Shown: positions 1 to 64,000 of the stretch, in pieces
Numbering within the stretch: the first letter of the stretch is position 1
How the letters are laid out: every line of letters begins with the position of its first letter
Assembly: GCA_016786615.1 (NCBI GenBank)
Contig: JAEUVX010000015.1
Location: 186,001 to 250,000, forward strand
Source of the DNA: Flavipsychrobacter sp.
Lineage (GTDB): Bacteria; Bacteroidota; Bacteroidia; Chitinophagales; Chitinophagaceae
Direction of reading: 5' to 3'
Length of the DNA stretch: 64,000 nucleotides
The notes under the pieces: model-generated
The model's input: the letters and a program-made list of their open reading frames with translations, nothing else
What the model was told of the DNA's origin: nothing
The model's database searches: none
Translations under genes and position numbers: made by a program

Positions 1-1
1 A

Positions 2-625
2 TGGAAAGATATTCTGGATAATGACAATCTTGAAGAAATTGTAAGAACGTCTGGAGAGATTTTTGAGTGTTACAATATCTTCCTGAACAAATCAATGGAT
101 TTTCTTAACAAGAAGTATACATCGTATGCACTTGTAAGCCTGTCATTCCTGGTATTAGCATTACTGAGTAATATCCTGAAACAAGGCATTAGTTTTATTA
201 GCAATAAAGCTCTCAGGTTTATCAGCTATTATAACCGAGCCACGAATTATGCGATTATAGACTCTTTTGCAAATATTTTAGTAATGCTTGAAAATGATAA
301 TGAAGAATTATTCCGCTCTTATACATCAAAAGACATCAGGTGGCCCGATGGCAAGTGCCTGATAATTGAAGGTGATATAAAGAAGGGCTATATTTTCAAG
401 GTTTACAAAGAAAATGTAAACACCGGAAATGAATATGCTGGTATGGATAGTGAATTTACGCCACCCTATTCAGGGCTTGATGACATCATGTCTAAGTATG
501 AGGGGAAAAGGCTGGTATATTTTGAAAACACTTTCAAAATATCATTTATAAAGCTGGCAATTCATAATTGCAACGTATATGCAGGTATTATTAACTCGTA
601 TATAGCAAAAATTGGCTCATCGTAG
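2..625 (+). CDS. Hypothetical membrane protein, 5' end outside window
   Basis: The reading frame is open from base 2, so the gene starts upstream of the window; the ATG at 95 is only the first internal methionine. From that ATG, one strong hydrophobic segment (about residues 10-28) is followed by a soluble part of about 145 residues with no motif I recognise. The stretch before the ATG is acidic and looks helical. It ends 62 bases before the response-regulator start on the same strand, so the two may be co-transcribed. Function unknown; coding status is supported by a continuous frame of over 200 codons. Confidence 0.6.
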   Translation, partial: WKDILDNDNLEEIVRTSGEIFECYNIFLNKSMDFLNKKYTSYALVSLSFLVLALLSNILKQGISFISNKALRFISYYNRATNYAIIDSFANILVMLENDNEELFRSYTSKDIRWPDGKCLIIEGDIKKGYIFKVYKENVNTGNEYAGMDSEFTPPYSGLDDIMSKYEGKRLVYFENTFKISFIKLAIHNCNVYAGIINSYIAKIGSS

Positions 626-687
626 GGTTCATATTCTCCATTTTGAATTGTACTTTCAGACTTTTATCACCTCAACCACTTATTATT

Positions 688-1350
688 ATGACAACAATAA
701 AACTGTGTATTGCTGATGACCATACATTATACAGAACAGGCATCATAAATATGATGGCAGACTTTAAAGATTGTGAAATAGTTTTTGAAGCAGAAGATGG
801 CAAAACAATTATTGAAAAAATCGGCTCATCAGACAAGACTATAGACATCTGCATTTTAGACATCAACATGCCTGGCCTGAATGGTTATCAAACACTGAAA
901 ACAATCAAGCAAAAATGGCCTGACATCAAAGTATTGATACTTTCAGCCTACAACAACATTCATGCTATTATTAAAACGCTTCGCTGTGGCACAAACGGGT
1001 ATATGCTGAAGAACTGCAAACCTTCAGAACTGCATGAAGCTATATTAAAAGTTTATCACAACGGGTACTACTTCCCTGATTTTATATCAGGCAGAATGAT
1101 ATACTTATTAAACAACAACAGTGCTGATATACCTGTACTTACAGATGAAGAGTTGGATTTTCTGGCCTTATGCGCTACAGACCTCACTTATAAACAAATA
1201 GCAGACATTATGTGCGTAAGCCCCAGAACAATAGATAAATACAGCAAAGTATTGTTTGACAAACTAAATGTTCGTACGCGTACTGCATTAGCTACATTTG
1301 CGCTCAATATTGGGCTGGATTCCAGCATGACAAGTGCTTATAAAGTATAA
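688..1350 (+). CDS. NarL/FixJ-type response regulator (REC + LuxR HTH)
   Basis: DNA-binding response regulator of 220 residues. The N-terminal receiver domain has the acidic pair D10/D11, phosphoacceptor D58 (LDINMPG), the Ser of LILSAY and a Lys in YMLKN. The C-terminal LuxR-type helix-turn-helix (about residues 145-205) contains LTYKQIADIMCVSPRTIDKY. I chose ATG 688 because it directly precedes the first receiver strand (KLCIADDH); the frame is open 15 codons further up to 643 but those residues do not fit the fold. No histidine kinase lies next to it here, so its partner may be upstream or elsewhere. Confidence 0.9.
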   Translation: MTTIKLCIADDHTLYRTGIINMMADFKDCEIVFEAEDGKTIIEKIGSSDKTIDICILDINMPGLNGYQTLKTIKQKWPDIKVLILSAYNNIHAIIKTLRCGTNGYMLKNCKPSELHEAILKVYHNGYYFPDFISGRMIYLLNNNSADIPVLTDEELDFLALCATDLTYKQIADIMCVSPRTIDKYSKVLFDKLNVRTRTALATFALNIGLDSSMTSAYKV

Positions 1351-1380
1351 GATACTTCAAATAAAAAACAAAAAATCAAA

Positions 1381-1410
1381 CAAATGCCTGGCATAAAAGT
1401 CAGGCATTTG
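1381..1410 (+). terminator. Stem-loop after the response-regulator gene
   Basis: A 10-base stem (1381-1390 pairing with 1401-1410) with a 10-base loop sits 30 bases after the response-regulator stop. The following T-run is weak (TTGTTACTG), so termination may be inefficient. Confidence 0.5.
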
Positions 1411-1533
1411 TTGTTACTGAAATGCATACGCTGTGACCTCTATTACTAGATGATGTAATTACATAAACATCGTAGCGATATCACATAAACATTCAATGCT
1501 TCGCAAGGTACTTTTACATAAAAAGACAATACC

Positions 1534-1824
1534 ATGAATTGCAACACAACAATCTTTTTAGCCTTAATTGGCATACTGGGCATAGCATTGCAGGTTGGAT
1601 TTAAATTATATGCGTTTAATCGTGGCCGCGCAAATAAGCACAACCTCAAAACAGAATTGATTATTATCATTCTATCGCTTATTACAGTCATCGCTACTTC
1701 GCTGGTACCATATGCTATTACCCCATTACAATTATCGGGCAAGTGGCTTGCCGTCGGGACATTTACTATTGGTTACATGACGTACAGCTTGCTCAGTAAG
1801 CTCATATCGGCCGATATAAAATAG
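1534..1824 (+). CDS. Small two-TM membrane protein (paralog 1)
   Basis: Protein of 96 residues with two clear hydrophobic segments (about 7-27 and 42-62) and a possible third amphipathic one. Its C-terminal third (LSGKWLAVGTFTIGYMTYS, then a Lys-rich tail) aligns with the next gene at the pattern GKWL-x2-G-x-F-x2-GY-x3-S-x-L-x-K, so the two are paralogs. The gap to the next gene is 52 bases, consistent with one transcript. No known family recognised; a holin-like or pore role is conceivable but unsupported. Confidence 0.6.
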   Translation: MNCNTTIFLALIGILGIALQVGFKLYAFNRGRANKHNLKTELIIIILSLITVIATSLVPYAITPLQLSGKWLAVGTFTIGYMTYSLLSKLISADIK

Positions 1825-1876
1825 TACCCTTAGTACACAGATAAACTCATAACAAACTAAAACCATAGCAAATAAG

Positions 1877-2236
1877 ATGGGAAATATTGATACAATACAG
1901 GTTATGTCATACTACTTAAGAAATAGTGAGTTATATACTTTGGCATTCCTTATAGGGATGGGTATTATAGGGGTCATATTGCACAACCTTGTTAAGTTAG
2001 ATGGCATTAACAGAAAAGAAGGAGGAGACATCAACCTTTTAAACTATTGGAAGCTGGAACGTTTTAGCATCGCAATTTCATTCCTTGTAATTATTGGTGC
2101 CACATTAGCATCTCACGAAATAAGTCAATTGGAGATAGCAGGTAAATGGCTTGGCCTTGGATATTTCAGCCTTGGGTACACAGCTCAGAGTGTGCTTGCA
2201 AAGTTTACCAGAAAAGCAGAAAGCTATATTAAATAA
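1877..2236 (+). CDS. Small membrane protein (paralog 2)
   Basis: Protein of 119 residues with hydrophobic segments at about 20-40 and 65-85. The C-terminal block (IAGKWLGLGYFSLGYTAQS) matches the preceding gene, and both end shortly after a Lys-containing tail finishing in IK. It is longer at the N terminus and in the loop between the helices than paralog 1. Function unknown. Confidence 0.6.
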   Translation: MGNIDTIQVMSYYLRNSELYTLAFLIGMGIIGVILHNLVKLDGINRKEGGDINLLNYWKLERFSIAISFLVIIGATLASHEISQLEIAGKWLGLGYFSLGYTAQSVLAKFTRKAESYIK

Positions 2237-2378
2237 ACCAGTGCATGATAGCTATAACCCTACCGGACAGTAATCTTTTTCAGCCCGGCATTCAATTCCA
2301 TTTACAAACGTGCGGATATCACATTGGGAGATTATATAGAATTGTTTTTTTGTTTTTTGCCCGCGTGCATACAATGCA

Positions 2379-2410
2379 CAAAAAAATGCCCGGCTCACCG
2401 GGCATTTTAT
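2379..2410. terminator. Bidirectional intrinsic terminator
   Basis: An 8-bp GC-rich stem (2386-2393 with 2398-2405, loop CTCA) is flanked by A-run and T-run, so it can terminate transcription in both directions. It lies between the plus-strand membrane genes and the minus-strand yitT-like gene; the longer T-run is on the minus strand. Confidence 0.8.
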
Positions 2411-2445
2411 TATTATGATGCTTTCAAAGCAAATACTTCAAGCTA

Positions 2446-3324
2446 TCAGTGGTCTCCGTTGCGCTTCTTCAAAATACCCCCGACTGCTTCTTTAATAGGA
2501 TGTGTAAATACAAATGCCATTGGGTCAATTTCATGAATAATGGCCTTCATTCTTCTTACTTCCAACCGGGTGATGATGGTAAAGATAATATCACAATCAT
2601 GCTTCACATCAAAGTTAGATTTCATGAAACCTCGTTCGCCTTTGTATACAGTAAGGCCCCTGCCAAGTCTTAATACCAACTCCTGTTTTATCTGTTCACT
2701 TTTACCAGATATGATCGTTACCCCTGTATATGCCTCCAACCCTTCTATTACAAAGTCTATCGTTTTTGTAGCAATAAAATAAGTAAGCATTGCGTATAGA
2801 CCAACTTCTATATTACCTAGCAATGCCATTGTTGAAAGGAATATAACAACATTCATTCCCAGGATAAGCTCTGTAATCGTAAACCCTGTTCTCTTCAGCG
2901 TATACAACGCCAATATTTCCATGCCATCTAATGAGCATCCGCCTCTTATTGCAAGGCCAATACCTAAACCAATAAAAAAACCACCGAAAACAGCTATCAA
3001 TAATTTATCGTCAGTAATTAAGGGAAAACCTTCATACTGCAATGCTATAGCCAGACCAATAACCGCCAAAGTTGTTTTGATTGCAAACCCCTTGTTAACC
3101 TGAAACCAACCCATGATAATAAATGGAAGATTCGTGGCAATCATCAGTAAGCTAAGATTCCAGCTGAATTTGTGATGCAGCAATAACGATATACCCGTCA
3201 CACCACCATCAACAAAGTGGTTTGGCTCCATAAAGCTCTTTATACCAAAGGCACAGAAAAATATACCTAATAAGATGTAAAGGCTATCTAGTAAAAAACT
3301 GTAATGTTTATTAGCAACAGACAT
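2446..3324 (-). CDS. YitT family membrane protein
   Basis: Protein of 292 residues with five to six membrane segments in the first 190 residues, followed by a soluble DUF2179-like domain of about 80 residues (from about TGVTIISGKSEQI to the end). The order YitT_membrane plus DUF2179 is the standard architecture of the family. Family members are conserved inner-membrane proteins whose substrate is not settled. The start is 1 base after the stop of the HD gene, so the pair is translationally close-coupled. Confidence 0.9.
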   Translation of the reverse strand: MSVANKHYSFLLDSLYILLGIFFCAFGIKSFMEPNHFVDGGVTGISLLLHHKFSWNLSLLMIATNLPFIIMGWFQVNKGFAIKTTLAVIGLAIALQYEGFPLITDDKLLIAVFGGFFIGLGIGLAIRGGCSLDGMEILALYTLKRTGFTITELILGMNVVIFLSTMALLGNIEVGLYAMLTYFIATKTIDFVIEGLEAYTGVTIISGKSEQIKQELVLRLGRGLTVYKGERGFMKSNFDVKHDCDIIFTIITRLEVRRMKAIIHEIDPMAFVFTHPIKEAVGGILKKRNGDH

Positions 3325-3325
3325 G

Positions 3326-3904
3326 TTATTGTATTTTATTTTTAACAGCTTGCAAATTTTGTTTTTTTGCTGTATTCCTTAAAGAAATGGCAGTTTTTGT
3401 AAAATAATGATGTGCTTCTAAAAATTTAACCTGGAGTCTATTCCATTCATCTTCAGATGCGAGTATTTGCAAATTCAACAACTCTTCACAAAGCCTGTTT
3501 CCGATACTGAAGAAATCATCTCTGCCCAGATAGTCTAAATCTGCATCACAGATTATTTCGCCAAGCAGATCCGTTGGCGACTGTGGGATTTTTGTCGCCA
3601 TTATTATTTCGCAAATCTTATCTATTTGATGATTGCTATACTCATATTGAGGCAAGTATTGCCTTACAATTTCACAAGATTTAAGCTCATGTTCATTATT
3701 CCCAATCAAAAAACCTGCGTCGTGATATAATGCAGCTGTCAATAATAGCAGTAAATCCTCTCCTGCTACTCCTTCTTTTCCGGCTATAATCTTTGCTGCA
3801 TTATACACGTCGATAACGTGGTCAACATTATGATAAGACAACAATGTCGACAATTCTGTTTTAAGTTTATACAGAATAAAATTTTTAGAATTTTCAAATT
3901 GCAC
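3326..3904 (-). CDS. HD-domain phosphohydrolase-like protein
   Basis: Soluble protein of about 192 residues with an HD metal-binding pattern: a His in SYHNVDH near residue 25, the HD pair in YHDAGF (about 61-62) and a later Asp in CDADLDYLG. HD proteins hydrolyse phosphoester bonds, often of nucleotides; the substrate cannot be told. There is no ATG near the N terminus: the candidates are GTG at 3904 (used here) and TTG at 3916. It is the first gene of a two-gene unit with the YitT-like gene. Confidence 0.8.
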   Translation of the reverse strand: MQFENSKNFILYKLKTELSTLLSYHNVDHVIDVYNAAKIIAGKEGVAGEDLLLLLTAALYHDAGFLIGNNEHELKSCEIVRQYLPQYEYSNHQIDKICEIIMATKIPQSPTDLLGEIICDADLDYLGRDDFFSIGNRLCEELLNLQILASEDEWNRLQVKFLEAHHYFTKTAISLRNTAKKQNLQAVKNKIQ

Positions 3905-3916
3905 GGTAATAAGCAA

Positions 3917-4580
3917 TAATGGTTATGCCCCTAAAATACAGGTATTTCTTTTCATAATACAGTATATACAGCTAATAATTATCTGATTATTACTACAATT
4001 GGTTATTATGATGAACCTCCTATTTATCATCATCCAAATTGACTGCACCAAGTTAATGCGGGTAAATATTTTTTTATGGTGCATTTATATTTACATAAAG
4101 ATGGTTTTATCCGTTGTTATCAGGTTACTTTTTACTCCACTATCTTCTGAGTGACTCTCTGGCCAGTTCTATACATTACGCATTGTATACAATACAGTCT
4201 ATAATAGCATCTGCTACTATTTTTTCACCACTCAGACGTAGCATTGCTTTACAGCTACTTGTGCTATAATAGAAGAGGGTTTACCTTGCCTATATTTGAT
4301 AAAGTTTTCCGTAGGCTGACTTTCATTCACTTGTATACATTTTTTATTAAAATAACAATGGAAAAGCTATATAAAATCAAGACCCAATCGGTAAACTTTT
4401 TGCTAACTATTTACAATGTGTTACTTTAAAGAGCTCGTGAGAGAAAATAAATGGTAGGCTCTAAATTGCTATCCTGTAGAAAACGAACTCCTTTGCATAT
4501 ATACCATTAATAAAACTCGCAAATAGCCTTTAATGCAACTACTATATTGTTCGAAAGTTGTCCTTCTCTCTCCGCCAAAT
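3917..4580. other. Gene-poor intergenic stretch with inverted repeats
   Basis: About 660 bases without a credible gene. A 61-codon plus-strand frame at 4244-4429 has no family features and I do not accept it. The 12-base palindrome ATTGTATACAAT lies at 4182-4193. An 8-base inverted repeat (4146-4153 with 4229-4236) encloses it and a short stem (4205-4216) followed by six T residues. The region could hold promoters or a structured RNA, but nothing specific is recognisable. Confidence 0.4.
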
Positions 4581-4609
4581 AAAAAGAGCGTCATTACGAC
4601 GCTCTTTTT
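4581..4609 (-). terminator. Strong terminator after the PID-CTERM-like gene
   Basis: A 12-bp perfect stem (4581-4592 with 4598-4609, loop ATTAC) whose arms include five A and five T residues. It lies just beyond the stop of the small minus-strand gene and ends the long minus-strand run of genes. Confidence 0.85.
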
Positions 4610-4615
4610 ATTTAA

Positions 4616-4807
4616 TTACTTTTTCTTCAAATCTTTCAGCTTTTTAGCACCATAAGCAGCCCCTGCAATGACTAATGCACTAACACCACCATCCAAGGGG
4701 ACATCATCTACAACATCATCATCAAAACCAGGTCCCTGGGCATAGCTTGTCAAACACCACAGTAATATTATAAACGTATTGGCGGCAACTAATTTTATCT
4801 GTTTCAT
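4616..4807 (-). CDS. Small secreted protein with PID-CTERM-like tail
   Basis: Protein of 63 residues: an N-terminal signal peptide ending near SYAQ, a short acidic spacer (GPGFDDDVVDD), then PLDGG, a hydrophobic segment and a basic end (KKLKDLKKK). This tripartite arrangement matches the very small Bacteroidota proteins annotated as carrying a PID-CTERM sorting signal (Pro-Ile/Leu-Asp-Gly-Gly, membrane segment, Lys-rich tail), which I recall from family knowledge. There is almost no mature domain besides the signal, as is typical of this group. It is the last gene after the T9SS protein (32-base gap). Role unknown. Confidence 0.75.
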   Translation of the reverse strand: MKQIKLVAANTFIILLWCLTSYAQGPGFDDDVVDDVPLDGGVSALVIAGAAYGAKKLKDLKKK

Positions 4808-4839
4808 TTTTAAAGAGGATTGTTTTTAGCGTGACAGGA

Positions 4840-7356
4840 TTATTGTTTAATCAGTTTATGCGTTGTTACCTGATTGCCCTTGCGAACATTTACCATATAA
4901 ATGCCTGCGGGCATATTATGCATACGTATCACTACATTACCATTAATATTGTTTGCTTTTACTTCCGATACAATCATACCTACCATGTTTGTAACAACTA
5001 CTTTTAAAGCTTCATTCGCATCTTCATAATACAATGTCACATCACCGGTTGTCGGATTGGGGGCCAATTTTACTTTTAGCTGTTGTGATTTATTATTGAC
5101 TATACTGTTGGTTGGTTGGCCCTGCGTATTCAATTCAAACCGGTTTTTACCTTGTGATGCTGCATTTGTATCTACACTGAACCAATATTCATACCCGACT
5201 GTAATCTCTTCGTTTTTGCCGGTATAATTATCCTTCAAATACAGTTTGGTTCCTGCCGGCACATCAAAGTCTGTAGCTACTACTTTGTAATTCTTTTGAT
5301 AGGGTGTAGTAAACCCAAGAAGAATCGTTTCATTTTCAACATACGGACGGTTATCTATTGACAAAGCACTATCATCTTTACTATAGGTGTTGAAACTCAC
5401 TTCAGGATTAGGAAATTTTTGTGCATCGTCTGTTTCAGATACTGCCATAGCATTATCATCATAGTGCAGCTGCAACCTGTCCCAATAGGTGGTACTATCT
5501 TCAATGGTAAGTGTCACCCTGTTGGGGAAACTTGTTGTTTTAAACATTGTACTTACACCCGATGCCTTGTCTGCTTCTTCTATTGTTATGGTACCATTGC
5601 TGCTTATCTGAGTAACAAAAGCACCACATGTCGGAAGATTGAATGAAGATGAGCCATAACTATAGGTCGTATAACCACCTTTTGTTCCTTGCTGTGCACT
5701 CCATATATAAAAGTTTGAACCGATTCCAGCAGTTTTGCTGACAGCATCCATGTTCACTGGGCTGGCGAACGGATTACCAACCAGTGCATAGGTAGTGCCT
5801 GAACCTTTAGTAACACCTATTGATTGTGTACCCTGATTTACTGCCCCTGTCATATCCAGTGTGACAGCACTTGGAGTATATGTACCGGACGTTAACCCTT
5901 GACCGATTGCACCACGTACTAAAACACGTATCCCTTCATATTGGTCCCAACTTGAAGAAGATGCCGATGTAAAAGCTGTCCAGCCAATATCATTTGTTGT
6001 AGAGCCGTTTGCAGTGCTTACATCATACCAAAATGCAGACGGATTATTGGTTCCGGTTGTTGTAAAACCATTGGATGCACCACCACTGCCGGTAATATCT
6101 ATATCATCGGTAAGAATTGATAATGCCTGAGAACTTGTAAACGGATGTGCAAAAAAACGATATGCACGACGCCCCCCGGGTATATAACGTTGTTGAATAA
6201 TGTTTCCACTGATGCTACCTGCACTATTACCAATACGACCGGTATTTGTTGCATCTGAACTAAGTGTAAGCAATCCGCCGGTAGTGAGTGTAGCACCTGT
6301 GCTAACAGTTACTGTACCCGCAACTGATATAGCATTACCTGATAATGAACCTGACGATGCAAATGTGAATGTACCTGTACCGCTAAAACCATTACCATTA
6401 TTAGTAACGTTTCCGTTAATTGTAGCTGTCGCACCACTATTGATGGTAAGTGCTACCCCACTATTGATAGTTAGTGCCTTACAAGTGAAGCTACCCGGTG
6501 TTGTGCTGCTGGCTATTATCGCATCGATTGTAGAACTTGGAGCACCGGCACTCCATGTGGTACCATTCCAGGTGGTACTGCTGGTAACGCTAAAACTACA
6601 ACTTGATGGTAAGGTTAGTGTATTAGAATTAGATAAAGTCCAGTTAGCCGGGTCATTAATTGCACTTCGTAAAGCAGATAATGAAGATGCTGAAGCTCCT
6701 GTACAGTTATATTCACCATTATCATATTCGGTATAAGGTGTACTTGTTCCTCCTGCTAAAAATATTGCGTCTGTCCCGCTCGTGAGTACAGAAGGTTTTG
6801 TTGAGCGACTACTTGTAATAGTAAGGCAAGTGCCACAACCACCTATCCCGGAACTGGAAATCAAATCCCAATTAGTAGGGTCTGTAACAAAACTACCATT
6901 TTCAACATTTGCATGTATCCCTGTCAACAGATTGGCAGTATTGAACGTTGCTGAATTAAAAGCGAATATCTGGTCGCCGCCTGCAGACAAGATAAATGTG
7001 CCTGAAACACCTACACTGCCATTTGAAGCAGAACCACTTGTACCGGCATCTGCTATATCAACAGTTACTTCTGAAAATTGAGCCAATGAAGAACCACTAG
7101 TCCATGTTACAGTACCTTCGGCCGTTGCAGAAAAGTTGGAACCGTTATAACCCTGATCGGTAAAATAGATAGTAGTACCTGAAGTTATACCTCCACTTTT
7201 GAGAATAATAAAAGAGAAGTCATTCTTATTGTTAGTACCATCAAATGACCAATAACCTGTAAATGCAATGTCTCCAATACTAAGGGATGTCTGGCTGTAA
7301 CCATTGTAACACATCCCTAAAATGGCAATAAGCGTTAATAAGAGTATTCTTTTCAT
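4840..7356 (-). CDS. Large secreted protein with T9SS type A sorting domain
   Basis: Protein of 838 residues. Residues 1-22 form a signal peptide ending at GYSQ. The N-terminal part (about 25-250) has the pattern SIGDIAFTGY...FSFIIL...IYFTDQG seen in many Bacteroidota extracellular proteins. The middle is Ser/Thr/Gly-rich and beta-rich with a WNGTTWSAGAPS segment. The final 75 residues (LAPNPTTGDVTLYYED ... PAGIYMVNVRKG ... HKLIKQ) form a typical type IX secretion C-terminal sorting domain, so it is predicted to cross the outer membrane and be anchored or released. It follows the formyltransferase by 41 bases; co-transcription is possible. Ligand or enzymatic role unknown. Confidence 0.85.
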   Translation of the reverse strand: MKRILLLTLIAILGMCYNGYSQTSLSIGDIAFTGYWSFDGTNNKNDFSFIILKSGGITSGTTIYFTDQGYNGSNFSATAEGTVTWTSGSSLAQFSEVTVDIADAGTSGSASNGSVGVSGTFILSAGGDQIFAFNSATFNTANLLTGIHANVENGSFVTDPTNWDLISSSGIGGCGTCLTITSSRSTKPSVLTSGTDAIFLAGGTSTPYTEYDNGEYNCTGASASSLSALRSAINDPANWTLSNSNTLTLPSSCSFSVTSSTTWNGTTWSAGAPSSTIDAIIASSTTPGSFTCKALTINSGVALTINSGATATINGNVTNNGNGFSGTGTFTFASSGSLSGNAISVAGTVTVSTGATLTTGGLLTLSSDATNTGRIGNSAGSISGNIIQQRYIPGGRRAYRFFAHPFTSSQALSILTDDIDITGSGGASNGFTTTGTNNPSAFWYDVSTANGSTTNDIGWTAFTSASSSSWDQYEGIRVLVRGAIGQGLTSGTYTPSAVTLDMTGAVNQGTQSIGVTKGSGTTYALVGNPFASPVNMDAVSKTAGIGSNFYIWSAQQGTKGGYTTYSYGSSSFNLPTCGAFVTQISSNGTITIEEADKASGVSTMFKTTSFPNRVTLTIEDSTTYWDRLQLHYDDNAMAVSETDDAQKFPNPEVSFNTYSKDDSALSIDNRPYVENETILLGFTTPYQKNYKVVATDFDVPAGTKLYLKDNYTGKNEEITVGYEYWFSVDTNAASQGKNRFELNTQGQPTNSIVNNKSQQLKVKLAPNPTTGDVTLYYEDANEALKVVVTNMVGMIVSEVKANNINGNVVIRMHNMPAGIYMVNVRKGNQVTTHKLIKQ

Positions 7357-7397
7357 AAAATTTATTGTGTTTAAAACAGTTAAGGGTTAACTAATAT

Positions 7398-8315
7398 TTA
7401 GCTGAAACAAAGCCCTTTATTTAATCCGAATCGCAATAGTTGTACAGGCCTGATAAAGCCTGCAGCAGTGTAGACCATTGGGATTATTAATACTTTGTTG
7501 TTTTTACAGCAAACCGTCAATCCATCATTATCAATTTCAAGTATTGTCCCCGGTATTTGTTCGTGATTATTGTTATGCGCTACCGCATCAAGTATCCCAA
7601 TCATATTATTATTAACAGATGTAGCAGCACCATAGTTCCATGGATTGCAAGCATTTGCAAGGGCGATAATATCTTCTGCTTCCATCTCCTGCCAATTGAT
7701 TGAAACATCTTTATGACCGGGCTTTTGATAATAAACGCCATCTCTATCATCTTGTGGAAAAGCAGGTAGCGGTCTTCCGGAACGAATCATACTAATGAGT
7801 GTTTTTACCGCTTCTGCTCCAGCATAAGAAAGATTATTCATATGCATACCAAAACTATCACCGGGTTGTATTGGGACTGTCTGTTGTAATATTACCGGGC
7901 CTGTATCTATACCTGCGTCTGCATGATGCACTGTTATACCACCGGTTTTTTCTCTTTTTCTGATTTGTTCAAAAACAGGATTAACACCTCTGTAATAAGG
8001 CAATAACCCATAATGAAAATTGACAAACCCTAGTTTGGGCTTACAAAGTGCTGACTCGTGAATCTTATAAGGCCATGTCATCATCAACACTACATCCGGT
8101 GTAATATTATCAAGCCAGGTATTCATTTCATTGACAAAATCCTTATTCCCGAAAATTTTCAATTCGATACCAGTAGCCTCGGAAAAAGATGAAAGTATAC
8201 CACACAACTCATGATTGTCTGATATAGTAGCTACTGCCGTCAAGACACCACTCTGTGCCATGTATTGAATAGCTGGTAATGCCACATTGTTATTACATAT
8301 AACTATCGCTTTCAT
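7398..8315 (-). CDS. Formyltransferase-family protein (Fmt/ArnA fold)
   Basis: Protein of 305 residues with the formyltransferase fold. The three catalytic residues are in place: N99 and H101 (FVNFHYGLLPYYRG) and D137 (DAGIDTG), with the same N-x-H and H-to-D spacings as methionyl-tRNA formyltransferase. Such enzymes transfer a formyl group from 10-formyltetrahydrofolate to an amine. A C-terminal beta domain follows. The divergence from canonical Fmt and the location among collar-protein genes suggest a specialised acceptor, which is inference. I use ATG 8315; a TTG two codons upstream (8321) is also possible. It follows the binding-protein gene by 9 bases. Confidence 0.85.
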   Translation of the reverse strand: MKAIVICNNNVALPAIQYMAQSGVLTAVATISDNHELCGILSSFSEATGIELKIFGNKDFVNEMNTWLDNITPDVVLMMTWPYKIHESALCKPKLGFVNFHYGLLPYYRGVNPVFEQIRKREKTGGITVHHADAGIDTGPVILQQTVPIQPGDSFGMHMNNLSYAGAEAVKTLISMIRSGRPLPAFPQDDRDGVYYQKPGHKDVSINWQEMEAEDIIALANACNPWNYGAATSVNNNMIGILDAVAHNNNHEQIPGTILEIDNDGLTVCCKNNKVLIIPMVYTAAGFIRPVQLLRFGLNKGLCFS

Positions 8316-8324
8316 TATCAACTA

Positions 8325-9482
8325 TTATGTCGTACACAGGTAGGTATTTACCCATCTTGAATATGTTTCTGTAATTGGTTTTGATCTGTGAATTTTCCAT
8401 ACTTCTTGCCAATAAGGCACCTCTTCCCCAATCGCAAGCATTGAAAATCCATTAGCATCTTTTACAACTTCTGCTTTGTACAATGGCCCGGGGAAATAAT
8501 TTGTTTCAGGGTCATGCACAAGCTTACCTCTCGTACTTTGTATTTCAATACCAGAAAGACTTTCAGCAGCTTTACGACTATTAAATTTACTTACATTCAA
8601 TGCCTCAATTACTTTAATTGCAAATTGAGCAGCATCCCATGCTAAGGCAGAAAAACAATTACCTTCCCTACCTCTTTCTTCTAAGGCTTTTAAAAACATC
8701 CTGTTAGTATCGTTATCAAGCATTCTCGACCAAGGAACTACACCCTTAATGTTGACATTTGTAAACAGAACTGTACTAAGGAAACTTTCTTCAAGCAAAA
8801 AAGGTGACGAATAAAATTTCACCTTGTCAACAATGTTACTTTTCCCAAACTCTTCAAGAAATAGTTTCCCGGTTTCTATACTTAACTGTGCAAGTATTGC
8901 ATCAGGATGTTGTTGTTCTGCTGCAGCAACAATATGTTTGATATCAAACTCTTCATACTTAAACGGAGCTACATAATTATAACATATTGTACTGCCATCA
9001 GCAGTATATGTATCAACCATAGCATTGCAATTCAAGTACCCGCCATCGTAAAAACTTGTAGCGAATATTGCTTTCCGCGATCCTTCAGAAGCCGCGATAT
9101 GCCCTACCAGCCTGCTACCCGAAGCGGAGTCGAGAGTTAAATGAAAGCGCAATGGAGATGCAGCCCAATTTGTAGGTATTACCGCACCGGGCTCTATTAC
9201 TATCAATATTTTATTTGCAGCATTGCATAATGGTTCTATAGCTTCTGCTGCAGTATGATCGATATAAGCAACCAGTAAATCAGCATTCCCCTGTAGTAAT
9301 AATTTTTCAGCTGCCTTATATACATCATCCCCAACACCACCTATACCTACACTTTCAGCAATAACCGTTGCATCACTACCATAATGTGCAATGGCTGCCT
9401 TAAAACCTTCCGTGACATCAAATCCAATACCCGGATACACAGAAGACCTTGGAAATAATAATCCTATCGTTGTTTGTTTCAT
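8325..9482 (-). CDS. Type I substrate-binding-protein-like, no signal peptide
   Basis: Protein of 385 residues resembling branched-chain amino acid/amide-binding (Leu/Ile/Val-BP, AmiC-like) proteins: two alternating alpha/beta lobes, beginning directly with the first strand (TIGLLFPRSS). There is no signal peptide or lipobox, and no permease or ATPase gene nearby, so it probably acts in the cytoplasm as a sensor or carrier rather than in import. It lies between the collar genes (65-base gap with a hairpin) and the formyltransferase (9-base gap). The ligand cannot be deduced. Confidence 0.75.
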   Translation of the reverse strand: MKQTTIGLLFPRSSVYPGIGFDVTEGFKAAIAHYGSDATVIAESVGIGGVGDDVYKAAEKLLLQGNADLLVAYIDHTAAEAIEPLCNAANKILIVIEPGAVIPTNWAASPLRFHLTLDSASGSRLVGHIAASEGSRKAIFATSFYDGGYLNCNAMVDTYTADGSTICYNYVAPFKYEEFDIKHIVAAAEQQHPDAILAQLSIETGKLFLEEFGKSNIVDKVKFYSSPFLLEESFLSTVLFTNVNIKGVVPWSRMLDNDTNRMFLKALEERGREGNCFSALAWDAAQFAIKVIEALNVSKFNSRKAAESLSGIEIQSTRGKLVHDPETNYFPGPLYKAEVVKDANGFSMLAIGEEVPYWQEVWKIHRSKPITETYSRWVNTYLCTT

Positions 9483-9501
9483 TATATTATTGTGGAAGTG
9501 A

Positions 9502-9534
9502 AGAGAACAGATAATTAAAAATTACCTGTTCTCT
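9502..9534 (-). other. Intercistronic hairpin without T-run
   Basis: Arms 9502-9510 and 9526-9534 pair perfectly, and TAATT/AATTA inside extend the stem after one mismatch. On the minus strand no T-run follows, so it looks like a processing or partial-termination hairpin that could lower expression of the downstream binding-protein and formyltransferase genes relative to the collar genes. Confidence 0.5.
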
Positions 9535-9547
9535 GTATTTAAGTGTG

Positions 9548-10099
9548 TTAATTGCGAGAAGGGAATATACCTTCTGTACAAATGATATAGTTAAGTGCCA
9601 AAAATGGCTGCATATTATTTATAGGCTGACTGGCACCTGCAACACTCAGATTGGCAGTAGTCACCAGATTACCCATATACTGCCCTGCTGCGGGCGCATT
9701 ACTATAGTACTGCTGTCCGTTTGCAGGTATTGATGGGAAAGATGCCTCCGGATTATCGGTATCAGAGCTATTCCCATTAACAGGTATCTGAATATTCACT
9801 TGCGCGTAGTGATTATGTGCTGCTAAATTGGCAGTAGTCATCGTATTCTGCGTGGTTCCGTTTACTTCACCTAATTCCCAGTTTGATAACCCGGGTCCCT
9901 GACCTGTACCTACCGGCACCCTGCCGCGTAAATCCGGCAAAGCGAAGGTAACCTGCCCGTCTCCACCATAAGTGGTTCCGAGTAATGCATATAAAGCTGT
10001 ATTACTTGCTATAGACACTAATGATCCATCGCAATACGCCCATGATAATGGTGCAAAATTACCTGCGAATAAGGTAACCGTTGCTAAATATCCGTCCAT
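9548..10099 (-). CDS. Phage tail collar-domain protein (Mdp type), copy 3
   Basis: Protein of 183 residues of the microcystin-dependent-protein/tail-collar family. The N-terminal collar domain (about 1-75) has FAGNFAPLSWAYCDG, NTALYALLGTTYGGDG and TFALPDLRGRVPVG. The central part has LAAHNH, PVNGNSSDTDNPEA and the C terminus ends NYIICTEGIFPSRN. No signal peptide. In phages such domains form tail fibre or collar parts; chromosomal stand-alone copies are common in bacteria but their role is unclear. It is the last of three tandem paralogs in transcription order. Confidence 0.9.
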   Translation of the reverse strand: MDGYLATVTLFAGNFAPLSWAYCDGSLVSIASNTALYALLGTTYGGDGQVTFALPDLRGRVPVGTGQGPGLSNWELGEVNGTTQNTMTTANLAAHNHYAQVNIQIPVNGNSSDTDNPEASFPSIPANGQQYYSNAPAAGQYMGNLVTTANLSVAGASQPINNMQPFLALNYIICTEGIFPSRN

Positions 10100-10148
10100 A
10101 ATATTTTTATGTTTTAGAATGTTTTAAAAAAAATGTTTATGTTCATTA

Positions 10149-10691
10149 CTAATTCCTCGATGGGAAAATACCATACATACATATGATATAATTCATGCCA
10201 AGGCTTGGCTGTATATTATTCATAGGCACATTACTACCGGTAACACCAACTGTTGCTACTGTATGCAGTGGCCCCATATACTGACCGGAATTAGCATTAT
10301 TATAAATATTCGAAGTTGCTGTTCCGAAATATGCAGCTTCAGGGTTATCGGTAGTAGAATTATTGCCATTCACTTGCATTTTCGCAGTAACTACCGCAAC
10401 GTGATTATGTTGTGGCAAATTGCTGCTTAAAAGCGTATTGGTTTCTGTACCACTCATCTCGCCCTGAGTATAGTCACTTAAACCCGACCCCTGGCCCTGA
10501 CCGACTACTACGCGGCCACGCAGGTCTGGCAAACCAAAAGTCACCCTTCCATCGCCACCGTACATCGTACCCAATAATGAGAAAAGAGCTGTGTTATTTG
10601 CTATTGCAACTAACTGACCTGCACAATACTGCCAGTTTCTTGGTGCAAAGTTTCCTGCGAACATGGTCACACATGCCATATATCCTTCCAT
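10149..10691 (-). CDS. Phage tail collar-domain protein (Mdp type), copy 2
   Basis: Protein of 180 residues, paralogous over its whole length to its two neighbours: MEGYMACVTMFAGNFAPRNW start, YGGDGRVTFGLPDLRGRV core, QHNH, QVNGNNSTTDNPEAAYFG, and the identical FPSRN end. The cysteines in the YCAG and IICM segments are shared with copy 3. The gap to copy 3 is 49 bases. The variable part between about residues 95 and 160 differs most among the three copies. Confidence 0.9.
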   Translation of the reverse strand: MEGYMACVTMFAGNFAPRNWQYCAGQLVAIANNTALFSLLGTMYGGDGRVTFGLPDLRGRVVVGQGQGSGLSDYTQGEMSGTETNTLLSSNLPQHNHVAVVTAKMQVNGNNSTTDNPEAAYFGTATSNIYNNANSGQYMGPLHTVATVGVTGSNVPMNNIQPSLGMNYIICMYGIFPSRN

Positions 10692-10735
10692 AGTTATATT
10701 GTTTTATTTTTTTATAGTAATAGTTTTTATGACGA

Positions 10736-11284
10736 TTAATTTCTGGATGGGAATACCCCCTGAACACATATTATATAGTACAGGCTTAAATATGGTTGGA
10801 TATTATTAACAGGGAACCCTGAACCGGAAATACCTATCGTAGCATTAACATTCAAATTACCGGCGAATGTTCCGTTAGAGCTATCATTATATATATTAAC
10901 GCCGCCCTGTGAAATGGCTGGGTATGCAGCCTCTGGGCTGTCCGTGTCAAAAGCATTACCGTTTACCGGCACTTGCGATACGATATTGAGCGCATGTGTA
11001 TGTGCAGCCATTTGAGACATCGAGATAGTATTGGTTTCCGTTCCACTCATCTCTCCGAGGTCGTATACCGGCAAACCCGGTCCAGAACCGGCACCAATAG
11101 CAACACGCCCCCTAAGATCAGGCAAAGCAAATGTGGTACTTCCATTCCCGCCATAGGTAGTTCCTAATAACGAAAAAAGTGCAGTGTTTGATGCGATATT
11201 AATAATTTGTCCTTCACAGGACATCCACCACTTAGGTGCAAAATTAGCTGCCCAGGGAGTGATGTAAGCCATAGTTCCTTCCAT
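10736..11284 (-). CDS. Phage tail collar-domain protein (Mdp type), copy 1
   Basis: Protein of 182 residues, first of the three collar paralogs in transcription order. It has the same blocks: FAPKWWMSCEGQ, NTALFSLLGTTYGGNG, FALPDLRGRVAIG, AAHTHA, PVNGNAFDTDSPEAAYP and terminal FPSRN. It sits 137 bases downstream of the stem-loop at 11421-11446, so a promoter for the collar unit probably lies in 11285-11420, although I could not place one convincingly. Confidence 0.9.
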   Translation of the reverse strand: MEGTMAYITPWAANFAPKWWMSCEGQIINIASNTALFSLLGTTYGGNGSTTFALPDLRGRVAIGAGSGPGLPVYDLGEMSGTETNTISMSQMAAHTHALNIVSQVPVNGNAFDTDSPEAAYPAISQGGVNIYNDSSNGTFAGNLNVNATIGISGSGFPVNNIQPYLSLYYIICVQGVFPSRN

Positions 11285-11420
11285 AGTTTTTTGTTGTTTT
11301 AAATGGTTAAAGAATAGTGTATTATCTAAGTTATTGTTACGATGGGATTATACAATGTTTGAAAACCAACATTTGACAATTTATTAATATGGCTTTAAAA
11401 GTATAGATAAAAGCATTAAA

Positions 11421-11446
11421 AAAAACCAGTGTATACACTGGTTTTT
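11421..11446. terminator. Bidirectional terminator between oxygenase and collar units
   Basis: A perfect 26-base palindrome with AAAAACCAGTG and CACTGGTTTTT arms and flanking A/T runs. It follows the HEAGH gene and precedes the collar genes on the minus strand, dividing the cluster into two transcription units, or acting as an attenuator between them. Confidence 0.8.
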
Positions 11447-11476
11447 TTTAATGAAAAATTTCTTATTGTATAAATT

Positions 11477-11977
11477 TCAATAACGCAACCAACACTTCAT
11501 GCAGGGGAATACAACAGTATCGTCGCCAACATTACCACAACGTTCCTTTGTTAGTCCAAACCATTGCAGCAAACTGACACCAAAATATCTTCCGGCACTG
11601 AAATTTTCAATTATGTTTAATGAATCACCATGATAACCTGCATCATGAAAAACAACCTCCGGCTCAATTTCTAAATACTTTGCAGCAGCCCAGCTCCATG
11701 CAATAGCTGCCATTTCTGCTCCGCCTGCTTCCAGGTCTCCATTCACATCAGGGCTTGTAACATCTTGCCTGTGTTCAGGTAATAATACGGCAAGATGCCC
11801 TGCTTCATGCAGTAGGTCTCCGGGGCTGATAACTTTTTTCTTGTCATACACTATACATCCTTTGACAATATCAATGCCGGGTAAAAAACTATCGTGTTTC
11901 ACCTCACCTGCATTACACCTTAAGCCAATACTTTCAATAAACTTAGTTATAGTTTCCAGTTGGTGATTTGCTATCAT
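11477..11977 (-). CDS. HEAGH-motif protein, putative zinc metalloprotein
   Basis: Protein of 166 residues with an HExxH-type signature, HEAGH at residues 57-61 (LLHEAGHLAVL), and Glu residues about 25 further on (LEAGGAEMAAIAWSW) that could be the third zinc ligand. This resembles small M78-like or gluzincin peptidases, but the remainder is not recognised. C-terminal CMKCW gives two close cysteines. It starts 1 base after the stop of the beta-hydroxylase-like gene, so it is in a tight three-gene unit with the two oxygenases. Peptidase activity is an inference from the motif only. Confidence 0.65.
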   Translation of the reverse strand: MIANHQLETITKFIESIGLRCNAGEVKHDSFLPGIDIVKGCIVYDKKKVISPGDLLHEAGHLAVLLPEHRQDVTSPDVNGDLEAGGAEMAAIAWSWAAAKYLEIEPEVVFHDAGYHGDSLNIIENFSAGRYFGVSLLQWFGLTKERCGNVGDDTVVFPCMKCWLRY

Positions 11978-11978
11978 G

Positions 11979-12689
11979 TTATTGAATATTTAATAATGCT
12001 TCCATTTCTCTTGCCAATTGCAAAGCAGTAGGTGTACCCTGTATTTTCAACCCTTCTATAATCATCAACTGTTCATTGTGAGAAAACTTTTCTTGCTTAG
12101 GTATTCTTTTTATATCATCTGCGTTGTCAAAAATATTTTTCACCCATTCATTTACTATACAATCTATTACAAGGTGAATACGATCTGTCAACCCATTATT
12201 AGCAAGCCTATGCTTCAATTCAAAATTCATATACCAGCATTCTCCTTGTTGAGGATGCAATGGTTCTTCTTCTATAAAAAAATCAACCGATTCATTTGTA
12301 CAGATTGGGATGTGCACCCTTATCTCTCCTTCTTCATAACTAAGACCGGGGTCAGTATGTTCTTTCACAACAGCACCCGAACGAAGGTTCAGCAGACGAA
12401 CACTTGTCTTATCACATTGAAACGATGAAATTACTGACTTGATTACAGGACACACATCCAACAAAGGAGTGTCAGCAAATTCATTATTTGTAAACTGCTG
12501 TGCAAATGCCTGATGTACGCTGCCACCTACAGAACGGAGCGGTATTGCTTTCCACTCACCTGTATAATCTTGTGTATTATAATGAGACAGCCAGCTATCC
12601 TGTAATAAATACACCTCCTTCATCATTGCCTGCGCATCATACACGAAGGGTAGTTTTAAATATTTAATAATTGTGTTCACGGTTTGCAA
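11979..12689 (-). CDS. Aspartyl/asparaginyl beta-hydroxylase-like 2OG oxygenase
   Basis: Protein of 236 residues with the AspH-type jelly-roll: metal ligands H111 and D113 (KEHTDPG), RVHIPI strand, H160 (LKHRLANNG) and 2-oxoglutarate-binding R170 (DRIHLVIDC). The family hydroxylates Asp/Asn side chains in proteins or related small molecules using Fe(II), O2 and 2-oxoglutarate. There is no early ATG; TTG 12689 lies 4 bases after the stop of the PKHD gene and GTG 12680 is an alternative. The last 50 residues form an extra helical extension. Likely substrate unknown; the nearby collar proteins are candidates by context only. Confidence 0.85.
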   Translation of the reverse strand: MQTVNTIIKYLKLPFVYDAQAMMKEVYLLQDSWLSHYNTQDYTGEWKAIPLRSVGGSVHQAFAQQFTNNEFADTPLLDVCPVIKSVISSFQCDKTSVRLLNLRSGAVVKEHTDPGLSYEEGEIRVHIPICTNESVDFFIEEEPLHPQQGECWYMNFELKHRLANNGLTDRIHLVIDCIVNEWVKNIFDNADDIKRIPKQEKFSHNEQLMIIEGLKIQGTPTALQLAREMEALLNIQ

Positions 12690-12693
12690 TCAT

Positions 12694-13386
12694 TTATAAA
12701 TCTGTCCACATGCGCATCAGGTTGCTATACACTTGCAACAGCATCAAATTATCATTTGAGGTTAAATCTTTTGAGGCAACTGACTCTTGTATTGTCTTCA
12801 GTTGATATAACAATTCTCTTTTCTCAGTTTCTTTTACTAAAGACTGCATCCACGTAACGCATGCTACACGTTCTCCTTCAGTTACAGGATTTACACAATG
12901 CAGTTTAGTCGTCGGGTAAACGACTGCATCACCTTTATTCAATTTATAGTTAACAAAGCCCGAAGGAGTATGCACAACCAATTCCCCACCCTTATAGGTG
13001 TCCGGCTCAGAAAGGAAAACGGTTATACTCAAATCCACACGTATCGTATAATCAATCGTCATTACAGGGCTATCGGTATGCCACCCATACTCCATACCGT
13101 TATTATATTTACTAATAATGGGTGGTAAAATATTTTTAGGCATTACACCACTTTGTATTAATTGATTGGTTGCAATAGCTGTAAAAACTATTTGTTGCAA
13201 TTGTCGTTTATACGGATTTTCATCACGCGCTGCCTGCATGTTATTCTTAAGCTCTTTGGCAGCACCTGTGGCAGTATTTTTACCATCTTCGAAAGCTATA
13301 TGTTTCAGCAACAAGTCAACCTGTTGCAATTCGGGCACTGTCAATAATTGACGGATTTCGATGATGGAGGATGGTATGTTTATCAT
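12694..13386 (-). CDS. PKHD-type Fe(II)/2OG hydroxylase (PiuC-like)
   Basis: Protein of 230 residues of the prolyl 4-hydroxylase-like/PKHD family. The metal-binding H103 and D105 (GWHTDSP), a distal H163 (KLHCVNPV) and R173 (GERVACVTW) are all present, and EIRQLLTVPEL opens the fold as in PiuC/YbiX. Characterised relatives are tied to iron-related or peptide hydroxylation, but most have no known substrate. It is the first gene of the minus-strand run; its promoter should lie in 13387-13520. Confidence 0.9.
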   Translation of the reverse strand: MINIPSSIIEIRQLLTVPELQQVDLLLKHIAFEDGKNTATGAAKELKNNMQAARDENPYKRQLQQIVFTAIATNQLIQSGVMPKNILPPIISKYNNGMEYGWHTDSPVMTIDYTIRVDLSITVFLSEPDTYKGGELVVHTPSGFVNYKLNKGDAVVYPTTKLHCVNPVTEGERVACVTWMQSLVKETEKRELLYQLKTIQESVASKDLTSNDNLMLLQVYSNLMRMWTDL

Positions 13387-13524
13387 GATGTTTCATTAAT
13401 GGTGTGGTAAATATAATTATTATCTCTTGCAAAAAAACGATAGATGGTTAACAAAGAATCCTAGGAACACTGCAGTTCACCAGACAATATACCCTGTAAT
13501 TTCTTCTAATACCTCCAATAAAAA

Positions 13525-13548
13525 TCAGCAGGCTAAATAGCCTGCTGA
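13525..13548 (-). terminator. Terminator of the aromatic catabolic operon
   Basis: A perfect 10-bp stem (13525-13534 with 13539-13548, loop AAAT) followed on the minus strand by TTTTTATT. It lies 50 bases past the paaD stop. Confidence 0.85.
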
Positions 13549-13599
13549 TAAATATGCATGGAGTAAACGTTGTTTTACAATCGGATTATTGCAGCATCA

Positions 13600-14079
13600 T
13601 TAATGACACTTAAAGTATTCAAAAGGCTCTTTACATGTATTGCATTTGTACAATGCTTTGCACGCAGTTGCACCAAATCGGCTTATCAAATTTGTATCTG
13701 CCGAATCACAGTGCGGACAATGAACATGTTGTTCCGCCATAAACATATTGCCACAAGACGAGTGCATTGGAGGTGCAATACCATATTGTCGCATTTTTTC
13801 TTTCGCTGTATCATTCATCCAATCGGTAGTCCAGGCTGGACTATATACCATTGTTACTTTAACCGGGGAAATCCCCTTTTCCTGCAACAAGGCTTTTATA
13901 TCAGCTTCTATTATACTCATTGCCGGACAACCTGTATATGTCGGTGTAAGAATAACTTCATACCCACTATCCGATATGATTACATCCTGAAGCATGCCCA
14001 TTTCCTGTATGCTAACAACAGGTATCTCAGGGTCTGCAATTACCGATAAATAATCCAGCACCTCTTGTTTTGTATACAT
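13600..14079 (-). CDS. paaD: Phenylacetyl-CoA epoxidase subunit PaaD
   Basis: Protein of 159 residues: a DUF59/MIP18-type domain (DPEIPVVSIQEMGML, then TPTYTGCPAM) and a C-terminal zinc-ribbon (CPHC ... CNTC). This is the PaaD layout; PaaD is thought to help assemble the metal centre of the PaaABC(E) epoxidase. ATG 14079 leaves a 5-base gap to paaC; an ATG four codons upstream (14091) would overlap the paaC end. Fifth gene in the order paaA-B-C-D after hmgA and hpd. Confidence 0.93.
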   Translation of the reverse strand: MYTKQEVLDYLSVIADPEIPVVSIQEMGMLQDVIISDSGYEVILTPTYTGCPAMSIIEADIKALLQEKGISPVKVTMVYSPAWTTDWMNDTAKEKMRQYGIAPPMHSSCGNMFMAEQHVHCPHCDSADTNLISRFGATACKALYKCNTCKEPFEYFKCH

Positions 14080-14084
14080 ATGCC

Positions 14085-14843
14085 CTACCATTGCGCATCT
14101 GGATAAGCACGTTGCAAATATTGCATTTCACTTAGCAAATGCCCCAAATACTCGGTATGTATGCCTTGCCTGCTACCGGTTTGCATATATCCATCCTGCG
14201 GAATTTGCAATGCTCCATTATTAAACACATTAGCTATATATGCTTTCCATAGAGGGCGTATTTTATCCAAATCAATTGCGATACCCTCTGCAATCAATTT
14301 GCTGTCCACTTCATCCATCTCAAATAATTCGCCGCTAAACATCCACAAATCATCTATAGCTTTTTGTGTACGGTAATGACTTTCACCTGTACCATCACCA
14401 AGACGAATTACCCAATCTTCTGCATGCGCCAAATGATACTTCACTTCTTTCAGCGTTTTTGCTGCAATAGCAGCCAGCATCTCATCACTGCTTTTTTGCA
14501 TTTCAGTATAGTAGTACTTTTCAAATACTGAAATAAATAACTGTCTTACCATTGTTACTGCAAAATCACCATTAGGTTGCTCAACAAGCAAATTGTTATA
14601 ATACTGTCGCTCCGACCTTCGATAAGCCAGCATATCTTCGGTCCTGTTCAAGCCTTCTAATTCTCCTGCATATTTCAATAAGGCCTGAGACCGCCCAATC
14701 ATATCCAAAGCAAAGTTGGTCAGTGCCAAATCTTCCTCTATAAATGGTGCGTTGCTGCACCATTCTGAAAGTCGCTGAGATAAAATCAAAGCGTTATCGC
14801 CCAAACGCAACGTATATTTAAATAATGCTTCCTGCTTTGTCAT
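14085..14843 (-). CDS. paaC: Phenylacetyl-CoA epoxidase subunit PaaC
   Basis: Ferritin-like structural subunit of the ring-1,2-epoxidase, 252 residues. Typical blocks are LRLGDNALILSQRLSEW, EEDLALTNFALDMIGRSQ and KEVKYHLAHAEDWVIRLGDG. PaaC pairs with PaaA to form the catalytic core that epoxidises phenylacetyl-CoA. ATG 14843 lies directly after the paaB stop; an in-frame TTG at 14849 would give a 4-base overlap. Length is normal for the family. Confidence 0.95.
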   Translation of the reverse strand: MTKQEALFKYTLRLGDNALILSQRLSEWCSNAPFIEEDLALTNFALDMIGRSQALLKYAGELEGLNRTEDMLAYRRSERQYYNNLLVEQPNGDFAVTMVRQLFISVFEKYYYTEMQKSSDEMLAAIAAKTLKEVKYHLAHAEDWVIRLGDGTGESHYRTQKAIDDLWMFSGELFEMDEVDSKLIAEGIAIDLDKIRPLWKAYIANVFNNGALQIPQDGYMQTGSRQGIHTEYLGHLLSEMQYLQRAYPDAQW

Positions 14844-14845
14844 AA

Positions 14846-15136
14846 TCAAATGTTTTTTGCGCCTTCAGGCATTGTATAAAATGTCGGCATCCGATAAATT
14901 TTATCATTCGAAGGATCGAATAACATATCTACATCTTCCGGGCTGGAAGCAACTATTTCGCTAGTTGGCACTACCCAGATGCTTGTGCCTTCACCACGAC
15001 GGGAATATGTATCGCGTGCATTCTGTAATGCCATTTTCTTGTCTGATGCGTGGATACTACCCTGATGTATAAAATTAGCACCTGTACGTGCCTGCATAAA
15101 TACTTCCCATGAATCCAGTTGTGTGTCTGTTGACAT
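14846..15136 (-). CDS. paaB: Phenylacetyl-CoA epoxidase subunit PaaB
   Basis: Protein of 96 residues with the family features WEVFMQARTGANFIHQGSIHA and ALQNARDTYSRRGEG...IWVVP. PaaB is a small subunit bridging the PaaAC heterodimers. The gap from paaA is 8 bases; gene order paaA-paaB-paaC matches characterised operons. Confidence 0.95.
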   Translation of the reverse strand: MSTDTQLDSWEVFMQARTGANFIHQGSIHASDKKMALQNARDTYSRRGEGTSIWVVPTSEIVASSPEDVDMLFDPSNDKIYRMPTFYTMPEGAKNI

Positions 15137-15144
15137 ATACCTTA

Positions 15145-16113
15145 TTAATTTAGATTAATAGATTGTTGTTCGTTTTTATTCTTATAGGCTTCAGCTGCCT
15201 CACGCACCCATGCACCTTCAGTATGCACACGTATATGGTGCTCCAGACGCTGCTTGTTACATGGCCCATCTCCGCGAATTACCCGATTGAATTCGTCCCA
15301 GTTTATCTCCCCATAATCGTAGCAGCCCTTCTGTTCATTCCACTTCAAATCAGGATCAGGTACAGTAAGCCCAATAACCTCCGCCTGCTGCACTGTTTTA
15401 TCTATGAACTTCTGCCTCAATTCGTCGTTGGTATGACGCTTAATCTTCCATCTGAATGCATCTGCAGAATGCGGTGAGTCTGTATCATGAGGGCCAAACA
15501 TCATGAGTGAAGGCCACCACCATCTATTCATTGCATCTTGTGCCATTTCACGTTGTTCAGCAGTGCCTTTCATCATTTGTGCCATAATCTCATACCCCTG
15601 GCGCTGGTGAAAACTCTCTTCCTTGCATATACGCACCATAGCCCTGCTATACGGAGCATAAGAAGTGCGCTGTAACGATACCTGATTTACAATAGCTGCT
15701 CCATCTACCAGCCAACCGATAGCTCCTATATCAGCCCATGTTAGCGAAGGGTAATTAAATATGTTTGAATACTTTGCCTTTCCTGTATGCAATTGTTCAA
15801 TCATTTCTTTCCGGCTGATACCCAGTGTTTCTGCGGCACTGTATAAATACAACCCATGCCCACCTTCATCCTGTATTTTTGCCAGTAAAATTTGTTTAGC
15901 TCGTAAACTCGGGGCACGTGTCACCCAATTCCCTTCAGGCTGCATTCCTATTACTTCAGAATGTGCATGTTGAGACATTTGGCGTACCAAGTGTTTCCTG
16001 TAGGCTTCCGGCATCCAGTCTCTTGGTTCTACCGATTCACCCGCTTGTACTTTTTCTTCAAACTTTGCCAAAAGTGCTTCGTCTTTTGACAACTTATCTT
16101 GAATACTATCCAT
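15145..16113 (-). CDS. paaA: Phenylacetyl-CoA epoxidase catalytic subunit PaaA
   Basis: Catalytic subunit of 322 residues with the di-iron ferritin-like ligands visible in [13 protein letters not shown] and [12 protein letters not shown], plus the conserved [11 protein letters not shown]-like segment ([14 protein letters not shown]). It inserts oxygen into the aromatic ring of phenylacetyl-CoA, the committed step of aerobic phenylacetate degradation. The reductase PaaE is not in the operon here. It follows hpd by 25 bases. Confidence 0.95.
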
Positions 16114-16138
16114 TATAAAAGGTTTGTATTGTTTAATG

Positions 16139-17296
16139 TTATAGTGTACCTCTTCTAGCCTGTTCAGCTTCTATTGATTCGAACAGTGCTTTAAAATTTC
16201 CCTTACCAAAAGACTTCGCTCCTTTACGCTGTATAATTTCAAAGAACAGCGTTGGCCTGTCCTCAACCGGCTTCGTAAAAATTTGCAGCAGGTATCCCTC
16301 TTCATCGCGATCTACCATAATACCCAAGCTCTTTAAGACTGCCATATCTTCTGCAATTTCACCAACACGCCCAGTAACAGTATCATAATAATCTCCGGGC
16401 ACATGCAAAAACTCTACGCCATGTTTACGCATTTCAGATATGGTGTGAACGATGTCATCTGTTGCTACTGCAATATGCTGACAACCGGGGCCTTCATAAA
16501 AATCGAGGTATTCTTCTATCTGAGACTTTTTCAAACCATTGGCAGGTTCGTTAATCGGGAATTTTATGCGTCCGTTACCATTTGTCATCACCTTACTCAT
16601 CAGCGCTGTGTATTGAGTAGAGATGTCTTTATCGTCAAATGTTACAAGATTCGCAAAACCCATAACATTAGCATAAAACTCAGCCCATTTGTTCATCCCA
16701 CCCAATTCAACATTACCTACCATATGATCTATGTATTTAAGACCAATTGATGGTGGATTGTATTCAGATTTCCATTCTATATAGCCGGGCAGGAAAATAC
16801 CTTTATAGTTTTTACGTTCTATAAAAATGTGTACGGTATCTCCATAAGTATGTATACCCGCTTTTACAATTTCACCATGTTCATCTTCCTCTGTTGTCGG
16901 TTCGAAATATGGCTTAGCACCTCGTTTAGTAGTTTCTTCAAATGCCTGGCGGGCATCATCTACCCACAGTGCAATTACTTTAATTCCATCGCCATGCTTT
17001 TTAATATGCTCAGATATAAGGTTATCAGATTTCAACGGTGTTGTTAGCACCAACCTTATTTTATCCTGCTGCAACACATAAGATACCCTGTCACGCAATC
17101 CTGTTTCCAAACCGGCATAAGCAAGCGACTGGAAACCAAATGCGGTTTTATAAAAATGTGCTGCCTGCTTCGCATTACCTACATATAGCTCCACATAATC
17201 GGTACCGTTAATCGGCAAAAAGTCCTGAGCTTTATCAAATATCTTTTCAAGCCCGTAGTTATAGTTTGTTACATCTTTTAATGTTGTGTTTCCCAT
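16139..17296 (-). CDS. hpd: 4-hydroxyphenylpyruvate dioxygenase
   Basis: Protein of 385 residues with two vicinal-oxygen-chelate (glyoxalase-like) domains. The iron ligands are recognisable as His in YIDHMVGNV, His in [11 protein letters not shown] and Glu in [10 protein letters not shown]. It converts 4-hydroxyphenylpyruvate to homogentisate, which the preceding gene product cleaves. Length is normal for the family. Gap to hmgA is 36 bases. Confidence 0.96.
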
Positions 17297-17332
17297 ATCA
17301 GTATTATTATATCAGTAGTGTTATGTAATTCA

Positions 17333-18496
17333 TTATGCTTCCTCTGTAAGCCATGACTTATAGTAGTCTTTTACATCTATCTTCATTGCTTCTTCTGTTA
17401 TCATCATTGGTGCAAACGGATCAATCATCACTGCCAGCTCCTGTGTTTCTTTTTGCCCGATACTCCTTTCTATAGCCCCAGGATGTGGACCATGTGGGAT
17501 ACCGCCCGGGTGCAATGTCAATTGCCCTTTCTTAATATTATTACGGCTCATGAAATCACCATCTACATAGTACAGAATTTCATCAGAGTCTATATTGCTA
17601 TGATGATATGGCGCAGGAATCGCATCGGGATGATAATCATACAATCGAGGCACGAATGAACAAACTACGAAGCCTGCACTCTCGAATGATTGATGAATTG
17701 GCGGAGGCATGTGTATACGGCCTGTCAACGGCTCAAAATTGAAGATGGAGAATGTGTATGGATAATGATAGCCATCCCAGCCCACTACATCAAATGGGTG
17801 ATACAGATACACATACGGAAATATGGTTCCTTTCTTTTTAATCAGTATGTCAAACTCACCTTTTTCATCTATTGTCTGCAGGTTTTGCGGACGTTTTATG
17901 TCCCGTTCGCAAAACGGAGAATGCTCCTGTAATTGGCCAAATTCATTGCGGTATCTTTTAGGTGTAAATACAGGGCTGAAAGATTCTACAATCAACAAAC
18001 GGTTGTCCTCTGTATCAAAATTGATTTTATAAACCGTACCCCTTGGTATCAATATATAATCTCCGTATTTGAACGGCAATTGACCATACATGGTATGAAC
18101 TATGCCGCTACCTTTATGCACAAACAATAATTCATCAGCATCAGCATTTTTAAAGAAATACGGTGTGGAGGCTGTAGGTGCAGCAAGTGCTATGTGTAAT
18201 GAATTATTTACAAATAATACTTTACGGCTTTCCAGATAATCTTTATTCGGCTTGATGTCAAACCCGGAGAAGCTCATCGCATTCAAGCTATTTTCAACAG
18301 CAATTTCCGGTTTCACCGAATATGGCTTTCCTTTTTGCTTTACACACGTTGGCGGATGCAGGTGATATACTAAAGATGATAAACTACTAAACCCCTGTGT
18401 ACCGACTAACTCTTCCTGGTACAGTTTCCCTTGAGGGTTTTTGAATACTACGTGACGTTTATCGGGTATATGTCCTAAAGAATGATAAAATGGCAT
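17333..18496 (-). CDS. hmgA: Homogentisate 1,2-dioxygenase
   Basis: Cupin-fold dioxygenase of 387 residues. The active-site region includes MPPPIHQSFE, SDEILYYVDGDF and HPGGIPHGPHPGAIE, containing the His and Glu iron ligands. It opens the homogentisate ring to maleylacetoacetate. It is the first gene of the hmgA-hpd-paaABCD operon, downstream of a promoter-like sequence. The genes for maleylacetoacetate isomerase and fumarylacetoacetase are not in this window. Confidence 0.95.
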   Translation of the reverse strand: MPFYHSLGHIPDKRHVVFKNPQGKLYQEELVGTQGFSSLSSLVYHLHPPTCVKQKGKPYSVKPEIAVENSLNAMSFSGFDIKPNKDYLESRKVLFVNNSLHIALAAPTASTPYFFKNADADELLFVHKGSGIVHTMYGQLPFKYGDYILIPRGTVYKINFDTEDNRLLIVESFSPVFTPKRYRNEFGQLQEHSPFCERDIKRPQNLQTIDEKGEFDILIKKKGTIFPYVYLYHPFDVVGWDGYHYPYTFSIFNFEPLTGRIHMPPPIHQSFESAGFVVCSFVPRLYDYHPDAIPAPYHHSNIDSDEILYYVDGDFMSRNNIKKGQLTLHPGGIPHGPHPGAIERSIGQKETQELAVMIDPFAPMMITEEAMKIDVKDYYKSWLTEEA

Positions 18497-18512
18497 GCAC
18501 TATGTTTTTGAA

Positions 18513-18543
18513 AAACAATAGTACCAGCATTTCAAAATTCAAA
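18513..18543 (-). promoter_or_regulatory. Putative promoter of the hmgA operon
   Basis: On the minus strand, TTTG (18540-18543) is separated by 19 bases from TATTGTTT (18513-18520), close to the Bacteroidota consensus TTTG-N19-TAnnTTTG though the last element is shifted by one base. It lies 16 bases before the hmgA start. Confidence 0.5.
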
Positions 18544-18553
18544 ATATGATAGC

Positions 18554-18573
18554 TATCAGTATGAAAACTGATA
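18554..18573. promoter_or_regulatory. Dyad upstream of the hmgA promoter, possible operator
   Basis: TATCAGT (18554-18560) and ACTGATA (18567-18573) form a 7-base inverted repeat with a 6-base spacer, and a second palindrome TGATAGCTATCA (18547-18558) overlaps it. The position just upstream of the -33 element would suit a regulator of aromatic catabolism. No regulator gene is adjacent. Confidence 0.4.
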
Positions 18574-18590
18574 ATTGTCAGGTATAGAAC

Positions 18591-18614
18591 ATAAAAAAAG
18601 CCCGTAAGGGCTTT
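18591..18614 (-). terminator. Terminator of the acetyltransferase gene
   Basis: Stem AAAGCCC/GGGCTTT (18597-18603 with 18608-18614, loop GTAA) followed on the minus strand by a T-run. It isolates the acetyltransferase gene from the hmgA operon. Confidence 0.85.
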
Positions 18615-18623
18615 ATATGATGA

Positions 18624-19745
18624 TTAAAACATTTTCCGGAAACACCTTTTCCTTTTGTGTTGGATGTGGTCGTAATTCTTCCAGTGATTGATGGCTTTTT
18701 CGTTAGTTTCAATCATACCAGTCGTTTCTACATACTCTACTCCGTATTTCTGCATTACTTTTTGCAACTCAGTAATCAGAATAGCACTAACACCTTGTGC
18801 CTGCCAGTCCGGATGAATGCCTGTCAGCAACAAATCTACCACCTTAGGCTTTTTAAGTGCCTGAGAAATGTAGTACCAACCAAATGGCAATAATTTACCT
18901 TTAGCTTTCTGCATAGCCTCACTCAACGACGGCAAGCTGATTATAAAGCCAATTAGGTTTCCATCTTTGTCTTCAACCAGCTTTACAAACTCGGGATTCA
19001 ATATGTTGAAGTACTTATTTATATAAAAATGCTGGAGTTCTTCGCTCATACTTACAAAGCTGAACAAATCGCCAAATGCAGTATTCAGTAGTTTCAATAC
19101 TCTTGGTGCCTGAGCTTTCATTTCAGTCCGATTATTGAAATGCAATACATTCAGACTATAACGCTTCTGAATCATATCATTCAGTTTTAACGCTTTCTCC
19201 GGAATTTCTTTTTCCAACTTTAGCCTGAACTCTACCCAGTCCATTTCTTTGCCATAACCGGCGGCTTCAAAATGTTCCTTATAATATGGCAAATGGTATT
19301 CTGATGCAATTGACGGCAAATGGTCAAAACCTTCAATCAATACCGCTTGATGGTCTAGGTTCGTAAAGCCGAGAGGGCCATGAATGCCTATCATCCCTTT
19401 TTCTTTAGCCCAAGCCTCAGCAGTATTAAGCAAAGCCTTACTCACCTCTTTATCATCCGTAAATTCTATTCTGCTTACCCTGCAAAGCTTCTCTCCAACT
19501 TTTTCATTGTATGCATGATTAACTATAGCCCCCACTCTGCCTACAACTTTATCACCATTCAATGCAATCCAAAATTTCGCTTCGCATCCATTAAACGCCG
19601 GGTTTGTAGATGCCTGCACAGCTTTCAATTCGTCAGCTTTCATCGGTGGTACCCAATGTGGGTTACTACTATACAAATCATATGGAAACTGCACAAACCT
19701 TTTCAGGTCGGCAGGTGTTAAACATTCTCTTATTGTAACTGCCAT
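18624..19745 (-). CDS. GNAT-family N-acetyltransferase-like protein
   Basis: Protein of 373 residues with two GNAT-like halves: an N-terminal part (SSNPHWVPPMKADE, FWIALNGDKVVGRVGAIVN) and a C-terminal part with LIGFIISLPS and HPDWQAQGVSAILITELQ, the latter resembling the acetyl-CoA-binding Q/R-x-x-G segment. This long form is common in Bacteroidota but its acceptor is unknown. It is monocistronic, bounded by its own terminator. Confidence 0.75.
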   Translation of the reverse strand: MAVTIRECLTPADLKRFVQFPYDLYSSNPHWVPPMKADELKAVQASTNPAFNGCEAKFWIALNGDKVVGRVGAIVNHAYNEKVGEKLCRVSRIEFTDDKEVSKALLNTAEAWAKEKGMIGIHGPLGFTNLDHQAVLIEGFDHLPSIASEYHLPYYKEHFEAAGYGKEMDWVEFRLKLEKEIPEKALKLNDMIQKRYSLNVLHFNNRTEMKAQAPRVLKLLNTAFGDLFSFVSMSEELQHFYINKYFNILNPEFVKLVEDKDGNLIGFIISLPSLSEAMQKAKGKLLPFGWYYISQALKKPKVVDLLLTGIHPDWQAQGVSAILITELQKVMQKYGVEYVETTGMIETNEKAINHWKNYDHIQHKRKRCFRKMF

Positions 19746-19889
19746 CAGATAATCTAAGATTTTTCAGGATTCAATCAGCCTACAAAATATGGCTTTTAAA
19801 CTAAAAAATGTTATGAATACACTTGATGTAGTACCCATAACATTTATGATAATGCTCTTATGTAAGTATTGATTCTTAATACGGGCTTG

Positions 19890-20357
19890 CTATGGTGTAA
19901 TATATATTGGCTCTGTAGTAATTGTATTACTGTTATTCCCGGCTTTATCTTTCACATATATATCATATGAAAGCGTATCGCCTGTTGGGTGGTCGGGCCT
20001 CAGCACAAGGAAAAGACCTGCTTCAACTTTGATCGTCACATATATCTGGGCACCTTTTTCTGCTTTGATAGCATCTGATGGTATTGCAGGGAAAAAATAC
20101 TTGTTTGTCTCACCTGTGCGACTGTCTTTCAGATACACATCATGTATACCTGAATTAGGGTCATTCCCTAAATCGCCATCTCCATCGTTTAAAATTAGCT
20201 TTACAAATACAGTATCTTTGCCATTACCTGATTTTACCGTATTTGGTGATATCCCGCCATAGGTAATAGTAGGTATCACACTTTTATTATTTGCCTTCTT
20301 GCAAGATGTTGGTAACATTGCAGCAATCGCAAGTATTAAAATGCTATATAATCTCAT
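19890..20357 (-). CDS. Lipoprotein of unknown function
   Basis: Protein of 155 residues with a lipoprotein signal (hydrophobic stretch then LPTSC, Cys at about residue 19). The mature part is beta-rich, with LNDGDGDLGNDP, an acidic loop that could bind calcium, and DTLSYDIYVKDKAGN near the end. ATG 20357 is used; the TTG three codons upstream (20366) gives a poorer signal peptide. It is divergent from the LuxE-like gene with a gap of only 21 to 57 bases depending on that gene's start. Confidence 0.75.
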   Translation of the reverse strand: MRLYSILILAIAAMLPTSCKKANNKSVIPTITYGGISPNTVKSGNGKDTVFVKLILNDGDGDLGNDPNSGIHDVYLKDSRTGETNKYFFPAIPSDAIKAEKGAQIYVTIKVEAGLFLVLRPDHPTGDTLSYDIYVKDKAGNNSNTITTEPIYITP

Positions 20358-20378
20358 ACCTTTCAAAGTTAATTAAAA

Positions 20379-21374
20379 GTGTCGTACAATACTGGTAGTT
20401 ATAGCTCTGATTTTTTGAATATATCTTCCGAAGCAGCATTTCATCAAAAAACGCTCGAGATTTTCAACTATCAATATCACAATAATACTATTTACAGGCA
20501 ATTTTGCGATGCTTTGCATACAGATATTACATCTGTCAAGCAAATAACCGAAATACCATTCTTACCAATCTCCTTTTATAAACAACACAAAATAATAACC
20601 GGACACTTCGATACCGTTGAATTGATTTTTGAAAGCAGCGGTACAACATCTGAAAATACCAGCACCCATTATGTAGCAGATGAACAATTATATAAAACCT
20701 CACTGACCGCAGGTTTTAAACAGTTCTATGGCAATATTGAAGATTATACCATTATCGCATTATTACCATCATATATCGAACGTCCCAATGCTTCCCTGGT
20801 ATATATGGCGAAAGTATTGATGAGCATCAGTAATCAACCTGATAATGGTTTTTATTTGAATGAATGGGAACAATTAGCCAATACCTTGAATAAATTAGAA
20901 GCTTCGGGTAAGAAAACCCTCTTGTTAGGCGTAACATTTGCATTACTTGATTTTGCCGAACAGTACTCCCTTTCATTAAAGAATACCATCATTATGGAAA
21001 CGGGTGGAATGAAAGGCAGGCGGGAGGAATTAACAAGGAAGCAGGTACATGCAATACTCAACCACAAATTCGGCACATCTCAAATACACTCAGAGTACGG
21101 AATGACGGAACTCCTTTCTCAGGCGTACTCAACAGCTAATGGCATTTTCCTGCCGACACATACAATGAAGGTATTAATCAGAGATATTAACGACCCGCTT
21201 GATGTAAGGACAATCGGCAATGGTTGCCTGAATATTATTGACCTATCCAATATATACTCGTGCTCTTTTATCGCAACTGACGATATTGGAATTGTCCACG
21301 AAAACGGAAGTTTTGAAGTACTTGGAAGATCCGACCATTCAATACTACGTGGCTGCAATCTCATGATAGTATAA
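20379..21374 (+). CDS. LuxE/acyl-protein-synthetase-like protein
   Basis: Protein of 331 residues from GTG 20379; TTG 20415 (12 codons further in) may be the true start, as family members begin near the FNIxxxxxF segment. It has LuxE-type features: IPFLPISFYKQH, the Ser/Thr-rich loop FESSGTTSENTSTH and the later IHSEYGMTELLSQAYS, as in adenylating acyl-protein synthetases. LuxE activates fatty acids and holds them as thioester, but no luxCDAB genes are nearby; solitary homologs in Bacteroidota have no established role, possibly in lipid or polysaccharide decoration. Confidence 0.8.
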   Translation: MSYNTGSYSSDFLNISSEAAFHQKTLEIFNYQYHNNTIYRQFCDALHTDITSVKQITEIPFLPISFYKQHKIITGHFDTVELIFESSGTTSENTSTHYVADEQLYKTSLTAGFKQFYGNIEDYTIIALLPSYIERPNASLVYMAKVLMSISNQPDNGFYLNEWEQLANTLNKLEASGKKTLLLGVTFALLDFAEQYSLSLKNTIIMETGGMKGRREELTRKQVHAILNHKFGTSQIHSEYGMTELLSQAYSTANGIFLPTHTMKVLIRDINDPLDVRTIGNGCLNIIDLSNIYSCSFIATDDIGIVHENGSFEVLGRSDHSILRGCNLMIV

Positions 21375-21380
21375 ATCAGA

Positions 21381-21411
21381 TTTGTTTGTTTTAAAAACTG
21401 CCTTATCTTTG
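21381..21411 (+). promoter_or_regulatory. Promoter of tRNA-Leu(CAG)
   Basis: TTTG (21381-21384), 19 bases, then TATCTTTG (21404-21411), an exact match to the Bacteroidota primary sigma consensus. Transcription would start about 20 bases before the mature tRNA end. Confidence 0.8.
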
Positions 21412-21438
21412 CAGCCCTAAGTTCTTAAAACAAGGAAT

Positions 21439-21522
21439 GCCCAGGTGGCGAAATTGGTAGACGCACTGTGTTCAGGTCGCAGCGCTCGCAAGGGTGTGAT
21501 GGTTCGAATCCATTCCTGGGCA
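21439..21522 (+). tRNA. tRNA-Leu (anticodon CAG)
   Basis: An 84-base cloverleaf: acceptor stem GCCCAGG (21439-21445) with CCTGGGC (21515-21521), discriminator A 21522, D-arm GCG...CGC with TGGTAGA, anticodon stem CTGTG/CGCAG with loop TTCAGGT (anticodon CAG), a long class II variable arm and T-loop TTCGAAT. CCA is not encoded. Confidence 0.97.
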
Positions 21523-21524
21523 CT

Positions 21525-21557
21525 AAAGGAGTTATCTCATGAGATAACTCCTTTTTT
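21525..21557 (+). terminator. Terminator of the tRNA-Leu(CAG) transcript
   Basis: A perfect 30-base palindrome (21525-21554, arms AAAGGAGTTATCTCA and its complement) running into seven Ts, two bases after the tRNA. Confidence 0.9.
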
Positions 21558-21651
21558 TATTTATACCCATCCTTACCTTTTTTATTTAAAAACATCTCAT
21601 TTTTATAATTACCTTTATTTATATATATCGTTCAAGGTTAAAATTATACAC

Positions 21652-24600
21652 ATGAGATTTACCCCAAAATTACTGCTATATTTTTCCACGTTATTATTTA
21701 CCGTCGAATCAAAAGGCCAGGTTATAATGGAAACTTCTTTTAGCGGAACATTTCCACCGGTCATGCCTGGAAATTACTCAATAAACAGGTCTTGGATCGT
21801 ACAAGCAAGCAATGGCTCAAATTGGGTACAATCGAATGGTTCAGAAAATTATTTAAACCTCAACATCAGAGCCCACGATGCCGTATTTAACCCCCAAACG
21901 AAGACCTATAGTGGAATGATGGCACGCTACACTTCCAATAGTGCTAATTCATCCGCGGCATTGATAACAAACCTTTTTTCATTAACGGACTCAGCTATTT
22001 GCGCGAAAGCTGTTTCCATTTGGATTTACAGAGATTCGGCATTCAATACAGAAAGGTTAGATATCAGAATAACTTCTAACAACATGGTAAACGGCTCGGT
22101 TTTATTAGGCCATGTATATCCCAAAAGCACTATGACACCCGTAGTCTCGACGGGGGGATGGTATAAATATACCTTTGCCATACCGGATACTTTTAAGTCG
22201 GCTACCAGCCAGGTAATTTTTAACGGCATCAGTAGTTCCACCGGCCTTAGCAGGATATATATAGACGATGTATCGATTGAGGTTAATACTTCACCACCGG
22301 TGGTTACCTTGCTCAACCCCTACCGGGCAATTTGCCCAGGGGGAAGCACTAGCTTCAGCGTATCGGCTACTGGCTTGATGACTAACTATCAATGGCAGGT
22401 ATATAACGGCAGCAACTGGGCAAACATAACAAATACAGGAATTTACAGCGGAGCGCAAACAGCAACATTGACACTTACATCTGCCACAACAGCTGTAAAT
22501 AATTATAGGTACAGATGCGTTGTGAGTAACACATGTACCCCGCCAACTGTTAGTTATGCTGCCATATTATCTGTAGCTACGCGCCCATGGTACAAGGATA
22601 ACGATGGTGATGGCTGGGGCAGCCCCTATACCAGTCTGATGGATTGTGTGCAACCGGCAGGGTATGTACAGAACAACATGGATTGTAATGATTCAAACTA
22701 TAATAAAAGCAAGTGGAATACCGTAGGTGTCGCCGGATTTTCGGCAGGGATTGTTACATACAAAGACCTGGCAATTGATGGCTCAGGCACTCCGTACCTG
22801 GTGTACACAGATAAGACAAACAGCAATAAAGCTACTGTAAAAAAATACAATGGCAGTGCGTGGGTGACGGTAGGCAGTGCAGGGGTTTCTGCAGGAGCAG
22901 CTAAATACAACCAAATAGCTATAGACGCTACCGGTACTGTCTATGTGGTATATGCCGATAGTGCAAATAATAATAAGGCCACTGTAAAGAAATATAATGG
23001 TACTGCATGGGTAACTGTAGGTGTTGCTGGTTTATCGGCTGCCGGTGCCGAATATACAGCACTGGCTATTGATGCAAACGGCACACCATATGTTGCGTAC
23101 AGGGATGCGAGCCACAATTATAAAGCTACTGTTATGAAATATAATGGCACTGTATGGGTGGCAGTAGGCACGCCAGGGTTTTCAACAGGGTCATTGCCAT
23201 CCCAACAAACTTATATGGGTATAGCAATCAATAAAGCAGGCCAGCCCTATGTAGTATATTCAGAAGGACAACTTAGTCAAAACACCAAAGTAGTTGTGGG
23301 GAACCAGCTTGTAGTAAAGAGATATAACGGCAGCAGTTGGGAAACTGTTGGCGGTAGCTCCTTGCAAAATACACCCACAAATTTTGCCAGCCTGGCAATT
23401 GACGGCTCCGGTGCGCCCTACATAGCCTATCTTGCCCAAGGCGGCATTGGCTATGGACCAAACCCGTTTGCTATTGTGAAGAAATTTGATAACACATCAT
23501 GGAAACATGTAGGCAGTTCACATATTGATTCATTGCCAGCGTACAATGTGGCCTTTGCGGATATTACAATAAGAGAACCGGGCACCCCCTACCTGTACTA
23601 CGGTTCTGGAGTAAAAAAACATGATGGGACCAATTGGGTAAAGATTGCTGATAAACCTGATTTTTACGGAATCGATGACGACAAGACAGCTTCTATAGTT
23701 ATTGATGGTACGGGTATTCCTTATATAACAGGTTGTACAGTTAATGATCAGGCGATGGTTCAGAAGTTGGACGTTGAAGACCGTAAACCGGTAATAACCG
23801 TACAACCCATACCTGATACTGTTTGTGCGGGGGGCAATGCTACCTATAATGTAGTTGCAAATAACACATACCGTTACCAATGGCAGGTAAGTACTAATGG
23901 CGGCAGCACGTTTACAAATATCAGCAACAACAGTGTTTATTCAGGCGTCACTAAAGATTCATTAAAACTTACAGCCCCGCCAACAAGTTATCACAACTAT
24001 AAATACAGGTGCGTACTCACAGGCACCTGCGTATTAAAAGACACTACTGCTGCAGTGGCTTTGGTTATTAACGCCTTACCTGCCGTAACAAGCCAGCCTG
24101 CAAACAAAAACATCTGTTCAGGAACTAATACATCGTTTAATATAGCAGCAAAAGGTACAAATGTCAAATACAGGTGGAAAGTAAACAGCGGCAGCGGATG
24201 GGGTAATGTACCTAATTCGGGTATTTATAGCGGCGTCACTTCCAACACCTTAAAATTAACCGGCGCAACTGTCGCATATAACGGCTACAAGTATCGTTGC
24301 CAGGTTAGCGGCACATGCACCCCGGCAGTAAACTCGAACGTAGCCACACTTACAGTCAACCCGGCGGTTGTGCTAACTACCCCAGTAATGAGCCCTAATC
24401 CTGCAGTTGCGGGACAGGCGTTAAATACGCTGTTCCTCGGATATGGCCCTTCATCTGTAACGCTCAGCAGTTCTGCTTCAGGGGGTACACCAGGTTATGC
24501 TTATAGCTGGACACCAACATCAGGTTTGCTTAGTACAACATCCGCATCTACACCGGCATTACCGACTGTTACTACAGCCTACACTCTGATCGTTACTGAC

Positions 24601-25077
24601 ACAAAAGGCTGTACTGACTCTGCTTCGTTCCTCCTAAAGGTTGTCGATGCAAGGGGGGCCAACGGCAAAGTTATTGTGTGTCATAATAACATTTCTACAT
24701 CAGTAAATACAAATATGGTACCTACCCACCTAGGACATGGAGACAATCTCGGGCCTTGCGGCGCCCAAAACAAAGGAGAAACTTCCAATGGAGGTTCTGC
24801 TGTAGATGAAGAGGACAATATTTCCCTCGGCAAGTTTACCAAACTGAAAGTATATCCGAATCCTAACAACGGTAAGTTCGTAGTTGAACTTCCGGAAGAT
24901 GTAGGAGGTGGAATGATTTCTGTTACTGATATGTCGGGCAGGCTGATTCAAAAAGCGGACTTGAACCGCAATGTAAAACTTGAAATTGATCTGGGTGGCG
25001 TTGCAAATGGCGTTTATATGGTACAAATGCTTAACAATAACATCATTTACAGGGCTATGGTAACTGTAAAGAATTAA
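21652..25077 (+). CDS. Secreted multidomain Ig/propeller protein with T9SS sorting domain
   Basis: Protein of 1141 residues. ATG 21652 begins a signal peptide (MRFTPKLLLYFSTLLF, cut near SKGQ); the frame is open further upstream but runs through the tRNA. In order: an N-terminal jelly-roll-like domain (about 25-215), an Ig-like domain, a MopE-like metal-binding motif (KDNDGDGWGSPY ... NMDCNDSN), seven WxxVG...YKATVKKYNG units of a predicted seven-bladed beta-propeller (bases about 22713-23775), two more Ig-like domains with the paired-Cys pattern (CAGGN, CSGTN), and a C-terminal T9SS sorting domain (VYPNPNNGKFVVEL ... YMVQML). Predicted surface-exposed or released; ligand unknown. Confidence 0.88.
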   Translation: MRFTPKLLLYFSTLLFTVESKGQVIMETSFSGTFPPVMPGNYSINRSWIVQASNGSNWVQSNGSENYLNLNIRAHDAVFNPQTKTYSGMMARYTSNSANSSAALITNLFSLTDSAICAKAVSIWIYRDSAFNTERLDIRITSNNMVNGSVLLGHVYPKSTMTPVVSTGGWYKYTFAIPDTFKSATSQVIFNGISSSTGLSRIYIDDVSIEVNTSPPVVTLLNPYRAICPGGSTSFSVSATGLMTNYQWQVYNGSNWANITNTGIYSGAQTATLTLTSATTAVNNYRYRCVVSNTCTPPTVSYAAILSVATRPWYKDNDGDGWGSPYTSLMDCVQPAGYVQNNMDCNDSNYNKSKWNTVGVAGFSAGIVTYKDLAIDGSGTPYLVYTDKTNSNKATVKKYNGSAWVTVGSAGVSAGAAKYNQIAIDATGTVYVVYADSANNNKATVKKYNGTAWVTVGVAGLSAAGAEYTALAIDANGTPYVAYRDASHNYKATVMKYNGTVWVAVGTPGFSTGSLPSQQTYMGIAINKAGQPYVVYSEGQLSQNTKVVVGNQLVVKRYNGSSWETVGGSSLQNTPTNFASLAIDGSGAPYIAYLAQGGIGYGPNPFAIVKKFDNTSWKHVGSSHIDSLPAYNVAFADITIREPGTPYLYYGSGVKKHDGTNWVKIADKPDFYGIDDDKTASIVIDGTGIPYITGCTVNDQAMVQKLDVEDRKPVITVQPIPDTVCAGGNATYNVVANNTYRYQWQVSTNGGSTFTNISNNSVYSGVTKDSLKLTAPPTSYHNYKYRCVLTGTCVLKDTTAAVALVINALPAVTSQPANKNICSGTNTSFNIAAKGTNVKYRWKVNSGSGWGNVPNSGIYSGVTSNTLKLTGATVAYNGYKYRCQVSGTCTPAVNSNVATLTVNPAVVLTTPVMSPNPAVAGQALNTLFLGYGPSSVTLSSSASGGTPGYAYSWTPTSGLLSTTSASTPALPTVTTAYTLIVTDTKGCTDSASFLLKVVDARGANGKVIVCHNNISTSVNTNMVPTHLGHGDNLGPCGAQNKGETSNGGSAVDEEDNISLGKFTKLKVYPNPNNGKFVVELPEDVGGGMISVTDMSGRLIQKADLNRNVKLEIDLGGVANGVYMVQMLNNNIIYRAMVTVKN

Positions 25078-25143
25078 TCACTTAATTACTCAAAACAGAA
25101 ACAAGTATAGGTTCGATGCCTTTTCTGGACACCAAGGATTTAG

Positions 25144-25182
25144 AAAGCCTCTTAGTTATTAGCTAAGAGGCTTTATTTTTTT
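25144..25182. terminator. Terminator between convergent genes
   Basis: A 12-bp stem (25144-25155 with 25163-25174) and a run of seven Ts on the plus strand. It overlaps the last codons of the minus-strand deacetylase gene, so it mainly serves the large plus-strand gene. Confidence 0.8.
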
Positions 25183-25952
25183 AGTACATCTATCAATGCC
25201 CTGTGCTGGATAAAATCTCCAAGATTTCCCAGATACAATAATAAGCGCTCCAATCGCTTCAGTAAATGCTCGCCATCTATACGCTTTACAATACCGGGTA
25301 GCTGATACGCACTTAAGTCGGTGAATTCCCATGGGTGTACATAGAACACTATATAACCATCATGATTTAATATCCTGCGGCATAATGCCCTGTACATCCA
25401 TTCCGGGAAATTCTTTAAAGCCAGCCAAAAAATCGGAATTCTTAAAACAGGAGTAACGCTTGCCGGCAATTGCAATAACCCACCTGTATTATGCAGTAGT
25501 CTCGGCCTGTCAAAATGATTATACCTGCCTGGCAGCCATGTCGGATGCAAAGAGGAATCATAAACATAACCTGCATCCAATATCTCATCAGGATATATAT
25601 ACTGCATTCGCGGCATACGCAGCCCTATTACATCCTGACCTGAAATCTCAGATAGCACCTGTCTTGAACTTTTTAAATCTTCAGTTTTAAAACTATTGTG
25701 GTAGAATGTATGTGAAGCAATCTCATGTTGCATGGCTAATTCCCTGATGTATGCAGGATAATGTTGTGCCCAAAAAGCTGTTGTAAATATGGTAGCTTTT
25801 ACCTTGTGAGATGCCATTAGTTGTTGCAGGCTTTTCATACCCGGGTAACTAACCCGCAGTTTTTCCTCCAATGGCAATTGTTGGCCATATTCTTCAGGAA
25901 TATCGAATTCCTCAAGGTCTATACTAAATAATATCTTCTTTCCGTTGTCCAA
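25173..25952 (-). CDS. Polysaccharide deacetylase (NodB-like)
   Basis: Protein of 259 residues, carbohydrate esterase family 4 type. The catalytic pattern is SIDLEEFD near the N terminus, the metal-binding HEIASHTFYH segment, and RMPRM plus YVHPWEF near the C terminus. It probably removes acetyl groups from a cell-surface glycan. The only usable start is TTG 25952, because the catalytic strand begins at residue 8 and a stop lies immediately upstream; this overlaps the glycosyltransferase end by 29 bases, pointing to translational coupling. Confidence 0.85.
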   Translation of the reverse strand: MDNGKKILFSIDLEEFDIPEEYGQQLPLEEKLRVSYPGMKSLQQLMASHKVKATIFTTAFWAQHYPAYIRELAMQHEIASHTFYHNSFKTEDLKSSRQVLSEISGQDVIGLRMPRMQYIYPDEILDAGYVYDSSLHPTWLPGRYNHFDRPRLLHNTGGLLQLPASVTPVLRIPIFWLALKNFPEWMYRALCRRILNHDGYIVFYVHPWEFTDLSAYQLPGIVKRIDGEHLLKRLERLLLYLGNLGDFIQHRALIDVLKK

Positions 25953-26670
25953 CTATACGCTTTTTAAACACAATCTGAAGTAAGTTAGTAAACTCCTGCT
26001 TAAGAACTTTTATTCCGAAATCAGACAAAACGGTATCAACGGTTATACGCACGTCTAATGGTTTTATCACCATTCCTTTCACCCTCGAAGACAATAAGAC
26101 AAACTCCATATCAAACAAAAAACGATTGATTGTCGTTTTCAAAAACATTGCCTTCCCATATTTATTGAACCCCTTAATGCCAGCCTGGGTATCATACACC
26201 GGCAGGCTTAAAAAATACTTGTTAAAAATCACCAACCCCCTCGATACCAACTTCCTTTTAAATGGCAATGATCCAAAATAATTACCTGTCAATCTGCTAC
26301 CGGTCACAACATCTGCTCCATTTACAAGTTCTTCATACATACTATGTATGATATCAAGGCCAAATGGGAAATCATAATCTGAGTAAACACAATAATCTGT
26401 AACACTACTCTGCACTCCCTGCCTTAAAGCATACCCTTTCCCTTTATTCTCTTGATAATTTACTATTATAATATGTGGTATTTGTTCTTTTAAATAATTG
26501 ATTTCTTTATCAGTGAAGTTTCTTGGCGAACCATCATTTACCAATACAAGGTTTATAAAATCTTTATTACCCGCAAAATAACGGTCAACAAGCTCTCCAA
26601 ACTTTGAAACAAACTTGATTTCCCAACCAGATGCGGGATTATATAATGGTATGATGAGGTCTAATTTCAT
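25924..26670 (-). CDS. Glycosyltransferase family 2 (DPM1-like)
   Basis: Protein of 248 residues with a GT-A fold: LIIPLYNP, VLVNDGSP, ENKGKGYALRQG, YSDYDFPF (DxD region) and a TQAGIKGFNK segment, resembling polyprenyl-phosphate mannose/glucose synthases. The C terminus lacks strong membrane helices. ATG 26670 directly precedes the first strand and lies 2 bases after the stop of the upstream membrane gene; the frame extends to 26748 but those codons overlap that gene. Probably works with the GT87 protein, supplying a lipid-linked sugar. Confidence 0.88.
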   Translation of the reverse strand: MKLDLIIPLYNPASGWEIKFVSKFGELVDRYFAGNKDFINLVLVNDGSPRNFTDKEINYLKEQIPHIIIVNYQENKGKGYALRQGVQSSVTDYCVYSDYDFPFGLDIIHSMYEELVNGADVVTGSRLTGNYFGSLPFKRKLVSRGLVIFNKYFLSLPVYDTQAGIKGFNKYGKAMFLKTTINRFLFDMEFVLLSSRVKGMVIKPLDVRITVDTVLSDFGIKVLKQEFTNLLQIVFKKRIVGQRKEDII

Positions 26671-26672
26671 GT

Positions 26673-27800
26673 TTATCCGATAGCCTTTTGCTTTTGTTTT
26701 AATTGAATTGACGCATGTATAAACATATCCAGCATTACCAAAATGCAAAAAACAGTTTTCAGGTAATAGTTATATCTCAAGTCATCAAACAATGGCATCA
26801 CATCTTTGGGTATTAATGTTGCAATACAGATTGTACTCCAAAACAATATAGATGATAACCTGCTACTTTCATGTGTAATATGCCACAGTATTACACCTCC
26901 CATAGCTATGATATATGTTGCCGGTTCTGATGCCCTATTAAATACGATTACCCAAATCAACAAAAATGCCAGGATATGTTCTCTTTTTCCTCCGGATAAA
27001 AAATGAATAACCATATAAGGCAGCAATACCATCATAGCGGCCACCAGTATATATGTTTCCGGAATATTCAGGTTCAGGTTCTTCATCAAACCATACACAG
27101 AATAGCTTTCAATAATTGTATCCCCGGATATGATTTCAAGCCAGTCTTTATAATATTGTATTGCTACATCCACAGGAACGAACAACAACATCAGCGCGTT
27201 TATTACTACCAGCCAGAATATTCCGTACAATATCACTTTATACCAGCTTTTATAATAAAAACACAATAGGCCTATTATACCCCCATAACCTTTTATTAAA
27301 AAGCTCAGTGTCATAAACAATGCAGCAGCAAATGGCCTGTCCTTTTCTAACATTACCCAACTGAACACCATAAAACTCAACAAAAAAGGATTGGTCTGTG
27401 TATGGGTCAGATTGTTCATGATATCGAACATAATAAGCAACAGAAAAAACTGATTCTGCTTATCACTCAAAGGCATATACTTGAAAATATAGAAACTACC
27501 TATTGCTGTTACTATTATCCATGCCAGCATTCCTGCTTTAAACGGCAACATTGCAAAAGGCATAAACAGTACCGGGAATACAGGGTTATAGTAAAAGAGA
27601 TCAAAATACTCTTTCGGATAGGCAATATATAGCGGTTTTTCATCAAGGAAATGAAATACTGATTGCCTGAAAATGGTAAAGTTATTATTGTGCTCAAATA
27701 TCAGTAACTGATAAAACGAGAAAAGTGTAATTAGTATATACAAAACCAGCAAAACCCTGTATTGTAATAAAAAAGACTTCACCGGCTTAAGTAGCTCCAT
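26673..27800 (-). CDS. GT87-like (DUF2029) membrane mannosyltransferase-type protein
   Basis: Integral membrane protein of 375 residues with about nine to ten hydrophobic segments, an N-terminal loop containing FTIFRQSVFHFL and LYIAYPKEYFDLFYYNPVF, as in polyprenol-sugar-dependent GT-C enzymes of family 87. These use lipid-phosphate sugars on the outer face of the inner membrane. ATG 27800 chosen; TTG 27827 is less likely. First gene of the unit GT87-GT2-deacetylase. Confidence 0.75.
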   Translation of the reverse strand: MELLKPVKSFLLQYRVLLVLYILITLFSFYQLLIFEHNNNFTIFRQSVFHFLDEKPLYIAYPKEYFDLFYYNPVFPVLFMPFAMLPFKAGMLAWIIVTAIGSFYIFKYMPLSDKQNQFFLLLIMFDIMNNLTHTQTNPFLLSFMVFSWVMLEKDRPFAAALFMTLSFLIKGYGGIIGLLCFYYKSWYKVILYGIFWLVVINALMLLFVPVDVAIQYYKDWLEIISGDTIIESYSVYGLMKNLNLNIPETYILVAAMMVLLPYMVIHFLSGGKREHILAFLLIWVIVFNRASEPATYIIAMGGVILWHITHESSRLSSILFWSTICIATLIPKDVMPLFDDLRYNYYLKTVFCILVMLDMFIHASIQLKQKQKAIG

Positions 27801-27879
27801 GTATATGCTGAATATGTTGGCGGGCAAATTTACAATTTTAGGTCAAGCTATCGCATTATACCCTTGATACAATTGCCAA

Positions 27880-28236
27880 TTAATAAAATGCGTCTTCAAA
27901 ATGGACAATTTCAACTACTTCTCTACCCTTTAATATTACGCTCACTATATCGAAACGGACATTTTGGTATTGATTATTTGCTTCAAAAAAAGCAACAGCC
28001 AGTTCTTTCAGATGTGTTCTTTTTCTTTGTGTAACTGCTTCTTCCGGAAAGCCGAATTGAAAATTACGCCTTGTTTTAACCTCTACCATCACTACCATAT
28101 CGCCTTTTTCAGCTATTATATCTACTTCTTTCCTCCCCCATCGCCAATTGGTATGCAATATTTTATAACCCTTTTTTAGCAAAAAGTTTTCTGCAATATG
28201 TTCGCCTTTTATACCAGTTTCCTTATGTTTGGACAT
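27880..28236 (-). CDS. yraN: YraN family (UPF0102) endonuclease-like protein
   Basis: Protein of 118 residues with the family pattern GIKGEHIAENFLLKKGY, NWRWGRKEVDIIA and VMVEVKTRRNFQFG; the D and E-x-K residues make the restriction-endonuclease-like core. Often linked to DNA processing or Holliday junctions by fold, but with no settled function. Starts face the isomerase gene, and the two 5' ends are 16 bases apart. Confidence 0.92.
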   Translation of the reverse strand: MSKHKETGIKGEHIAENFLLKKGYKILHTNWRWGRKEVDIIAEKGDMVVMVEVKTRRNFQFGFPEEAVTQRKRTHLKELAVAFFEANNQYQNVRFDIVSVILKGREVVEIVHFEDAFY

Positions 28237-28252
28237 CGAAAAAGAAAAACTA

Positions 28253-29236
28253 ATGAAGCAATTGGTAGCAGACTTCCCGATTCAACTACAGGAAGCGCTG
28301 ATTATAGGACAAAGTTATCGTTTCACAACAGCAAAAAAAGCCTTTAGTAATGTAGTTTTAACAGGGCTTGGTGGTAGCGGCATTGGGGGCTCCATTGTAC
28401 AAAACTTTGTCTTCGACAAAATGAAAGTGCCTTTCATTGTAAACAAAGATTACTTTCTGCCTTCATTTGTCAATGCCAATACTCTTGTTATTGTATCTTC
28501 TTATTCAGGCAATACAGAAGAGACGATTGCAGCAATGCAGCAAGCAATTAAAGCAAAAGCAACAATCGTCTGCATCACTTCCGGAGGAAAAATTGCAGAA
28601 ATCGCCCGAAAAAAGAAAATGGACTGCATACTGGTACCGGCAGGCATGCCACCCCGTGCATGTGTCGGGTATTCAATGACACAGGTACTATTTACTTTGC
28701 AGCATTTTGGGCTTATCAAAGATAATTTTGAAAAAGACATAAAAGCCTCCATCAAACTCATAAAAGAAGACATAAAAGACATACAGAAGAAAGCGAAAGC
28801 CCTTGCACAAAAATTAAGCGAAAAAACTCCTGTAATATATGCTGCAGCAGATTTTGAAGGTGTGGCTATACGTTTCCGCCAGCAAATAAATGAAAACAGT
28901 AAAATGCTTTGCTGGCATCACGTGATACCTGAGATGAATCATAACGAACTGGTAGGCTGGAAAGATAAAGACAGTACCAAGGCTGTTGTCATACTGCGTA
29001 ACGAAGATGATTATGAACGCGTACAAACCCGCATAGAAATAAATAAAAAGGTAATCAAGAAATATACTTCAAATATCATAGAGCTATACAGCAAGGGCAA
29101 AAGCTATTGGGATAAAGTATTTTATTTCATACACCTTACAGACTGGACTTCAGTATACCTTGCAGACATACGTAATCAAGATGCCACAGAGGTAAAAGTA
29201 ATAGACTTCCTCAAAGGGGAACTGTCAAAATCATAA
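28253..29236 (+). CDS. Bifunctional phosphoglucose/phosphomannose isomerase (SIS domains)
   Basis: Protein of 327 residues with two SIS folds: TGLGGSGIGG and SSYSGNTEETI in the first and the HNELVGW motif in the second. This matches the archaeal/bacterial bifunctional PGI/PMI family that interconverts glucose-6-P, fructose-6-P and mannose-6-P. ATG 28253 is chosen over TTG 28229, which would overlap yraN. It could supply mannose-6-P for GDP-mannose and the nearby glycan genes. Confidence 0.88.
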   Translation: MKQLVADFPIQLQEALIIGQSYRFTTAKKAFSNVVLTGLGGSGIGGSIVQNFVFDKMKVPFIVNKDYFLPSFVNANTLVIVSSYSGNTEETIAAMQQAIKAKATIVCITSGGKIAEIARKKKMDCILVPAGMPPRACVGYSMTQVLFTLQHFGLIKDNFEKDIKASIKLIKEDIKDIQKKAKALAQKLSEKTPVIYAAADFEGVAIRFRQQINENSKMLCWHHVIPEMNHNELVGWKDKDSTKAVVILRNEDDYERVQTRIEINKKVIKKYTSNIIELYSKGKSYWDKVFYFIHLTDWTSVYLADIRNQDATEVKVIDFLKGELSKS

Positions 29237-29255
29237 TAAGTACCGTACTCTTTAC

Positions 29256-29284
29256 AAAGCCCTGAAAAAAAATCAGGGCTTTTT
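29256..29284 (+). terminator. Terminator after the isomerase gene
   Basis: A 10-bp stem (29256-29265 with 29273-29282) with a poly-A loop, followed by T residues, 20 bases after the stop codon. Confidence 0.85.
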
Positions 29285-29294
29285 CATTTATCAT

Positions 29295-29325
29295 TTTGCT
29301 GAAGTTTATAAATGTATTACCTTTG
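29295..29325 (+). promoter_or_regulatory. Promoter of the SRP RNA gene
   Basis: TTTG (29295-29298), 19 bases, TACCTTTG (29318-29325), an exact Bacteroidota consensus. The predicted start, about 6 bases later, coincides with the 5' arm of the SRP RNA. Confidence 0.85.
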
Positions 29326-29330
29326 CCGCC

Positions 29331-29435
29331 CTGGCAAGTCTTATACGGCCAGCTCCTGCTGAATCCCCCAGGACAGGAATGTAGCAAGGGTGGGCGGTCG
29401 TAGCGGCGCGATGTAAGTAACTTGCCAGTTTTTTT
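29331..29435 (+). ncRNA. ffs: Signal recognition particle RNA, small bacterial type
   Basis: The conserved Ffh-binding tip is visible as CCCCCAGGACAGGAATG then TAGCAAGGG. The ends pair: CTGGCAAGT (29331-29339) with ACTTGCCAG (29420-29428), and ACGGCC with GGTCGT pair inside. A T-run at 29429-29435 acts as terminator. The length of about 100 bases is normal for the 4.5S type. Confidence 0.93.
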
Positions 29436-29531
29436 GTTTCTTTTCTTTTTTCACTTCATTACGAATATTAATTAGCAAAAAACTGGCAACAGCGGCAGAA
29501 TTATCTAAATTTGTCACTGAAATAAATATTC

Positions 29532-30185
29532 ATGAAGTTTTTTATAGATACAGCCAATCTGGCTCAGATTAAAGAAGCACACGAACTCGGTATTCTTGAC
29601 GGTGTTACTACCAACCCATCTCTGATGGCAAAGGAAGGTATTAAAGGCGAAGAAGCTATACTGAAACATTATGTTGACATCTGCAATATTGTTGACGGAC
29701 CGGTTAGCGCAGAGGTAATCAGTACAGATTTTGACGGCATAATTGCGGAAGGCAAAAAATTAGCTGCACTGCACGAAAATATCGTTGTAAAAGTACCAAT
29801 GATAAAAGAAGGCATCAAAGCAATCAAATGGTTTACAGACAATGGTATCCGCACCAACTGCACTTTGGTATTCTCTGCAGGTCAGGCAATATTAGCCGCT
29901 AAGGCAGGTGCTACTTATGTATCACCATTCATAGGCCGTATAGACGATGGCAACTGGGATGGCGTACAGCTTATAGAACAAATTGTAAGTATCTACAATT
30001 CACAAGGTTTCATGACAGAAGTATTAGCCGCTTCTATACGCACTCCATTACATATCGTACGTTGTGCAGAAGCTGGCGCTGATGTATGTACATGCCCACT
30101 TAGCTCTATATTGGGTTTACTGAAGCATCCTTTGACAGACTTAGGACTGGAGCAATTTCTGAAAGATGCTAAATCTCTACAGTAA
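29532..30185 (+). CDS. Transaldolase / fructose-6-phosphate aldolase-like
   Basis: Protein of 217 residues, the short TalC/FSA-like form. It has FIDTANLAQIKE, GVTTNPSLMAKEG, the Schiff-base Lys in IVVKVPM, TNCTLVFSAGQA and FIGRIDD. Bacterial proteins of this length are usually transaldolases of the pentose phosphate pathway; FSA activity cannot be excluded by eye. A possible -7 element TAAATTTG lies at 29506-29513. Confidence 0.92.
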   Translation: MKFFIDTANLAQIKEAHELGILDGVTTNPSLMAKEGIKGEEAILKHYVDICNIVDGPVSAEVISTDFDGIIAEGKKLAALHENIVVKVPMIKEGIKAIKWFTDNGIRTNCTLVFSAGQAILAAKAGATYVSPFIGRIDDGNWDGVQLIEQIVSIYNSQGFMTEVLAASIRTPLHIVRCAEAGADVCTCPLSSILGLLKHPLTDLGLEQFLKDAKSLQ

Positions 30186-30227
30186 TCACAATATCAATAT
30201 GCCTACCCCTAAACTTTAAAGTACCGA

Positions 30228-31070
30228 ATGAGTATAAAAACAATAATTAAGTCTCTAACCGAAAAGATAAACTTATCAATAAACATAGAGCTCAATAACA
30301 AAAAGTTCATTGTACCCATAATAAAAAATATGGGGCATCTGAACAGAGCAATAAAAAATGATTGGTTCTATGCAATGCTACGTGATTTTCGATTTGATGC
30401 AGATGCAGTTTTCATCGATGTGGGAGTCAATGTAGGGCAAACATTGCTAAAGTTTAAAAGCTGCCAGAATGCTCAATACATTGGCTTTGAACCAAATCCA
30501 AGTTGTGCATATTATGTAAGCCAACTTATAAAATATAACAAATTTAATAACGTCAACATTTACCCTATAGGCCTGTCTTACGACAATCATATCGCCAAGT
30601 TTTTCACTAAAAATGATGTCGATTCTGCAGGAACCACATTAAGCGAACTAAGACCGGGTTATTATGATTCTAACAGCGTAACCTATGTACCTGTATTCGC
30701 TTTTGACAACCTGAAAATAGACAACCTGAATAGCATAGGATTAATAAAAATTGATGTTGAAGGCGGTGAACTGGAAGTATTGCAAGGCATGACAACATCT
30801 ATTAAAAAATACATGCCCCCGATCGTCTGCGAGATATTGGATAGCCATACGGAAGCCAATATCCCGGAAATGCAAAAACGTGCCGACAAGCTAATCACCC
30901 TAATAAAAAGTCTCAATTACGATGTATGCCGTATTAGTTACAACAACAATGCTATAAGCCTAGAAAAAATTGATGTTGTAACCATTAAAAAGTGGACAGA
31001 AAGCAGTTGGGACCAAAATGATTATCTATTCCTGCCAGCAGGCTCAAACTATCAATCATACTTTAAATAA
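30228..31070 (+). CDS. FkbM family methyltransferase
   Basis: Protein of 280 residues with SAM-binding motifs FIDVGVNVGQTLLKF and IGFEPNPSCAYYV, and LIKIDVEGGELEVLQGM typical of FkbM methyltransferases, which often O-methylate sugars of glycans or natural products. It follows the transaldolase by 42 bases; the functional link is unclear, though glycan genes are common in this region. Confidence 0.9.
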   Translation: MSIKTIIKSLTEKINLSINIELNNKKFIVPIIKNMGHLNRAIKNDWFYAMLRDFRFDADAVFIDVGVNVGQTLLKFKSCQNAQYIGFEPNPSCAYYVSQLIKYNKFNNVNIYPIGLSYDNHIAKFFTKNDVDSAGTTLSELRPGYYDSNSVTYVPVFAFDNLKIDNLNSIGLIKIDVEGGELEVLQGMTTSIKKYMPPIVCEILDSHTEANIPEMQKRADKLITLIKSLNYDVCRISYNNNAISLEKIDVVTIKKWTESSWDQNDYLFLPAGSNYQSYFK

Positions 31071-31097
31071 AAAATGTCCCGAATTCGGGACATTTTT
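31070..31097. terminator. Bidirectional terminator between fkbM-like gene and tRNA-Leu
   Basis: A perfect 28-base palindrome centred on GAATTC with AAAAATGTCCC and GGGACATTTTT arms; serves both the plus-strand methyltransferase and the minus-strand tRNA. Confidence 0.85.
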
Positions 31098-31103
31098 ATT
31101 AAG

Positions 31104-31187
31104 TGCGGCAGAGGAGATTCGAACTCCCACACCCTTTCGGGCGCTACCACCTCAAAGTAGTGCGTCTACCAGTTTCGCCACCGCCGC
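31104..31187 (-). tRNA. tRNA-Leu (anticodon GAG)
   Basis: An 84-base class II cloverleaf on the minus strand: acceptor GCGGCGG with CTGCCGC (one G-U pair), discriminator A, D-arm with CTGGTAGA, anticodon stem CTACT/GGTAG with loop TTGAGGT (anticodon GAG), long variable arm and T-loop TTCGAAT. Confidence 0.96.
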
Positions 31188-31207
31188 ATTCTTTTTTTGA
31201 GGGACTG

Positions 31208-31239
31208 CAAATGTAAACGTAAAACTCAATATAGAGAAA
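31208..31239 (-). promoter_or_regulatory. Promoter of tRNA-Leu(GAG)
   Basis: On the minus strand TACATTTG (31208-31215) lies about 20 bases before the tRNA; a TTTC at 31236-31239, 20 bases further up, could be a one-mismatch -33 element. Confidence 0.6.
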
Positions 31240-31255
31240 TGAAAATAATTAAATA

Positions 31256-32392
31256 TTATCTTCTTAATATGATTCGGAATGTTGTCCCCTTCCCTACCTC
31301 AGACTGTTTAACGACTAAAGAACCATGATGATATTTTTCAACTATTCTTTTGGATAGTGATAGGCCTAAACCCCATCCTCTTTTTTTTGTAGTAAACCCT
31401 GGCTGGAATACTTTTTTCAATTGATGTTTCGGAATACCCTTTCCTGTGTCTGCAATATCAACATACACATACTGCTTCTGGTCATTGATAGTTACAGATA
31501 TCGAACCCTTTCCATCCATAGCATCCAATGCATTCCGCATCAGGTTTTCAATTACCCAATCGAATAGCGGGCCACTGATATTAACAAGCACTTCCTGCAT
31601 TTGCGATTGCAAATTGATTACAACCTTGCTTGGTGCTCGTTTCTGCATATAGTCAACCATATTTTGCATCCTGAGCACAAGGTTCTCCTCTTCCAATTGC
31701 GGCGCACTGCCAACCTTGCTGAAACGATCTGCCACCAACTTCAGCCTGTCAAGGTCCTTTTGCATTTCATTTACAGTCTCCTGATTTGCATGACTGTCTT
31801 TTAATAATTCAAGCCATCCTTCAATAGAACTGAGAGGAGTGCCCAATTGATGTGCTGTTTCTTTTGAAAGGCCAACCCATACTTGATTTTGCAATGAACG
31901 ATGAGCAGATGTAAGAGCTATTAGCACAATTGTCAAAAAAAGAATAATAATCGTCAATTGTATATAGGGATAATACCTGAGCTGCGTAAGCAGATAAGAT
32001 TCCCCGTAATATACATGCTGTTTACCCGCACTATGCTCAAACACGATTGGGGAATGCAAATCCTTAAACTTCAAAAGCATCTGCTTGATATAAACAGCAT
32101 TCCTTTTTATCTCGTTAGTATCTAAATTAATACTACTGACAATTGTGCCCTTTTCGTCTGTAAGTATCAGTGGTATTGTTTTATTCTGGTCGATGACCAT
32201 ACCTGCTAACTGCAGAGCAATAGGGTCTTCTGTAGTGTTAAGTACCTTCAGCGCCTCTACAAGTTGCCCTATATTTTTCCGTTCCTCTTCCGCCAGTTTT
32301 GCTGCCAGTTGGTTCGTATAGTATAGCGATGCTCCCACTATACACATAGCAATAATTATAAGATATGTTTTCCAATTAAGATATTGGCGCAT
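31256..32392 (-). CDS. Sensor histidine kinase (HisKA/HATPase)
   Basis: Protein of 378 residues. Two membrane helices (about 10-26 and 143-162) enclose a periplasmic sensor region of about 115 residues. The phosphorylated histidine is H181 in KETAHQLGTPLSS. The HATPase domain has N-box NLMRNALDAM, DTGKGIP and GWGLGLSLSKRI. No response regulator is adjacent, so it is an orphan kinase. Its sensed signal is unknown. Confidence 0.92.
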   Translation of the reverse strand: MRQYLNWKTYLIIIAMCIVGASLYYTNQLAAKLAEEERKNIGQLVEALKVLNTTEDPIALQLAGMVIDQNKTIPLILTDEKGTIVSSINLDTNEIKRNAVYIKQMLLKFKDLHSPIVFEHSAGKQHVYYGESYLLTQLRYYPYIQLTIIILFLTIVLIALTSAHRSLQNQVWVGLSKETAHQLGTPLSSIEGWLELLKDSHANQETVNEMQKDLDRLKLVADRFSKVGSAPQLEEENLVLRMQNMVDYMQKRAPSKVVINLQSQMQEVLVNISGPLFDWVIENLMRNALDAMDGKGSISVTINDQKQYVYVDIADTGKGIPKHQLKKVFQPGFTTKKRGWGLGLSLSKRIVEKYHHGSLVVKQSEVGKGTTFRIILRR

Positions 32393-32485
32393 AAAGGATT
32401 TTAAAAAAACGAAATCAAGGTAAAAATATTATGATTTTGAACGAATAACTATTATTTTTGTCAGCGAAAATTACTTTCTTTTCAA

Positions 32486-32713
32486 ATGCAACACAACCAG
32501 GAACATACTCACGACGCACATGTAGATTTAGACAACCCTGCAGATATAGAGTTGAATAAACCATCTAAATCGCGCTTTTTATTCCTGCTGTTCTTCTTCG
32601 GCATATTTATTTTTTCATGGGCCGGTTGCTATAATTTGTACGAACACAAGTACAAAAGCAATAAAGATGCCGTAGCTCCTGAAAGCTCTTTGTACGATCC
32701 TAAGTACAAATAG
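32486..32713 (+). CDS. Small single-TM hypothetical protein
   Basis: Protein of 75 residues: a His-rich acidic N terminus (HNQEHTHDAHVDLD), one membrane helix (about 30-48) ending in a Cys, and a short basic tail finishing YDPKYK. It precedes a glycosyltransferase by 15 bases. No family recognised; a TATTTTTG at 32453-32460 may be its -7 element. Confidence 0.55.
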   Translation: MQHNQEHTHDAHVDLDNPADIELNKPSKSRFLFLLFFFGIFIFSWAGCYNLYEHKYKSNKDAVAPESSLYDPKYK

Positions 32714-32728
32714 CCGTAGCCATCTGCA

Positions 32729-33778
32729 ATGATTGTTTGCCAGCAAGATACCGCCGTTGTCATACTTAGCTATAATGGCAAAAAGTGGCATGAGCAGTTT
32801 TTACCACTGATAGTATCTGAATCGCATACAGGATATGACGTTATCGTTGTTGATAATGCATCAACAGACGATACTTACGAGTATTTGAAACAACAATACC
32901 CAAGTGTAAAAACTTTGCAGATAAGCATCAATCGCGGTTTTTCAAATGGATATGCAGAGGCTTTAAAACAGATACAGGCTAAATACTATATTCTGCTCAG
33001 TGCCGATTTTGAAGTAACACAAGGCTGGTATCCCCCATTATTAAGAGCTATGCAGCACTATCCTGGGCTTGCAGCTTGCCAACCCAAAATAAGATACTGG
33101 AGAGATAGGGAATATTTTGAATATGCCGGTGCGGGCGGTGGCTTTATGGACAATTTCGGCTACCTGTTTTGCAGGGGTCGCATCTTCAATACGCTTGAAA
33201 AAGATAACGGGCAATACAACGACGATATAGAAGTATTCTGGGCATCAGGCGGTTGCCTGATGGTACGCGCAGACCTGTATCACAAAACAGGCGGGCTTGA
33301 CAACGACCTGTATGCACACATGGAGGAAGTTGACCTGTGCTGGCGGTTGAAAAATATGGGCTATAAAATTGGCTATATCGGCCAGTCTGTAGTATATCAC
33401 GTTGGAGGAAGCGTTATCAGCTATGGCAGCCCGCAAAAACTATATTACAACTTCAGAAACAGCCTGATACTGCTTACCAAAAACGAGCGTGCGTCAAAAC
33501 TGCTATGGCTATTCCCTCTCAGGCTGGTATTAGATGGTATTGCAGGCTTGCAGATGCTTGCCGGTGGAAAGTTTAAAGAAACATACACCATCATCAAAGC
33601 TCATTTTCACTTCTACGGCAGTTTGGGTAAATGGCTTAACCGCCGTAAAGAAGCTAAGAAACTTATCACCCACCGCAATAAAAGCGGTATTTATGGCAAA
33701 AGTATTGTCTGGCAATATTTTGCACTCAGAAAGCACACTTTTTCCAAGCTGAACTGGACACCTGATAAGTTGAGCTAA
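32729..33778 (+). CDS. Glycosyltransferase family 2 (rhamnosyltransferase-like)
   Basis: Protein of 349 residues. GT-A motifs: VVILSYNG, VIVVDNASTDDT, INRGFSNGYAEA, LLSADFEV (DxD-like), ASGGCLMVRADLY and EEVDLCWRLKNMGYKIGY, typical of GT2 enzymes related to rhamnosyl/galactofuranosyl transferases. A membrane-associated helical part is at the C terminus. Probably acts in cell-surface polysaccharide assembly; acceptor unknown. Confidence 0.9.
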   Translation: MIVCQQDTAVVILSYNGKKWHEQFLPLIVSESHTGYDVIVVDNASTDDTYEYLKQQYPSVKTLQISINRGFSNGYAEALKQIQAKYYILLSADFEVTQGWYPPLLRAMQHYPGLAACQPKIRYWRDREYFEYAGAGGGFMDNFGYLFCRGRIFNTLEKDNGQYNDDIEVFWASGGCLMVRADLYHKTGGLDNDLYAHMEEVDLCWRLKNMGYKIGYIGQSVVYHVGGSVISYGSPQKLYYNFRNSLILLTKNERASKLLWLFPLRLVLDGIAGLQMLAGGKFKETYTIIKAHFHFYGSLGKWLNRRKEAKKLITHRNKSGIYGKSIVWQYFALRKHTFSKLNWTPDKLS

Positions 33779-33900
33779 TTATCATATTGTTTTTTACCGA
33801 CAATATCCTGTCATTTACCGACATACGTTCCTTTTTTACCTAATAGCATTTCCTGTAGCTTGTCTAAGGTTATACTTTTATGCCATAAACAGGAATAGTG

Positions 33901-34644
33901 ATGAAACATAACATACAGGATTGGAAGCAACCGCATTATCGCCGCCAACGTCACAAGGGCGATAAAGTATGGTTCGGTGCAGGTATTGCCTTGTTAGGTG
34001 TATTTCTTTTGCTCAAAAAACTGGGACTCTTTTATTTTGACTGGCATGTACTCTGGCCGATAGTGCTGATTGCAATCGGTTTGTTGATTGGTGTAAAAAA
34101 ACGTTTTCAAGGGCATAGCTGGTGGATACTTGGATTAATTGGTGGCGCACACCTTGTGCCGGAGTTCATGATTGGTGATACACGCTCATCAAGCCTGATG
34201 TTGCCATTAGCCTTAATTATTGGCGGTATTGTCATGGCTTTCAACACAAGAAAAAAAAGTGTCACTTGTATGGATAACCTGCAAGTAGTAACAAGCAATG
34301 AAAACATGCTGAATATTGATGTAACATTTGCCGGGCGAAAGGAAATTGTCACTTCCAAAGACTTTAAGGGCGGGAATATTAATGCTACATTCGGCGGAGT
34401 AGAGATAAACATGGTACAAGCTGATGGCACAGGCCCAATGGTACTGAACTGCAGTGTATCATTTGGCGGAGTAGAACTGATTGTACCCTCACACTGGGAA
34501 ATTCAGAATGAGATTAACCCCACCCTCGGCAGTGTGGAAGACCGCAGAGCCATGAGGATGAATACAAACACATCTGAAGAAAAAAAGGTGTTGGTTTTGA
34601 AAGGCACCTGCAACTTCGGCAGCATAGAGATAAAATCATACTAA
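33901..34644 (+). CDS. LiaF-like membrane protein (DUF5668 + C-terminal LiaF-type domain)
   Basis: Protein of 247 residues. Four hydrophobic segments (about 25-105) in the DUF5668/LiaF N-terminal arrangement (GIALLGVFLLLKKLG, WPIVLIAIGLLI), then a beta-solenoid-like repeat domain with FGGVEINM and FGGVELIVP. LiaF proteins inhibit the LiaSR stress system in Firmicutes; Bacteroidota homologs lie near LytS/LytR pairs, as here. A GTG at 33898 directly before the ATG is an alternative start. Confidence 0.85.
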   Translation: MKHNIQDWKQPHYRRQRHKGDKVWFGAGIALLGVFLLLKKLGLFYFDWHVLWPIVLIAIGLLIGVKKRFQGHSWWILGLIGGAHLVPEFMIGDTRSSSLMLPLALIIGGIVMAFNTRKKSVTCMDNLQVVTSNENMLNIDVTFAGRKEIVTSKDFKGGNINATFGGVEINMVQADGTGPMVLNCSVSFGGVELIVPSHWEIQNEINPTLGSVEDRRAMRMNTNTSEEKKVLVLKGTCNFGSIEIKSY

Positions 34645-34658
34645 AACATTAATAATCA

Positions 34659-34687
34659 ACACCCGCAAAATCATTCGGGTGTTTTTA
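34659..34687 (+). terminator. Terminator or attenuator before the lytS-lytR unit
   Basis: Stem ACACCCG (34659-34665) with CGGGTGT (34676-34682), followed by four Ts. It separates the LiaF-like gene from the DUF4288 gene 20 bases later, so expression of the signalling pair may be partly uncoupled. Confidence 0.65.
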
Positions 34688-34701
34688 ATATCCGGCAATT
34701 T

Positions 34702-35037
34702 ATGAAAGCCTACACTGCACAAATCATCTATAGGATAAAATGCGACGGTATTACTACCGAACAATATGAAGAACAATGGCGACTGGTATTTGGTACCGAT
34801 ATGCGCGACGCACTATTTCAGGCGCGCGTAGTGGCTAAAGAAGAAGAAACTACCTTTGTTGACAGGCACGGGCGCACAGTAGCTTGGGAAATGATTGCTG
34901 TAAAAGATCTGCAGGAAATAGACGTAACACATGGCAGTTTGCTTTTCTCAGCAGTAAAAGAAGTAGAACCGATAGCTTCTCCATTATGGTCTGAACCGGA
35001 AACAGTAACAAGCAAAAAAACAAATACTTGGCACTAA
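34702..35037 (+). CDS. DUF4288 protein
   Basis: Protein of 111 residues matching the DUF4288 pattern by eye (YTAQIIYRIKCDG, EEQWRLVFGTDMRDALFQAR, VAWEMIAVKDLQEID). Soluble, no signal. Its last 10 bases overlap the start of the LytS-type gene. Function unknown; context suggests a link to signalling. Confidence 0.75.
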   Translation: MKAYTAQIIYRIKCDGITTEQYEEQWRLVFGTDMRDALFQARVVAKEEETTFVDRHGRTVAWEMIAVKDLQEIDVTHGSLLFSAVKEVEPIASPLWSEPETVTSKKTNTWH

Positions 35038-36062
35038 TCAACAAACATCTTCGTTGGTTACTACCCTTGCTGGCATTAATAATATGGTGTCTGGAGGCCG
35101 GTTATTTGTATTACTATGAAGGCTTGGGCTTAAACATTGCGCTTATAGACAGTTCTGTCAACATGGCAATTCTGTCCATTGCTATCTGGGGCATGTTACT
35201 GGTAGTTAATGCCTACCCTACCCGTGTTGGCGTTACACTTTACGCCTTACTTATCGGTAGTTTTTTTGCAGTCGCTTCGGGTTTCAGCACATGGATAGTA
35301 TTGCGGTTGTTGTTCAAAAAGCAAGACCATTTCTATACTGATTGGTTGGCATACAGCATGCCGGTCAGGTATTTTGCAAACTGGCTGATTTGCGGATGGA
35401 TAGCTACCTACAGTGCTATTGTCAAAGAAGCCGAAACAATAGAAAAGAAATTCCTGAAGCAAAATGATCTTACCAATATGCACAGGGAAGCTGAACTATA
35501 CAAACTGCGCCAGCAACTACAACCACACTTCCTTTATAACAGCCTTAATTCAATCAGTGCTCTTACTATGATTGAGCCTACCAAAGCTCAGGATATGATT
35601 GGCAAACTATCAGACTTTTTGCGTACTTCCGTAAAACGGGATGGACAGGAAAGAATAAAACTCGATGAAGAATTGCAATATATTGAAGCATACCTATGTA
35701 TTGAATCTGTAAGATTTGGAGACCGGCTTAAAGTTGAATACCGGAAAGACTATAACCCCCAAGCGGAAATCCCGCCATTCATTCTGCAACCTGTTATGGA
35801 AAATGCAATTAAATTCGGGCTGTATGGCAAAACCGGTGAGGTTAATATTAAAGTGAAAATCACCCAAAAGGATATGATGCTCTTCATAAGCGTAACCAAT
35901 CCGTACGACAAAGACAATCAACCCACGCGTGGTACCGGTTTTGGACTCGAAGGAATCAAAAGAAGATTATATCTGCTATTTTCACGTACAGATTTATTGG
36001 AGATAAGTAAAACACAAACGGAATTTACCACTACATTAAGCATCCCTCAATCTTATGCATAA
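35028..36062 (+). CDS. LytS-type sensor histidine kinase
   Basis: Protein of 344 residues. Four membrane helices in the first 130 residues, a short coiled linker, then the His_kinase domain with H167 in QLQPHFLYNSLNS and an HATPase part (ENAIKFGLYG, GTGFGLEGIKRRL). TTG 35028 is the only start that keeps the first helix; it overlaps the preceding gene by 10 bases, indicating translational coupling. Pairs with the following LytTR regulator. Confidence 0.92.
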   Translation: MALINKHLRWLLPLLALIIWCLEAGYLYYYEGLGLNIALIDSSVNMAILSIAIWGMLLVVNAYPTRVGVTLYALLIGSFFAVASGFSTWIVLRLLFKKQDHFYTDWLAYSMPVRYFANWLICGWIATYSAIVKEAETIEKKFLKQNDLTNMHREAELYKLRQQLQPHFLYNSLNSISALTMIEPTKAQDMIGKLSDFLRTSVKRDGQERIKLDEELQYIEAYLCIESVRFGDRLKVEYRKDYNPQAEIPPFILQPVMENAIKFGLYGKTGEVNIKVKITQKDMMLFISVTNPYDKDNQPTRGTGFGLEGIKRRLYLLFSRTDLLEISKTQTEFTTTLSIPQSYA

Positions 36063-36792
36063 GGTAATCATTATAGACGATGAGCCACTGGCAAGGCAAC
36101 TTGTAAACGCATTCCTGCAAAAGCATGAAGGCTTTGAGGTTGTTGCAGAATGCGGAGATGGTTTTGATGGATTTAAAGCTATACAGGAACATAATCCCGA
36201 TTTGATATTTCTGGATGTACAGATGCCGAAACTGAATGGCTTTGAAATGCTTGAACTATTAGAGGATAAGCCGTCTGTAATATTCACTACTGCGTTTGAC
36301 GAATACGCCATGAAAGCATTTGAAGCTAATGCTATTGACTATTTGTTGAAACCAATTGCAAAGGAACGATTTGATAAAGCCATTCAGAAATGGCAGACTG
36401 TAATACTATCTCAACAAAAACAAAGCTTCGAAACACTACAAGTCAATAATGTGTACGAAGGTTACCAGCACCGCATTGTTGTAAAAGATAATGGCCTGAT
36501 ACGTATTATACCTGCTGATGACATTTATTACATCGAAGCAAATGATGATTATATAAAGATTGTAACTAAAGATGGCAGCTACCTGAAAAAGAGTACTCTC
36601 AGCCAGGTAGAGCAGAGCCTGAACCCGCAACATTTTGTGCGTGTTCACCGCTCGTATATAATACCGATATCACAACTGGTACGAATAGAGCCTTACGAAA
36701 AAGAAAGCCACATAGCATTGCTGCAATGTGGCGCCAAAGTATCTGTCAGCAAGACTGGTATGTCTAAACTAAAAACAACGCTTGGATGGTAA
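36055..36792 (+). CDS. LytR/AlgR-type response regulator
   Basis: Protein of 245 residues: receiver domain with D8/D9, phosphoacceptor D54 (LDVQMPKLNG) and the KPI Lys, followed by a LytTR DNA-binding domain (IYYIEANDDYIKI, FVRVHRSYIIPI). ATG 36055 overlaps the kinase end by 8 bases, so the two are one translational unit. Confidence 0.94.
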   Translation: MHKVIIIDDEPLARQLVNAFLQKHEGFEVVAECGDGFDGFKAIQEHNPDLIFLDVQMPKLNGFEMLELLEDKPSVIFTTAFDEYAMKAFEANAIDYLLKPIAKERFDKAIQKWQTVILSQQKQSFETLQVNNVYEGYQHRIVVKDNGLIRIIPADDIYYIEANDDYIKIVTKDGSYLKKSTLSQVEQSLNPQHFVRVHRSYIIPISQLVRIEPYEKESHIALLQCGAKVSVSKTGMSKLKTTLGW

Positions 36793-36797
36793 TTCGA

Positions 36798-37094
36798 TTA
36801 TTGCTTTCTATCTGGCATCCGCTCTAATATATATCCTGTAGCCAATCCCCCGCCCGCTGCTATTAAATGCAGTGTAAGCATTGCCGGTATATTCGTATCT
36901 AAGAACTTACTGAACTCTAAAGGATTAAATGCTCCCTTATAAATAAACAGCAGTATTATTAAAGTCCCGATAAAAGCGCTTAGAAAAAGAGATGCAATGG
37001 TAATGATTGTCCACACCATTGCATTCTGTCCTTTTTTATTAGCGAGTATTGTATTTCTGTAAGAAAACAATACTGTCAAAATGATAAATAACAT
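36798..37094 (-). CDS. Small three-TM hypothetical protein
   Basis: Protein of 98 residues with three hydrophobic segments (about 1-10, 27-52, 70-88) ending in a short polar tail. Follows the DegT-like gene by 5 bases, so it is probably co-transcribed. No family recognised. Confidence 0.6.
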   Translation of the reverse strand: MLFIILTVLFSYRNTILANKKGQNAMVWTIITIASLFLSAFIGTLIILLFIYKGAFNPLEFSKFLDTNIPAMLTLHLIAAGGGLATGYILERMPDRKQ

Positions 37095-37099
37095 TAAGA

Positions 37100-38305
37100 T
37101 TATATATTCTTCATAAACTCACTCACACTTTCCATTACATGGCTTATCTGTGCATCGTTCAGGCCATGATGGCAAGCAAGCAGCATACCGCCGCGCATTA
37201 CTTTGTCTGCTTCCGGATATCCACCTTGTGCAGCCTTATGTTCATACGCCTTAAAGCCTGGTTGACGAAGGATATTACCGGTAAACACAGTACGTGTCTG
37301 TATGTTTCTCTTTTCAAGGAATATCTGCATATCCCTGCGTATAAACGGAGCTGTATCACGCACTGTAACAGCAAATGCTAACCAGCCGGTACGGGAGTCA
37401 GGCAATTGCTTAGGCATTATAAAATGTTCTTCATATTGAGAGAAGAACTCACGCATACGACGGTAATTTTCGGTACGAGTATTAATATTATGTGCCAAAT
37501 CATCCAGTTGAACATTACCAAATGCAGCACCCATTTCTGACGGCTCTATATTATAACCTGGTTCTTCAAATACAAACTTGGCATCATAAGGGATACCCTC
37601 AATCTCAACATTGAATCTATTCTCAATTTTTTCACTTTCTACAAATAATGAAGAACTGCGTCCCCAACTGCGCAACAAGCGCCCCCTGTCATATAATGCT
37701 TCCGTATTCACACAAAGCATACCACCATTACCTGCACAATTAATAATATGCGAACCATAAAAGCTGGTAGTACTCATATCTGTAAAACGTCCTGATGATG
37801 CTCCACCTATTTCAGCTCCCAGCGTATCTGCAGAATCTTCAAGTACAAACAAATTATACTTATCAGCCAACTCACGCAGCTTTTGCCAGTCAGGAAGGTT
37901 ACCTATCAGGTTCGGAATAATCATCGCCTTTGTCTTTGGCGTAATCATTTCTTCTACCTTGTTTACATCTATATTGTATGTTCCTTCTTCTACATCTACA
38001 AATGCAGGCACCCAACCTTTTTTTACTATTGGTGCTACTGTAGTAGAGAACGTAAGCGTAGGTGTAATAATTTCTGAACCGGGTTCAAAATTCATCAAGT
38101 CGGCAGCAAGGTACAGTGCAGACGAACCACTGTTTACCATGATACCATATTTCTTAGCGTATAATGCTGCAACACGTTCTTCCATTTTGCGTACATGCTT
38201 ACCCATTTGGGTGCTGGTACGCAGTACTTGCATAACTGCTTCTATTTCCTTTTCACCATAAACCGCTTTGCCATACGGAACGTGTATATAATCTGTTTGT
38301 AGCAT
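37100..38305 (-). CDS. DegT/DnrJ/EryC1/StrS-fold enzyme with His replacing the PLP lysine
   Basis: Protein of 401 residues with the aspartate-aminotransferase fold of sugar aminotransferases (NSGSSALYLAADLM, ITPTLTFSTTVAPIV, LEDSADTLGAEIGG). Where the PLP-binding Lys is expected (SFYGxK) the sequence reads SFYGSHIINCAGNGGM, placing His at residue 186. Known relatives with this swap (ColD, E1/RfbH) are PMP-dependent sugar 3-dehydratases rather than aminotransferases, so a deoxysugar dehydratase is the likelier activity. No other NDP-sugar genes lie beside it. Confidence 0.85.
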   Translation of the reverse strand: MLQTDYIHVPYGKAVYGEKEIEAVMQVLRTSTQMGKHVRKMEERVAALYAKKYGIMVNSGSSALYLAADLMNFEPGSEIITPTLTFSTTVAPIVKKGWVPAFVDVEEGTYNIDVNKVEEMITPKTKAMIIPNLIGNLPDWQKLRELADKYNLFVLEDSADTLGAEIGGASSGRFTDMSTTSFYGSHIINCAGNGGMLCVNTEALYDRGRLLRSWGRSSSLFVESEKIENRFNVEIEGIPYDAKFVFEEPGYNIEPSEMGAAFGNVQLDDLAHNINTRTENYRRMREFFSQYEEHFIMPKQLPDSRTGWLAFAVTVRDTAPFIRRDMQIFLEKRNIQTRTVFTGNILRQPGFKAYEHKAAQGGYPEADKVMRGGMLLACHHGLNDAQISHVMESVSEFMKNI

Positions 38306-38384
38306 ATTGATAAATTAGAATGCGAATGTAATAGTAAACCTGCAAAATAATAAGTTAACAGTTTCAGAAAATGTTTGTTCATAA

Positions 38385-38412
38385 AAAAAGCCCCCGTATC
38401 CGGAGGCTTTTT
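38385..38412 (-). terminator. Terminator of the M16 peptidase gene
   Basis: An imperfect stem (AAAAAGCCCCC with GGAGGCTTTTT) 19 bases past the stop codon of the minus-strand gene, with a T-run on the minus strand. Confidence 0.7.
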
Positions 38413-38430
38413 ATTAATTATAAATTATTC

Positions 38431-41277
38431 CTATTTAATCGGATTCCCATCCCTATCCAGTTCCACAACTTCTAAACCCAACTTATTAATGCCTTCCCAA
38501 ACCTTAGCCTTATCACCTACCAGCACCATATTAACCTTATCTATAGATGGCAATGTAGCCCTCGTATATTTAGATAATTCCTGTACTGTAATATTGGTAA
38601 GGATATCATTTTGTGTTTTAGTATAGTCCGGTGGCAGGTTATAATCTATCATTCGAGAAAGAAACATCGCTTTTTGAATTAATGATTCATACTTACGTGC
38701 ATCGCTTTGTACCATTGAGTTTTTTGTAAACTTCAATTCTTCATCAGTTACGCCGCCTGCTTTAAACTCTTTCCAAAGTTTCACAATATCCTGTACAGCA
38801 CTATCTGTAGCTGCAGCTTTAATGCCCGCGCTGAAAGTATAAGTTCCCGTATATTTATCTCCACTGTAATTAGCACGTGCTCCATAAGTCCAACCACGAT
38901 CCTCACGCAAATCAAGGTTTAAACGACAGTTAAATGCCCCACCAAATGGAAAATTCATTATAGTAGATTTGAAATATGCATCAAATGCATCGTACTTCAT
39001 ATTTGTAACAGCACCTATTCTGAATTCTGTTTGTGCAGCTTTAGGTACATCTACAAAATATATTTTTGATTTTTCTACTGTTGTTGCTTCTGGTAATTGA
39101 GGCAGTACAACAGGTTTATCATTCATCTTACTGATAAATGCGAGTTTATTAATCACAACATCTTTTTCAATATCCCCAACTACTATTATTTCAGCGCCAT
39201 TCCTTGAAAAATAACTATCGTAATAAGCCTGTACATCGCTCAATTGTATATTATTGAGCGTTTTTTCTGTACCATATGCCGGCCAACCCAATACGTTATT
39301 ATTGCCGTACAATATCTTATCGTACACAACACCTGCAATATAATTAGGACGAACCATTGCAGTTTTTATACCCTCAATACTTCTTTTCTTAATATTAGCA
39401 AATGCCTCTTCTGTAAACTTCGGATTGAGTAACCTTTCTTCAAGTAATGCAATTGTTTTATCTAAGTTCTTGCTCAGAGAACGTACGTTTACGTTAATGC
39501 CATCAAAATCAGCATTTACGCTAATGCTACTACCAAGTTTATCAAGTTCTACACTGAATGCTTCTGCTGTATAGTTTCTTGTATCCTCATCCATCATATC
39601 TGCGAACATCGATGTGATACCAGCCTTATCAGGTGTTTTCATTTCTAATACCCTGCCGCCGTCAAAGTGCATCAAAATACTTACTACAGGTATTTCATCA
39701 GATTTTGCTCCGACAAGCTTCATATTACCCGGTAAATCTTCTTTCCAGAAATTCGGGGCATTTACAACCGGGCTCGGGCCATTAGCCGGTATTTTACTCC
39801 TGTCAAAATTATCTTTAGCCTTATTATACTTCAGGCCTGCATATCCATAATCAGGGGCTTTGTATGCAGGGTCTTTTTTAGCTTCGTAGTTGTCACTTTC
39901 AGCTTTATTGTTTTCTTCTCCTTTAGTCAGCACACTTACAGTCAATGCGTTTTGTCCTTTAATGTACTTGTTATAAACACGCACTACATCTTCCTTAGTA
40001 ACAGTAGTATACTTTTTCAATTCTTTACCTACATAGTTTGCATCTCCTTTAAAAGTATAATACGCAGCTAATTGAGATACCTTACGCGATACATTCTCCA
40101 AACCGTTAATTGTTGCAGCTTCTGCACTATTTCTGAATTTTTCAATATCCTCGTCTGTTACGCCGCGTTTCTCAAATTCCGCAAGCCCGTCTCTCACCAT
40201 CTTTTCCATATCTGCCAGTTTCTGGCCAGGGAAAGGTGTAACTGCCAAAGTAAACTCTCCTGCCAATTCACTTGTACTATTGTATGCTGATATATTTGAT
40301 GCCTTCTGTGTTTTAATCAGATTTCTATACAGAATAGAGTTTTTACCCTGCCCTATTATTTCTGCAAGGCAGTCTAGCGCTGCTTCATCATCATTGTAAG
40401 ATGGCACTGTAGGGAATACAATACGCAATGTTGGTGTTTTGGCATAATTATCCATCATAGATACATACCTGTTTTTTTCCAGCTTAACAGCAGGAACCTT
40501 AACAGGTTTCACTTCCGGGCCTTTAGGTATAGAACCGAAATATTTTTCTACCATTTTCACAACATCTTCAGTTCTCACATCTCCACCAACCGTCACTACA
40601 GCATTATTAGGGCCGTACCAACGCAGGAAGAAGTTTTTCAGGTCGTTTGCATTCACTGCGTTCAAATCTTCTATATAACCAATAGTCAGCCATGAATAAG
40701 GGTGGCCATACGGGTACAGGTTTTTAGATGTAAACTCGCCAACCAAACCATAAGGCCTGTTATCATAATTCTGTCCACGCTCATTTTTCACGGTTGCACG
40801 CTGTACTTCAAATTTCTTTTGCGTAACAGCATCCAGCAAGAAACCCATACGGTCTGCTTCAAGCCATAGCATTTTCTCCAACTGATTGCTCGGTACGGTT
40901 TCAAAATAGTTTGTACGGTCTCTGTTCGTAGTACCATTCAGGGTACCACCCGCTTCTGTTATTATTTTAAAATGCTGTTCGTCAGCTACGTTATCAGACC
41001 CCTGAAACATCATATGTTCGAAGAAGTGTGCAAAACCGGATTTACCTATTTCTTCCCGCGCACTGCCTACATGGTATGTAACATCAACATGCACTATCGG
41101 ATCAGAATGGTCTTCATGTACAATCAATGTCAACCCGTTTGGCAATACATATCTTTTGTACGGTATTACCACTTCGCTGCCTTTTCTTGCTACTGTTTCT
41201 ACAAGTTTAGCCTGAGCGTATGCGCCATTAACCCCTAATATGGCAATTGCGCATAACGACAATAGGATACGTTTCAT
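38431..41277 (-). CDS. M16 family zinc metallopeptidase (fused, two halves)
   Basis: Secreted protein of 948 residues (signal peptide to about AYAQ, 22). The inverted zinc motif HxxEH is HFFEH at residues 84-88, with the downstream Glu in the following helix. The N- and C-terminal halves are homologous and both halves of the clam-shell chamber are in one chain; the second lacks the HxxEH. These periplasmic enzymes degrade small peptides. Length normal for the two-half form. Confidence 0.92.
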   Translation of the reverse strand: MKRILLSLCAIAILGVNGAYAQAKLVETVARKGSEVVIPYKRYVLPNGLTLIVHEDHSDPIVHVDVTYHVGSAREEIGKSGFAHFFEHMMFQGSDNVADEQHFKIITEAGGTLNGTTNRDRTNYFETVPSNQLEKMLWLEADRMGFLLDAVTQKKFEVQRATVKNERGQNYDNRPYGLVGEFTSKNLYPYGHPYSWLTIGYIEDLNAVNANDLKNFFLRWYGPNNAVVTVGGDVRTEDVVKMVEKYFGSIPKGPEVKPVKVPAVKLEKNRYVSMMDNYAKTPTLRIVFPTVPSYNDDEAALDCLAEIIGQGKNSILYRNLIKTQKASNISAYNSTSELAGEFTLAVTPFPGQKLADMEKMVRDGLAEFEKRGVTDEDIEKFRNSAEAATINGLENVSRKVSQLAAYYTFKGDANYVGKELKKYTTVTKEDVVRVYNKYIKGQNALTVSVLTKGEENNKAESDNYEAKKDPAYKAPDYGYAGLKYNKAKDNFDRSKIPANGPSPVVNAPNFWKEDLPGNMKLVGAKSDEIPVVSILMHFDGGRVLEMKTPDKAGITSMFADMMDEDTRNYTAEAFSVELDKLGSSISVNADFDGINVNVRSLSKNLDKTIALLEERLLNPKFTEEAFANIKKRSIEGIKTAMVRPNYIAGVVYDKILYGNNNVLGWPAYGTEKTLNNIQLSDVQAYYDSYFSRNGAEIIVVGDIEKDVVINKLAFISKMNDKPVVLPQLPEATTVEKSKIYFVDVPKAAQTEFRIGAVTNMKYDAFDAYFKSTIMNFPFGGAFNCRLNLDLREDRGWTYGARANYSGDKYTGTYTFSAGIKAAATDSAVQDIVKLWKEFKAGGVTDEELKFTKNSMVQSDARKYESLIQKAMFLSRMIDYNLPPDYTKTQNDILTNITVQELSKYTRATLPSIDKVNMVLVGDKAKVWEGINKLGLEVVELDRDGNPIK

Positions 41278-41327
41278 ATTCTACTATTGAGTTTTTGTAA
41301 ATATAATCTTTAAAAATTGAGAAAGTA

Positions 41328-41828
41328 TTATTGCTGGGTCAGTGTAAAAACAACGCCGATATTATAGCTTCCGCCATTATATCCGAAGCCGGGGTCAAGG
41401 CGTGTGTCAATATCAAAAGTATTACCGGATGTTGTAGCACCTCCCTTGTTACCCGTCTTCAACGTCTGGCTGGTTACAGACATTGGTAAAAACGTGGATG
41501 TACCGTTTCTCCTTATCCCCAGTACCGTAGACGGCATGTCTGCACTTGCCCCCATACTCATAGGCATAAAATTAGCACTCTGCGCCGTAATGCTAACCTG
41601 CCAGCTTACATTACTTTTCACGGATATTGTTGCAGCATTGTTTACTGTTATTCCGTTAAAATAATCGTTTGGAGTATTAAAGGATACAACACCTGTAAGG
41701 TTTGTAAAGTTGAGATTCAGAACAGAAAAAATATCGATATTACCTGAGGTACTTCCATTAAAAGACTTAGGCTGTGCTTTTGCCGATAATGATACCGTAA
41801 GAAATAATATGATAGCTACATACCTCAT
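41328..41828 (-). CDS. Secreted beta-rich protein, possible pilin-like subunit A
   Basis: Protein of 166 residues with a signal peptide (to about SAKAQ, 19). The mature part is Ser/Thr/Asn-rich, low in charge and rich in beta strands, ending in GVVFTLTQQ. The architecture resembles DUF4402 or spore-coat/Csu-like subunits, which I cannot confirm by eye. It overlaps the preceding gene by 4 bases (ATGA), so the two are translated together. The facing PapD-like gene suggests chaperone-dependent export. Confidence 0.65.
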   Translation of the reverse strand: MRYVAIILFLTVSLSAKAQPKSFNGSTSGNIDIFSVLNLNFTNLTGVVSFNTPNDYFNGITVNNAATISVKSNVSWQVSITAQSANFMPMSMGASADMPSTVLGIRRNGTSTFLPMSVTSQTLKTGNKGGATTSGNTFDIDTRLDPGFGYNGGSYNIGVVFTLTQQ

Positions 41829-42298
41829 GGCTGGGTCATTGTAAATAATATTACAAAATTGTAATGCCCTAATGGATACGTATATCCAGGCGCCTTTAAA
41901 ATCAGGTTATAGTAATAACTAAACACACTGTTGGAGCTCAATTGCTGAAAAAGCAGCTGGTTTGTTGTTGTCAGTGTTATCGGGTTGGTATTTATGCCAT
42001 TGGCCCTGTTAGAATTTGTTGAAGTATAATCTAGTTGTATTGGATAGGTAGTTGTACTAAAGCCGGGAGGGCCGATGAACGAACTTATCTTTGCATACAC
42101 TCCGCAACTATTATTTCTAGACCTGACACGTACCGTAAGGGCACCACTTATCGTCTGGTCATTTTCAAGGTCAGATGGGTCATTACAAGTAAAATTAAGC
42201 CCTGTATTAGTATTGACTTCCAAATAGTTATTACTGTTTTGGGCATAGATTGACCCTGCGGAAAGAAGCAACAGGTATGTTAGTAAAAATAACCGCAT
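41825..42298 (-). CDS. Secreted beta-rich protein, possible pilin-like subunit B
   Basis: Protein of 157 residues: signal peptide ending near SIYAQ, then an Asn/Thr/Ser-rich mature region with two Cys (FTCND, NSCGV) that could form a disulfide, and a C-terminal strand FVILFTMTQP similar to that of the neighbour. First of a two-gene unit; divergent from the chaperone-like gene with a 76-base gap. Confidence 0.65.
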   Translation of the reverse strand: MRLFLLTYLLLLSAGSIYAQNSNNYLEVNTNTGLNFTCNDPSDLENDQTISGALTVRVRSRNNSCGVYAKISSFIGPPGFSTTTYPIQLDYTSTNSNRANGINTNPITLTTTNQLLFQQLSSNSVFSYYYNLILKAPGYTYPLGHYNFVILFTMTQP

Positions 42299-42374
42299 TT
42301 ATTGCAAGTTAAATGATTGTTTGCTTTGCATTGTAAAGTAAAAATAGTTTTTTTGCGTAACTATTAATACATAT

Positions 42375-43181
42375 ATGAGGCGATATTGCTTTCCCATCGT
42401 ATTCGCAGCATTAATGTTTTGCCTGCCAAACTTTGTATCGGCACAGAACTTAGGTGCTTACCCCACAACTCTCGACTTCAGGCTAGGCGCCGGACAAGGT
42501 GAGTCTCAGGTCATTAATATTTCCAACGGTTCTCCTAAAAAAGTACAATTCAGGGTGTATTTAAATGACTGGGTACGCGATAGTACAGGCGGTCACATAT
42601 ACTACAAGGCCGATACTTTATCACGTTCATGCGCAAAATGGGTGACTCCTGACAAGAATTTCATAGAATTGGAACCCGGGCAATTCGCGCAACTAACCGT
42701 AAAGTTGCAAATGCCCGAAGACCCGAATACCGTAAAAGAGATGAAATGGGCAATGCTGTTTATTGAAACAGTGGAAGAAGCAAATGCTGCAAAAAACAAT
42801 GCAACACAAGCCAGTGTAAGAAACTTGCTAAGACTTGGTGTACACATATACCAAACACCACCAACACTTACTAATAAAGAAGTAAAAGTATTAGACCTTG
42901 TACCATCAACTGAATCGGTTAATACTTACAATCTTATTTGCCAGAATACAGGTGATGTAATGCTGGAATGTAAATCTTACCTGGAATTATCATCAATGAC
43001 TGACGGCAGTAAAACAAAACTCGACCCGATTGAATATCCAATGTTTCCGGGGCAAAAACGATACATTTCTTTTGAACTACCTAAAAACCTTACAAAAGGT
43101 AAATATTCTGTTCTTGCTGTAGCAGATGGTGGCGAAGACATGTCTTTGGAGGCTATCGAAAGCCAGGTTGAGGTTAAGTAA
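42375..43181 (+). CDS. PapD-like periplasmic chaperone-fold protein
   Basis: Protein of 268 residues: signal peptide (to about SAQN, 24) and two Ig-like domains. The first has YPTTLDFRLGAGQGESQVINISNGSPKKVQFRVYL-type strands and WVTPDKNFIELEPGQ, typical of pilus-chaperone-like or DUF916-like modules; the second has YNLICQNTGDVML. Plausibly it binds the secreted proteins encoded divergently, but no outer-membrane usher gene is in the window. Function is inferred from fold and context. Confidence 0.7.
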   Translation: MRRYCFPIVFAALMFCLPNFVSAQNLGAYPTTLDFRLGAGQGESQVINISNGSPKKVQFRVYLNDWVRDSTGGHIYYKADTLSRSCAKWVTPDKNFIELEPGQFAQLTVKLQMPEDPNTVKEMKWAMLFIETVEEANAAKNNATQASVRNLLRLGVHIYQTPPTLTNKEVKVLDLVPSTESVNTYNLICQNTGDVMLECKSYLELSSMTDGSKTKLDPIEYPMFPGQKRYISFELPKNLTKGKYSVLAVADGGEDMSLEAIESQVEVK

Positions 43182-43198
43182 ATTTTCATCTATCTTCT

Positions 43199-43246
43199 AT
43201 ATAAAACAACAGAGCCAACTTGTAAGTTGGCTCTGTTGTTTTATAT
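43199..43246. terminator. Long bidirectional terminator hairpin
   Basis: A perfect 22-bp stem (43199-43220 with 43225-43246, loop TGTA) containing AGAGCCAACT and its complement, between converging genes. It is one of the longest perfect inverted repeats in the window. Confidence 0.8.
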
Positions 43247-43266
43247 AAATGCTATGATTAACTAAA

Positions 43267-44028
43267 TCAATACAATCTTGAAAAAGTTGAAGTACAAGTA
43301 TCATCAACCGTAAACCCTTTTATACGATAGCCTATTATCATAATATTATCATCGTATGTACCCGTACCATTAATAGTTACACCATTCACTGTTTGAGATG
43401 GAATATCAAGTGTTTTATTAGCAACATTAAGATTCGCATACACCATATTGCTCCATACACCACTCCAGAACCCTTTGATATTAATACGATTTTTAACGCC
43501 TTCAACCGGTACTACATCTACAGTATCTCCTACCGCTCCGGATGGTGTACACATACCCCCTTCATTAAACTGTCCCTCAAGCCCGACTGCAGCATTACTA
43601 TATGGCAATATGGTAATGTTCATTTGTTTCTCTGTAAACCCTGAAGTTTTACTCGAACCCCTCACAGTAATTTTATAAGTCCCTTCTTTCGCCCTTAATG
43701 CCTTAATGGTTAACGTCGTATTAAATGAAGGCATACTTATCGACGGGGAAAATGTAGCTGTAACGCCTTGTGGCAAGCCTACAACAGTCATCATCACATC
43801 TTCTATTTTACCTTCCTGACGATTGATAAACAAGGTAAGTTGTGCCTGACCGATGCGTTCCATTGAAACATCTTTTACACCTTGAATGATGTACTTCAAA
43901 TCTCCATAATCAGGCTCGTAATATGGTTCCGGCGTTGGGCTGGGCTTACTACACCCACCCAAAATGATAACAGCAAGGCTTACAAGTATCAAACTGTACC
44001 TACCTACAGTAGTAACAACACGTATCAT
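43267..44028 (-). CDS. Lipoprotein with Ig-like mature region
   Basis: Protein of 253 residues with a lipoprotein signal peptide (hydrophobic core then LGGC; Cys at about residue 26) and a Pro-rich start (SKPSPTPEPYYEPDYG). The mature part is beta-rich with VGLPQGVTATFSPS and EGTYKITVRGSSKTSGFTEK, resembling Ig-like domains. ATG 44028 is chosen; a GTG at 44043 adds five residues. Unknown function. Confidence 0.7.
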   Translation of the reverse strand: MIRVVTTVGRYSLILVSLAVIILGGCSKPSPTPEPYYEPDYGDLKYIIQGVKDVSMERIGQAQLTLFINRQEGKIEDVMMTVVGLPQGVTATFSPSISMPSFNTTLTIKALRAKEGTYKITVRGSSKTSGFTEKQMNITILPYSNAAVGLEGQFNEGGMCTPSGAVGDTVDVVPVEGVKNRINIKGFWSGVWSNMVYANLNVANKTLDIPSQTVNGVTINGTGTYDDNIMIIGYRIKGFTVDDTCTSTFSRLY

Positions 44029-44093
44029 CCTACTAAGATACACAATGTTGTGTTTTATACATCAAATATAGAAATCAAAAAAAACTGTATAAA

Positions 44094-44969
44094 CTAATGG
44101 TTTATAAGTACCGAACGCATTGATATGGAACCTGCATCCATCTTATCGTTAAAGTAACTCACAGAATCTTTATTGTCCCTCAACCCCAGCGAATATATTA
44201 ATGGCAGATAATGTTCGTTGGTAGGTACTGCCAATCTTGCAATTGTACCCAGCTTATCATATTTCAAAACACTATCATGGTCTCCCTTATCAATAAATCC
44301 TTTTATCTTTTCATCAAATTCATAAGCCCAATCAAACCTTGTTTTATTGTCAAAATCTATCATACCCAGATTGTGTACAATATTTCCACTACCAATTACT
44401 AAAACACCTTTCCTACGCAATTCTTTAAGCTGCTGAGCCAGTTCATAATGATATTGTGGTGGCTTGCTATAGTCGATGCTCATTTGCAAAACGGGTATAT
44501 CTGCTTTAGGATACATAGGCAATAACACAGACCATGTTCCGTGGTCGAGCCCCCATTGATAATCATCTTTTACGTCTGTAGTTTTCACTACAAGGCCTAC
44601 CTGTTTTGCAAGTTCCGGAGAACCGGGTGCAGGATACTGTTGTTCAAACAACTCTCTGGGAAAACCACCAAAATCATGTATGGTTTTTGGTTGTTCCATT
44701 GCAGTTACATAAGTACCATTCGTCAACCAATGTGCAGATACGGATAGGATAGCCTTGGGTTTAGGTAATTCCCGCCCCAATTTTTGCCAGTTTTTTGTAA
44801 ACTCATTTTGCATGATGGCATTCATAGGGTTACCATGGCCTACAAACATTGCAGGCATTATATCTGTATGCGGCTGCTCGTCAGCCCATGATTTAAGTGC
44901 TTGAAGTTTCATCGCTACCGGTGCAAATACAGTTGCAGCCCCCAGTTTTAAAAATGTATTCCTTTTCAT
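44094..44969 (-). CDS. ygiD: 4,5-DOPA dioxygenase-like (YgiD, class III extradiol)
   Basis: Protein of 291 residues of the LigB superfamily with metal-site His in FVGHGNP, SVSAHW and SGNIVHNLG, and the GLDHGTW segment. YgiD-type enzymes cleave catechols such as DOPA extradiol-wise. The first 30 residues (MKRNTFLKLGAATVFAPVAM) form an N-terminal hydrophobic, export-type signal, which suggests a periplasmic location, unusual for the E. coli enzyme. Isolated from the aromatic operon. Confidence 0.85.
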   Translation of the reverse strand: MKRNTFLKLGAATVFAPVAMKLQALKSWADEQPHTDIMPAMFVGHGNPMNAIMQNEFTKNWQKLGRELPKPKAILSVSAHWLTNGTYVTAMEQPKTIHDFGGFPRELFEQQYPAPGSPELAKQVGLVVKTTDVKDDYQWGLDHGTWSVLLPMYPKADIPVLQMSIDYSKPPQYHYELAQQLKELRRKGVLVIGSGNIVHNLGMIDFDNKTRFDWAYEFDEKIKGFIDKGDHDSVLKYDKLGTIARLAVPTNEHYLPLIYSLGLRDNKDSVSYFNDKMDAGSISMRSVLINH

Positions 44970-45074
44970 TTTATCTCCTCTACTTTCAAAGTTACCATCA
45001 GTTTTATTGCCGGTGCATCAACTTTCCTTATACCAATATATGTATGTACATCAATTGATTCGGGCAATAAAAAA

Positions 45075-45092
45075 ACGGGTATAAAAACCCGT
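45075..45092 (-). terminator. Terminator of the small lipoprotein gene
   Basis: Stem ACGGGT (45075-45080) with ACCCGT (45087-45092) and, on the minus strand, a following T-run. Confidence 0.7.
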
Positions 45093-45109
45093 AATTAATA
45101 TAACAACAA

Positions 45110-45355
45110 CTATTTCCCTAATCTCTTACTATCTGCACTACTCATTGTATTAATCCTTAAGCCTGTATCATGCGCCCCTTGATATCTCGGAGAATCGGGA
45201 TTGGCCGGATCTACAGGCCCATATTTTACAGGTGCCTCACCATTCAAATTAGTTGAATCAATAGGAGTACTGCTGACTCTATTTTCAGGATTACTGCCAC
45301 ACGATGTTATAATTACTGCTAATGTTGCTATTGCAACCAAGGTTATCTTTTTCAT
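45110..45355 (-). CDS. Small lipoprotein
   Basis: Protein of 81 residues with a lipoprotein signal ending ITSC (Cys about 19) and a disordered, Pro/Asp/Ser/Asn-rich mature part (PVKYGPVDPANPDSPRYQG). ATG 45355 is used rather than TTG two codons up. Unknown function. Confidence 0.65.
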   Translation of the reverse strand: MKKITLVAIATLAVIITSCGSNPENRVSSTPIDSTNLNGEAPVKYGPVDPANPDSPRYQGAHDTGLRINTMSSADSKRLGK

Positions 45356-45572
45356 AAACAATGGTTTTAATGGTTAAACAATAGATTATATCATGTAATC
45401 ATCCCGTCATATCATAAAAATATGCAGACAAGCGGCAGATACGTCAGAATTCGTGTTAAAGAATATATAGCACTCTGTTAATATAAAATCAACATAATTC
45501 TACAGCTCTAATTACCAGCAGATTATTTATATCAAAAGAAAAATTCTATATTAGGATTATAAAGTACGGCTT

Positions 45573-45902
45573 ATGGATAACGCTATAACCATACAGCAAA
45601 AGGCGAAAGTATGGCTTGATAATGGCTTGAATGATCAGCAGATTGAGGCTGAATTAGTAGCTGCGGGTACAGACCAGCGTCACCTACCCGACATGCTGAA
45701 AGAAATAAAAAAGCTGCGCAATGCCAGGAAAACAGCGAATGGCCTGATATATATATTAATTGGTGCAGTGGTATGCTTATTAAGCTGCATACTTACAATG
45801 ACATCATCTTACTCTAATGGTAACTTCAACTTAATACTCTACGGTTTTACTACCGTTGGAATCATTTTAGTATTTATAGGGTTAATGAAAATATTCAACT
45901 AA
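45573..45902 (+). CDS. Small membrane protein with N-terminal helical domain
   Basis: Protein of 109 residues. The first 50 are helical and charged (VWLDNGLNDQQIEAELVAAGT), followed by two membrane helices (about 55-75 and 85-105). No family recognised. It is flanked on both sides by 60 to 210 bases without genes. Confidence 0.6.
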   Translation: MDNAITIQQKAKVWLDNGLNDQQIEAELVAAGTDQRHLPDMLKEIKKLRNARKTANGLIYILIGAVVCLLSCILTMTSSYSNGNFNLILYGFTTVGIILVFIGLMKIFN

Positions 45903-45911
45903 ACCGGCTTC

Positions 45912-45938
45912 AAAAAAAGCAGGCTATTAATAGCCTGC
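45912..45938 (-). terminator. Terminator of the secreted hypothetical gene
   Basis: The 20-base palindrome at 45919-45938 is followed on the minus strand by seven Ts (45912-45918). Confidence 0.75.
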
Positions 45939-45964
45939 CTGTAATATATATTCAATCTCCTGAA

Positions 45965-46519
45965 TTAAAATCCGCAAACACAACTTGTGTTATAGCTATC
46001 AGTATATACTCGTCTTGCATTGCTTCCGTCTTCATTCACTCCGTTAACAGATACGTTAGAACTGATAATAACTTTTACAAACGGATAATCCGGAGTGATT
46101 TTATCCAGAGTTATCTTTGTTAGCTTCACACAGTTTACAATTCCGTTATTTGCATTCATATAATTTTCAATCAAACTCTGCCCGGAGGTAGCAGTAGTAT
46201 ATTCACCATTGCCAGAAAGCCCGCTCGGCGGAAACTCACAAGACGGAGGACAAACACCCGAACTACTCTGTCTGTAAACCTGCCCTGCTATAGTTCTGAA
46301 TGCATCATCTGCCGGAACAACTACATAATTATATGAGCCATCTGTGCCCATTGCAACATACACTTTTATGTTTTTAGCACCATTATGAAACATATAATTT
46401 ATCACTGCCGCATCAATAAGAAAACCATTAACAGCCGGGCCTAAGGCATTTGCCTGAAATGAGAAGAGCATGCCCAATAGGCATAGCGTGCCTGCAATTT
46501 TAGAACGTAGATACTTCAT
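45965..46519 (-). CDS. Secreted hypothetical protein with Cys clusters
   Basis: Protein of 184 residues: signal peptide (to about FQANA, 24), then a domain with five Cys in VCPPSCEFPP, NCVKL and TSCVCGF, which may form disulfides or bind metal. Divergent from the TPR gene with a 107-base gap. No family recognised. Confidence 0.65.
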   Translation of the reverse strand: MKYLRSKIAGTLCLLGMLFSFQANALGPAVNGFLIDAAVINYMFHNGAKNIKVYVAMGTDGSYNYVVVPADDAFRTIAGQVYRQSSSGVCPPSCEFPPSGLSGNGEYTTATSGQSLIENYMNANNGIVNCVKLTKITLDKITPDYPFVKVIISSNVSVNGVNEDGSNARRVYTDSYNTSCVCGF

Positions 46520-46626
46520 AGAGGATTATTTTATAATTAGAGATAAAGTAAATATATAAATTAGTATTTAATACAACCAATATATTACGATATTTTTTTA
46601 ATATATTGTTGCTTAATATATCCTCT

Positions 46627-48426
46627 ATGATACGCAACATATTCGGTGTCTTGCTTACGGCACTGTTTGTGGTTATTTTGCCTCCTTTTGCTTGTGCTGA
46701 TATCGGCAAGCTTTGGAATAAATACAGTACTGCCTCATCTGCTGCAAATAAGGTAGGTTTGTTAATTGATATTGCCACGATACTACATGAAACAAATGAA
46801 ACAAAGCAGCAAGACAGCCTGCTGGAACTGGCTATTGAAACTGCAACAATGAGTGGCAGTGATACACTATCAATGTTTGCTTACAAACACTTTTTCTTAT
46901 TACACAACTATAATATACACGACAAAGAGCAATCGCAGGAATATGCTACAAACATGCTATCGCTTGCAAAATCAAAAAACGACAATGAATGGTATTATCA
47001 TGCCCTTGTTGCACAATCCAAAGTTTCTATGGCATCGGGCAATACCAAAGAAGCAATAGACAATATCACCAAAGCCTATTACTATGTAGGGCTTACCCAA
47101 AATGATACTTTTAAAACAGAATGTTTTTTGCACTGGGGTAAGTGCCTGGAGCTAACCAACAACAAACTCGATGCATTTCGCAACTACCTCAATGCCCTTA
47201 CACTTGCGCAAGAGCTGCAAAACTATTCGGAGATTTTTAATTGTTATGACCACCTCTCCTACTTCTACTTGCTGATAGGCAACTACCCGCAAGCACGCGA
47301 CTATAGAATAAAACAGATAGCCCTGCTGCCCAAACTGGGCATTACAGACTCTCCCTCTATCAACAAAATACACGCAGACCTTGCCGAGAATTACTACTAT
47401 AACAAAGAACCCAACAACGCCGAAAAAATAACCTACCGACTGGTAACCTACGCCAAAGCGCACAACGATACCACGCTGCTGAAAGAAGTAATAGGCAACC
47501 ACAGCACCTACCTGATACAAAACGGGCTGTTCAACGAACTGGCAGATTTTTATACCAAAAAGTTTCCTGAAGAGTTAGCTGTTATGCATCGCAAAGACAC
47601 TATATCCTACTACCGTGTGATGGCGTATGTGTACGAAAACAGAGGCATCAAAGACAGTGCAATGTATATGTATGCAAAGGCCGATGATATGGTATGGGAA
47701 AAAGCAGCCCATATTAAATTCTTTCTTTCCAACTTCGAGAAACGCTATGCACAATTTCTGCTGCGCAATGGCAACATATTGCTGGCAACACAAAAAATGG
47801 AGCAGGCATTTATCGCAGCTAAAGATGCAGCCTACCTGCCCTATATGATAGAAACCAGTCAATACCTCGACTCATTATACTACACTGCAGGAAATGTGCA
47901 AAAAGCTTATCAATACACTAAGCTAAACAAACAATATACGGAAGACCAGCAAGCAGTAACAAGGCAAGATGCCATGTTGCAAATGGAAATAGATAATGAA
48001 ACGAAACAAAGGCAAATAATAGCCGAGCATGCGCAAAAACAAACAGCACGCAGGCACAACCTGCAATACATGGGTATTGTTATAGGCATAGTACTTTGCT
48101 TCATCATGCTTACCATGCTGGGCTCTTTCAAAGTACCGAAGATTATCATCAAATCGCTGGGCTTCTTTTCATTCATATTCTTCTTCGAGTTCATCATACT
48201 GCTGGCCGACCATAAAATAATGGAGATAACCCACCACGAACCGTGGAAGATGCTGGGTATCAAAATACTCATCATCAGTTTCCTGCTACCATTCCATCAT
48301 TGGATAGAACATAAAGTAATACACTACCTGATAGAGCACAAACTGGTTGACACCAATAGATTTTCATTGCGTGGCCTGTTTGGCAAGAAGCAAAATACAG
48401 GTACACAACCCAAACAGGAACATTAA
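46627..48426 (+). CDS. TPR protein with C-terminal His-rich membrane domain
   Basis: Protein of 599 residues. N-terminal signal/anchor (MIRNIFGVLLTALFVVILP), about 10 tetratricopeptide-like helical repeats (50-440), a coiled segment (about 445-480), and three to four membrane helices near the C terminus. The segments contain many His (DHKIMEITHHEPW, PFHHWIEHKVIHYLIEHK). The TPR plus coiled plus membrane order resembles Bacteroidota TPR histidine kinases, but the kinase is absent. ATG 46627 is preferred to TTG 46606. Function unknown. Confidence 0.75.
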   Translation: MIRNIFGVLLTALFVVILPPFACADIGKLWNKYSTASSAANKVGLLIDIATILHETNETKQQDSLLELAIETATMSGSDTLSMFAYKHFFLLHNYNIHDKEQSQEYATNMLSLAKSKNDNEWYYHALVAQSKVSMASGNTKEAIDNITKAYYYVGLTQNDTFKTECFLHWGKCLELTNNKLDAFRNYLNALTLAQELQNYSEIFNCYDHLSYFYLLIGNYPQARDYRIKQIALLPKLGITDSPSINKIHADLAENYYYNKEPNNAEKITYRLVTYAKAHNDTTLLKEVIGNHSTYLIQNGLFNELADFYTKKFPEELAVMHRKDTISYYRVMAYVYENRGIKDSAMYMYAKADDMVWEKAAHIKFFLSNFEKRYAQFLLRNGNILLATQKMEQAFIAAKDAAYLPYMIETSQYLDSLYYTAGNVQKAYQYTKLNKQYTEDQQAVTRQDAMLQMEIDNETKQRQIIAEHAQKQTARRHNLQYMGIVIGIVLCFIMLTMLGSFKVPKIIIKSLGFFSFIFFFEFIILLADHKIMEITHHEPWKMLGIKILIISFLLPFHHWIEHKVIHYLIEHKLVDTNRFSLRGLFGKKQNTGTQPKQEH

Positions 48427-50006
48427 TGAATCCAAAAAACAATTGGTAATGTCTGATACATTTTAATAGGGATACCATCTATTTGTGCAGGTTTCCATTG
48501 TGGCATTTCTTTTATTAGTCGTATTGCTTCCTGATCACATTGTGGATCCAAGCTTTGAATAATTGTGACATCTTCTACACGCCCATAAATATTTACACTA
48601 AATCCTATTATAACTTTACCTTCAATTTTAGCATCAATAGCTTCAGGTGGATATTTAAGATTAGCACCAATATAGGTCATTACATCCCCTTCAAACTCAG
48701 GAAGTGTTTTTATTGGGAAATATGGTATTTCTTCCCCTTGTTCATCAAAGCAAATCCCGGCTATTAACTTACCATATTTGTAATTTTCACGACGCTTGAG
48801 CCTACCATTCATATAATAAGTTTTCTGTTCTCCATCTATCGTATCATCACTGAAATAAAGCTCTAACCACTTTAACTCGGTTCCTGGATGATAAACCAGA
48901 AACTGCCCCTCTTTACGACCTTGAAAATAGTTTGAAACTGCATTTACCTTCCCTTCCATGTCATATTCCACCATATAACCGTCCAACATATTGTTTTTGT
49001 AAGGTTCTTCTCGATTCAACTTTTCTGTACCCGCATGATAACGTTTCCATTTGCCCGAACGCCCGTATTCGTTAATAGAACCTTCTAATACTTTCTTTCT
49101 GGAGACTGAATCAAAATATACTGCGTATCCCTTGGTTTTGTTGTAGTTAATAATACCAGATAATGAATCACTATCACTATAGTACACTCTGCAAGTATCA
49201 ATAGGTTTGCCGTATTCATAGAAGCCTGAATATTTGGTCTTCTTGTTTTTACCAAAGACTACATATGGACCATGAAGCAACCCATTCTGATAAGACTCTA
49301 TACTTTGCGTTTCGTTTGTTACAGGATTATAATATTTCCAATATCCATCTTTTTTATCATTCAAAAAATTTCCCTCTGCTATTTTACTACTCAACACAGA
49401 GTCGTAGTATGTACTATAACCATTTAACTTTCCATTTCTAAAGTCTAACGCCCTATTTATTTTACCCGTTCTGCTATAATATAGCCATGTTCCAAACCGA
49501 TAGATAGCTTTATCATTGTAGTGATAATAACTCCCTTCCATTATCACATTGCTATCTGTATTAAAGTATGTATTATAACTTTCCAGCCCATTATTTGTAT
49601 ATTCTTCAATCATCGACAACTTGCCATTTTCATAATACCTCCATGTGCCTGTTTTACGTCCACGGTTATATTCCCCTTTAACAACTTTATGTTGATAAAA
49701 CCCTATCCCATGTCCATGTAATGTATCTGATAATGAAGGTTTATTCCTCTTGTGTATATCATTTGAGAATATAAAAGACCCTTTATACATTGGAGAATCT
49801 GACATATAATAATACTCCGTATAGTAGTAGTTTATATTATTATTGTCAATTCTGACAGGTATTCTGTAATAATCACTGTATTTCCTTTTTACTACCTCAC
49901 CAGTTTGCAAAAAATAAACGGTATCGCTATAATTATTTTTACCGTGACATATAATCGATACACACGAAAAAAGAATAAAAACTATTGGTTTATACAGTTT
50001 GAACAT
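48423..50006 (-). CDS. MORN-repeat protein with C-terminal TonB domain
   Basis: Protein of 527 residues. Residues 1-22 form a signal or membrane anchor (MFKLYKPIVFILFSCVSII). About 10 MORN-like repeats (G-x-W-x-Y-Y, GYWKYYNP, EGQFLVYHPGTELKWLE) fill residues about 80-410, as in YwqK-type antitoxin-like proteins. The C terminus is a TonB domain (LKYPPEAIDAKIEGKVIIGF ... AQIDGIPIKMYQTLPIVFWI). It may energise an outer-membrane receptor or bridge the periplasm. Its stop overlaps the converging TPR gene stop by 3 bases. Confidence 0.82.
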   Translation of the reverse strand: MFKLYKPIVFILFSCVSIICHGKNNYSDTVYFLQTGEVVKRKYSDYYRIPVRIDNNNINYYYTEYYYMSDSPMYKGSFIFSNDIHKRNKPSLSDTLHGHGIGFYQHKVVKGEYNRGRKTGTWRYYENGKLSMIEEYTNNGLESYNTYFNTDSNVIMEGSYYHYNDKAIYRFGTWLYYSRTGKINRALDFRNGKLNGYSTYYDSVLSSKIAEGNFLNDKKDGYWKYYNPVTNETQSIESYQNGLLHGPYVVFGKNKKTKYSGFYEYGKPIDTCRVYYSDSDSLSGIINYNKTKGYAVYFDSVSRKKVLEGSINEYGRSGKWKRYHAGTEKLNREEPYKNNMLDGYMVEYDMEGKVNAVSNYFQGRKEGQFLVYHPGTELKWLELYFSDDTIDGEQKTYYMNGRLKRRENYKYGKLIAGICFDEQGEEIPYFPIKTLPEFEGDVMTYIGANLKYPPEAIDAKIEGKVIIGFSVNIYGRVEDVTIIQSLDPQCDQEAIRLIKEMPQWKPAQIDGIPIKMYQTLPIVFWIH

Positions 50007-50160
50007 TAATATGCTTTCTTATTTTCTGTTTGCAAAAATATAATGAGTATATTAATCTATAGCATTTCTCTTCCTCAATACGTTTAAATACTTCAAAGTC
50101 AACAACTTATAGTCCAAATAAGATTACAGCTCAACACATTCAATATTTTTAGTATTATTT

Positions 50161-50191
50161 TTTGTCAATTAATTGATATCCCTTACCTTTG
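50161..50191 (+). promoter_or_regulatory. Promoter of the rplKAJL operon
   Basis: TTTG (50161-50164), 19 bases, TACCTTTG (50184-50191), an exact Bacteroidota consensus 97 bases before rplK. This gives the ribosomal genes their own transcription start. Confidence 0.85.
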
Positions 50192-50242
50192 CCGTCCAAT
50201 TCTCAATATTGCTCTTATAATGACGGTATTTGGGAGAATAGG

Positions 50243-50257
50243 CCGCTGAAAAAAGCG
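50243..50257 (+). promoter_or_regulatory. Small hairpin in the rplK leader
   Basis: CCGCT (50243-50247) and AGCGG (50253-50257) form a short hairpin with a GAAAA loop in the 5' untranslated region. In other bacteria L1 represses its operon by binding the rplK leader; this could be part of such a site, but the resemblance is not checked. Confidence 0.3.
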
Positions 50258-50287
50258 GTAATTCGTTAAAACCAAAAAGAAAGGAAA

Positions 50288-50731
50288 ATGGCTAAAGAAA
50301 TCACTGGCTATGTAAAGCTGCAATGTAAAGGCGGCCAAGCCAATCCGGCACCACCAATCGGCCCTGCACTGGGTTCTAAGGGTGTCAACATTATGGAATT
50401 CTGCAAGCAGTTCAATGCTCGCACACAAGACAAAATGGGTAAAGTATTACCTGTTCTTCTCACAGTTTTTGCAGACAAATCATTCGAATTTGTTATCAAA
50501 ACGCCTCCTGCTGCCGTTCAATTGATGGAAGCGGCTAAGATTCAGAAAGGTTCTAAAGAATCTAACCGTAACAAAGTAGGTAAAGTAACCTGGGCACAAG
50601 TAGAAGAAATCGCTAAAGACAAAATGGCTGATCTTAACTGCTTCACGCTTGAAAGCGCTATGAAAATGGTTGCCGGTACAGCACGCAGCATGGGTCTTAA
50701 TGTTGATGGCGCTGCTCCTTGGGCAAATTAA
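50288..50731 (+). CDS. rplK: 50S ribosomal protein L11
   Basis: Protein of 147 residues with the conserved [21 protein letters not shown] start and [18 protein letters not shown] end. L11 forms the GTPase-associated region of the ribosome with 23S rRNA. First gene of the ribosomal unit; separated from nusG, which normally precedes it. Confidence 0.98.
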
Positions 50732-50765
50732 TCCATTGCTTCACCTTACTTAAATCATTGCAACA

Positions 50766-51458
50766 ATGGCAACAATTACTAAAAAAAGAAAAGCTGTAGA
50801 AGCTAAAATTGATAAAAACAAAGAATACACGCTGAATGATGCTGCTGCGTTGGTAAAATCTATCAACACAACAAAATTTGACAGCTCTGTAGACGTACAC
50901 ATCCGCCTGGGTGTAGACCCTAAGAAAGCTGATCAGGCTATCCGCGGTACAGTAAGCCTGCCACACGGTACAGGTAAAACTAAACGTGTATTGGTACTTT
51001 GTACTCCTGACAAAGAAGCTGAAGCAAAAGCTGCCGGTGCTGACTTTGTAGGCCTGGATGAATTCGTTCAGAAAATTGAAAGCGGCTGGACTGATATCGA
51101 TGTAATCATCGCTACACCGGCTGTAATGCCTAAAATAGGTAAACTGGGTAAAGTATTAGGCCCTCGTAACCTGATGCCAAACCCTAAAACAGGTACAGTT
51201 ACTAATGACGTAGCTGCTGCTGTAAACGACGTTAAAGGTGGTAAAATAGCTTTTAAGATAGACAAAGCCGGTATCATACATGCTTCCATCGGCCGTGTAT
51301 CTTTTGAACCTGCGAAGATAGCCGAAAACGCTCAGGAACTGATAAACACACTGGTACGTATGAAGCCCGCAACGGCTAAAGGTACTTACCTGAAAGGTAT
51401 CAGCATGGCTTCTACCATGAGTCCGGGTATCGCAATCGATACTAAAAGCGTATCATAA
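50766..51458 (+). CDS. rplA: 50S ribosomal protein L1
   Basis: Protein of 230 residues with typical L1 blocks ([17 protein letters not shown]-like, [23 protein letters not shown]). It binds 23S rRNA at the stalk on the E-site side and often autoregulates its mRNA. Gap from rplK 34 bases. Confidence 0.98.
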
Positions 51459-51507
51459 TTAAGCGTGAACGAAAAAGGTAATTTTTATCCTTAAAAAAAC
51501 ATTTGAA

Positions 51508-52116
51508 ATGACACCAGCTCAAAAACAAGAAGTAATTGAAGTATTGAAAGAGAAATTCTCTCAGTACAACAACTTCTACATAACAGATACAGAAAGCCTT
51601 AACGCAGGCCAGACAAGTACCCTGCGCAGGCATTGCTTTGATAAGCAAGTGGAAATGACGGTGGCTAAAAACACCCTCATCCGCAAAGCTTTGGAAAGCC
51701 TTGACAGCGAAAAATATGCAGGCATCATCGATTCTCTGCACAACGTTACAGCTTTGATGTTCAGCGAAAGCCCTAAAGAACCGGCTTTGATCATCAGCTC
51801 TTTCCGCAAAGCAAACAACGGTGAAAAACCACTGTTAAAGGCAGCTTTCATCAACGGCGACATCTTCGTTGGCGACAACCAGCTGACTGCACTTACAAAC
51901 ATCAAGACGAAGAACGAGCTTATCGGCGAAGTTATCGGCTTGTTGCAATCTCCTGCAAAACGCGTTATCGCAGCATTGCTGCATAATGCAGAAAAAGGTG
52001 GCGAAGCAACTGCAACAGAAGCTGCTGCACCTGAGGCTCCGGCTGCTGAAGCACCACAAGCTCCTGAAGCTCCGGCTACAGATGCTCCTGCTGCTGACGC
52101 ACCAGCTGCAGAATAA
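51508..52116 (+). CDS. rplJ: 50S ribosomal protein L10
   Basis: Protein of 202 residues, about 30 longer than the usual 170. The core (residues 1-165) is normal: ITDTESLNAGQTSTLRR, VEMTVAKNTLIRKAL, ALLHNAEKGG helix that binds L7/L12 dimers. Beyond it is an Ala/Pro/Glu/Asp tail (residues about 166-202) of APE-type short repeats. It anchors the L7/L12 stalk. Gap from rplA 49 bases; no large leader. Confidence 0.97.
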   Translation: MTPAQKQEVIEVLKEKFSQYNNFYITDTESLNAGQTSTLRRHCFDKQVEMTVAKNTLIRKALESLDSEKYAGIIDSLHNVTALMFSESPKEPALIISSFRKANNGEKPLLKAAFINGDIFVGDNQLTALTNIKTKNELIGEVIGLLQSPAKRVIAALLHNAEKGGEATATEAAAPEAPAAEAPQAPEAPATDAPAADAPAAE

Positions 52117-52210
52117 TTACCTTGCCGGGTATAAAACGGCACAATAACATTGGCTTCCAAGTCGTACTATAACACAAACAATTTTTTAAAACATTTAAAA
52201 AGATAATAAA

Positions 52211-52585
52211 ATGGCAGACGTTAAAGCATTAGCCGAATCATTAGTTAACCTGACTGTTAAAGAAGTTCAGGAACTGGCTGACGTATTGAAAGCAGATTAC
52301 GGTATAGAACCAGCAGCAGCAGCAGTAGTAGTAAGCGCTGGTGGCGACGGCGGTGGTGCAGCAGCAGCAGAAAAAACATCTTTCGATGTTATCCTGAAAG
52401 CAGCAGGCCCTAACAAACTGAACGTTGTTAAAGCGGTTAAAGACCTTACTGGCCTTGGCTTGAAAGAAGCTAAAGAACTGGTAGATGGCGCTCCTAAAAC
52501 TGTAAAAGAAGGCGTTAGCAAAGGTGAAGCTGAAGATCTGAAAGCTAAACTGGCTGAAGCAGGTGCTGAAGTTGAAATAGCTTAA
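52211..52585 (+). CDS. rplL: 50S ribosomal protein L7/L12
   Basis: Protein of 124 residues: N-terminal dimerisation helices ([22 protein letters not shown]), a flexible Ala/Gly-rich hinge, and the C-terminal factor-binding domain ([20 protein letters not shown]). Multi-copy stalk protein. A terminator follows 22 bases later, so rpoB is not in the same transcript here. Confidence 0.98.
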
Positions 52586-52606
52586 TCTATACTTCATAGT
52601 TATTAT

Positions 52607-52638
52607 AAAGCTACCCTCAATGGGTAGCTTTATTTTTT
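52607..52638 (+). terminator. Terminator after rplL
   Basis: Stem AAAGCTACCC with GGGTAGCTTT (loop TCAAT) followed by ATTTTTT. It closes the ribosomal operon before any RNA polymerase gene. Confidence 0.85.
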
Positions 52639-52666
52639 GTAATTTGCTGTAGGAAAATAACACCTC

Positions 52667-53119
52667 ATGAAAGACTTCTTAAGTAATATAACGGATAAGG
52701 TAACCGAAGCCAAAGATGCTGTTGCCGACAGTCTGAGCCTTGATAAACTAACAGAAAAACTTGGTAGCTTAACGGATGCTGCCAAAGAAAAAACAATCAA
52801 TACTGCTAACGAAGTTATCGGCCTTACTCCCGTTATTGAGGAAATAGGTTTTAAAACGACGGGCATCTCTGTAACCATGGGCTTGCCTCCGGATATAACT
52901 TTTCATTTCATGAAGACAACAGACGTATCCCCTGAACGCAGAAAAGAAATCTTAGACCAGAATAAAGACAAGGCCCTTCTGGGCACTATCGTTAAAATGC
53001 TGGTAGCTACTGATGAATATCGTGATAAACTGAAACTCGGCTCTTTCAAATTCAGCAATATCGATATCTGCATCGGCCTTACACCCGGCATGACTATACA
53101 ACTGGTGCCTCAATCCTGA
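52667..53119 (+). CDS. Hypothetical protein with amphipathic N terminus
   Basis: Protein of 150 residues. The first 45 are an amphipathic, charged helix (ITDKVTEAKDAVADSLSLDKL); the rest is alpha/beta with LPPDITFHFMKTTD and SPERRKEILDQNK. No signal peptide. It lies 81 bases after rplL and beyond its terminator; no family recognised. Confidence 0.6.
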   Translation: MKDFLSNITDKVTEAKDAVADSLSLDKLTEKLGSLTDAAKEKTINTANEVIGLTPVIEEIGFKTTGISVTMGLPPDITFHFMKTTDVSPERRKEILDQNKDKALLGTIVKMLVATDEYRDKLKLGSFKFSNIDICIGLTPGMTIQLVPQS

Positions 53120-53148
53120 TACACTGATACTCATTATAAATAATGCAA

Positions 53149-53170
53149 AAGCCCCGAAGAATCGGGGCTT
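53149..53170. terminator. Terminator between convergent genes
   Basis: Stem AAGCCCCG (53149-53156) with CGGGGCTT (53163-53170), loop AAGAAT, between the plus-strand hypothetical and aqpZ. T-runs are short on both sides. Confidence 0.7.
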
Positions 53171-53199
53171 CTCTGTTTTATTCATCAATCCTCATTTTC

Positions 53200-53895
53200 T
53201 TATTCTTTTTCAAACACTCCACGCCATACCAACGCAGCCAATACCCCACCAACAATTGGTGCTACTATAAATAACCACAACTGCTGCATTGCCTTACCTC
53301 CTGCAAATATTGCCGGCCCGAAACTGCGTGCCGGATTTACAGATGTGCCTGTTATAGGTATAGCTACCAAATGTATCAGCACCAATGTAAGGCCTATTGC
53401 CAAGCCTGCCATAGTACTGTTTCCCCATTTAGATGTTGTTGCAAATATTACAAAGAGGAATAAAAACGTAAGCACTGCCTCTACAATAAACGCAGACTGC
53501 ATACTATAGGCCCCTAAATAACCCTCACCCCAGCCATTTGACCCAAGTGCCCACTCGCCCATTGAAAAGCCCGGCATGCCACCTTGAATAGCGTACAAAG
53601 TACCCGCTGCAGCTGTTGCTCCTAAAAACTGTGAAATAATATATCCTACTGCCTCTCCTATGCTCATCTTACCACCAACAACCATGGATATTGTAATGGC
53701 AGGATTGATATGGCAACCACTGATAGGCCCGATTGCATAAGCCATTACTACTACTGCTACCCCAAATGCTAATGAAATACCTAACAATCCGATGCCCGCC
53801 GGCCCTGTAGCTGATATGCCTGATACTACTGCTGCACCACATCCAAACAACACCAAACAAAATGTACCGATAAATTCGGCAAGGTTCTTTTTCAT
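53200..53895 (-). CDS. aqpZ: Aquaporin Z-type water channel
   Basis: Protein of 231 residues with six membrane helices and the two NPA boxes (SGCHINPAITI, SVNPARSFG), each in its pore half-helix. The Arg after the second NPA is in place; the narrow water-specific filter of AqpZ is plausible. Monocistronic. Confidence 0.95.
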   Translation of the reverse strand: MKKNLAEFIGTFCLVLFGCGAAVVSGISATGPAGIGLLGISLAFGVAVVVMAYAIGPISGCHINPAITISMVVGGKMSIGEAVGYIISQFLGATAAAGTLYAIQGGMPGFSMGEWALGSNGWGEGYLGAYSMQSAFIVEAVLTFLFLFVIFATTSKWGNSTMAGLAIGLTLVLIHLVAIPITGTSVNPARSFGPAIFAGGKAMQQLWLFIVAPIVGGVLAALVWRGVFEKE

Positions 53896-53999
53896 ATTGC
53901 AAAGTTTTAGTTGATATCTAAAGTATCACTAAACTAATGCAAATACAATCTGTTAATAATATATTAATCCACAATAAGAAATAGTTCTACACCGAATAG

Positions 54000-55556
54000 T
54001 TAACCCTCCAGGTATCTGATTGCAGCCTCAAGGCATCGTTCACCATCAATAGCAGCACTTACAATACCACCTGCATAGCCGGCACCTTCGGCACAGGGAT
54101 ACAAACCTTTGATTTGTGTATGTTGTAAGGTCTCTTTATCGCGTGGTATTCGAACGGGCGAACTGGTACGCGATTCCGTTGCAACAAGTATTGCCTCATT
54201 GGTAAAATAGCCACGCATCTTTTTCCCGAAATCAATTACCGCTTTACGAAGCGCCTCGTTTACTTCTTTAGGCAACACATCTTTTATAGCAGCACTGTGT
54301 ACACCCGGCAGGTAAGAACAATCCGGTAATGCAGATGAAACTTTATTGTCTGTAAAATCGCCCATACGCTGTGCAGGAGCTACTAATTTTCCTCCACCTA
54401 TTTTATATGCCTGCCGCTCTACCATCTCCTGATAGTGCATACCGGCCAGTGGACCTGTAAACCCATACTTTGCAAAGTCTTTTTCATCTACAGATACTAC
54501 CGTGCCAGAATTGGCATACGGATTATTACGTTTAGACGGCGACCAACCATTTACTACCACTTCACCATGGTCGGTAGCAGCGGGCGCAATGATACCACCC
54601 GGGCACATACAGAAAGAAAATACACCTCTGCCATACTCTTGTGCTACTACACTGTAACTTGCTGCAGGCAAATGTTCATCTCTTACTTTACAATGATACT
54701 GTGCCTGGTCTATTATCAACTGCGGATGCTCCACACGTACGCCTAATGCAAATGGTTTGGATTCTACTTCAATGCCTTTATTGTGCAAAAGCGTAAATAT
54801 ATCTCTTGCAGAGTGTCCGGTTGCAAGTATTACTATCCTTGTATCAATGGTAGTACCATCTGCCGTTTTTACTGCTTTGATACTATCTTTTTCAAGAACT
54901 ATATCTGTCAGCTTCTTACCAAACAGCACTTCACCTCCACATTCAATAATGGCCTCCCGCATTGCAGTAATAATATGTGGTAGTTTATTGGTGCCTATAT
55001 GCGGATGTGCCTCGTACAGTATATTATCGTCTGCACCAAAATGGCGAAATAGCTGCAGAATACGTTGTACGTTGCCACGCTTGGTACTGCGTGTATAAAG
55101 CTTACCATCGCTGTATGTACCTGCCCCACCTTCACCAAAACAATAGTTCGATTCAGGATTCACAACACCTTCTTTATTCATGGCTGCCAAATCCCTGCGC
55201 CTGCTGCGTACGTCTTTACCACGCTCCAGTACTATCGGCTTATACCCAAGATTTATGGCTCTTATAGCAGCGAACAAACCTGCGGGCCCTGCACCAACGA
55301 TTACTATATGAGGCTTGTTAGTTACATTTTGCAGTTCAGGGTCAAAAGCAGCTAACGGCTGTACAGCCTCATTAATAAATACCTGCAATTGCAATATTAC
55401 ACTTGGCTGTTTGCCCCTTGCGTCTATCGACTTTTTGATGATGTGATAGCCAGTGATTGATTGTTTATCAACGCCGGCCTCTTCTGCAATATAACGATTG
55501 ATGCTGCCCTCTGCAGCTTCGTGCGGTAATACCGAAACGGAAATTTGTTTTATCAT
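54000..55556 (-). CDS. FAD-dependent dehydrogenase (COG2509-like)
   Basis: Protein of 518 residues. A small N-terminal domain (about 1-95) precedes the nucleotide-binding GAGPAGLFAAIRAINLG (P-loop) and FAD motifs; SNYCFGEGGAGTYSDGKLYTR and SVVAQEYGRGVFSFCMCPGG are family blocks, and ILATGHSARD closes the second Rossmann part. Family members are uncharacterised oxidoreductases. Not fused to anything else. Confidence 0.85.
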   Translation of the reverse strand: MIKQISVSVLPHEAAEGSINRYIAEEAGVDKQSITGYHIIKKSIDARGKQPSVILQLQVFINEAVQPLAAFDPELQNVTNKPHIVIVGAGPAGLFAAIRAINLGYKPIVLERGKDVRSRRRDLAAMNKEGVVNPESNYCFGEGGAGTYSDGKLYTRSTKRGNVQRILQLFRHFGADDNILYEAHPHIGTNKLPHIITAMREAIIECGGEVLFGKKLTDIVLEKDSIKAVKTADGTTIDTRIVILATGHSARDIFTLLHNKGIEVESKPFALGVRVEHPQLIIDQAQYHCKVRDEHLPAASYSVVAQEYGRGVFSFCMCPGGIIAPAATDHGEVVVNGWSPSKRNNPYANSGTVVSVDEKDFAKYGFTGPLAGMHYQEMVERQAYKIGGGKLVAPAQRMGDFTDNKVSSALPDCSYLPGVHSAAIKDVLPKEVNEALRKAVIDFGKKMRGYFTNEAILVATESRTSSPVRIPRDKETLQHTQIKGLYPCAEGAGYAGGIVSAAIDGERCLEAAIRYLEG

Positions 55557-55586
55557 ACGCGTTAGGTTTTTATCCTAAAAGCCTGA

Positions 55587-55620
55587 TAAACAAAGGGATG
55601 TTGCAACATCCCTTTGTTTA
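55587..55620. repeat. Perfect 34-base palindrome after dsbD
   Basis: Arms 55587-55603 and 55604-55620 are exactly complementary with no spacer. It adjoins the dsbD stop; on the minus strand no T-run follows, so it may be a 3'-end protection or pausing element rather than a classical terminator. Confidence 0.6.
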
Positions 55621-57723
55621 TTATTTAGTACTGTTTTTATACTTCTCTTTTACTTTATCAAGATGGTCTATAAACTTCTGAACGTTAGGGTCGTAACCAT
55701 ACCCTTCATCTGCCAGTTTATTCCCGTTTTCATCTATATAAAAATAGAATGGTTGTGAATTGGCTCCAAATTGTGATGCCTGCAGGTCTTCATTTCTATC
55801 TCCCACTGTCACTACATCAGCACCCAATATCTTAGAGTAATACTGCTGTTCTTTGGGTAAATCTTTTTTATCGTAATCGCAATACAGTGATGCAACGATA
55901 AAATCTTCTTTCAGGCGTTTTGCAACCTCCGGTTTACTCCATACCTGTGCTTCCATCTTACGACAGTTTACACAGTTGATACCTGTAAAGTCGAGCATGA
56001 TTGGCTTCTTTAAAATCTTTGCTGCAGCCAATGCTTCTTCATATTCAAAATATGTAACCAAGCCCAGGTTTTTCACCACAGGTGGTTCGTAAATACGCAT
56101 TTCTTCTACATACTTTACAGGAGCTGCAGCACCGTTTGCTGTTGTTGTATGGGTTGCAGTACCTGTTCCACCACCTTCGCTCAATACAAAATCCTGTGTA
56201 CCCATTGGTGGCACAAACTGGCTCATACCATTAAGTGGTGCTCCCCACATGCCCGGCACCAGGTACACAGCAAATGAGAACATCGTAATGGCAAGAAATA
56301 ACCTGAATAATCCTACATACTCCTGCCCGTATAAATTTTTTGGAGGAGCATCGTCATGAGACAGTTTCAATTTACCTAACAGATATATACCTAACAGCAC
56401 AGATAGCACTATCCATATAGCTATGAATATTTCCCTGTCAAGCAAACGCCAGCCCATGGCGAGGTCTGCATTCGAAAGGAATTTTAATGCCAGCATCAGT
56501 TCTATAAAACCAAGTGTTACTTTCACCTGGTTCATCCATCCGCCACCTGTAGCCATTTTATTGAGCATCCCGGGGAATATGGCAAATAATGCAAACGGCA
56601 ATGCCAACCCTACCGAGAAGCCAAACATACCTATTGCTGGGCCTACAAGGCCACCCTTACTTGTAAGTACCAATAACGGACCAACAATAGGGCCTGTACA
56701 TGAGAAAGAAACAATAACAAGCGTAAGCGCCATAAAGAAGATACCGCCGAAGCTGCTCATACCTGCTTTCGAGTCTGTCTTGCTTGTCCACGATGATGGT
56801 AAAGTAATTTCGAATGCACCTAAGAAAGAGATGCCGAATATTACAAAAATGGCAAAAAAGAAAAGGTTTGCTATCCAGTTTGTAGAAAGGTTATTTAACG
56901 CGTTGGCACCAAATGTTGCAGATATCAATACACCTAACAGTGTAAATATGATAATGATTGAAAGCGAATAATAAATAGCATTTCGGATACCTTCTGCACG
57001 GCTCTTACTTCTTTTAGTAAAGAAACTAACCGTGATAGGAATCATGGAATACACACATGGCGTAAGTACTGCCAGCAGGCCACCACCTAATGCAGCAAAG
57101 AACAGCCATAGTAAAGATTTTTGTTCGCCTTGCTTATTGCCTCCGTCTTTATCTCCACTGCCTGCACCTGTTGCAGGAACTATCTCAGTTTTTTTTTGTG
57201 TATCTGCGGGTGCAGCTACAGCAGTATCTTCTGTTGATGCAACTACAGGGTTTGGCAATTCAGGGTCATTCACCTCTACACTGAATTTCTTTGTTTTAGG
57301 AGGCAGGCATCCCTGGTCGTTACAAGTCATGTATTCATACTTACCTGTAATCTTACCATTTGTATCCACAGTAACGGGTACTATGTAATCTACATTTTTA
57401 TAATAGTGAACCGTACCGATATCTTCTATCGTTTCGTCAATCTTCTTACCTTTTTCAGTAACCTTACCACTTGCTTTATAGCGTGTAGATTTATCTAAAC
57501 GAAAATCCGGCGGCAGGAAACTACCATCTCCACCAGGGTCTAATGAATAGATATGCCAATCATTTTTTACATCAACATGAAAAACCAGGTCATACTGGTT
57601 ACCTTTTTTCTTTTTAGCAGTGATAGTCCATGCAGTAGGGTCTTCTATCATTTGCGCAAAGACAGGAGATACTACTAATAAGCTGAAAATACTCAGCAAG
57701 ACAAACCTCAATCTGGTAATCAT
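55621..57723 (-). CDS. dsbD: Thiol:disulfide interchange protein DsbD
   Basis: Protein of 700 residues: signal peptide (to about PVFAQ, 24), N-terminal alpha domain (WTITAKKKKGNQYDLVFHVD ... CNDQGCLPP), a linker, a transmembrane part with eight helices (about 205-480) containing the essential Cys in TPCVYSMIP and SFSCTGPIVGP, and a C-terminal thioredoxin-like domain with INCVNCRKM. It relays electrons from thioredoxin to the periplasm. Length normal for the family. Confidence 0.93.
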   Translation of the reverse strand: MITRLRFVLLSIFSLLVVSPVFAQMIEDPTAWTITAKKKKGNQYDLVFHVDVKNDWHIYSLDPGGDGSFLPPDFRLDKSTRYKASGKVTEKGKKIDETIEDIGTVHYYKNVDYIVPVTVDTNGKITGKYEYMTCNDQGCLPPKTKKFSVEVNDPELPNPVVASTEDTAVAAPADTQKKTEIVPATGAGSGDKDGGNKQGEQKSLLWLFFAALGGGLLAVLTPCVYSMIPITVSFFTKRSKSRAEGIRNAIYYSLSIIIIFTLLGVLISATFGANALNNLSTNWIANLFFFAIFVIFGISFLGAFEITLPSSWTSKTDSKAGMSSFGGIFFMALTLVIVSFSCTGPIVGPLLVLTSKGGLVGPAIGMFGFSVGLALPFALFAIFPGMLNKMATGGGWMNQVKVTLGFIELMLALKFLSNADLAMGWRLLDREIFIAIWIVLSVLLGIYLLGKLKLSHDDAPPKNLYGQEYVGLFRLFLAITMFSFAVYLVPGMWGAPLNGMSQFVPPMGTQDFVLSEGGGTGTATHTTTANGAAAPVKYVEEMRIYEPPVVKNLGLVTYFEYEEALAAAKILKKPIMLDFTGINCVNCRKMEAQVWSKPEVAKRLKEDFIVASLYCDYDKKDLPKEQQYYSKILGADVVTVGDRNEDLQASQFGANSQPFYFYIDENGNKLADEGYGYDPNVQKFIDHLDKVKEKYKNSTK

Positions 57724-57801
57724 GTTTTATGCTTTACGAGTAAAGAAACGTAGTTCGTTCCGTACGTTGGGTAACAAATGTTACTTTAAGAAAATTTTAT
57801 G

Positions 57802-58494
57802 TTAGTTCATTTTAGCAAATGCCTCCAATATAGCCCTGCCATCTACGTTATGCAGTTCATTGCTACAGGCACGTTCCGGGTGAGGCATCATACCAAATAC
57901 GTTGCGGCCTTCGTTACAGATACCTGCAATATTGTTTGTTGTACCGTTAGGATTTGAATTGATATGCACTTCGCCGTTTTCATCACAATAACGGAAAACG
58001 ATTTGGTTATTGGCAGTCAGCTTTGCTATTGTAGCTGCATCTGCTACATAACGCCCTTCACCATGTGCTACCGGTATTTTCAGTGCTTTTGCACCCGCAC
58101 TTTTACCTACAAAATTTGTGTCAGTTTCAGCTTTGATGTACACATTTTTGCATGTAAATTTCTGATGGTCGTTCAATAGCAAACCACCCGGCAACAAACC
58201 AGACTCGCACAGTATCTGGAAACCGTTACAAACACCCAATACTTTACCACCCTTATTGGCAAACTTTATCACTTCTTCCATCAGCGGGCTGAAACGTGCC
58301 AATGCACCGCAACGCAGATAATCGCCGTAAGAAAAACCACCCGGCAATACAATACAGTCTTCTGTATTGAAAGCACTCAGGTCGTTGTCTTTATGCCACA
58401 GCATCACTACTTCCTGTTTCAAATCATCCTGTAAAGCATGCATCATATCCCTATCGCAGTTCGAGCCCGGGAAAACAACAATTCCGAATTTCAT
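57802..58494 (-). CDS. purQ: Phosphoribosylformylglycinamidine synthase subunit PurQ
   Basis: Protein of 230 residues, a class I glutamine amidotransferase. Nucleophile C89 lies in GVCNGFQILCE, and the His of MPHPERA completes the triad. It feeds ammonia to PurL in de novo purine synthesis. The start follows from the FGIVVFPGSNCDRD block. Gap to the membrane gene is 21 bases. Confidence 0.96.
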   Translation of the reverse strand: MKFGIVVFPGSNCDRDMMHALQDDLKQEVVMLWHKDNDLSAFNTEDCIVLPGGFSYGDYLRCGALARFSPLMEEVIKFANKGGKVLGVCNGFQILCESGLLPGGLLLNDHQKFTCKNVYIKAETDTNFVGKSAGAKALKIPVAHGEGRYVADAATIAKLTANNQIVFRYCDENGEVHINSNPNGTTNNIAGICNEGRNVFGMMPHPERACSNELHNVDGRAILEAFAKMN

Positions 58495-58515
58495 TATTTG
58501 TAGTTAATATTTTAG

Positions 58516-59499
58516 TTAGTTGACCGTCAATTGGCAAAACACCAAAAGCAGCAGGGAAAAATAAAACGCAAAATTACTAAACCATTTAGTTTTTTCAACC
58601 ATAAGTGCAGGTGTTACTATAACACTTATTGCCGGCATAACCACAACCCATATACTTTTTTCTGTTATATCTGTTCCGACACATACCAAAATGGATAGAA
58701 AAAATGTGGTTGCAATGGTTGTCCACATACGGCGGATATATACGCCTCCCCTTATCAACCACTCCTGCAAAGCATAGATTCCCATAACAAACAGCACCAA
58801 TATAGCTACAATGGTACCGAATACATAAAGCGGGTCTTTAATATTACCGGGCAATGACAATCCTATATGTGGCATATATCGCATGGTATCCAGCTTATCG
58901 AACAGGAATAAAGTACCTGCATACAGGTACACAGGTGTCAGAAAACCAATAATAGCAACTGCCCATTCGCCGGGGTTAAAACTCCTGAGTAATAACAAAG
59001 CCGCAAAAATCACGAAAAAATAAGCCACCGCCTGAAAATGTAGTAATGCTGCCACGCAAAATAAAAAGCCGGCATTGTACACCTGCATCCTTGGCTTATT
59101 AGTATGATGAAAGCCGAGCAATAAATCTATTCCGCCGATAATGCACCAGTTCAGTAATAGTACCTCACTGAAATAGGTAAACTCAGGTAATAATGACGTA
59201 AATACTATGTATAAAAATGCAGTTGTATAATTAGGTTTACCTGCCAGATGGTGATTTACAAATACACTGTTCAGGTAGATTGCCTGTGCAAATATCATCA
59301 GTGCGGCAAACATAGTATATGCAAATGCATTACCACGAAGCACGAAGCTCAATGTATTAACTACGGCCTGAAACAATACATGATGCTCCGGCACAAAAGG
59401 CACAGCAGGGCTACCTAACGCCTGCAACTTTGCAATAAGTGTGAAAATCAGTAATATAATAACAGTGTAAGGGCTGTTATTGCGAATTAATTGGAGCAC
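58516..59499 (-). CDS. DUF6427-type polytopic membrane protein
   Basis: Membrane protein of 327 residues with about nine hydrophobic segments, starting LIRNNSPYTVIILLI, as in DUF6427-type Bacteroidota proteins. GTG 59499 is the only start, with an in-frame stop directly upstream. The preceding gene ends 15 bases before. Function unknown; the LVFCQLTVN end is unremarkable. Confidence 0.75.
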   Translation of the reverse strand: MLQLIRNNSPYTVIILLIFTLIAKLQALGSPAVPFVPEHHVLFQAVVNTLSFVLRGNAFAYTMFAALMIFAQAIYLNSVFVNHHLAGKPNYTTAFLYIVFTSLLPEFTYFSEVLLLNWCIIGGIDLLLGFHHTNKPRMQVYNAGFLFCVAALLHFQAVAYFFVIFAALLLLRSFNPGEWAVAIIGFLTPVYLYAGTLFLFDKLDTMRYMPHIGLSLPGNIKDPLYVFGTIVAILVLFVMGIYALQEWLIRGGVYIRRMWTTIATTFFLSILVCVGTDITEKSIWVVVMPAISVIVTPALMVEKTKWFSNFAFYFSLLLLVFCQLTVN

Positions 59500-59514
59500 T
59501 CAGCTTATTTTGGG

Positions 59515-60960
59515 CTAAAATACAATTTTGGCAAAGCAGATTTGCCTTTTCCTTAAACATGGCACAACAATTTCTCTGGCAGCTACCTGTTTTGCCTGTC
59601 GGGGCATCCAGTCAGCATCGTCATTACTCCTGGCAGTAGTCAACGCCTGAATTGATATTTTTCCATCCCCATCGAGGCTGGCAAGCTGCACCCGTGAACG
59701 GGTTGTATTGAAATCATTGAATAAAAATCCCAACGCGCCGCCGGTATTTACCATAGCAAATGATGAAAACATCCCGCCATCTTCCTGAGAGTATTGGTCT
59801 TTCCTCACAAACGAACGCCATTGGCGTTGCCCGTCAGCATCATAAGACATAGCAATAATATCCCTGTAGTTATACTCTCTTACCGATGCTCCCATTGTAG
59901 GATAGTAAAATGAGTAATAACCAAAGCCCGGAGAATAGCTGTTCCTTGTAGTTACAAAATAGTCTTCTGCTATCAATACAAAGCCGCCATCATTTTTCAC
60001 TATCAGGTTGCGTACCTGATAGTCGCTGAAGGCACGCTTTTTATTTTTATCACTTGCTAAAGCATTATCGTTAAATGCAATGAATTTTGCCGGTTCATAA
60101 CTACCGGTTTTCAGATTGTAATATGCATACAGCACACCTTCATAAAAGCCATTCTTTTTATCGGAGTAAAAGCCTGCTATGTACACTTTATCATTTGTAT
60201 TATCCAGCTTCATGTATGTACCTGCAGCATACATAGCATTCAGCGGAAGCTCTTTAGCGGTAAACCTGCGCTCATCCTGTGGCAATACAAGCAAGAACAA
60301 CTGGTCGGCATAGCTACGGCTACCCGTAGGGGTATATGCAGACATGTAGAAAGTGCCATCATTATGCAGCAACCCCTCTCCTACTTCCACATCGTTTTCG
60401 GCAGTAAAAGAAGTATGGCATTTACTTAATACTGATAGCTGGTCATCCAGCCACGTACAGTCGGCATTTACAACATTACCCTTGGTTGATGCCTCATATA
60501 CAATTATCCTTTTTTTATCCTCCGATACTGCCATTCGGAAGTAACTCCTCGCATTACCGAAGAAGGGCTGCTTGGCTGCATCTATTACAACAGGGCGTTT
60601 TTGCAGCAGGCCCTTATCATTCAGCAAAGCGGCATATTGCGTCAGCTTTCCTCCTTCTGCAGACTGATAAAAGACAATCATATGGTCTGTGAATGTTACA
60701 AACTTTGTATCATATACTTTGCCCGAAAAGAAATCCAGCACAACGGTTGCAGTTTTTTCCATGTTGTCATCATAAGCATCCAGATAATATCCGTTCGCGT
60801 TGCTGCGATATATATATTGCAGCCCGTTTATCTTCCCTGCAATGGCATAGTCGCCTGCACGCCAGTCGTAATTTTCATAGGGTGTATAGAATACCTCCTG
60901 TGCGTAGGTAGTTTGCAGCGCAAGAACAATAAATGCTGCCAGAACTTTCAACATTTTCAT
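59515..60960 (-). CDS. Secreted hypothetical protein, beta-propeller-like
   Basis: Protein of 481 residues with a signal peptide (MKMLKVLAAFIVLALQTTYAQ). The mature part has repeating strands with Y-x-A-x-x motifs (YIAGFYSDKKNGFYEGVLYAYYNL) and looks like a propeller. ATG 60960 is chosen over TTG 60990. It follows the DCC gene by 45 bases; no function recognised. Confidence 0.7.
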   Translation of the reverse strand: MKMLKVLAAFIVLALQTTYAQEVFYTPYENYDWRAGDYAIAGKINGLQYIYRSNANGYYLDAYDDNMEKTATVVLDFFSGKVYDTKFVTFTDHMIVFYQSAEGGKLTQYAALLNDKGLLQKRPVVIDAAKQPFFGNARSYFRMAVSEDKKRIIVYEASTKGNVVNADCTWLDDQLSVLSKCHTSFTAENDVEVGEGLLHNDGTFYMSAYTPTGSRSYADQLFLLVLPQDERRFTAKELPLNAMYAAGTYMKLDNTNDKVYIAGFYSDKKNGFYEGVLYAYYNLKTGSYEPAKFIAFNDNALASDKNKKRAFSDYQVRNLIVKNDGGFVLIAEDYFVTTRNSYSPGFGYYSFYYPTMGASVREYNYRDIIAMSYDADGQRQWRSFVRKDQYSQEDGGMFSSFAMVNTGGALGFLFNDFNTTRSRVQLASLDGDGKISIQALTTARSNDDADWMPRQAKQVAAREIVVPCLRKRQICFAKIVF

Positions 60961-61005
60961 ATACCCAAATGTAGCAGGTAATATTGACAAAAACAGGTTA
61001 AAAAA

Positions 61006-61416
61006 TCAATCAAGGAAACGATGCTGCTGTTCTTTGGCAGGCACCATACATGTATCTTTCTTACCAAACCATTTGTACCTGTTTTTCGCTACGAAGTTGT
61101 AAACAGCATCTCTGATAAATCGGGGTATTACTAATAGTATAACAGCAAGTTTATAAATACCACCAAACAAAATAAGTGTATGTAATGCGGCATCCGATTG
61201 TACGTATATCTTATCCTTATGCCATAGTAATATACTATCCGGCACAATGGTATGCTTTTCTCTATACCTATGCAGTATTTGTTCTCCTGCTCTGGATTGT
61301 AAGGACGCGAACCTGAAAACCTCTTTTTTGTCTTTTCGTATCACATACTGCACACTGGCATTACACAGGTTGCATACCCCATCAAAGTATAGTATCGGAT
61401 TGTTTGTAGTGTCCAT
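61006..61416 (-). CDS. DCC family thiol-disulfide oxidoreductase (DUF393)
   Basis: Protein of 136 residues with the family signature FDGVCNLCNASVQ near the N terminus (Cys at about 15 and 18), then HRYREKHTIVPDSI and DAALHTLILFGG. Soluble, thioredoxin-like. It overlaps the lipoprotein stop by 1 base (TAATG). Confidence 0.9.
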   Translation of the reverse strand: MDTTNNPILYFDGVCNLCNASVQYVIRKDKKEVFRFASLQSRAGEQILHRYREKHTIVPDSILLWHKDKIYVQSDAALHTLILFGGIYKLAVILLVIPRFIRDAVYNFVAKNRYKWFGKKDTCMVPAKEQQHRFLD

Positions 61417-61673
61417 TACCGTTGTGAGGAATCCGGTGGAGGTATTGTAAGCCTGTAAGCATCCACTATAGAATCTGCTTTTGCCTTCACTTCTATAGAC
61501 ATACGGCGGTCAAGGTCTTCTTCGGCCTGCCTGTTCAGCTCATCCATTCTTGTTGCAATAATAGAGTCGGCCTTTGCTACTATTTCCTTTTTAGTCATCA
61601 CCCGTTCTTCCTTCTTACAAGCAGCCATACCTGCAACCAGCAGCATACCCGTTATTATAATTGCGCCTTTCAT
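61416..61673 (-). CDS. Small lipoprotein with predicted coiled coil
   Basis: Protein of 85 residues: lipoprotein signal ending MAAC (Cys about 20), then a charged coiled-coil segment (KKEIVAKADSIIATRMDEL ... EEDLDRRMSIEVKAKAD). Translationally coupled to the DCC gene; both may act at the envelope. Function unknown. Confidence 0.7.
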   Translation of the reverse strand: MKGAIIITGMLLVAGMAACKKEERVMTKKEIVAKADSIIATRMDELNRQAEEDLDRRMSIEVKAKADSIVDAYRLTIPPPDSSQR

Positions 61674-61840
61674 CAACTAACTATTTATCAACACACAAAG
61701 GTATTATAATATGCAGCTTAAAAAATGCTGAAAATGACAATCCGCAGCTTATAAAAACACATTATTTTTCAAATATTTAAGGGTTTATTGTACCAATTGT
61801 ACCATTTGAAGCAGGAATTGCGGAAATTTACATAGAACCC

Positions 61841-62497
61841 ATGCGGCCGTACGGTATATACATATTAATTTTCCTATCCCTTTTGGCTAACAGCAATAAG
61901 AGCTATGCCCAGCCAAAAGGCAATGACACTATTTTGCTGGGGGGTATTGTAGTAGGTGCCGATACATTTGCCATGGTTTATCTTGATGATTTTGAAAAAA
62001 CAGGTAAACTACCCCGCCACCTTGCACGCAAACGCGCTGCTTACGACAGGCTCAGGTATAATATCTACAAGGTTTATCCTTATGCCATTATAGCCGCAGA
62101 GGTACTGAAGGATGTTGATGTAAACCTTGACAAATACCAAAACGATAAAAAGAAACGCAAAGAATACCTGAAAACAATTGAAAAAGAACTGAATAAACGC
62201 TTTAAAGGCGAACTTGAAGAGTTGACCATTACCCAGGGGCAGCTGCTGGTAAAGCTCATAAACAGGCAAACCGGCAAAAACTGTTATAGCATTATCAGAG
62301 AATTGAAAGGCGGTTTTTCTGCCGTGGTATGGCAATCCGTAGCATTAATATTCAGCAATAACCTGAAGCGGGAATACGACCCTTATGACCGCGATAAAGA
62401 AATTGAGGCTATAGTTGCCGACCTCGAGGCTAATTATTACTATAAATATAAGTATCAGCGCCAGAATGCACTGATGCACGCCAAACGAAAAACCTGA
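61841..62497 (+). CDS. DUF4294 protein (envelope, signal peptide)
   Basis: Protein of 218 residues: signal peptide (to about SYAQ, 24), then a basic helical domain with KLPRHLARKRAAYDRLRYN, LKTIEKELNKRF and QGQLLVKLINRQTGKNCY. This matches the Bacteroidota DUF4294 pattern by eye. Upstream is 164 bases with no other gene; unknown role. Confidence 0.75.
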   Translation: MRPYGIYILIFLSLLANSNKSYAQPKGNDTILLGGIVVGADTFAMVYLDDFEKTGKLPRHLARKRAAYDRLRYNIYKVYPYAIIAAEVLKDVDVNLDKYQNDKKKRKEYLKTIEKELNKRFKGELEELTITQGQLLVKLINRQTGKNCYSIIRELKGGFSAVVWQSVALIFSNNLKREYDPYDRDKEIEAIVADLEANYYYKYKYQRQNALMHAKRKT

Positions 62498-62554
62498 TAT
62501 TGTTTTTACATGGTTGTATAAATTGTCATGATGATAGTATTCTATCTATATTAA

Positions 62555-62562
62555 TACCTTTG
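62555..62562 (+). promoter_or_regulatory. Putative -7 element before bshB1
   Basis: TACCTTTG lies 22 bases before the bshB1 start; no TTTG with the normal spacing was found, so the promoter call is partial. Confidence 0.4.
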
Positions 62563-62584
62563 CAACCTAATAATTCAACACGTA

Positions 62585-63316
62585 GTGAAACTTCATCTTT
62601 TAGGTATTGCAGTACACCCCGATGATATAGAGCTGAGTGCCGCAGGCACACTCATCAAACACGCCCGAATGGGGCAAAAAGTGGGCATTATAGACCTTAC
62701 AAGAGGGGAACTTGGCACACGCGGCACACCCGAACTAAGGCTTGAAGAAGCTGCTGATGCTGCCCGGATAATGGGCATGGCAGTACGCGAAAATCTGGGT
62801 ATGCGCGATGGCTTTCTTACAAATGACGAAGCGCACCAGATGCTGCTCATACAATACATACGCAAATACCGACCCGAAATAGTGATTGCAAATGCTATAG
62901 CAGACCGCCACCCCGACCACGGCAAGGCAGGCAAACTGATTGCTGACGCATGTTTCCTTTCAGGATTGAGGAAAATAGAAACTACCCTTGACGGCACACC
63001 GCAAACAGCATGGCGCCCCAAAAGGGTGTATCATATGATACAGGACCGTTTTACAGAACCTAGCTTTATAGTGGATGTAAGCGATACCCATGCAACCAAA
63101 ATGGAGGCAATAAAGGCATATAAAAGCCAGTTTCACGACCCCAACTCATCCGAACCACTTACCTATATATCTCGCGGGGGGTTTCTTGAAAGTATCGAAG
63201 CACGGGCTATGCTGCTTGGCAAACGTATAGGCGTACAGTACGGAGAGGGCTTTGTAAGCGAAAACGTACCCGGTGTAGCTGATTTAGATAGCCTGAAACT
63301 GCCTGAATTGGCATAA
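62585..63316 (+). CDS. bshB1: Bacillithiol biosynthesis deacetylase BshB1
   Basis: Protein of 243 residues, LmbE/PIG-L family. Zinc ligands are in AVHPDDIELS (H11, D14 region) and in ADRHPDHGKAG. It removes the acetyl group of GlcNAc-malate in bacillithiol synthesis, the low-molecular-weight thiol of many Firmicutes and Bacteroidota. GTG 62585 start, with residues KLHLLGIAVHPDD following. bshA and bshC are not in the window. Confidence 0.92.
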   Translation: MKLHLLGIAVHPDDIELSAAGTLIKHARMGQKVGIIDLTRGELGTRGTPELRLEEAADAARIMGMAVRENLGMRDGFLTNDEAHQMLLIQYIRKYRPEIVIANAIADRHPDHGKAGKLIADACFLSGLRKIETTLDGTPQTAWRPKRVYHMIQDRFTEPSFIVDVSDTHATKMEAIKAYKSQFHDPNSSEPLTYISRGGFLESIEARAMLLGKRIGVQYGEGFVSENVPGVADLDSLKLPELA

Positions 63317-63394
63317 TTTTCAGCGACAGGATAGGAAAACAACGTTTTTTGAAATTATTTTTTCGATTTTGTCTTTTTAGTTTTGATTTTTTAC

Positions 63395-63402
63395 TACCTT
63401 TG
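63395..63402 (+). promoter_or_regulatory. Putative -7 element of rpmB
   Basis: TACCTTTG, exact match to TAnnTTTG, 20 bases before rpmB. The nearest TTTG (63368-63371) is 23 bases upstream, slightly long for the -33 spacing. Confidence 0.5.
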
Positions 63403-63422
63403 CAGTCCTAAATTTAAAAAGA

Positions 63423-63659
63423 ATGGCACGCGTTTGTCAGGTAACAGGCAGAAAACCCGTAACAGGTCACAAAATATCTTTTTCTAACAAGAAGGCAAAG
63501 CGTCGCTTCCTGCCTAACTTGCAGACTAAGCGTTTCTTCCTTGCAGAAGAAGACCGTTGGGTTACATTAAAATTGACTACAGATGCTATCCGCACAATTA
63601 ACAAAAACGGTCTGTTGACTGTTGTTAAAGAACTGCGCGCACAAGGTCAGAAAATCTAA
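63423..63659 (+). CDS. rpmB: 50S ribosomal protein L28
   Basis: Protein of 78 residues with the L28 pattern CQVTGRKPVTGHKISFSNKK and the RRFLPNLQTKRF segment. First of the rpmB-rpmG-DUF4295 group, a conserved Bacteroidota order. Confidence 0.97.
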   Translation: MARVCQVTGRKPVTGHKISFSNKKAKRRFLPNLQTKRFFLAEEDRWVTLKLTTDAIRTINKNGLLTVVKELRAQGQKI

Positions 63660-63694
63660 TTGTAAAGTAAGTAAAGTAATAAACGCACATAGCA

Positions 63695-63877
63695 ATGGCT
63701 AAAAAAGGAAACCGCGTTCAGGTAATATTGGAATGCACAGAGCATAAAAACAGCGGTATGCCCGGCACAAGCCGTTATATTACCTCTAAAAACAAAAAGA
63801 ACACTCCGGAGCGTATAGAGTTGAAGAAATACAACGATATACTGAAGAAAGTGACTGTTCACAAAGAAATTAAATAA
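63695..63877 (+). CDS. rpmG: 50S ribosomal protein L33
   Basis: Protein of 60 residues with [35 protein letters not shown]-type L33 features (single Cys; zinc-ribbon Cys pairs absent, the C-minus form). 35 bases after rpmB. Confidence 0.96.
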
Positions 63878-63901
63878 TCTTATTTAAAATATTTTTGAGT
63901 T

Positions 63902-64000
63902 ATGGCAAAAGCAGCTAAAACCGCGATTAAGAAAGACCCGAAGCTGGCAGCGGAAGCTAAAAACTATACTAAAGTGATTAAAGCTGTACGCAGCCCGAAA
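63902..64000 (+). CDS. DUF4295 protein, truncated by window end
   Basis: The first 33 codons run to the edge: a basic, Ala/Lys-rich protein beginning MAKAAKTAIKKDPKLAAEA and continuing KVIKAVRSPK. The small basic DUF4295 proteins follow rpmG in Bacteroidota, so the context supports this; they are presumed ribosome-associated. Confidence 0.75.
   Translation, partial: MAKAAKTAIKKDPKLAAEAKNYTKVIKAVRSPK

Follow-up and report, generated by a model that had tools for sequence, protein, structure and literature searches.

Gene product 12 (gp12) of phage T4 is a homotrimer and, like the tip of T4 gp37, carries a collar domain with an HxH metal motif. Bacterial collar-type proteins presumably share the name COG4675 ('microcystin-dependent protein') with RhiB of the rhiABC operon of Rhizobium leguminosarum, a likeness that goes by COG name and sets the two side by side by description; COG4675 proteins have been detected in soil metaproteomes. 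T4 gp37 is likewise a homotrimer, and in the virophage DSLV2 three consecutive genes encode tripartite PF07484 tail proteins, similar to the gp37 tip, that co-purify as a heterotrimer (PMC12724248). The DSLV2 proteins are viral and are proposed to sit on the capsid, and the accessible part of that report mentions no acyltransferase, binding protein or surface-protein partner.

The window analysed here, a 64,000-nucleotide stretch of DNA from Flavipsychrobacter sp. (Chitinophagaceae), encodes three collar proteins of about 180 aa. Whereas the T4 tips are phage homotrimers, these are stand-alone proteins encoded by a chromosomal trio; the profile of their family matches T4 gp12 as well as a long tail fibre. 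We propose, at what we consider roughly an even chance of being right, that they belong to a chromosomal, tail-tip-like extracellular system that would combine a three-paralogue trimer, its acylation, the aid of a binding protein, a surface-protein partner and optional modification by oxygenases and a HEAGH protein. The operon is described nowhere among the open-access literature matches listed, a search that leaves subscription papers and preprints aside.

Organization of the locus

All eight minus-strand genes that an earlier note had read from this DNA lie where it placed them and belong to the families it named (Formyl_trans_N/_C, Peripla_BP_6, three Collar PF07484, HEAGH, Asp_Arg_Hydrox and PKHD dioxygenase). 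The first three, which are accessory, encode a PKHD-type Fe(II)/2OG dioxygenase (12694–13386; NF003974, 1.1e-69, over the cut-off), an AspH-type (Asp/Asn beta-hydroxylase) protein (11979–12689; PF05118 (Asp_Arg_Hydrox), 7e-15) and the HEAGH protein (11477–11977), a putative HExxH-type metalloprotein. Strong terminator-like hairpins on the same strand, between the HEAGH gene and the first collar gene (11453–11414; 18 pairs and a T tail) and upstream of the PKHD gene (13549–13524; 11 pairs), make the two transcription units suggested by that note plausible. Terminator-like sites in the region number 10 against 6.4 expected (sd 2.5), and promoter-like sites are at chance level (33 versus 31.6 expected). 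The second unit starts with the collar genes but does not end at the formyltransferase gene: it runs on into a gene at 4840–7356 for a large protein of the type IX secretion system (T9SS) route, which begins 41 bases further on, on the same strand. This surface-protein gene, part of the cluster, had been overlooked.

We compared the locus with 147 genomes of the window's family, 49 of which have collar genes, with 395 phylum genomes (collar genes in 99) and with a collar set of 211 loci; 4 of these were the same record twice, and their removal left 207 loci with 210 clusters. The 80 phylum regions were hand-picked among the matches listed, and ten of 68 plasmid records were examined, one of them without gene annotation. 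Because loci were selected by collar match, forward frequencies are biased, whereas the reverse tests, counted in the family sample, are not. ORFs in relatives were called by a simple script rather than a gene finder, and signal peptides were judged by eye. The cluster recurs in many unrelated bacteria.

Acyltransferases, binding protein and collar N termini

The formyltransferase (FMT; 7398–8315; PF00551 and PF02911), a core component, more probably starts with the ATG at 8315 than with a TTG at 8321. It has the two-domain architecture and conserved Asn-His-Asp of methionyl-tRNA formyltransferase (Fmt), ArnA and sugar N-formyltransferases; these residues, which we take to be catalytic, are N100, H102 and D138, are invariant in 15 of 15 sequences and point to an N10-formyl-THF-dependent formyltransferase. 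FMT differs from Fmt in scoring far below the cut-off of the methionyl-tRNA formyltransferase model TIGR00460 (100.8 bits; cut-off 201.5), in being extra to a separate Fmt match in the genome that exceeds it (269.8 bits, the stretch that matches containing one in-frame TAG) and in being tied to collar genes.

A GNAT acetyltransferase takes the place of the formyltransferase in other bacteria: within 2.5 kb, 62 of the 210 collar clusters have FMT, 25 have GNAT and none has both, and the remaining 123 have neither (64, 25 and, for neither, 125 clusters before duplicate removal). Taibaiella lutea and Flavobacterium panacis carry the operon in its FMT type and Ruegeria sp. TM1040 in its GNAT type. 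With start codons set by a fixed rule (the one closest to 19.5 residues ahead of a W/F/Y..C motif), collar proteins mostly begin Met-Ser/Ala beside GNAT and Met-Asp/Glu beside FMT. Since clusters with neither enzyme are also mostly Met-Asp/Glu (92 of 138), the GNAT group alone stands out from the default; in a Flavobacterium-type group the collars start Met-Ser although the enzyme is FMT. The phylogenetic independence of this link is not established, with only 2 supported independent pairs (four duplicate loci included). The exchange of enzymes and the N-terminal pattern lend indirect support to collar proteins as acylation substrates, which we regard as plausible; the many clusters without either acyltransferase count against our proposal. 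Collar protein 3 of the window has a lysine-free translation and offers one amine, its N terminus. Lysine depletion was rejected as being specific to acylated collars, because clusters without an acyltransferase are nearly as depleted (ratio 0.25 against 0.18, four duplicate loci included, counting only collar proteins with a recognizable W/F/Y..C motif in an ORF of 150–260 aa).

A further core component is the periplasmic-binding-protein-like protein (SBP; 8325–9482; PF13458 (Peripla_BP_6), 1.9e-30). It is signal-less, as earlier described, because it begins, by eye, directly at its first strand motif. Its fold has relatives among solved ABC substrate-binding proteins and a weaker one in AmiC. 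No permease or ATPase was found among the SBP neighbours given to family scans, and the protein thus has neither the export signal nor the nearby transporter genes of an ABC-transporter substrate-binding protein.

The ligand-binding fold of SBP favours a different reading, in which the enzymes would produce or alter a small molecule or a derivative of an amino acid, giving it a formyl or acetyl group and at times a hydroxyl; SBP would bind this compound, and a collar trimer that is not itself covalently modified would recognize or carry it. A model for hydroxylases of nonproteinogenic amino acids gives a weak match to the AspH protein, and a collar cluster in Azospirillum adjoins lasso-peptide and 2OG genes. 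However, no peptide synthase or ligase tied to the collar block was recognized in the families seen in at least 3 of 41 family loci (some families unidentified), the oxygenases are accessory, and the single amine of collar 3 would suit an acyltransferase that acts on protein. We consider this reading a realistic possibility, albeit a doubtful one.

A large secreted neighbour

Our proposal of an extracellular system draws on the core surface protein of 838 aa (4840–7356; Por_Secre_tail, 4.8e-11), whose C-terminal sorting domain is over the cut-off for PF18962 and TIGR04183, as in T9SS cargo. In many loci the collar block is followed by a large gene on its own strand; a downstream same-strand gene of at least 700 aa occurs in 86 of 161 cases (89 of 165 before duplicate removal), compared with 98 of 1,292 background ORFs. 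The big protein of some loci carries a CHU_C signal, with PorP_SprF coming next, as in T9SS adhesins of the SprB type, whereas that of the window has a Por_Secre_tail of type A and lacks a PorP/SprF neighbour. Its N-terminal domain (NT; 6586–7296) has no Pfam match; the model is a confidently predicted beta fold (pLDDT 85) with a best E-value of 0.1 against the PDB. NT was found in 30 ORFs across 121 collar loci, always on the strand of the collar genes and 1–5 genes away from one of them. It is not exclusive to collars, since 12 of 40 family matches lie near them, and this counts against our explanation. One locus labelled Lysobacterales (L116) was dropped as a cross-phylum case: the start of its NT protein is about the same as that of an Aequorivita locus (L129), and contamination is likely.

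Most collar proteins, those of the window included, have no signal peptide, which counts against an extracellular role. The collars might instead act in the cytoplasm, in storage, metal binding or sensing, with the surface protein co-regulated and not physically linked; the apparent lack (by eye) of signal peptides on both the collars and SBP of the window fits this, and so does RhiA of the rhiABC operon, whose rhiB gene bears the COG4675 label: RhiA is described as an abundant cytoplasmic protein (PMC2275737). Against it, some collar relatives carry Sec-like signals with a matching predicted mature start, SBP of Deinococcus and Acidovorax have Tat-like starts, the collars have a large secreted neighbour, and a collar-domain protein is listed in the Ruegeria pomeroyi exoproteome (PMC4949626). 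We hold a purely cytoplasmic role to be decidedly unlikely.

Collar genes as trios

The tail-tip-like system that we favour would be built on the collar trio (collar 1, 10736–11284, 1.9e-24; collar 2, 10149–10691, 8.8e-25; collar 3, 9548–10099, 4e-25; PF07484 over the cut-off in all). Each has the HxH motif (H95/H97 in collar 3), found in 404 of 414 collar proteins scored, all of them from ORFs of 150–260 aa and with a recognizable W/F/Y..C motif. With gaps of up to 110 bp, a limit chosen after the gaps were seen, and duplicates removed, collar genes fall into 91 trios, 28 pairs and 106 singles, and two longer arrays split into trios; a limit of 700 bp gives 85 trios, 27 pairs and 96 singles, plus an array of 12 and another of 18. 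Position labels in 61 trios, the window's included, require 50 changes, compared with 93.6 on average after shuffling (never fewer than 80 in 500 shuffles). In a tree of 22 hand-chosen trios, mostly of the GNAT type and leaving out the window's, there are three clades of 17, 17 and 16 members from several phyla, none of which contains two members of the same trio, and one locus (L073) has six trios duplicated as units. By position test and tree, the three consecutive paralogues form a unit of non-interchangeable parts. Trios with at most one member per clade fit a 1:1:1 heterotrimer, the arrangement that was reported in 2025 for the virophage; the many collars that are single genes count against our explanation.

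Descent from a phage, tailocin or contractile injection system is suggested by the collar domain, which matches phage tail families, and by FMT and PKHD, which match auxiliary phage families in PHROGs. The same scan of ten proteins from 2446–14088, one collar among them, found no sheath, tube, baseplate, capsid, lysis or integrase family, in agreement with the earlier view that phage structural, lysis and integration genes are missing, and the window's collar genes are not among phage structural genes. Phage records with a collar 3 relative mostly have it at a single place (372 places over 333 records), in contrast to the trios here, and no relative of SBP came up among viral contigs with its profile (one short pattern only). 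A phage remnant is thus disfavoured and, to our mind, highly improbable. The protein encoded at 3326–3916 matches a phosphohydrolase family in PHROGs. An anti-phage defence system was also rejected: among 8 proteins compared with PADLOC, only a generic 2OG model matched, to PKHD.

SBP and FMT genes stay with collar genes

In the 147 family genomes, none of the 29 SBP relatives is more than 8 kb away from collar genes; 23 of 24 strong FMT relatives also fall within that distance, and indeed within 4 kb; 28 of 28 genomes with SBP also carry collars (hypergeometric 3.8e-17, ignoring relatedness and including the four duplicate loci). Within 5 kb of collars, 41 family loci (duplicates still included) have SBP in 28 cases, FMT in 22, AspH in 9, HEAGH in 5 and PKHD in 2. 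This near-exclusive placement of SBP and FMT supports the chromosomal non-phage system of the earlier note. That note had also held that the linkage would be coincidental if collar genes mostly occurred without the enzymes, and here the outcome is mixed: most clusters have no FMT or GNAT within 2.5 kb and the oxygenases are accessory, whereas SBP and FMT show the reverse linkage. PKHD, AspH and HEAGH proteins are optional accessories of the collar cluster. Residues H57, E58, H61, E88 and H111 of the HEAGH protein are invariant in 14 sequences, and 15 of 16 family genomes with it also have collars; it has no Pfam or NCBIfam match, and its model (pLDDT 76) has no significant PDB match, the top two being the small metallopeptidases selecase (E 0.45) and abylysin (E 0.88). 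Coincidental neighbourhood, to which the absence of the oxygenases and HEAGH from most collar clusters might point, is refuted for SBP and FMT by the reverse linkage and has a negligible probability; the gene linkage is not due to chance.

Discussion

We propose that the operon encodes an extracellular recognition protein built like the tip of a phage tail fibre. Three non-interchangeable collar paralogues would form a 1:1:1 trimer enclosing a metal bound by their HxH motifs. A dedicated cytoplasmic N-acyltransferase, FMT here and GNAT elsewhere, would acylate an amine of the system, most probably on the collar subunits and possibly at their N termini, and SBP may assist acylation or export. 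The trimer would work with the downstream T9SS-exported protein as an adhesin or recognition device. Optional modifications may be added by the HEAGH protein and by both 2OG oxygenases. We know of no post-translational protein N-terminal formyltransferase, and such an enzyme would be a new activity. A bolder version, unlikely in full, is a widespread, as yet undescribed surface system of a near-lysine-free heterotrimer displayed with a giant secreted repeat protein; its N termini would be capped by FMT, on a Met that is kept in front of Asp/Glu, or by GNAT, on a Ser/Ala laid bare once Met is removed; if true, such subunits with capped N termini would give a trimer with few or no free amines.

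Collar proteins, annotated as 'tail fiber protein' or 'microcystin-dependent protein', are common in bacteria and their function is unsettled. A conserved three-part unit with an acyltransferase and a giant secreted partner turns this nuisance annotation into a testable system, for which the model predicts a specific, easily measured protein modification, and suggests that bacteria use the tail-fibre-tip fold as a recognition device of their own.

A collar gene cluster that continues into a surface-protein gene

The eight genes at 7398-13386, all on the minus strand, encode in order of transcription a PKHD-type dioxygenase, an AspH-type hydroxylase, the HExxH-type putative metalloprotein HEAGH, three collar proteins (PF07484; 9548-11284), a signal-less Peripla_BP_6 binding protein (SBP; 8325-9482) and a two-domain formyltransferase (FMT; 7398-8315), as assigned with Pfam and NCBIfam; HEAGH received no family in these scans. 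The HEAGH gene and the first of the collar genes are set apart by a hairpin (11453-11414). The second transcription unit runs beyond FMT into a gene 41 bases further on (4840-7356), whose 838-aa product carries a type IX sorting domain (Pfam, NCBIfam). Upstream, at 13600-17296, are genes for the phenylacetyl-CoA epoxidase subunits PaaD, PaaC, PaaB and PaaA and for 4-hydroxyphenylpyruvate dioxygenase, all above NCBIfam cut-offs; the Paa genes, upstream of PKHD, lie outside the cluster. The 4-hydroxyphenylpyruvate dioxygenase gene adjoins one (17333-18496) for a homogentisate 1,2-dioxygenase-like protein (64.5 bits; hmgA cut-off, 510.75 bits), perhaps a divergent homogentisate dioxygenase.

SBP and FMT genes accompany collar genes across the family

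Collar genes were present in 49 of 147 Chitinophagaceae genomes, often three in a row and about 540-650 bp apart. We read 40 regions together with the window (41 loci), in which the most frequent order was three collars, SBP, FMT and a large type IX-secreted protein. Among genes no more than 5 kb from a collar we found SBP in 28 loci, FMT in 22, AspH in 9, HEAGH in 5, a GNAT-family acetyltransferase in 4 and PKHD in 2. Reverse tests, which start from SBP, FMT or HEAGH hits in the same genomes, are independent of the choice of loci by collar. All 29 SBP matches at E <= 1e-15 were no more than 8 kb from a collar gene, and for 27 the distance was about 2.2 kb or less. Of the FMT matches at E <= 1e-40, 23 of 24 lay within 4 kb of a collar; the lone FMT match away from collars scored 147 bits, compared with at least 309 for the others. 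HEAGH lay within 10 kb of a collar in 7 of 17 matches, and 15 of 16 HEAGH-bearing genomes contained collars (hypergeometric 1.6e-7, relatedness ignored). From the locus counts and reverse tests, we conclude that SBP and FMT are core genes and class the oxygenases and HEAGH as accessory. The gene linkage proposed in the earlier note is real. It extends further than claimed there and differs in part: the core also takes in the large surface protein, alongside SBP and FMT, and the oxygenases are optional.

Across 207 distinct loci, we took the next gene of 150 aa or more beyond the collar/SBP/FMT/GNAT block, counting it only where it shared the strand of the block; it encoded at least 700 aa in 86 of 161 cases, compared with 98 of 1,292 other ORFs in the same stretches. 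The large neighbours scanned in Bacteroidota (one truncated by its locus end) carry Ig, MBG, PKD or HYR repeats, mostly with Por_Secre_tail or CHU_C signals; a PorP/SprF-type gene follows directly in ten loci, and on a Rhizobium plasmid the collar neighbour is an Ig-domain autotransporter. The N-terminal domain of the window's surface protein (about 220 aa) has no Pfam match. In 121 collar loci it was found in 30 ORFs, each of which shares the strand of the collars and lies one to five genes from them. It is not exclusive to these neighbourhoods (12 of 40 matches in the family search were near collars). A second protein with this domain is encoded elsewhere in the window's genome (G000:C2:29675-30424), which has no collar genes outside the window. 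In locus L049 (3467-7642), short additional copies of part of FMT (129 aa) and of the beginning of the surface protein (99 aa) lie between the full-length genes and look like a partial tandem duplication.

FMT and GNAT can occupy the same place

Outside FMT clusters, GNAT can take the place of FMT, the ACYLTRANSFERASE slot. A Deinococcus cluster reads three collars, SBP, GNAT, and a Bacteroidota locus (L220) follows the plan of the window from AspH and HEAGH through three collars and SBP, with the enzyme swapped for GNAT. Among 210 collar clusters, FMT lay within 2.5 kb in 62, GNAT in 25, both in none and neither in 123. Four of five strong GNAT matches in the family sample were within about 5.5 kb of collars and the fifth came from a genome without a collar match; a sixth, weak match was not near collars. 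The GNAT profile resembles protein N-terminal acetyltransferases and also polyamine acetyltransferases.

Several GNAT loci contain further genes. In Azospirillum (L164, 1-14537) the trio and GNAT share a region with genes for a lasso-peptide B2 protein, a PqqD-type protein, asparagine synthetase B and 2OG oxygenases. In L153 (11560-11946; DUF6916) and L142 (9038-9454), the collar and GNAT genes are followed by a gene for a small protein with a Tat-like N-terminus. Between trio and GNAT, L163 (8120-9337) and L166 (8059-9543) encode related proteins that have repeated Trp motifs and, judged by eye, lack a signal peptide; the L166 protein gave only sub-threshold FG-GAP and tectonin matches.

Collar genes behave as a unit of three

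Collar blocks with gaps of up to 110 bp comprised 91 threes, 28 twos and 106 singles, none larger; gaps of up to 700 bp added one 18-gene array (L073) and one 12-gene array (L103), both of which divide into threes. In L073 the first, second and third genes of the six trios each group in a clade of their own, which shows that the trio was duplicated as a whole; L103 has this pattern in three of its four trios. The L073 array (4175-15393), six tandem trios followed by one formyltransferase, is a possible specificity repertoire.

On a tree of 61 trios, the window's included, position in the trio changed 50 times, compared with a shuffled mean of 93.6 and a minimum of 80 in 500 shuffles. A second tree used 22 hand-picked trios, most of them GNAT-type and none from the window; they came from Pseudomonadota, Deinococcus, Paenibacillus, Hydrogenedentes, Bacteroidota and other groups. 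It gave three clades of 17, 17 and 16 members, none with more than one gene from any trio (supports 82/92, 69/62 and 83/77); the other genes fell outside. Exactly three collar places were found in 34 of 40 plasmid records (the 40 listed among 68 matches). Because three distinct subunits stay together across phyla, the sequences point to a 1:1:1 complex, and we consider it probable that collars form a heterotrimer. In the PDB, the collar profile has matches to T4 gp12 and to a long tail fibre, and HxH occurs in 404 of the 414 collars scored. Published work describes this motif holding iron in the gp37 tip (PMC11705849) and three consecutive virophage PF07484 proteins that co-purify as a heterotrimer (PMC12724248).

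Collar N-termini and site of action

Residue 2 was Asp/Glu in 139 and Ser/Ala/Gly/Thr in 17 of 172 classified FMT-linked collars, 7 and 58 of 65 GNAT-linked collars, and 92 and 26 of 138 collars from clusters with neither enzyme. Met is usually retained before Asp/Glu and cleaved before Ser/Ala, so FMT and GNAT would meet different collar N-termini. This link is correlational: independent origins with support are few, and there are exceptions, among them a Flavobacterium-type FMT group that starts Met-Ser. Collar lysine is 0.18 of the local background in the FMT and GNAT groups and 0.25 with neither, so the N-terminus is often among very few amines. Covalent acylation of a collar is a tentative reading, and its placement on the N-terminus a doubtful one.

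In four loci the collar block has next to it genes for a histidine kinase and a response regulator, which are possible regulators; they are annotated as such in L167 and L170 and were recognised by eye in L077 and L143.

None of the window's three collars carries a signal peptide. Some collar relatives with Sec-like signals adjoin large secreted proteins, and Tat-like starts occur on SBPs from Deinococcus and Acidovorax. In the literature, a collar-domain protein appears in the exoproteome of Ruegeria pomeroyi when this bacterium is grown with Synechococcus (PMC4949626), RhiB is tabulated under COG4675 (PMC6969944) and COG4675 proteins are found in soil metaproteomes (PMC5579227); RhiA of the rhi operon, however, served as a cytoplasmic marker, which counts against an extracellular site (PMC2275737). 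Our confidence in the heterotrimer, acylation and extracellular role is judged rather than computed. With export of the signal-less forms as the largest gap, we lean slightly towards a role for the collars in extracellular recognition.
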